Origin: Entrophospora sp. SA101
Taxonomy: Eukaryota; Glomeromycota; Glomeromycetes; Entrophosporales; Entrophosporaceae
Direction: 5' to 3'
Length of the DNA stretch: 24,271 bases
NCBI GenBank assembly: GCA_958430865.1
Contig: CAUDNR010001757.1
Span: 1,388 to 25,658, forward strand
Position numbers and translations under genes: made by a program. The notes under the pieces were generated by a model. The model saw only the letters and a program-made list of their open reading frames with translations. It was not told the DNA's origin and ran no database searches. The first letter of the stretch is position 1, and each line of letters opens with the position of its first letter. This document shows, one piece after another, positions 1-24,271 of this stretch.

Positions 1-1257
1 ATTCATGCGGAATTAGGAAAAAAAAGGAGTGAATTAACTAAAATTAGTCTTCAAAAAGCTGATAAAAAACAAAAACTAATCCAAATCCAAAATCAAATTA
101 AGGATTTTGAAACTAATCAAATTAATCACTCACGAACTCAACTTAAAAATTTAGGAGATAAATTAACTAATCTGAGTGATGAAAATATTATCACTTATCA
201 AGAAATGATTGCGATTAGAACTTTGATTTACTTCTTAACTGATTTAGAAAATGAAGGCAAACTAGAAACTCTCCTTACAACTACTGAAAGAGGATATCTC
301 ACTAAAGTAGAACAGTTAGAGGCTATTCGAAATGCTAAACTTCCTACTTATAGCACTTGACAAGGTTTAGGTACTAGTTTTCAAGAAAGACTAAGTAATT
401 GAGAAAAAAAAGAAGGAAGAAACTTAACCGGAAAAAGCATTACAACTTATTTTAATTTACTAAAAAGTGAGTTAAATAATGCTAAGCAAACCATTGGTCT
501 TAGTCCAGAAGAAGAAGTAGAATTATTGGCAATTAACAATTACTTAACTAATCCAGAATTAAGAAGTGAAAATCTTCGTTCAGTTTTCAAAATTGATGCA
601 GATATTACTACTTCTTTAGTAGAACAATGAAAGAATTTTGGAGACCAAAAACTATTTAAAAAAGATGAATTAGAACTAAAAAAGATTGGAAATATCGTGA
701 ATGATTTGGATGATTTTGAGCCTTTCTTTACTCATCTCAAAGATTATTTAAAAGGTAAAAAAGGAATTTCTGAATTTCCTGCTGACACGACTGCTGAACA
801 AGATAAATTAAACTGATTCTTTACTTTACCTCCTCAACATGTAATTGGAGCAGCCGCTGATTATCACATCAAAACTGACAATGCTAAGAAAGCAGAAATT
901 GAAACTGAAATGAGAGCTGACCGAAATCCAGAAGATAAAACTAAAAGTTTAGATTGGAACATTTATGGAGATGGAACTAGTCCAACTGAAGCGGGAACTA
1001 AAAAATACTATTTCGAAAAACTCGGAGGAATTAACCATAGTTATGCTAAACAAAAAGCTACTGAAAGCCAACCTACTTCCAAAGAAGGCTTTTGAAGAAC
1101 TAATAATCCAGTGGCTTGGTTATCCTTTCTTGGTTTACTCTTGTTATTGGCAGGAACTATTTGAGCAATTCGCAAAAGAAAAACCCTTCTCCAATGATGA
1201 AATTCTCCTTCCGATTTAGAAGATGAATTGGATGATGATGATGATGATGATGATTAA
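1..1257 (+). CDS. Partial ORF readable only with TGA=Trp (Mollicutes code 4); tail-anchored protein of unknown function
   Basis: Seen: frame 1 is open from the window edge to TAA 1255-1257 (a second TAA follows), 418 codons, if TGA is Trp. In-frame TGA lie at 358, 400, 628, 814, 1093, 1162, 1195 and 1198; TGG occurs twice; TAA and TAG never. In the standard code the frame would be broken 8 times, yet the codons stay coherent: Lys/Glu/Leu/Asn-rich, predicted helical, probably coiled coil in the first 75 residues. The C-terminus has one hydrophobic helix after NNPVAW (SFLGLLLLLAGTIWAI), then basic RKRK and a run of eight Asp, so it looks like a membrane-anchored protein with a large N-terminal domain. 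The N-terminus is missing. Known: code 4 is used by Mollicutes, including the Mollicutes-related endobacteria of Glomeromycotina, and by fungal mitochondria. Inferred: endobacterial origin; the content does not look mitochondrial. I do not recognise the family. Confidence 0.85.
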
Positions 1258-1272
1258 TAATGATTTGATTGT

Positions 1273-1530
1273 TTATTCTGCCAGTCTTCTTTTCTTTCTT
1301 GGTTCATCATGAGCTGATGTTAAGGTTCGTTTATTGCTTATTATTTTTCTTTCTTCATGGTAAATTTCATAGGTAATCCTTTCTTTGTCTAAATATGTTT
1401 GCAAAGATTTGGTATCTGCTAATTTAAAAATGTAAGGAGCAATTTTTTCACCTTGTTCTTTTTTTAGTATACTTCTAATGGTGCTATAGTTCTTAGGTTC
1501 CATAGTAGACCTGATGTAAATGAGTTTCAT
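1273..1530 (-). CDS. Small basic hypothetical protein, convergent to the code-4 ORF
   Basis: An ATG-started 85-codon ORF ending in TAA, with no TGA or TAG inside. Its stop lies 12 bases beyond the second TAA of the code-4 ORF, so the two genes converge with almost no gap, a bacterial type of packing unlike the rest of the window. The product starts MKLIYIRSTMEP, is Lys/Arg/Glu rich, has no signal peptide or membrane helix, and ends with a basic KKRRLAE tail. Upstream is AT-rich with no clear Shine-Dalgarno motif. It contains no Trp, so it cannot test code usage. I infer that it belongs to the same presumed endobacterial segment. The function is unknown and a chance ORF is possible. Confidence 0.5.
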   Translation of the reverse strand: MKLIYIRSTMEPKNYSTIRSILKKEQGEKIAPYIFKLADTKSLQTYLDKERITYEIYHEERKIISNKRTLTSAHDEPRKKRRLAE

Positions 1531-1638
1531 ATTAACTATTTTTATCTAGAGGTAATTCTATATATCACTTAAGATAACAAATTGGACTGTTAAATTATAA
1601 TTACAATGTAATTGTGATAATAATGACTAAACTTTGAT

Positions 1639-1863
1639 CCCTGAAATTTTTGGGCAATACCAATGTTCACTTTGTCTGGTTTTGTTGCAGCATGTCCCAT
1701 ATTAAAAACATGTGTAACCAAATTTATAAGGGTTGTTACTAAAAATAGATTTATTGTCTGGAAGGTTGATTTTCCTAGTACCCCATATGTATATCTGATA
1801 CTGGTAAGATGCTGCAACAAAACCAGACAAAGTGAACATTGGTATTACCAAGAATTTCAGGGT
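1639..1863. repeat. 225-bp inverted-repeat element (MITE-like) with ~55-bp arms
   Basis: The left arm 1639-1693 and right arm 1809-1863 are inverted copies. The inner 38 bases, from AATACCAATGTTCAC to GTTGCAGCAT, are identical; the outer 17 differ at a few positions. A 115-bp loop without coding sense separates them. I see no convincing target-site duplication, so the class is open; a non-autonomous DNA transposon is the simplest reading. It lies about 100 bases to the right of the last presumed bacterial ORF. ORFs reading through it on both strands are by-products of the palindrome. Confidence 0.85.
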
Positions 1864-2790
1864 CCTTGTCTAATACAACAAACTATTAGACTAAAAATTT
1901 AGTTAGCTTGCCTAATTTCTTAAGGAAATTACTCTTTGGATCCGTTCTATGTTCCTAAGGGCATCCCCAAAGGTCAGAGTTAAAATAATTAATTATGAGT
2001 GAATAAATTATCAAGTTGATTATACATGTATACCACACAGTGATTAGTGGATAAGTTATGCTAGAGGGAGGGAGTAATTAGCAGATTTTATGCTAAATTA
2101 CAAGGTAATTATTATTAACAAAGTTCTATTTGATCTTGATCAAAAAATCGAATGATAGATTGATGTATTTCTGGATTTCTTGATTGATGTATCGATGTTG
2201 TTGAAAGGTGAAAACCTGAAGGTTTTTATACCTTACATTCATTGTACAAGAACAGGAACTGAAATTTTTGATTTATCTAAAGAACTATGGTTAAATATTA
2301 ATATTCATATAACTGTAATGTAATACAGATTACTAACATTATAAAAGAATAAAATGGAAATAGAAATGTATAGAATAAAAGTAGAAAGAATAGAAATGGA
2401 AATGTGTAGAATAATAATATAATTTACAGAGACAAATGCACTCATTCGATTCAAGGAAAGGATCAAAAAAGATATTTATTGATTAATTCAATTAATTAAT
2501 TTATATAGATAAAAAAATTTGCATGGAATTCAAGAAAATAGGAAATCCTAGTGTCTCAATTTTTGATGCAACCATATTTGTGACCAAGAGAAATTGGAAA
2601 TGGAAAAGGAAAACCAGAAGAGGTAAGCAACAAAGTTCAGGTTGCATTTGTTGCTAATTTTATTAGAGAAAGATAATGAACAAATTGCATGAAAAAATAT
2701 TCCATTCTATTTACCCATTTGAGAGAAATTTTATATACTGCAATGATCAATATTTTAATAACAAAAAAATTAAATATAAATTAAAATAGA
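1864..2790. other. AT-rich stretch without recognisable gene
   Basis: No ORF or splice-compatible coding stretch was recognised. It includes short purine-rich near-repeats (AATAGAAATG and AGAATAAAA variants around 2346-2410) and a GATTGATGTAT motif repeated near 2158-2195. Probably decayed intergenic or transposon sequence. Confidence 0.5.
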
Positions 2791-4095
2791 TCAATTGTTT
2801 GTTCTTCTAAAATCTCTAGATTTCATTCCTCCATTTTCATTCATAAATAAGAAAATGTTCCTTGTATTACGAGCTGCATTAACATCACGATTCTATTAAA
2901 ATAACAAAATAAGTATTAAAGAAACATTATATATTGAATTTCAAGGAAGAAGAAATAATATTTACCAGACAATCATATGTTCTTACATAGTCATATTGAC
3001 CAGAATTTTTGATGTACATGGAACATCTCATTACATAAAGAACATATTTTACTTGTTCTATAATCATCAACAGACCTTACTTGACACTTCTTCCTTAATT
3101 CCCATAACAATTGCTTCACAGGTCCTTGAAGCATGACCCTTTGAAGTGCTGGAAAAACCACTATTACCAAATGCTACTATGGTTCTTTTATTATTATTGA
3201 TGATTCGTTTACATATTTTGCCATATGCTTTTTGTTTATTAATGTAGGTATTTCACCTCATTCTAGACCATTTTCTTTCACCATAAAATTCAAGGAGAGT
3301 CTGTTTATATTGAAGAATGTAATGTTTATAATCATCAATCGATGATGAGCATGATGGCATTGGCATATCTAATTTTATAAAAATGAAGAAATTATTAATG
3401 TTAAAATAAGCTTTCGTTGTAGAAAATTCAAGAAATTCAATCTTTACAATACTCACTACTTAGAAAGTTTGAAATTATATCTATTGTTTTTAATCTAAGT
3501 TACTTTCTTATTCTAATTCTAGTAAATCCTGCTAATGAATACCATCCTTTGGTTGAGCATTTTTTGTAATTTTTTTTCTCATTACCATAAATAGCTACAA
3601 ATAAATACTTCCGACCTGGATCCAATCCAGCTACATGACCACCTTCACTAATATTCAAATGATAAAAGTTTTCATTTTCATCGAATCCATATGAATTTAT
3701 TTTTATATTTTCTTTTAATATCTCTTTTCTCAGATTTACATTAACAGTTGTCATTATACTGAAACCAAATCGCCTATGTGTTGTTGTTACTTTATCTATA
3801 TTAAATGCCATTCTCCACAATGTTCAAGATTTTCATTGAAATCATTTAGGCTTATCTTTCCTAACCCACAATAATTTGTTATAGAAAGCAAATTATAAAG
3901 AGCAGTTGAATCAATAAGGATGAATTTTTTCTGAAATTTTGAATGAGGTAGAATAGTGAACAGATGCAATCCTCTACCTCTTCTTCTTGTAAGCCTTCTA
4001 TCATTAGCATCTTTTTGATAATTTTTTTTCAAAAGTTTTAAGGATTTTCCAAAGTGATCGAAGATAATCCCACCAGGTTTGTTTGACATGTTCAT
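2791..4095 (-). pseudogene. Degenerate Fanzor/TnpB-like RuvC nuclease
   Basis: Reading the minus strand across several frames recovers, in the right order, the landmarks of the eukaryotic TnpB homologues called Fanzor. First come ATG 4095 and FTILPHSKF with AFNIDKVT near 3800. Then comes RuvC-I with its Asp in VAGLDPGRKYLFVAIYGNE (about 3650-3590), followed by CSTKGWYSLAGF and DMPMPSCSSS (3390-3350). VAFGNSGFSS follows (about 3180-3150), then VDDYRTSKICSLCNE with the first zinc-finger CxxC (about 3075-3040), and finally RuvC-III NRDVNAARNTRN after a GT-AG intron at 2965-2893, ending TGA 2793-2791. At least three frame changes break it (near 3810, about 3150-3120, about 3030), plus stops near 3200, so it is not functional as it stands. 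Where relatives usually show DEYRTS it has DDYRTS, a possible loss of a catalytic Glu. Known: Fanzors are RNA-guided DNA endonucleases carried by eukaryotic transposons. Element ends were not found. Confidence 0.82.
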
Positions 4096-4099
4096 CAGA

Positions 4100-4734
4100 T
4101 AAAAATTTATTTTCTAAGATAACTCAATTTTGCTTTAGAAAAGATATAATGAAATCGGATTTCAATAATTATTTTTTTGTGAGTATCGTTTATATTTTCA
4201 TTTATTGACTGTGGAAGTGAAAATCCATTGTTTTCTTTAATATTTTTTAATAAATGGTTAGATAAATTCAAATTTTTTCTGTGAATAAATAACTAAAAAA
4301 AATTCTAAAACCTGCTTTGATGCACTTAGCGTCTCAAACAATAATACTTTTTGTCAATGAATCTTATTTCATTCTTAAGTAATATATAGATTCTTTAGGA
4401 CGAAACTCACTCCACAAGACTTATTCAACCAAAAATATATAGGTTAGGTTAATCATGCCAGAATAATTGGGGTAATTACATAAAATTAATATTAATGCTA
4501 CATGTTAAATTAACTTTTCCTTCATGAAATATATAATATATGTAATGTTTACTAAAAAAAAAATGCAGAAATAAAAAAGACACTAAGTTTCCAAATACAA
4601 TTATTACACACACTACATTAAAGCTTTCATATTTTATTCAATCAAAAATCAAATCTGGAATTGCATTTAAATTGTTTAGCTTTGATCTTTGATTTTTTTG
4701 GTGTTGATATACATGATGGAATTTCGTGTATACT
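4100..4734. other. Intergenic, no gene seen
   Basis: Very AT-rich sequence between the Fanzor remnant and the next minus-strand pseudogene. I see no coding stretch and no clear repeat. It could hold the upstream part of the Fanzor element, but no terminal inverted repeat was found. Confidence 0.4.
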
Positions 4735-6970
4735 TCAAGATCGTTTCTTTATGCCTGCTTGTACAAAATTTTCAGATATCTGTACATCTGATCGTGTAGG
4801 TTTGGATTGAACTATCTTGATGGTTTCTCTAACAACAGCCTGAAAATTGAAAGGAATAAAAAAAATGATATGCCATCATAGAAATACAATATTAAACAAA
4901 AACCAATAAATAATAATACCTTGATGTTTAGTACCCTGCCAGAATTTGCAAAGCATCCGAAAAATTTCCCTCAATATCTGGTACCTGCTATGCATGAAGT
5001 CGAAATTAAAACCCTAAAGTCGAAATGCTTCGACTTGAGGCAACTACATAGTAAAAATCAGTTTCGACCTTATTTCAACCCTATTTCGACCAGATCTGCA
5101 AATGGTCGAAATAGTTTCGACTTCATGTATAGTACCTGCATCAAATCTCTGTGCCGAATACGACACACGTAACCTTTAGGATTGTTGAGAAGAATTGTCA
5201 TCATCATTGTCCCTGCAGCATTTCATTTGATGGTAAGCATCTTGAAATTTATCACACTAGTTACACTACAATCATAATATAGAAAATTGCTTGCCTGCAT
5301 GGATGATTCCAACCATTTGCAGTTTCTTGCACAATTCTTTATCCCTGCCTACTTTTTTCATGAGCTTTAACAACATATCCTTTAAAAATTTTGGTGATTT
5401 AATACATGTTTCCTTCAGGAATTTCGTCCCATGATCGTCAAACCACAACTTTCCCGCTTCGTCAATACCATATTCATCACGTTCACCATTTCCAATTCGT
5501 CTTAAGATCCAATCGCCTCAGTGTCCATACTTTCTCCGAGTGTTCGTATCCGTCCTATGCGCATTCTTCCACTCAGCATTCGTGGCGCTGGTGCTTTCAC
5601 CTATTTATAGATGACAGCCACACAAAAACAAATTAAAAGAGATAATGAATAAATAGTTAAAGTATGAATACATACCGAACAACAGATGTCTCCTTCAAAT
5701 CTGCAAAACCTTGATCAATGATGACATTCCACACATGACAGTTGTACCACGCCTCCAAATTCTGGCCTTTTAATCCTCCATTCTCAATTTCCCTAACCCT
5801 GAGAAACAAATTTTTAGTTGAGAATACTTCGATTTACATAAAGAAATTTGAATATATGATAACCTACAGTGCGTATAATGCAAATCTAATGTAATCTAGA
5901 TTGTGGTAAGCATCTTGATCATATTTCATATCAAACCTTTCATCTGGTTCATTAATTGCTTTACGTATCTCCTTTAGTGTTTTCTGACAAGAAGAATCAA
6001 TTCAATATATGCATTGTTTGCCAATTAATATATAAAATAACCTCACTTTATCGTTAAATTTGATAAGATAATCTATAATGTCTTGTGACAGCTGTGGTAT
6101 TTCTGGAACACATTCATTCTCCATTTCTAGATGTTCAGCTTCACTAAAATGCTGTTTTATTAACTCATCATCCACACCCACAATAAATGAGTGGGCTCCA
6201 CTAGAAATACAGATCTGCAATTAATACATTTTCCTAATAAATGTCAGCAGATGAAATCACTAGCTTACTGCTCAAATTCCAGACCACGGCCAAGATTATA
6301 TAGTTCCTCTTCTACCACTCTACCACTTGTCTCCAACTTCCACATGTTTTCCTTCTTAATTGACAAAAAAGCATCGCTCAAATGCCAAGGACCCATCTAT
6401 TGCTCCTTATTAGTTTTCGCGAATATTATATTTAAAATCGGAAATTTCATCAAAGAATTATACCTTATTCTCCTTGAAATCGTCTTCATTCACAGAAGGC
6501 TTTTCAAAAAAAGGATTAAATGCAGAAGTTTCATAGTGCGTATCTTCCTTTTCCTCCTCTTTTTCCTGTTGTTCTGGTGAACGATACCTGGCATGCAATG
6601 TATTTTGTCTTTTGGGTGTACAGAGCCCATAATTAGCAATCTCTTGTTCTGAGTTATACAGAGACTCAGCCTAGTTGAATGTAAACTTAATCAGAAAAAT
6701 ATGCTTTCTCATATGATAAAAATATGTCTATTGTTTCTTATTAGCTTTTGACAAAATATTATTCGGTAATGTTGAAAAAATTTTTTGTACCTGACTATTC
6801 TCTGCTACGCAAACTGTTGGAACTTGAGATTTCTGCTTTTTTCCTGGTTCGTCTTCAACATTTTGCAACATGTTTTTTAGTGTTTTTATCGTATTATCAG
6901 TTGCTATGGTACGTACTTGGTGTTTTTCATTGTTGGCATCTCTCAACATACATTTGGCATAGTCCAACTA
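4735..6970 (-). pseudogene. Multi-exon gene of a Glomeromycotina-expanded family of unknown function, decayed
   Basis: Exon-like blocks in order on the minus strand: about 6967-6728 (weak); 6670-6464 (AESLYNSEQ to DDFKENK); about 6396-6270 (MGPWHLSDAF, LYNLGRGLEFE); 6214-6010 (GAHSFIVGVDDELIKQHFSE); about 5983-5870 (KTLKEIRKAINEP to YIRFALYA); about 5798-5680 (VREIENGGLKGQNLEAWYNC); about 5600-5290 (DWILRRIGNGERDEYGID to VGIIHAG); about 5217-4921 (LLNNPKGYVCRIRH); and last exon 4839-4735 (AVVRETIKIVQSKPT). Most lie between plausible GT/AG sites. From memory this order matches uncharacterised proteins numerous in Rhizophagus; no function is known to me. Damage: a frameshift in the GPWHL exon, TGA at 5520-5518 where RRGDWIL is expected, a one-base loss near 4936 (GVLNIK frame), and a MITE in the penultimate exon. 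The 5' end is uncertain. Confidence 0.75.
4981..5139. mobile_element. 143-bp MITE with 8-bp target duplication (hAT-like), in an exon
   Basis: The element is 4989-5131, flanked by perfect direct repeats GTACCTGC at 4981-4988 and 5132-5139. The ends TATGCATGAAGTCGAAA and the reverse complement TATACATGAAGTCGAAA form 17-bp terminal inverted repeats with one mismatch. GTCGAAA motifs recur inside in both orientations. An 8-bp duplication is typical of hAT transposons (known). Removing the element and one duplication restores the surrounding minus-strand coding frame, which shows that it entered an exon. Confidence 0.88.
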
Positions 6971-6999
6971 TTTCATGTGGCAAACTCAGTTTCTTGCTA

Positions 7000-7738
7000 A
7001 AATAGAAAAAATCTTATTTTAACAAACCTGTATATTTTCAATTTCATTACTATAGCATTCATTATTAATCAACATCCAGAAGTTATTTACAATCTTGGAG
7101 GACTTCTCGTTCTTTTTATGGGAAAGAAAATAGAACAATTAACAAAGCTAGATAGAAACCACTATACTATTAAAGAATTAAACATTGATATAAGTGGACC
7201 ATAACACGGTACGTAGCCTGACAACCAGTTGGGACGTATCCATCTGGTTGCATTATGGCAATAATATATAGTCTATTCAAGAACGCTCAGGAGAAGACAT
7301 AACTCCATTTTCACCAGCCAATGCGTAATCAGCCAGCTACCCAAGGTTTGTCAATACGTCACGTAATTGTCTCGGTGACCGGAACGTACTCTAGCTCTTG
7401 AACCCATGATGTGTGTATTAAATAGTATACTTAACTTCGAAACTAAGAAGACTTCTTTGAGCTTATTCATGATCTTTGGATAAAAAATCTAAAGCTGTTT
7501 TGTACAATTTATGTTCTTTTACTTTATCATATGTGAAACGGTCGGTTCCCTCCTGTACTGTAGAAACTTAAGTAGTGACCAGTTTCTATTATTCTTGAAA
7601 AAATCTTTTATTACTACTTGTACTTGCAATTTACTCGACATCGTGGTGACTGAAAAAAAAAAACAAATTGCAAAAACTGGTATTTTTAGTCACACTGTAT
7701 TCATCATCTGATCAAATAAAATTATAATTAATTAAAAT
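7000..7738. other. Intergenic, no gene recognised
   Basis: The stretch 7195-7425 is visibly richer in G+C than its surroundings but has no open frame of note. It could be a decayed element of another origin. A TTG-started 66-codon frame at 7511-7711 has no recognisable features. Confidence 0.4.
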
Positions 7739-7892
7739 TAGGGAATTGTTATTCGCACCCCCAATTTTTGTTATTCGCACCCCTCCCGTGACTAAGTGTA
7801 GTAATGTGACCAATGAATGGCTTTAAAATGTGATGATTTTATTGGTTCATCTTTGTCTTAGTCACGGGAGGGGTGCGAATAACAATTCTGTA
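7739..7892. mobile_element. TA-flanked MITE (Tc1/mariner-like) with a doubled left terminus
   Basis: The right arm, about 7857-7890, is the inverse of the left arm at 7768-7796 (TTGTTATTCGCACCCCTCCC onward, about 29 bp, identical). The outer left end 7743-7761 (GAATTGTTATTCGCACCCC) also pairs exactly with the right end, so the first ~19 bases of the left terminus occur twice. TA dinucleotides sit just outside both ends (7739-7740 and 7891-7892), as expected for Tc1/mariner insertions. The centre continues as an imperfect hairpin (TGACCAAT against ATTGGTTCA). No coding sequence inside. Confidence 0.82.
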
Positions 7893-8384
7893 AAAATTAT
7901 TAATATTAATATTAATTTATAATTAAGTAAATTAATATATAACTGATCGAACATTGTATCTTGATTACTATAATGCGAATTGCACACATTGATATACTTT
8001 ATTATAGAATTTTCTTTTATCAACTTGTACCTTTTTACACCATTTCTTATTTGTACATATAATAAAATTAATTTCGATGAATAATAATTCAAGTAAAAGA
8101 AAACTTTCTTAACAGCAAAGAAGAACCCAGGAAAAAAAACACATGTATTAGAAACACATATTAATATGCCATGTCAAATAGCTAAATGTATATGTAAAAT
8201 TTTAATAAAATTTGATTTCAATTATTAATATAAATTTGATTTAACTTCAATAAATATTTACAAATTTATAAAGTTCAAGAAAATGATGATAATATCTTGA
8301 AGAACAAAACCTTATGTCTTACTTCCCAATTCTAATAGTTTTACTTCAAATCAAATGAAAATTGTTCATTAACAAATAAGAGCT
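7893..8384. other. AT-rich interval without gene
   Basis: A 76-codon minus-strand frame at 8092-7862 is AT-driven, overlaps the MITE end and looks spurious. The right end, about 8290-8384, may be decayed upstream sequence of the helicase fragment that follows. Confidence 0.4.
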
Positions 8385-9046
8385 GTGAATCAAACAACAC
8401 ATGAATTTATAACATGTAATGATAAATATTTTTGTGAAAGGACTATTCTCTCTTCTCGAAACGAAGATGTAGATTATATTAACCAAGAGATTCTGAATAT
8501 GTTTCCAGGAAATCAACATACCTATAATAGTGCTGACAACGTTGTAAATGAAGGAGTTGATAATAACAATATTTATCTCATGAATTCCTCAATTCACTTA
8601 CTTTCAGTGGAATTCCACTTGCAAAACTTAATCTTAAGGTTGGTGCTTCTTAGAAATCTTACTCCAAAACAAGGTCTTTGTAATGGTACTCGCTTGGCAA
8701 TCATCAATATGACTGATAATGTTATTGAAGCTCAAATACTATGTGGTGATCATTCTGGAGAATTAACATTTATACCGCGAATTACATTGACACCTTCAAC
8801 TTCTGAACTTCCATTGTTTTCAGAAGAAGACAGTTTCCTATTGATATTGCTTTTGCAATGACAATTAACAAGGCACAAGGACAATCAGTAAAACATGTTA
8901 GTTTAGATCTTCGAACACCAGTGTTCTCTCATGGACAACTTTATGTTGCTCTTTCATGTGGCACCTCTCCGCATAATATTAAAGTTCTTTTACCTCTTAA
9001 CGATATTAATACAACAACAAATGTGGTATACCTGGAAGTACTTTAG
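8385..9046 (+). pseudogene. C-terminal fragment of a Helitron/PIF1-type DNA helicase, frameshifted
   Basis: Two plus-strand frames together give the C-terminal third of a PIF1-family helicase as carried by Helitrons. Frame one has ERTILSSRNEDVDYIN, then NLTPKQGLCNGTRLAI. Frame two has [22 protein letters not shown], then [21 protein letters not shown], the helicase motif V/VI region; the usual Arg in ALSRGTS is Cys here. A one-base loss in a T run near 8818 separates the frames. A second lesion near 8600-8655 makes SGIPLAKLNLKVGA readable only in another frame. The nucleotide-binding Walker motifs and the HUH replication-initiator domain are absent, so this is a dead fragment. Downstream at about 9248-9275 the sequence CCGGCACGGGTATCCACTGG faintly recalls a Helitron 3' hairpin end, but I cannot confirm it. 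Confidence 0.9.
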
Positions 9047-9500
9047 AAAGGTAATCGGTATAATATGTAATGATTAGATCTATATTCATGATATTGAAAA
9101 CTTATTGTACTAATAAATAATATCCATACCAGGTGGCATCATTATAATGGCTTTGCATTTAAAGTAATTTTTAAAATAATAAATATAATTAAATAAAAAA
9201 TAAATGTTGATAAGTTTAAATATATTTTAGAAATTGATATGGACAACCAACCGGCACGGGTATCCACTGGTATATTATAAATCTATCCATATACGAAATA
9301 ATCATTCATCTAATCACCTTTTTTTTTTTAATATAATCTCCACACATTTCTAAATAATGTATCAATAATTATAAGAAAGAAGCCTTTATATTCTAAGGAA
9401 ATGTTCTATGCGGATCTATTATTCATTTTTATCGCTTTATTTATTAAAATATACATGTAATAAGCGATGTTATACGTGAAAATGAAATTATATGAATTCG
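9047..9500. other. Intergenic, AT-rich
   Basis: No gene seen. The only less AT-rich stretch is 9240-9285, mentioned as a possible, unproven Helitron terminus. Confidence 0.35.
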
Positions 9501-9508
9501 AAATTCAC

Positions 9509-9611
9509 ATATGTGAAATTCAAATTTACATGTGTGAAATTCAAATTAGCCAATCAGAATTTCACCCCACTCCATAATATTTCAACTTCACATAATTTCA
9601 ATTTCACATAC
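9509..9611. repeat. Imperfect inverted repeat built from GTGAAATTCAAAT units
   Basis: The left arm 9509-9546 (two tandem ATGTGAAATTCAAAT-like units) pairs with the right arm 9577-9611 (units of TTTCAATTTCACAT) at most positions. The gap is about 30 bases. It could be a small MITE or a palindromic simple repeat; no target duplication was found. The overlapping plus-strand ORF at 9492-9695 is a by-product (KFTYVKFKFTCVKFK). Confidence 0.6.
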
Positions 9612-9989
9612 AATAGCAATAAAAACCATGTGAGTTCTTCAAATTTTTATTATAATGCACCCGCTGATCTCTATCGAAAGTCCTTTCCTTCTTAAAAGAT
9701 CACGAATTAAAGATTAATTTTCGATATATTAAGCAATTGTAAAACTGATTTAGTTGAATGGTAATAATAAAAATCGTTGAAATTGTCTTGTTAAAGGAAA
9801 CCAATTGAAGTTGAACTGAATCTCTTTTCTGATAGAAGTTATTGAAATTATCTTGTTAAAGAAAAATCGGGTTTAGTTGTATAGCACCAATTATTATAAA
9901 TAAGAAGAAATTTGGTCTTCAAAAATAAATTTTTTTGTTTAAAAAAAAAAAAAATATATTCAATTAAATTGAAAAGTTGTTTTTTTTTT

Positions 9990-10215
9990 ACAATAAATCC
10001 TCTCTTCTCTTCTCTTCTAACAAAAATATCTAATTAGAATCAATTCTATTAAAAAATCCCCTTTTCTGTCAATAATTCAATTGGAATCAATTCTATTAAA
10101 GAATCAGTTTTTTCTTCTTTTCTTCAAAATATCAATTCTCTATTAAATTATCTTTTTTTCATTATCTTCTATCAAAAATATCAATCGGAATCAATTCTCT
10201 ATTAAAAAAATTATA
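9990..10215. repeat. Degenerate tandem repeat around GAATCAATTCTATTAAA
   Basis: GGAATCAATTCTATTAAA-like units recur near 10036, 10083, 10132 (partial) and 10189, spaced about 47-57 bases and separated by T/C-rich tracts (TTTTCTTCTCTTC). A related pair, GAAATTRTCTTGTTAAAG, occurs at about 9779 and 9844. Possibly the degenerate subterminal repeats of the transposon that follows; this is inference. Confidence 0.5.
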
Positions 10216-10245
10216 TGTAAGTAAATAATATTTAATGTTAATTAT

Positions 10246-11269
10246 TTGCTATTACTACATTTACTAATATTTAGATTTGAAACTTATTACGAAAATTGTT
10301 ACAATTTAATTAATTCTATTTTTGCAAAGGAATTTATTAAAATAAATTTCCCAAAAATAAGACTTGTTCCGTCCACAAGGTTTAAAATTTTTACAAACAA
10401 CTCTGGAAAAGAATTGACAGTAAAGGAAGCAATTAAAAATGACTTGGTAATTCCACCTTTGGAATGCATTAGAAAAATGATTGATCAAATAAATGATGAT
10501 ATTGAAAAAGAGAAAAACAAAGAGAAAAAAGAAGAAATCAAGTATTTATTAAAGTACATTCTTTTGGAATAACAAAATTTTGTGATTTGAACAAAATATC
10601 AAACTTGCATATGGCAATGTTGTTTCAATCTAATTTCATAAATTTAATCAACTGGATTGATAGTAATGTGAAGAGGTCAAATAGATTGAAAGAAAAATTA
10701 TTAAATGCTAATAATTATATATTAATTTAAGAGACAATTTAAATGTAACTATTTTAGATTTATGAACCTTGGAAAATCAGAATTACATAAATTACATGGT
10801 GATTGAATCAGTACTTAAAATATTTAAAGCATTCAAAGATGATGACAATGAAAATAATAATTTTATTTTGGCTCCAATATATTTATGCACTCATATAAAT
10901 GATGAAAAGTTTGATACTGCATATAATTTATTAGGCCATTTATCAGAAAACATTCAAAGTATTTATATAGTTATACACATAAACTATAATCACTGGGGAG
11001 TTATAAAATTAGATTTGAATACAAAGAAAATTTATTTTGGTGATTCTTTATTTTATGAAGCTCCAATTAATTTAATAACCAATATTAACAAATTATTTGA
11101 ATTTTATGGGGTCTCTTTTGAAGATGAAATTTATTACATTAGTGAAACTCCTCATCAATCTGGAACTTTAGGTTGTGGAATAACAATCTTAAATTATATT
11201 GAAAAAGAAATTGGAATAAGTAATAAATCATGGGATAGGAAAATATCTACTTATTTTAGACTTAGATAA
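10246..11269 (+). pseudogene. Ulp1-type cysteine protease (C48) of a Mutator-like element, damaged
   Basis: The frame 10769-11269 (166 codons, TTG-initiated, so not a true start) carries a SUMO-protease-like catalytic set: His in YNHWGVIKLD (residue 75), Asp in YFGDSL (92), Gln in PHQSG (130) and Cys in TLGCGI (136). The same frame extends upstream through NLRDNLNVTILDL, the usual entry motif of Ulp1 domains, but is cut by TGA at 10763-10765 where relatives would continue (perhaps CGA to TGA). Earlier pieces (10246-10572, KINFPKIRLVPSTRF to Lys/Glu-rich helix; about 10580-10729, NLINWIDSNVKRSNRLKEKL) probably belong to its N-terminal region in other frames. A FAR1-type transposase follows in the same direction. 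Known: plant KI-MULEs carry a Ulp1-like gene beside a Mutator transposase. The active-site residues survive although the reading frame does not. Confidence 0.8.
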
Positions 11270-11279
11270 TTCTAAATTG

Positions 11280-12550
11280 TAATTTAGAAGGATTTGATTT
11301 TCCATCAAATATTGGTGATTTAATTGAAAATAAATTTCCATCATTGCAATCGTATTTAACAGATGAAAAAATAGAATGTCAAAACATAGAATTGATGAAC
11401 GTGAAATCATAGAAATTGATGATTATTCAATGGAAATTGATGATTATAAAGATGAACATTTAATTGATACATCAATGGGTAGTGGCTGGTTTGAAACAAA
11501 ACAAGATAATTCTGAAGGAATTGATATAATAGGATTATCTTTGCCAAAACATTGGGATTCATTGGATAGTGCAATAGCATATGTTAAAAACTATGCAAAT
11601 GAACAAGATTCAGCGTAATCATCAAATCCTCTAGATCATATGGTGTTTACCTCAGGTGCAATCATTTGGGAAAACCAAGAAGTAATAGAAAAAATCTTGA
11701 TCCTTTAAATCAGCATGATAAACAATCAAAAAGAAAAGGTTGTCCATGGAAAGTGAATATCAGGAATTCAAAAACTCAAGGAATTCATATAACTAAAATT
11801 GAAAATATACATAATCACCAAATTACTCAAAATGAAATTGAACATTATACAAATTAGTGGATAAAGAAATCTGGGATGAAATTGAACTTTATGTCAGCCA
11901 AAAACTCAATTTGCCTCAAATAAGAGGTATACTACAAAAAAAATATCCAAAAATAAAAATAAATGATATAAAATTAAATAATCTGTAAAAAAGGTATCAA
12001 AAGATGATGCAGCAGAATTATACAAGATGCTGGCCAGTAAGAAATAAATTAATCCAGAATGGTTCGTTGAGTTCTATGTTGATAATGACACCAGAAGACT
12101 AAATTGAATTCTTTGGATGAATCCTGCTCAATTGAAAAACTGGTATAAATACAATGATATAGTACTGGACCCAAGTCATTTTATGAATACACAACGAAGT
12201 ACTTTATCAAAAAACATAAGAGCTACATTAAAAAGGCCCAGTTAAAAAAATCCAAAGATCGATCTACTCATTCTCAGTGTCTGAAATTGAGTGCGGGGGT
12301 TTGTGTTACATATTGAATTTAGCCAATCAACGTTAAATTTTCTACCAGAAGGACAAATTTGATTGGCTAAATTCAATATGTAACACAAACCCCCGCACTC
12401 AATTTCAGACACTGCTCATTCTCATGAAAATTTAGGGAATTGAAAAAATATTTGCCTAGAAAATTTCTTATTATAATGAAAATTTATTTCAGTCAAGTGA
12501 ATTTTATTGGCTATATTTGTCTTAATGTTGATGAAATGATCATTTGGTTA
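11280..12550 (+). pseudogene. Mutator-like transposase with FAR1/WRKY-GCM1 zinc-finger domain, frameshifted
   Basis: The frame 11376-11618 gives an acidic leader and then LPKHWDSLDSAIAYVKNYAN, the beginning of a FAR1 DNA-binding domain. A one-base shift near 11607 leads to FSVIIKSSRSYGVYLRCNHLG and then GCPWKVNI and HNHQIT (to 11857), giving the Cys (RCNH, KGCPW) and His (HNH) ligands of the domain. Further shifts are needed for EIWDEIELYVSQKLNLPQIR (about 11858-11920) and for NPEWFVEFYVDNDTRRLN, a TGA stop and ILWMNPAQLKNWYKYNDIVLD (12053-12172), the MULE linker and start of the catalytic domain. The core beyond is interrupted by a MITE at 12275 and I cannot follow the remaining catalytic residues. 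Four or more lesions make this a pseudogene. It may once have been fused to the protease upstream, since about 100 bases separate them without a clear end. Confidence 0.78.
12267..12422. mobile_element. 140-bp MITE with perfect 56-bp inverted repeats and 8-bp target duplication
   Basis: The element 12275-12414 begins CAGTGTCTGAAATTGAGTGC and ends with its inverse. Arms 12275-12330 and 12359-12414 match at all 56 positions around a 28-base loop. Flanks CTCATTCT at 12267-12274 and 12415-12422 are identical, an 8-bp duplication typical of hAT-type insertion. With no mismatch between the arms and an intact duplication it is young compared with the decayed Mutator element it sits in. Confidence 0.95.
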
Positions 12551-12839
12551 AATGATGATTAGCCAAGCATCCAGAAATTAATGATATCAATTATGACCAA
12601 AGCAAAAACTTACTGATTTGGGGAACACATTAAAGGATTTAAAGATATTTCTAATAAGGATTTTCATTCCAAATTATGCCTTTTAAGAGCTTTTTCCCAA
12701 GGATTTATGGGAAATTCTTTTAGACTATTATGTAGCTTCTGATGAACAACAAACTTTAAATTTATTACCATCAAGAAACCAAAAAGTAAATCAATAACTA
12801 CAAACTTGAAAAACTTGAATCAACAGCAACAATTAATCA

Positions 12840-13241
12840 AGATCTTACATTGCTTTTGCAAATTGGGTTGATTGAAAAAATTCACCAAATTCATCAAGGG
12901 ATACCAAATACAAATTCAAACTTTTATATCATAGTAATAGAGACAGCTGATTTAAATCCAACAGTATTTCATCAAAAGTGTAATCATATCAACAATTGCA
13001 AAAATACAAAATTCAGATCAATTAATTGGTGGTTATAATTAATTGGAATAGAGGTTTTTATGCAATTTTGTGTACTTTTGATTTACCAATCTTTGGTTAT
13101 GGTCATGTTACTTTTGGTTCAAGTGGTATTATTACTATTTATCCAAGGTCTTATAATAACATCAATATAGTAAACTATAATATATTTGATGGATTAGAAG
13201 TTTTTCAAGTAATTAAAAAATTCAAAAATACCAAAGTCTAA
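12840..13241 (+). pseudogene. TLDc-domain fragment, frameshifted
   Basis: Across two or three plus-strand frames the sequence reads as the core of a TLDc domain, as found in the BTB-TLD proteins numerous in these fungi. Around 12925-12985 is FYIIVIETADLNPTVFHQKC. Next comes the frame with STIAKIQNSDQLIGGYN (about 12990-13040), the domain's typical Gly-Gly-Tyr-Asn. Then WNRGFYAILCTFD, FGYGHVTFGSSG and the end motif GLEVFQVIKKF (13046-13241). Expected but altered: GGYNPL is followed by a stop and a frame change at about 13039-13046. The N-terminal half (BTB part) is missing. Known TLDc proteins act in the oxidative-stress response and V-ATPase regulation; this copy is a remnant. Confidence 0.68.
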
Positions 13242-13244
13242 TTA

Positions 13245-14080
13245 TTATTATTAAAATTTATTTTTGGTACAAAGGACTGTGCCAAATAAACGGAGCAATG
13301 TGAAATTTTTTTGGGTGAAAAAAAGAGTTTCAGCTAAATCCAGTTCAGAATGAAACAGCATAACTCTAGAGAAGTAGAATCAGTTGTGCTGTTGCAAGTA
13401 GTTATAGGATAAAATCACTATTATTCACAATTAAAATTTAATAAACCTGCACTATTTATTAAGTTGATTGGGCTTTAGCTAGCCATTTAAGGATATAACA
13501 TCTGATATGATTGTTCCCCAAAATCAATATTTATTATTTACTTAATAAAATTTCAAAATTCCAGTACAACATATCCTAAATATACTATGCATGATCTATT
13601 ACAGTATGTTCCGTCTACTGCAGAACTTGACAATTGGTAAAACAATTAGCTCCAACTTGGAAGAAATCCAACCACAAAGTTTTTGCATAATTTATTTCAG
13701 ACAATAGAGCTTTTGGATACAAGTACTTCCAGTTTAGCTCATACTTGTAATAAAATTGTATTTTAGTTTATTAGAGTTCTACAATGTCATATTGAAGATC
13801 CAAATCCACACATTAGTACAAAATTTTATTCAATTCTTGTCTGTGACAAGTTTGTTTGATGTATTCATTTATATATCTAGATCACAATTTCGTATTCATC
13901 AATTAATTAGTGTTCAAGGACTTGCTAGATTAGCAACAGCATACCAGAAAGTAAGATGTTTAGATATATTAATCATTATTTGCAATAATATTTTTTAGTT
14001 CCAAAAGTATGTTAAATTTCATAACAATAATGTTTTAAATGTAATTTATATTTATGATATAAATATTTATCATGGGAAGA
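13245..14080. other. No gene assigned between two pseudogenes
   Basis: An 80-codon frame at 13756-13998 (SRSQFRIHQLISVQGLARLA) and fragments such as VLQCHIEDPNPHISTKF in another frame hint at an old coding sequence, but I recognise no family and find no consistent exon structure. Confidence 0.35.
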
Positions 14081-14109
14081 AATCCTCAAACAAAAAATTA
14101 TTCATCTTC

Positions 14110-14502
14110 AAAAGAGAGAGATATTTGGAGATTGCTATATGTTTGCTCCTGAAGTTTTGAATAAAAAATCATATACTATAGTATTGATGTCAGTCATATC
14201 TATAGGTCAACAACCTTTCAGCAATGTAGGGCATGATCTATATCTTGTATTAAGAAGTTGTGGAGGTGTAAGACCAGGATTTTCTAATGATATTTCAAAA
14301 TTCTATATTAGCATACCAATGTATGGATGCTGATCCCAACAAATGTTCACCTGCTAATAAAGTCAAAGAAATCATTGATTATTGGAACAGTGCATTATAT
14401 ATTGGATTGAACAGTTCGGATAATAAAAATCGATATTCTAAAAAAATGTTTGATAAAATGGATAAAATAAATTTTGAACTATTTATACTAGTAAATTATT
14501 AA
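14110..14502 (+). pseudogene. Protein-kinase C-lobe fragment (tyrosine-kinase-like family expanded in AM fungi)
   Basis: The frame 14139-14333 gives YMFAPEVLNKKSYT, with the kinase APE motif, then GQQPFSNVGHDLYLVLR and GGVRPGFSNDISKFY. A one-base shift near 14316 leads to YQCMDADPNKCSPANKVKEI and then IIDYWNSALY and a polar tail (to 14502). This is the order of the kinase C-lobe after the activation loop. The part with the DVYSYGMLMWE-like helix F and its invariant Asp is missing between SYT and GQQPF, and the N-lobe, HRD and DFG motifs are absent. Relatives have RP where this copy has CSP after DPNK. So it is a truncated, frameshifted remnant. Such kinases, often linked to Sel1 repeats, are abundant in Rhizophagus (known). 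Confidence 0.8.
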
Positions 14503-14753
14503 TGTGTTAATATTATTAATATTAATACTAATATTAGTTTTTTTACAAATATTTTATTAGATTTCCATTACATTGGTTAATATAATGAATTTACCACCTG
14601 ATGAATAGAAAAATACTATTGTTCTTTATTGTTGTTTTTTATTAACGAAAAAATTTGTTATTAATCAAAGAAAAATAAAAAAATATCGTATTCACCTCTA
14701 GTTAGCTAACCAAACTAACCAAACTAACTAATTCTCTCTAAATTAACTAACCT
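14503..14753. other. Spacer with AACTAACCAA short tandem repeat
   Basis: AT-rich 3' flank of MOB2. About 14700-14757 has repeated CTAACCAAA and AACTAAC units, probably within the 3' untranslated region of the minus-strand gene. No coding sequence seen. Confidence 0.45.
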
Positions 14754-15826
14754 TTAACTAATACGACCATTATTTTCCATATAGACAATTAAACCTTCTA
14801 ACGGTGCCAATTCTTTCTTATCTTGCAATAAATTAAATTCTTTGGCGAAAGACGTGAAATGTGCAAATAATGAATTGAAATGTTTTTCTTCCCGGAGATG
14901 TAAGATTTGTTCATAATGATTATAATATATATGCGCGAATACTCTAAAACATTGTTTAAATATTGTTCTAGCTATTTGATGAAAATCTCTTGGGAATTCT
15001 CGACCTTTTTTAAAAATTATTGTCATTGTCATTAGTGTGAAGAATTATATGTTAGAATGATGTTATATTATATGTATGAAGAAATCTTTATTAAAAGTAA
15101 TATTTGTGTATTGACTTACCAACTTTTGTAGGAAAAATATTTTCATCATTGATAAGATTTTCAATCCAAGTCATAACGTAATCAATGTAAGTTGGAGCAG
15201 ATAACTTTGTACTCTTTTTTTGATTTTGATCTGTCCAAGTATAAGGTTCAAATCTAATAATGAATAACATTGATGATATGCATTTCAATAAGTTTAATTT
15301 TCTTATTACGAATCCTTTCATTCGTTTCAATATTAACAGAAAAATTATAAAACATTCACCCTGGACCAGCGCTCATAGTTGGACAACGGACTGCTGTACA
15401 AAAATCAGTAACGGTTCCATAAAACATATTAAGATATGTAAAGAATTCAACCACTATGATTTTTGGAGTATTTAAAATAACATGAGAATATTTCTTAAAA
15501 TAATAATAATACAAATCAAGCTTTTATATGCAAACCATTTACAGCAAACCATTCATCTTCGTTTACATGTTTTGGTAAAACAACGATTTTTTTAAAACTT
15601 CCTTCTACTAATGTTGCATCGATAAAAGGTTGTGAAAGAAATAAAGGACGTGAGACCGGGGTTGTTCTAGAACGAATAGTATTCTTTTTACTTTTGCTAG
15701 TATATATAATGTTTGATTAGATTGGTTATTGGTTAAAACTATCAAAAACTGACATTTTTGAAATGTTGATTGACATTTTAATCGTTTAATAAATAATGTA
15801 ATAACTTACCCTGACCAAAAATTCAT
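14754..15826 (-). CDS. MOB2: MOB2-like NDR-kinase co-activator (MOB1/phocein family), five exons
   Basis: Exons on the minus strand: 15826-15810, 15696-15536, 15453-15360, 15253-15120, 15004-14754. They sum to 657 nt (218 aa plus TAA), with GT-AG introns and matching phases. The start MNFWSG is followed by a basic KSKKN segment. Family marks include SQPFIDATLVEGSFKKIVVL, WFAVNVVEFF, YLNMFYGTVTDF, SAPTYIDY, IFPTKVG, FRVFAHIYYNHY and the C-terminal FAKEFNLLQDKKELAPLEGL. Zinc ligands Cys78, Cys83, His160 and His165 (C-x4-C, H-x4-H) are present, and the length is normal. The wording around VEGSFK, LNMFYG and HFNSLF is closer to fungal Mob2 than Mob1. Known: MOB2 binds and activates the NDR/LATS kinase Cbk1/Orb6 in polarised growth and cell separation (RAM/MOR pathway). 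No lesion is visible; this is one of three intact genes here. The MOB2 versus MOB1 choice is less sure than the family. Confidence 0.94.
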
Positions 15827-17630
15827 ATTATCAATATAAAAGATTAATGTAAAGTTTTTTAGTTGTGTGTGTATTTGAAAAAATTAAAGAAAAAGAATTT
15901 TAATTTTATGTACTAATGAACATGCGGAAATTAAATAGACATCTGTTGTTACACCACGATCTAATTTATAGACGTTACACTCACTATAATGCCACGTTTT
16001 AAATTATTATTACAAGTGGTGGTGCGACGCTTTTTTGCCTTTTTTTGTCTCATTTGAATAATTTCCCGTTTTATAAATTTATATTTCATAGGTTTACCGA
16101 TTGTAATGCCGAAATTATATCCGATTTCTTTAATCTAATTATTTTGTGTTCATTCATAAAAAGAATATTGAAACTGCCACAATTTTCCAAAAAGAATAAC
16201 CATACATCTCTAGTTTGTAATAATTTTGAGCAAGAGATTGGATATTTTACTTTATCAGCACCACCAAAAAATTATATAATGAAGTTTGTTGAAAAACACA
16301 TAAAAATAACAGCTGTACACTTCACTTGGGAATATTGAAATCAACAGCTAGACATTAAATCATTTGTTAAAGGATTTGGATAGAGGGGGATCAGATTAAT
16401 TTTTTATTTGCTAGAAATTTGTAGTGATATAAATATTGATTTTAATAAAGATTGATTGTTGGGAGTAGACCCCCGGCATTAATGAATGATAATAACGTAG
16501 CATATGAAACCAGGAGAATTCCAACAAAAGAACTTTACCGCTTGGCAGACAGAATATAATCAAGCAGCAACAACACAAAGATTAAATTGGAAGAAAGAAG
16601 AAGGCCAGGCGTTAATTATTGAAAATAATGCACCATCACCAAAGACCTCCGTATTGCTTGACAATTATGTCCCTCACATTCTCTCAAAACCATATTACTC
16701 TGACCAATTTTTATGATGAAGTTACGATTTAAAATTTATCATAGAAGGCAAAGAGCGATTGCAAAATGGGTTGGACAGTTCATCAAAAGTGAAAATATAC
16801 TACATCGCCACCACCAAATCACTATCACAACCAATAATGCAGTTCTTATCTCCAATGCAATTCCTGCAGCCAATACAATCACCATCATTGTCATTATCTC
16901 CAATACAATCATTACAATTACTGCAATTGCCGCCAGCCAAAAAATCGTTGCATTTGGTAATGTAATGTTTAATGTTTGCATGAAGGGGAAACGAGCAGGC
17001 GTGTGTAGAATTTTTTTTAAGGAACTTTGCCGCTTGGAACATCTTGGTCGTCATGTAGCTTTGAAGATATCCACCCGAATTTAGAACTCCAAAATTTGTT
17101 CAAAGTGTAACATGTTAACATTAGAACATATGAAAGATTGATTGTAGGAAGGCTTAGCAGTCCTCTGCATCCTCTGCATCCTGCAAAAAATTGTGACACA
17201 GTATAAATTCTTCTCTAGAAATATTCATTTCATTGTGACTTTAACAAGTAGAATGAATCAATATTCATTCATTCCATTTAAAAATGATAACGTTTTACAA
17301 AATTCCTTTTAAACCCATTCATTTCATTATTAAGCAATGATTTTCCTTGATGTTGATTGGTCAGATGCATTAAATGGGAAATATAATTGTGCAAGTTTTT
17401 TTTACTCTTTATTCTTGCAACTTTTTGCTTTCCAAGTTTCTTTTATAATAATTATTATTGTTGTTGTACTAAATATTGAATGATTTAATTATATTTGTAT
17501 ATTTCTTAAAATATTATTTTTCCTTTCAATGTAAAAAATATACATGATATAAAACAAATACACTATTTTTAATAATTGTAATAATTATAATTATATAATA
17601 TATTGTTTTTTATAATAAATAATAATAAAG
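15827..17630. other. Long intergenic region with weak ORFs and a Cys-codon-rich repeat
   Basis: Upstream of MOB2 and of the exonuclease gene. The frame 16045-16338 plus (97 codons, MSHLNNFPFYKF to HFTWEY, Phe/Ile/Asn rich) and 16504-16716 plus (MKPGEFQQKNFTAW) are ATG-started but unrecognised; either may be an exon remnant. 16530-16545 and 17022-17037 share GAACTTTRCCGCTTGG (15 of 16). CCTCTGCAT is doubled at about 17161-17179. The segment 17220-17630 is AT-rich with ATTCATTTCATT repeats and probably promoter sequence. Confidence 0.4.
16800..17054 (-). other. ORF with CxxC repeats over a degenerate CAAT-type repeat
   Basis: An 84-codon minus-strand ATG frame. After a basic start (MTTKMFQAAKFLKKN) it holds Cys clusters GGNCSNCNDC, GDCIGCRNC and KNCIIGC, i.e. 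CxxCxxC units, over about 45 residues. The other strand of the same DNA is a degenerate repeat of TCCAATACAATCA and CTGCAATT. A metal-binding peptide is possible, but a repeat read in a Cys frame is equally likely. No intron, partner or family recognised. Confidence 0.25.
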
Positions 17631-19422
17631 ATGACTTATTACAATAGAGGTACTTTAAACCCGAGGAGTATCATTAAAAGTTTAGACGAATCTGGAATAC
17701 CAAAAGTTTCTGAAAATCCGCCTGTTTATCAATTGGGAGAAATGAGGCATGGTAAATATATTTATCTTTATGTTTATGTTTTAGCAAAAGATGGCAATAA
17801 TTATTATAATAAATGCGCACAATTTCCATCAGTTATACCTATTTAATTCATCCATTTATTCATCAATCATTAACTAATTAATTTATTTACTTTAGCTGAA
17901 AAATGTTTTTACATATTAAAAAGATATCGTTATTGGAATCCTGGTTATGTAGGTTTTGACACAGAGACAACAGTGTTCAGACAAAAAGATCGTCGGCTAG
18001 TTTCAATGATACAATTGGCAACGCGCGATTTCTGTTTTCTATTTCAAGTATATAGAATCACAGGAGGTCATTCCGACTACTTTCCAAGACAATTAAAGAA
18101 TTTTCTTTGTGATGGGAGAATATTAAAGGTCGGTGTTAATGCTACAGGCGATAGTAATTGGTTGAGAGATTCGTATGATTTCGAGTGCAACGGTTTGGTA
18201 GATTTGGAGAAAATGGCTCACAGGAAAGGATATTCAGCGAATTCGTTGTCAGAATTGACAAGGATGTTTGCTGATCCTGGCCTTGTGCTAGAAAAATCAA
18301 AAAAAAAACTTTTTAATTATAATTTTGATCATCAGTATTTGACTTCAGAGTTGATCATATACGCTTCGGCGGATGCCTTTGCTGGATTTCAGATTTATGA
18401 GAATTTGTTAAAAGATAATTTGAACGAGGAATATTTAAATTACGAAAAGTTCAATCCTAAATCAACGGAAGAAGAGGATGTTGAATGTTATGAACTTTTG
18501 AACAAGGAATTGATTAGAGGCGATGTAATGAATATTTTTATTTATTTGCATTGCTATTATGCTAAGTTGTTTATAACGTGAAAAATAAAATTTGTTTAAA
18601 TGGATTTACGATAATTTTTATTTATAGGAATATAGAAAACATGTTATAATACAAATACTCGAAAAGAGATATGACAGGTGGGCCAAAACCAAACCAAAAA
18701 CAGATGATCGATATCTTGCAGCCCTTGATGCATTTGACAGATTTATTGAAAATAAGTTGATTATCAAAGTAGATGAAAATGGCGATGAAGACGATAGGGA
18801 TAGCGAAACTGATGATTCTGAAGAATCAAATTTCTATGACGAAGATTATTCAAATAATAACAATAATAGTGGTAACAAAAAGAGGAACGAAAAAAAAACC
18901 AAGAAAAATAAAGTAACTGTGAATCGAAATATAAAATATAAACTCCCAGGAACTTCCATTTCAGATTTGTTTTCAAGTAGTTATTTTTTCGAATATTGTA
19001 ATGGAAAAGGATTAACACAAGAAGAATCTGATTTGTTAAAGAAAGTATGGAAATTCGTTTTATTAAAAGACATACATAAAGATTCACTAGCTCGTGTATA
19101 TATGAACAATAGTAAAAAACAATTAGCAGCGGCTGCTGCTGCTGCCGCTGCCGCTGCTTCTTCTTCCTCCTCTCCCTCTACCTCTACCGATTATCGTTAT
19201 CATCCAACAATAAACATGAAATCTATCAAAGGGACGATCGATTCAATGACACGCAAAGGTGTATTTGTTTATGGAGAAAAATACGGTTTTGTCATAATAA
19301 ATCAGATTTGGTTAAAAGATTTTGAAAAAAGTTATGAGAATTTTATTGAAAGTGAGAAAGCACTATCGGAAAGTTGTATTATTGTTGATGAGAATAATCA
19401 GCAGGAGAAAGATTCAGCCTAA
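17631..19422 (+). CDS. WRN-type 3'-5' exonuclease (DEDDy) with acidic/poly-Ala C-terminal extension, three exons
   Basis: Exons 17631-17751, 17896-18524 and 18628-19422; introns of 144 and 103 nt start GTAAAT and GTAATG and end TTTAG and TATAG. The sum is 1545 nt (514 aa), phases consistent. The exonuclease domain spans residues about 45-215: Exo I GFDTETT (Asp62, Glu64), LVSMIQLA, Exo II KVGVNATGDSNWL (Asp126), GLVDLEKMAH, and Exo III LIIYASADAFAGFQIYENL (Tyr196, Asp200). All DEDDy residues are present, so activity is plausible. No RecQ helicase domain is linked, so it resembles stand-alone WRN-exonuclease proteins. Residues 300-345 are acidic, then Asn- and Lys-rich (possible nuclear signal KKRNEKKTKKNK). 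Residues 417-427 are poly-Ala followed by poly-Ser. The last ~75 residues (GVFVYGEKYGFVIINQIWL) look folded but I do not recognise them. Likely role: DNA end processing or repair in the nucleus (inferred). Confidence 0.92.
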
Positions 19423-19479
19423 ATTAATTGAAGCAAATAAACTGGTAAATTTTAATTAAAAATAAAATATGTGTATGTA

Positions 19480-19482
<3 letters not shown>

Positions 19483-19516
<34 letters not shown>
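19483..19516. repeat. (TA)n microsatellite
   Basis: About 17 uninterrupted AT/TA units in the 343-base gap between the convergent exonuclease and Asn-rich genes. An A tract of 21 lies at 19588-19608. Confidence 0.95.
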
Positions 19517-19520
<4 letters not shown>

Positions 19521-19765
19521 AATAATAATAATATAATAACTATTAATAAATCTATGATTTGTGTGATTAATTAATTAATGAATTTTTAAAAAAAAAAAAA
19601 AAAAAAAACAGGGGAAAGGAAGGATTTGAAGAAAAAAATTTGATTGCAAAAATATATACAATGATTTAAAAAAAAATTTGAAAATAAAAAAAAAATAATT
19701 TATAATAATATTAACTAAATAAGTATAAACAATAATAGCTAAATAATAATATTTATCTATTTTTT

Positions 19766-20711
19766 TTAATATCTATTACGTAATCTATCTGATGGACGTG
19801 GGATTGTTGATCTTCCGGATTGTAAAGGTGGTGGTGCATTAGAAGATCGCTTTAAGTTTACCGAATTGAAAAAATAAAAGTTAATATCAATCAATCAACG
19901 AATAAATAATAATTAATCATAATATTTTTCTGGATAAAATACCCTCGACATATTATTATTATTATTTAATAATCCTCTTCCATATGGAATATGATGATCT
20001 ATATAAGGGGGAGGAACAGGATGGTAGTCATTTCTATGATAATAAGAATATTGATCATCTCTTGTTCTTCCCTAAAAAATCAAATCAAATAAGACTTATA
20101 TTTCAATAATTATATTATACATATTTTAATATATATATATTTACTATCATCATATTTCCAGAATTTGAATTTGAGTTTGAACTTGTTGAAGATGAGGAAG
20201 AAGAAATATGTGGTGATGATTGTAAAGATTGACCATAATAATAATTATTATTGCTACTATTATTAAAGCTATTATTATTGTTATTATTACTAAAGTAATT
20301 ATTATTGTTATTACTGTTATTATTATTATTGTTATGATATACTGAATCATAATACATTCCATTCGATGTGGATAAACCACGAACTCTTTTATTAAAAGGC
20401 GGTGAAGATTGTTCTTTATAACGTCTATTACCAATATATATTTGACTTTGAAAAGGTATTATTTCCCCATCTGAATTTGAAATTTTGAAAAAAAGATTTA
20501 ATATTTTTGAGATTAATTGTTTTTTATTCTTGAATAATTAAACATTTACCTTTTTTTAATTCATCATTATTATTGTAGATATTGTTGTTTTTTAATGTAG
20601 ACATTTTCCTATATTATTAAATCAAAAAAAAGTTATGCGATTTTTTCGGAAATTGTTTCAAAAATCCATAAAAAATAAATCCTTACATTATATTATTATT
20701 ATTGTTATTAC

Positions 20712-20751
<40 letters not shown>

Positions 20752-21624
20752 GGTGGTAGTAGTAGCAATAGTTTCTTGTGTAGATTCTTCAGAAACTGTC
20801 TCACGTAATTTTTGAAACAAACTTTTCTTTAAAGTTGTCAATTCTTTAATCTTTGCAATAATAAACCCTTCATCATCATCATCATTATTATTGTTTTCTT
20901 CGTTCAGTATTATTATTGAATCTTTTCCATTGTGATCTTTAATTGTTGTAGTAACTGGTTTATTAAACTTGTCAACATTTTCATCTGATTTTTTATTTTC
21001 TTGATTTCTAGGGTCTTCCATCTCATTATCAATATCCTTGCTACTATCAGTCATACTATTACTAAAATTATTATTACTATTAGCATTATTAACACTACTA
21101 CTATTATTGTTATTATTATTACTCATATTTTTATTATTTTTATTAAAAGATGATGATAATACTTCAATTAAATCTTCTTCTTCATTAGAAATATTATCAT
21201 TATTAGAAGTCGATAAAGAACCATCTTCATCATCCATTATAACTTCATTTAAAATATCATTATCCCCACTGTTATCATCATTCAACAAAGATCCTTTATC
21301 ATCATCATGTTCATTATTATTACTACTAACATATTCACCTTCTTCTTCTTCTGATGATAAATGTCCTCTTTTATTTTTATTATCATTATTGTCATTAACA
21401 TTATTATTATTTGAATGCCCATTTATTAATCTATGATGATGATTATGATCATGACCTCCAGCATTATTATTATTATTAATGTTGTTATTATTATGATTGT
21501 TATGATTATTGTTACTTGTTCGCCTTTTTGATAATACTTTATGAGCTATGGCTTTTATTATATGTTCAGGAGCTGGATCTCTAACTGAGAAAACAACATT
21601 TTTCAATATTCGATTGTCGTCCAT
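19766..21624 (-). CDS. Asn-rich, low-complexity protein of unknown function, five exons
   Basis: Exons on the minus strand: 21624-20687, 20608-20550, 20470-20145, 20071-19943, 19849-19766; sum 1536 nt (511 aa), GT-AG introns, phases 2, 1, 0, 0. The N-terminus (MDDNRILKNVVFSVRDPAPE, then HIIKAIAHKVLSKRR, about residues 1-36) is the only clearly ordered part with a possible helix. Then come long Asn/His runs, acidic Ser/Glu/Asp stretches (SSEEEEGEYV, MDDEDGSL), a helical segment near residue 260-290 (FIIAKIKELTTLKKSLFQKL), and an Asn stretch coded by a (ATT)n-type repeat just before the first intron. After that the chain is Asn-, Tyr-, Ser- and Pro-rich and ends RPSDRLRNRY. Composition resembles disordered transcription or RNA-binding regulators (inference only). 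It converges with the exonuclease gene with 343 bases between stops. The antisense frames on the plus strand, all Leu or Ile, are shadows. Confidence 0.82.
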
Positions 21625-22511
21625 TACCTTTATTATTGTTGTTGTTATATATTATTATTAATAATAACTTTTATATTTAAAAATGATTTCTAATAATTTT
21701 ATTTTCGAAAGTAAAAAAAAAATACCTTGCTTTAATATCCTGTTTATAAGTGTCGTTGCAACGACAATAGACATTGTCAAAAAAGTTTGGAGAAAAAATA
21801 TATATATATGGTATTTTGGGTAATGATAGGACGTTATTATTAATAATTTTTGTGCACTCTTTGATTGACACACATTAATATTAATAATCACACTAAATAT
21901 TCTAAAAAGAATTTAATATATTTATATATATTTATTATTATTTTTTCTCTCTTTCTCCACACGAATTTCACATACTCTCTAATCTCTCAACCTTGTTTTT
22001 CTACTATTGACCTACCTTAGATCTATTATTTTCATAATATCATCCGTTTTCCTTTTAGCAACAGAAGATGACATTTCTTGATCTATTTCAATTTTATTAT
22101 CAGCCAATAGGTACAAATGATCAAAAAAGTTGATTACCAGACAGACACTTGATGTGGCTGCCATCATCATTAATATCTTTTTGTACCGCGCAACTCATCT
22201 ACAGAGCCATATTCATTTCATCAATCCTTTTATGGTTTTATTATCGAAGGCTTTTGTCGTTGGTGCCACACAAACGTTTAGGAGTCTATCCACGAGTCCA
22301 GTTGTCGTGCCCAACGACATCCAAACCAACTCGTCAGATTGTGGTTATCATGAATTTTAAGATTCATCTACAATTTCCATACGAATAAATTTTGGTTTAT
22401 TAATTTTGGTTTTTTTCAATTTGACGTTAACTAAATATACGAGTCTGTTAATAAATATACATGACTTAAAATTAGTCAATGGATTAAAATTTTATTTGAA
22501 ATAAAACAAAA

Positions 22512-22513
<2 letters not shown>
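21625..22513. other. Upstream region of the Asn-rich gene; weak ORFs
   Basis: 21625-21990 is AT-rich and probably promoter or 5' UTR, with pyrimidine-rich TTTTTTCTCTCTTTCTCC at about 21941-21958. A less AT-rich block at 22068-22388 has open plus-strand frames (ATG 22068 short; then a frame reading IYRAIFISSILLWFYYRRLL, a possible membrane helix, followed by LVPHKRLGVYPRVQLS). It may be an exon of an unrecognised small membrane protein, but no consistent start or splice was found. Confidence 0.35.

Positions 22514-22543
<30 letters not shown>
22514..22543. repeat. (TA)n microsatellite
   Basis: About 15 uninterrupted AT units just upstream of the ORF starting at 22554. Confidence 0.95.
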
Positions 22544-22546
<3 letters not shown>

Positions 22547-22553
22547 CAATAAC

Positions 22554-22880
22554 ATGCCCCCACTCATAAAACTCATTCGTTATATCCTCGGCAGTTTCGT
22601 ATTTAGCCGATTCTTATCAGTCAATGTATATAAATCGATAACCAGGCCCTTGATAGATACAAGTTTAGATTTGTTGAGCGCAAGAAAATATTGTGGTTTT
22701 ACAAGTCAAAAAATTCTTAATTATATATACGTGACAATGTTAAATTCTCAACGTTTTATCAATAATAATTTTAATAATAACAATAAGAAGTCGATTCTAT
22801 TATGTTTTGTTCAATTTTTATTTAAATGGTCAGATGAAAAGATTGTTTTCGCTCCAAAAAATCCAAGACAATTTTTATAA
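22554..22880 (+). CDS. Hypothetical ORF, 108 codons
   Basis: ATG-started frame (MPPLIKLIRYILGSFVFSRF) with an amphipathic, basic N-terminus that could be a mitochondrial presequence or membrane segment, an Asn stretch (NNNFNNNNKK) and a hydrophobic SILLCFVQFLFKW. I recognise no family. A downstream open stretch after an AG-like site at about 23044 (IKLPEMKSFLSPRKIILQPL, then IIGVNFPLTNIQ) could be a further exon, but I could not join the two in phase. A chance ORF is a real possibility. Confidence 0.3.
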   Translation: MPPLIKLIRYILGSFVFSRFLSVNVYKSITRPLIDTSLDLLSARKYCGFTSQKILNYIYVTMLNSQRFINNNFNNNNKKSILLCFVQFLFKWSDEKIVFAPKNPRQFL

Positions 22881-23258
22881 AAATATGATGAATCAAGAAA
22901 GACCAATCAAAAATATGTAAATATATTAATATATATATTTCTCACCTGATTACATCATTTTAAATTAATAATCATAAAAGTACGTGTAATAATCAATTTT
23001 GTGATTTTTTATATTTGATTACATCATGCAATTCCTTTTTATAGATAAAATTACCAGAGATGAAATCATTTTTATCGCCGCGGAAAATCATACTCCAACC
23101 TCTGATCATCGGTGTCAATTTCCCTTTGACAAACATACAAGCATTATTATTAGTCATTCATTGATTCTTATTTTAATTATTAGAATCTAATACAATTAAA
23201 AAGTATTGTTAGTAATAACCAATGGATAATAATTTCAAATTAATTAATAATGAAATTT

Positions 23259-23453
23259 TTATTCACCTTCGGTGTTTAAGAGAAGTGGGTTAAAATCAAG
23301 ACTATTTGATGAACTATCATTACTTGTATAGATTTTTATGCTTTTTGATTTAGCAATCTCTTCATCTAATATTCTACTTAACTGGATGTGATTTGTGTAC
23401 TTTTTGCGAATCACTACTACCATCACTACTAGTAGTATTATTACTATTATCAT
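23259..23453 (-). CDS. Hypothetical small single-pass membrane peptide
   Basis: Minus-strand frame of 64 codons: a Val/Ile helix (MIIVIILLVVMVVVIRKK), then a polar tail (SRILDEEIAKSKSIKIYTSN) to EGE and stop. The tail has ordinary amino-acid variety, which speaks for coding, but the helix is encoded by TAG/TAT-type repeat DNA and the upstream sequence is a 9-bp minisatellite. It could be a terminal exon; no partner exon found. Confidence 0.25.
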   Translation of the reverse strand: MIIVIILLVVMVVVIRKKYTNHIQLSRILDEEIAKSKSIKIYTSNDSSSNSLDFNPLLLNTEGE

Positions 23454-23583
23454 TTTATTCGTTTTATTCGTTTTATTCGTCCAACTATTAATTCATTTAA
23501 TTCGTTTTATTAGTTTTATTAGTTTTATTAGTTTTATTAGTTTTATTGGTTTTATTGGTTTTATTGGTTTTATTAGTTTTACT
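23450..23583. repeat. 9-bp minisatellite, unit GTTTTATTR
   Basis: About a dozen GTTTTATT-based units: three with a CG junction at 23453-23480, a 25-base interruption, then nine in a row from about 23504, first with A then with G as the ninth base. Because 9 is a multiple of 3 all frames stay open, giving the artefact frame ISFISFIGFI. Confidence 0.92.
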
Positions 23584-23619
23584 CAAATTGTTTGTTTTAT
23601 TCGAGTAAACTTTATTTGA

Positions 23620-24271
23620 ATAGAAACCTAACTGCTGCTCAAGATTATGATATTATTTTAGTACAAAGAGCTTTAGAAATATTTAACCAATAACTTAATT
23701 ACAATATAAAAAAGAGTTATTGGTTTATTAAATTAAGCCAATAATTAACTAAAAAATAGGATTAATTTTAGAAGAATACCTGATAAATATTGACACTTTC
23801 AACATTTACTAATAGGCTTTTAGACTATATGATAAAAATACCAAGAATATTATTAACTTATCAGTATGCTAATACTTTGATTATTTTTAAAGAATAATCA
23901 GATTCTGATATTTGCTGAATACCCCAATACCCAATTTGGCATCATTTAACCAGTAAAAGGAGAACCAATAGATTATATATAAGCAAAGAAAGATGGGACC
24001 CTAAATTAGCACAAAAGAATTTTAAATCATTCACAAACATAACAGCTTGATAGCTTGATTGACATAGTGATGCAGTCTTGGATTCAATGCAATTTTTTTT
24101 ATTGTATGTTTTAAATATAATTAATTATGCATCTTTAATAAAACAAACATGACTTAGCTATTCAATCATTTCCTTGTATGTGAATTAAGGTTGCGGGAGA
24201 AACTCCTCCAGAAATCAATCGACAGAGTTTTGACAGGTTACACATTAATTGTTTATTAGAGTTTCGGCAGA
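23620..24271. other. No gene recognised to the window end
   Basis: AT-rich, with a short imperfect inverted repeat ACCAATAACT / GAGTTATTGGTTTA near 23685-23730. The last 90 bases (GGTTGCGGGAGAAACTCCTCCA) are less AT-rich and might be the edge of another element, without enough sequence to judge. Confidence 0.4.

Follow-up and report, generated by a model that had tools for sequence, protein, structure and literature searches.

Code-4 transposon-like elements in contigs of Entrophospora sp. SA101 suggest repeated entry from endosymbiotic bacteria

The stretch of 24,271 nucleotides that we analyzed (the window, G000:C1289:1388-25658, from an assembly of 101.3 Mb in 2,123 contigs) opens with a reading frame that uses TGA as a tryptophan codon, and its relatives in the same assembly suggest that transposons repeatedly jumped from endosymbiotic bacteria into this fungus. 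The explanation that we consider likely is that an endobacterial transposon family has repeatedly entered fungal nuclei, and that the frame belongs to its 3' cargo gene, ORF2. At the level of sequence, comparison of the copies shows a transposon-like family with coding constraint under genetic code 4 in contigs of eukaryotic type: its genes ORF1, ORF2, A and B are all read with TGA as Trp, and the copies lie on many contigs amid eukaryotic-type DNA. The foreign unit in the window extends to about position 1703 rather than 1257, with an extra 85-codon minus-strand ORF, and the features in and beside it are as follows:

1..1257, plus strand: C-terminal 418 codons of ORF2 (code 4, 8 TGA), with a hydrophobic segment at codons 372-390 and an acidic tail
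1114..1170, plus strand: predicted membrane-spanning segment AWLSFLGLLLLLAGTIWAI, mean Kyte-Doolittle 2.1
1273..1530, minus strand: ORF3, 85 codons, no Pfam or NCBIfam match
1639..1703, plus strand: element right end, ...ATGTTCACTTTGTCTGGTTTTGTTGCAGCATGYCCCATAT, where the similarity between copies ends
1663..1675, minus strand: 13-bp motif, the inverted counterpart of which, ACAAAGTGAACAT, stands immediately upstream of ORF1 in most of the other copies read there
1809..1862, minus strand: second right-end repeat, inverted, 95% identity, the start of a neighboring element or a MITE-like remnant

The 418-codon frame (window:1-1257, plus strand) contains eight TGA codons (W120, 134, 210, 272, 365, 388, 399 and 400) and neither TAA nor TAG before a terminal TAA TAA; the remaining two plus-strand frames of this segment contain 27 and 34 TAA/TAG. 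When the segment was shuffled 2,000 times under a first-order Markov model, the code-4 open run reached at most 217 codons, with a mean of 89. A distant homolog, P0010 (35% identity), aligns a Trp with six of the eight TGA codons (W710, 800, 955, 978, 989 and 990 in full-length ORF2 numbering) and, judged by eye, with the remaining two as well. Counts, shuffles and Trp-aligned sites thus bear out the sequence-only reading, which had proposed a 418-codon frame with TGA as Trp in DNA of Mollicutes type. We rejected a fungal gene with the TGA codons inside introns, given the protein-level conservation around these codons and their alignment with Trp in relatives. The other alternative named in the sequence-only reading, a mitochondrial origin, gained no support from the analysis. 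Because C1289:1-1387 reads N and the window starts at 1388, ORF2 is cut on its left here, and the frame corresponds to the C-terminal 41% of a predicted ORF of about 1,000 codons.

Matches to the ORF2 frame were found on at least 12 contigs of the same assembly (its own and 11 others), in at least 15 rows at 33-98% identity. In eight copies ORF2 is complete, spans 994-1,025 codons and includes 15-19 TGA and 2-5 TGG; the other four copies are truncated, frameshifted or interrupted by N. The matches that carry a name in the protein set come from gene models of Entrophospora sp. SA101, Entrophospora candida and Paraglomus occultum, and in gene model P0001 a PF04116-domain piece is fused to an ORF2 piece. 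ORF2, ORF A, ORF3 and P0010 had no NCBIfam match at E 0.01 and no Pfam match above the cut-off, and the ORF2 structure model (mean pLDDT 54) was left unused. On account of the C-terminal hydrophobic segment and acidic tail, our guess is that the ORF2 product may be a membrane-anchored protein serving in the endobacterium.

ORF2 appears to be carried as cargo by a transposon whose length, estimated from several copies, is roughly 5 kb; the ORF2-type element, joined from L016 (left) and L010 (right), comes to about 5.3 kb. The order runs from a short left end through ORF1, then ORF2 or, in other copies, ORFs A and B, to the minus-strand ORF3 and the right end. In eight of the ten ORF2-less loci read, ORF A or at least its beginning occupies this place, and in five ORF B is there too; both ORFs contain in-frame TGA where read through, and ORF A has 140 match rows in the assembly. 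All 15 right ends examined have a match to ORF3 next to them, which is shortened in L017 and L025; five of these 15 matches contain one TGA codon, and the window copy contains none. These 15 loci comprise 11 of 12 with ORF2 and 4 of 10 without it, and the right-end repeat itself is high-copy, with at least 41 match rows (best 40 of 1,300 candidates scored). The flanks past the right end mostly differ between copies, the pairs C1739/C185 and C1798/C313 being exceptions, and in C1353 the right end interrupts a 487-codon ORF that lacks TGA and has no Pfam name.

About 45 bp separate the left end from the ORF1 start, and ACAAAGTGAACAT is exact at this end in 8 of the 11 loci with an ORF1 start, has one or two changes in L027 and L023, and is absent from L028. 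At the right ends read the 13-bp motif is inverted, and no counterpart on the left was seen for the outer portion of that end; the transposon is probably of the inverted-repeat type. No clear target-site duplication was seen by eye in the element flanks inspected. Within the window, positions 1639-1862 hold two right-end repeats in inverted orientation, 116 bases apart, in a MITE-like arrangement. Where the sequence-only reading had seen a single recent insertion or an assembly join, we find that the frame belongs to one of many copies of an element whose right end recurs.

Upstream of ORF2, where this region is readable, lies a DUF7869 gene of about 588 codons (ORF1), which matches PF25273 with 64.2 and 62.6 bits (Pfam gathering cut-off 26) and also reads TGA as Trp. 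It has at least 153 match rows on at least 123 contigs (best 150 of 922 candidates scored). Residues ~231-467 of its structure model are predicted to adopt an RNase H-like catalytic fold of integrase/mariner type, and three aspartates invariant across 53 aligned sequences, D313, D392 and D434, coincide with the strands and helix of the RNase H fold in this model. ORF1 is predicted to encode a transposase-like protein of the RNase H-like (DDE/D) kind, with putative catalysis at these residues. A fold of this type is shared by retroviral integrases and the Tc1/mariner transposases (Mos1, Metnase), from which ORF1 differs in having D rather than E as the third acidic residue, in its N-terminal part, and in an identity of 9-15% in the rows listed. 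Foldseek alone gave no match to ORF1 at E<=0.001, and searches found no relative on viral contigs and none in 60 Spiroplasma-family or 320 same-order genomes, sets that may lack genomes of Mollicutes-related endobacteria (MRE). Only 2 of 12 near-complete copies of ORF1 are without indels and TAA/TAG, and because a TGA directly follows the first catalytic Asp, the elements should be mute in the nucleus.

Candidatus Moeniiplasma glomeromycotorum, an MRE of a code-4 lineage, carries a DUF7869 gene (P0048), as the nuclear family does. Searching the assembly with its protein gave at least 122 matches. Among those listed, all 23 of near full span and at least 55% identity contain TGA and 20 of the 23 lack TAA/TAG. 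Six more near-full-span matches at 42-52% (C755, C1029, C1876, C1424, C106:25115 and C161:22679) contain TAA or TAG plus TGA, and we take them as decayed members of the same code-4 family (class I) because the same places match ORF1 at 63-88%. The other 20 listed matches, at 36-43%, comprise 12 free of stops, six with one TAA and two with one TGA; since 18 of these 20 lack TGA, the fungus has, next to class I, a DUF7869 family in the standard code (class II). DUF7869 proteins of Glomeromycotina and animals (for example Rhizophagus P0036) share the domain and D-D-D positions of ORF1 and are of similar length; class I is set apart from class II by TGA for Trp, a code-4 cargo and its grouping with the endobacterial gene.

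In a tree of 32 rows, rooted at the midpoint and bearing the tool's warning of long branches among distant rows, class I forms a clade with three rows including P0048 (100/98), beside the class II sequences of Glomeromycotina. P0048, 54% identical to class I, stands beside the nuclear family and not inside it, and a Gigaspora rosea model falls among the class I copies of this genome. Class I-like models of Ambispora, Geosiphon and Diversispora lie close together, a placement weakened by their gappy models; presumably this closeness is unlike the host tree. From Ambispora, Geosiphon, Gigaspora, Diversispora and Racocetra we took 18 class I-like gene models, of which 16 span W314; a gap covers W314 in 15 of the 16, these models being gapped elsewhere too, and Trp is present there in all four class II models and in 10 of the 12 sequences of other origin taken from the database. 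These gaps are indirect evidence that class I copies exist in other AM fungi. The Trp/TGA gaps in the DUF7869 gene models of the five genera are probably false introns.

Under code 4, pairwise dN/dS is 0.10-0.27 for ORF1 (13 sequences, partial ones included, with the C1739 rows excluded as an artefact of N letters) and 0.30-0.53 for ORF2 (27 pairs, C1398 being identical to C1709). Across 20 loci of ORF1, with C1798 and C313 counted separately in spite of their common insertion site, shared changes have a nonsynonymous/synonymous (N/S) count of 109/212 and singletons one of 180/145, against a neutral ratio of 442/113, and five singletons are stops. On their own branches some copies retain constraint (L023 8N/16S, L025 7N/15S) and others are near-free (L024 20N/6S, L021 24N/9S). 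Purifying selection under code 4 apparently acted mostly before insertion, and the pattern fits constraint in a source followed by decay after arrival, many times over; such counts do not tell where the source was located. The sequence-only reading had taken the undamaged frame as a sign of a very recent event, and this is borne out in part: some copies are intact or identical (C1398, C1709) and many others have decayed, and because both kinds occur, entry looks recurrent.

A single old capture, in which one bacterial cluster was taken up by a fungal transposon and then passively copied in the nucleus, could account for the 30 bases preceding the ORF2 start, which are near-invariant among copies. 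It is hard to reconcile with the eight ORF2 copies that are still open under code 4 at up to about 0.7 nonsynonymous and more than one synonymous change per site: simulated random change puts about 10 TAA/TAG into ORF2 at 6.5% divergence, and simulated passive drift gives dozens of stops. As ORF1 itself is in code 4, which likewise speaks against such a capture, we regard it as very improbable.

Beyond position 1703 the window contains domains above the Pfam cut-off:

1704..24271, strand unspecified: eukaryotic, presumably fungal nuclear flank
8385-9046, plus strand: Pif1-like helicase pieces (Pif1 2B)
10769-11266, plus strand: Ulp1 protease
17973-18596, plus strand: 3'-5' exonuclease

These eukaryotic-type domains agree with the earlier proposal that the frame lies inside fungal DNA. 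On the minus strand at 2916-3871 there are pieces resembling a Fanzor/TnpB-type nuclease, with the motifs GLDPGRKYLFVA and KICSLCNEMF, which we take to be of this type; one piece was checked and had no Pfam match. Element-bearing contigs have kinase and exonuclease domains above the Pfam cut-off and SPOC below it, and their long host-type flank ORFs use TGG. Because of the eukaryotic domains, and because the contigs bearing ORF1 (at least 123) together amount to at least 6.1 Mb, we hold that they are not themselves endobacterial. The same breadth weighs against endobacterial and fungal contigs having been joined by chimeric assembly or contamination, a reading encouraged by the endobacterial contigs in this assembly, by the N stretch adjoining the window, and by the chimeric MRE-Mucoromycota assemblies reported in passages of PMC11423566. 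Identical end bases in 15 loci, the existence of decayed copies and comparable fungal gene models from five further genera are also difficult to obtain in this way, and with a unit of common right end on many contigs we set the artefact aside as having a very slim chance.

Another alternative is that the element lives and evolves in the nucleus with recoding, a special tRNA or else mitochondrial translation decoding UGA as Trp. Mitochondria of many fungi use code 4. Such residence would suit the many nuclear copies, the identical 3-kb stretch with different right flanks in C1398 and C1709 (the left flank of C1398 lies beyond the contig), the terminal-branch constraint in L023 and L025, and the lack of a source copy among the listed matches on known MRE contigs. 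Against it, the mostly TGA-free class II rows and the TGG of flank ORFs make the nuclear code look standard, and the own-branch constraint of L024 and L021 is relaxed. ARAGORN detected no tRNA-Trp in the window or in the 10 element loci scanned (one tRNA-Val was found in L025), which also led us to discard a suppressor tRNA borne by the element. We consider nuclear recoding improbable.

The identical stretch with different right flanks in C1398 and C1709 is also an indirect sign of transposition. L010 (C1739) and L015 (C185) have a common right flank: about 4 kb of it is 99.6-100% identical, apart from an indel of about 130 bases, yet in parts of ORF2 the identity between them is 65-69%; C1739 and C1838, at different sites, have interiors 98-100% identical except for one window of 92%. 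Such mosaic identity blocks could reflect gene conversion, for C1739 and C185 at one site, or repeat mis-assembly, either of which would do. The ORF2 copies also look mosaic: C185 (L015) combines the N-terminus of C2065 with the middle of C1739 and a C-terminus closer to C1709 (alignment A1: L015 versus L014, L010 and L020). Identical stretches at different sites, high-copy right-end repeats and the presence of both classes in one genome would be in keeping with a loop in which the class II transposase moves class I in the nucleus and copies also return to endobacteria, so that both genomes house the family; no return copy was identified, and we think this loop decidedly unlikely. A broader idea, of a lineage living in two domains that is expressed and selected in the endosymbiont, is stored and copied as mute code-4 DNA in the nucleus, where a standard-code relative moves it in trans, and can return, seems to us somewhat less unlikely, though still doubtful.

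Endobacterial genomes are represented in the assembly. It contains three distinct bacterial 16S genes, L039 (C1138), L040 (C293) and L041 (C923), and three SecA genes, all of them containing in-frame TGA, from which we conclude that several endobacteria are present. A HIT-family gene adjoining one 16S reads TGA as Trp, and the best two of its four relatives are from Spiroplasma (40% identity); DnaA, sought as an MRE marker, was not found in the assembly. By eye, the 3' end of the C1138 16S lacks the anti-Shine-Dalgarno stretch that C293 and C923 have. The listed matches to ORF1 and ORF2 all fall outside the known endobacterial contigs C1138, C293, C923 and C1669, and this absence of a source copy among them is the weakest point of the endobacterial reading. 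Also counted against that reading are its requirement for many constrained source lineages and the single named Moeniiplasma homolog, at 54% identity. Several results given above weigh on the same side: the lack of ORF1 relatives in the Spiroplasma-family and same-order genomes, the small share of near-complete ORF1 copies free of indels and TAA/TAG, the right end seen in just 4 of 10 ORF2-less loci, the lack of a clear target-site duplication, the negative Foldseek search, and the mosaic blocks, which could stem from repeat assembly.

Under the endobacterial origin that we favor, MRE would once have taken a DUF7869 transposon from a Glomeromycotina host, and it would have been converted to code 4 there and acquired its cargo. 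The element genes would have evolved inside these endobacteria, and code-4 elements would then have entered the fungal nucleus, repeatedly, where copies would decay or perhaps be mobilized in trans by the fungal standard-code DUF7869 transposase.

Nuclear copies of endosymbiont or organelle DNA are familiar from NUMTs and Wolbachia inserts. There too bacterial-code genes are mute in the nucleus, and the present elements differ in being discrete and many-copy, with a recurring end and a transposase-like gene of their own. Passages of PMC10507103 describe host-to-MRE transfers of MGMT and PknD, likewise gene traffic between Glomeromycotina and MRE; those were single genes passing from fungus to bacterium, and here the movement is apparently mainly from bacterium to nucleus and involves a transposon family. 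Host-to-MRE transfers and chimeric assemblies are described in parts of PMC10507103 and PMC11423566, the main texts of which have no occurrence of 'transpos'. Excerpts of PMC5982333 (2018) report very few bacterium-to-AM-fungus transfers by then, and bacterial genes in Rhizophagus with donors that are not known MRE. Among titles and abstract openings of the open-licence literature we found no account of a fungal nucleus harboring a code-4 transposon family, and no open-licence paper on DUF7869 was found.

A code-4 transposon carries a built-in label of its origin, as each Trp site occupied by an in-frame TGA identifies DNA that has been under selection in code 4. If so, the rate, age and direction of transfer from symbiont to nucleus would become countable. 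The elements may also account for wrong fungal gene models, since predictors seem to put introns over the TGA codons. Were the two-domain lineage true, the nucleus would be a reservoir and the horizontally moving endobacteria a vehicle between fungal genera.
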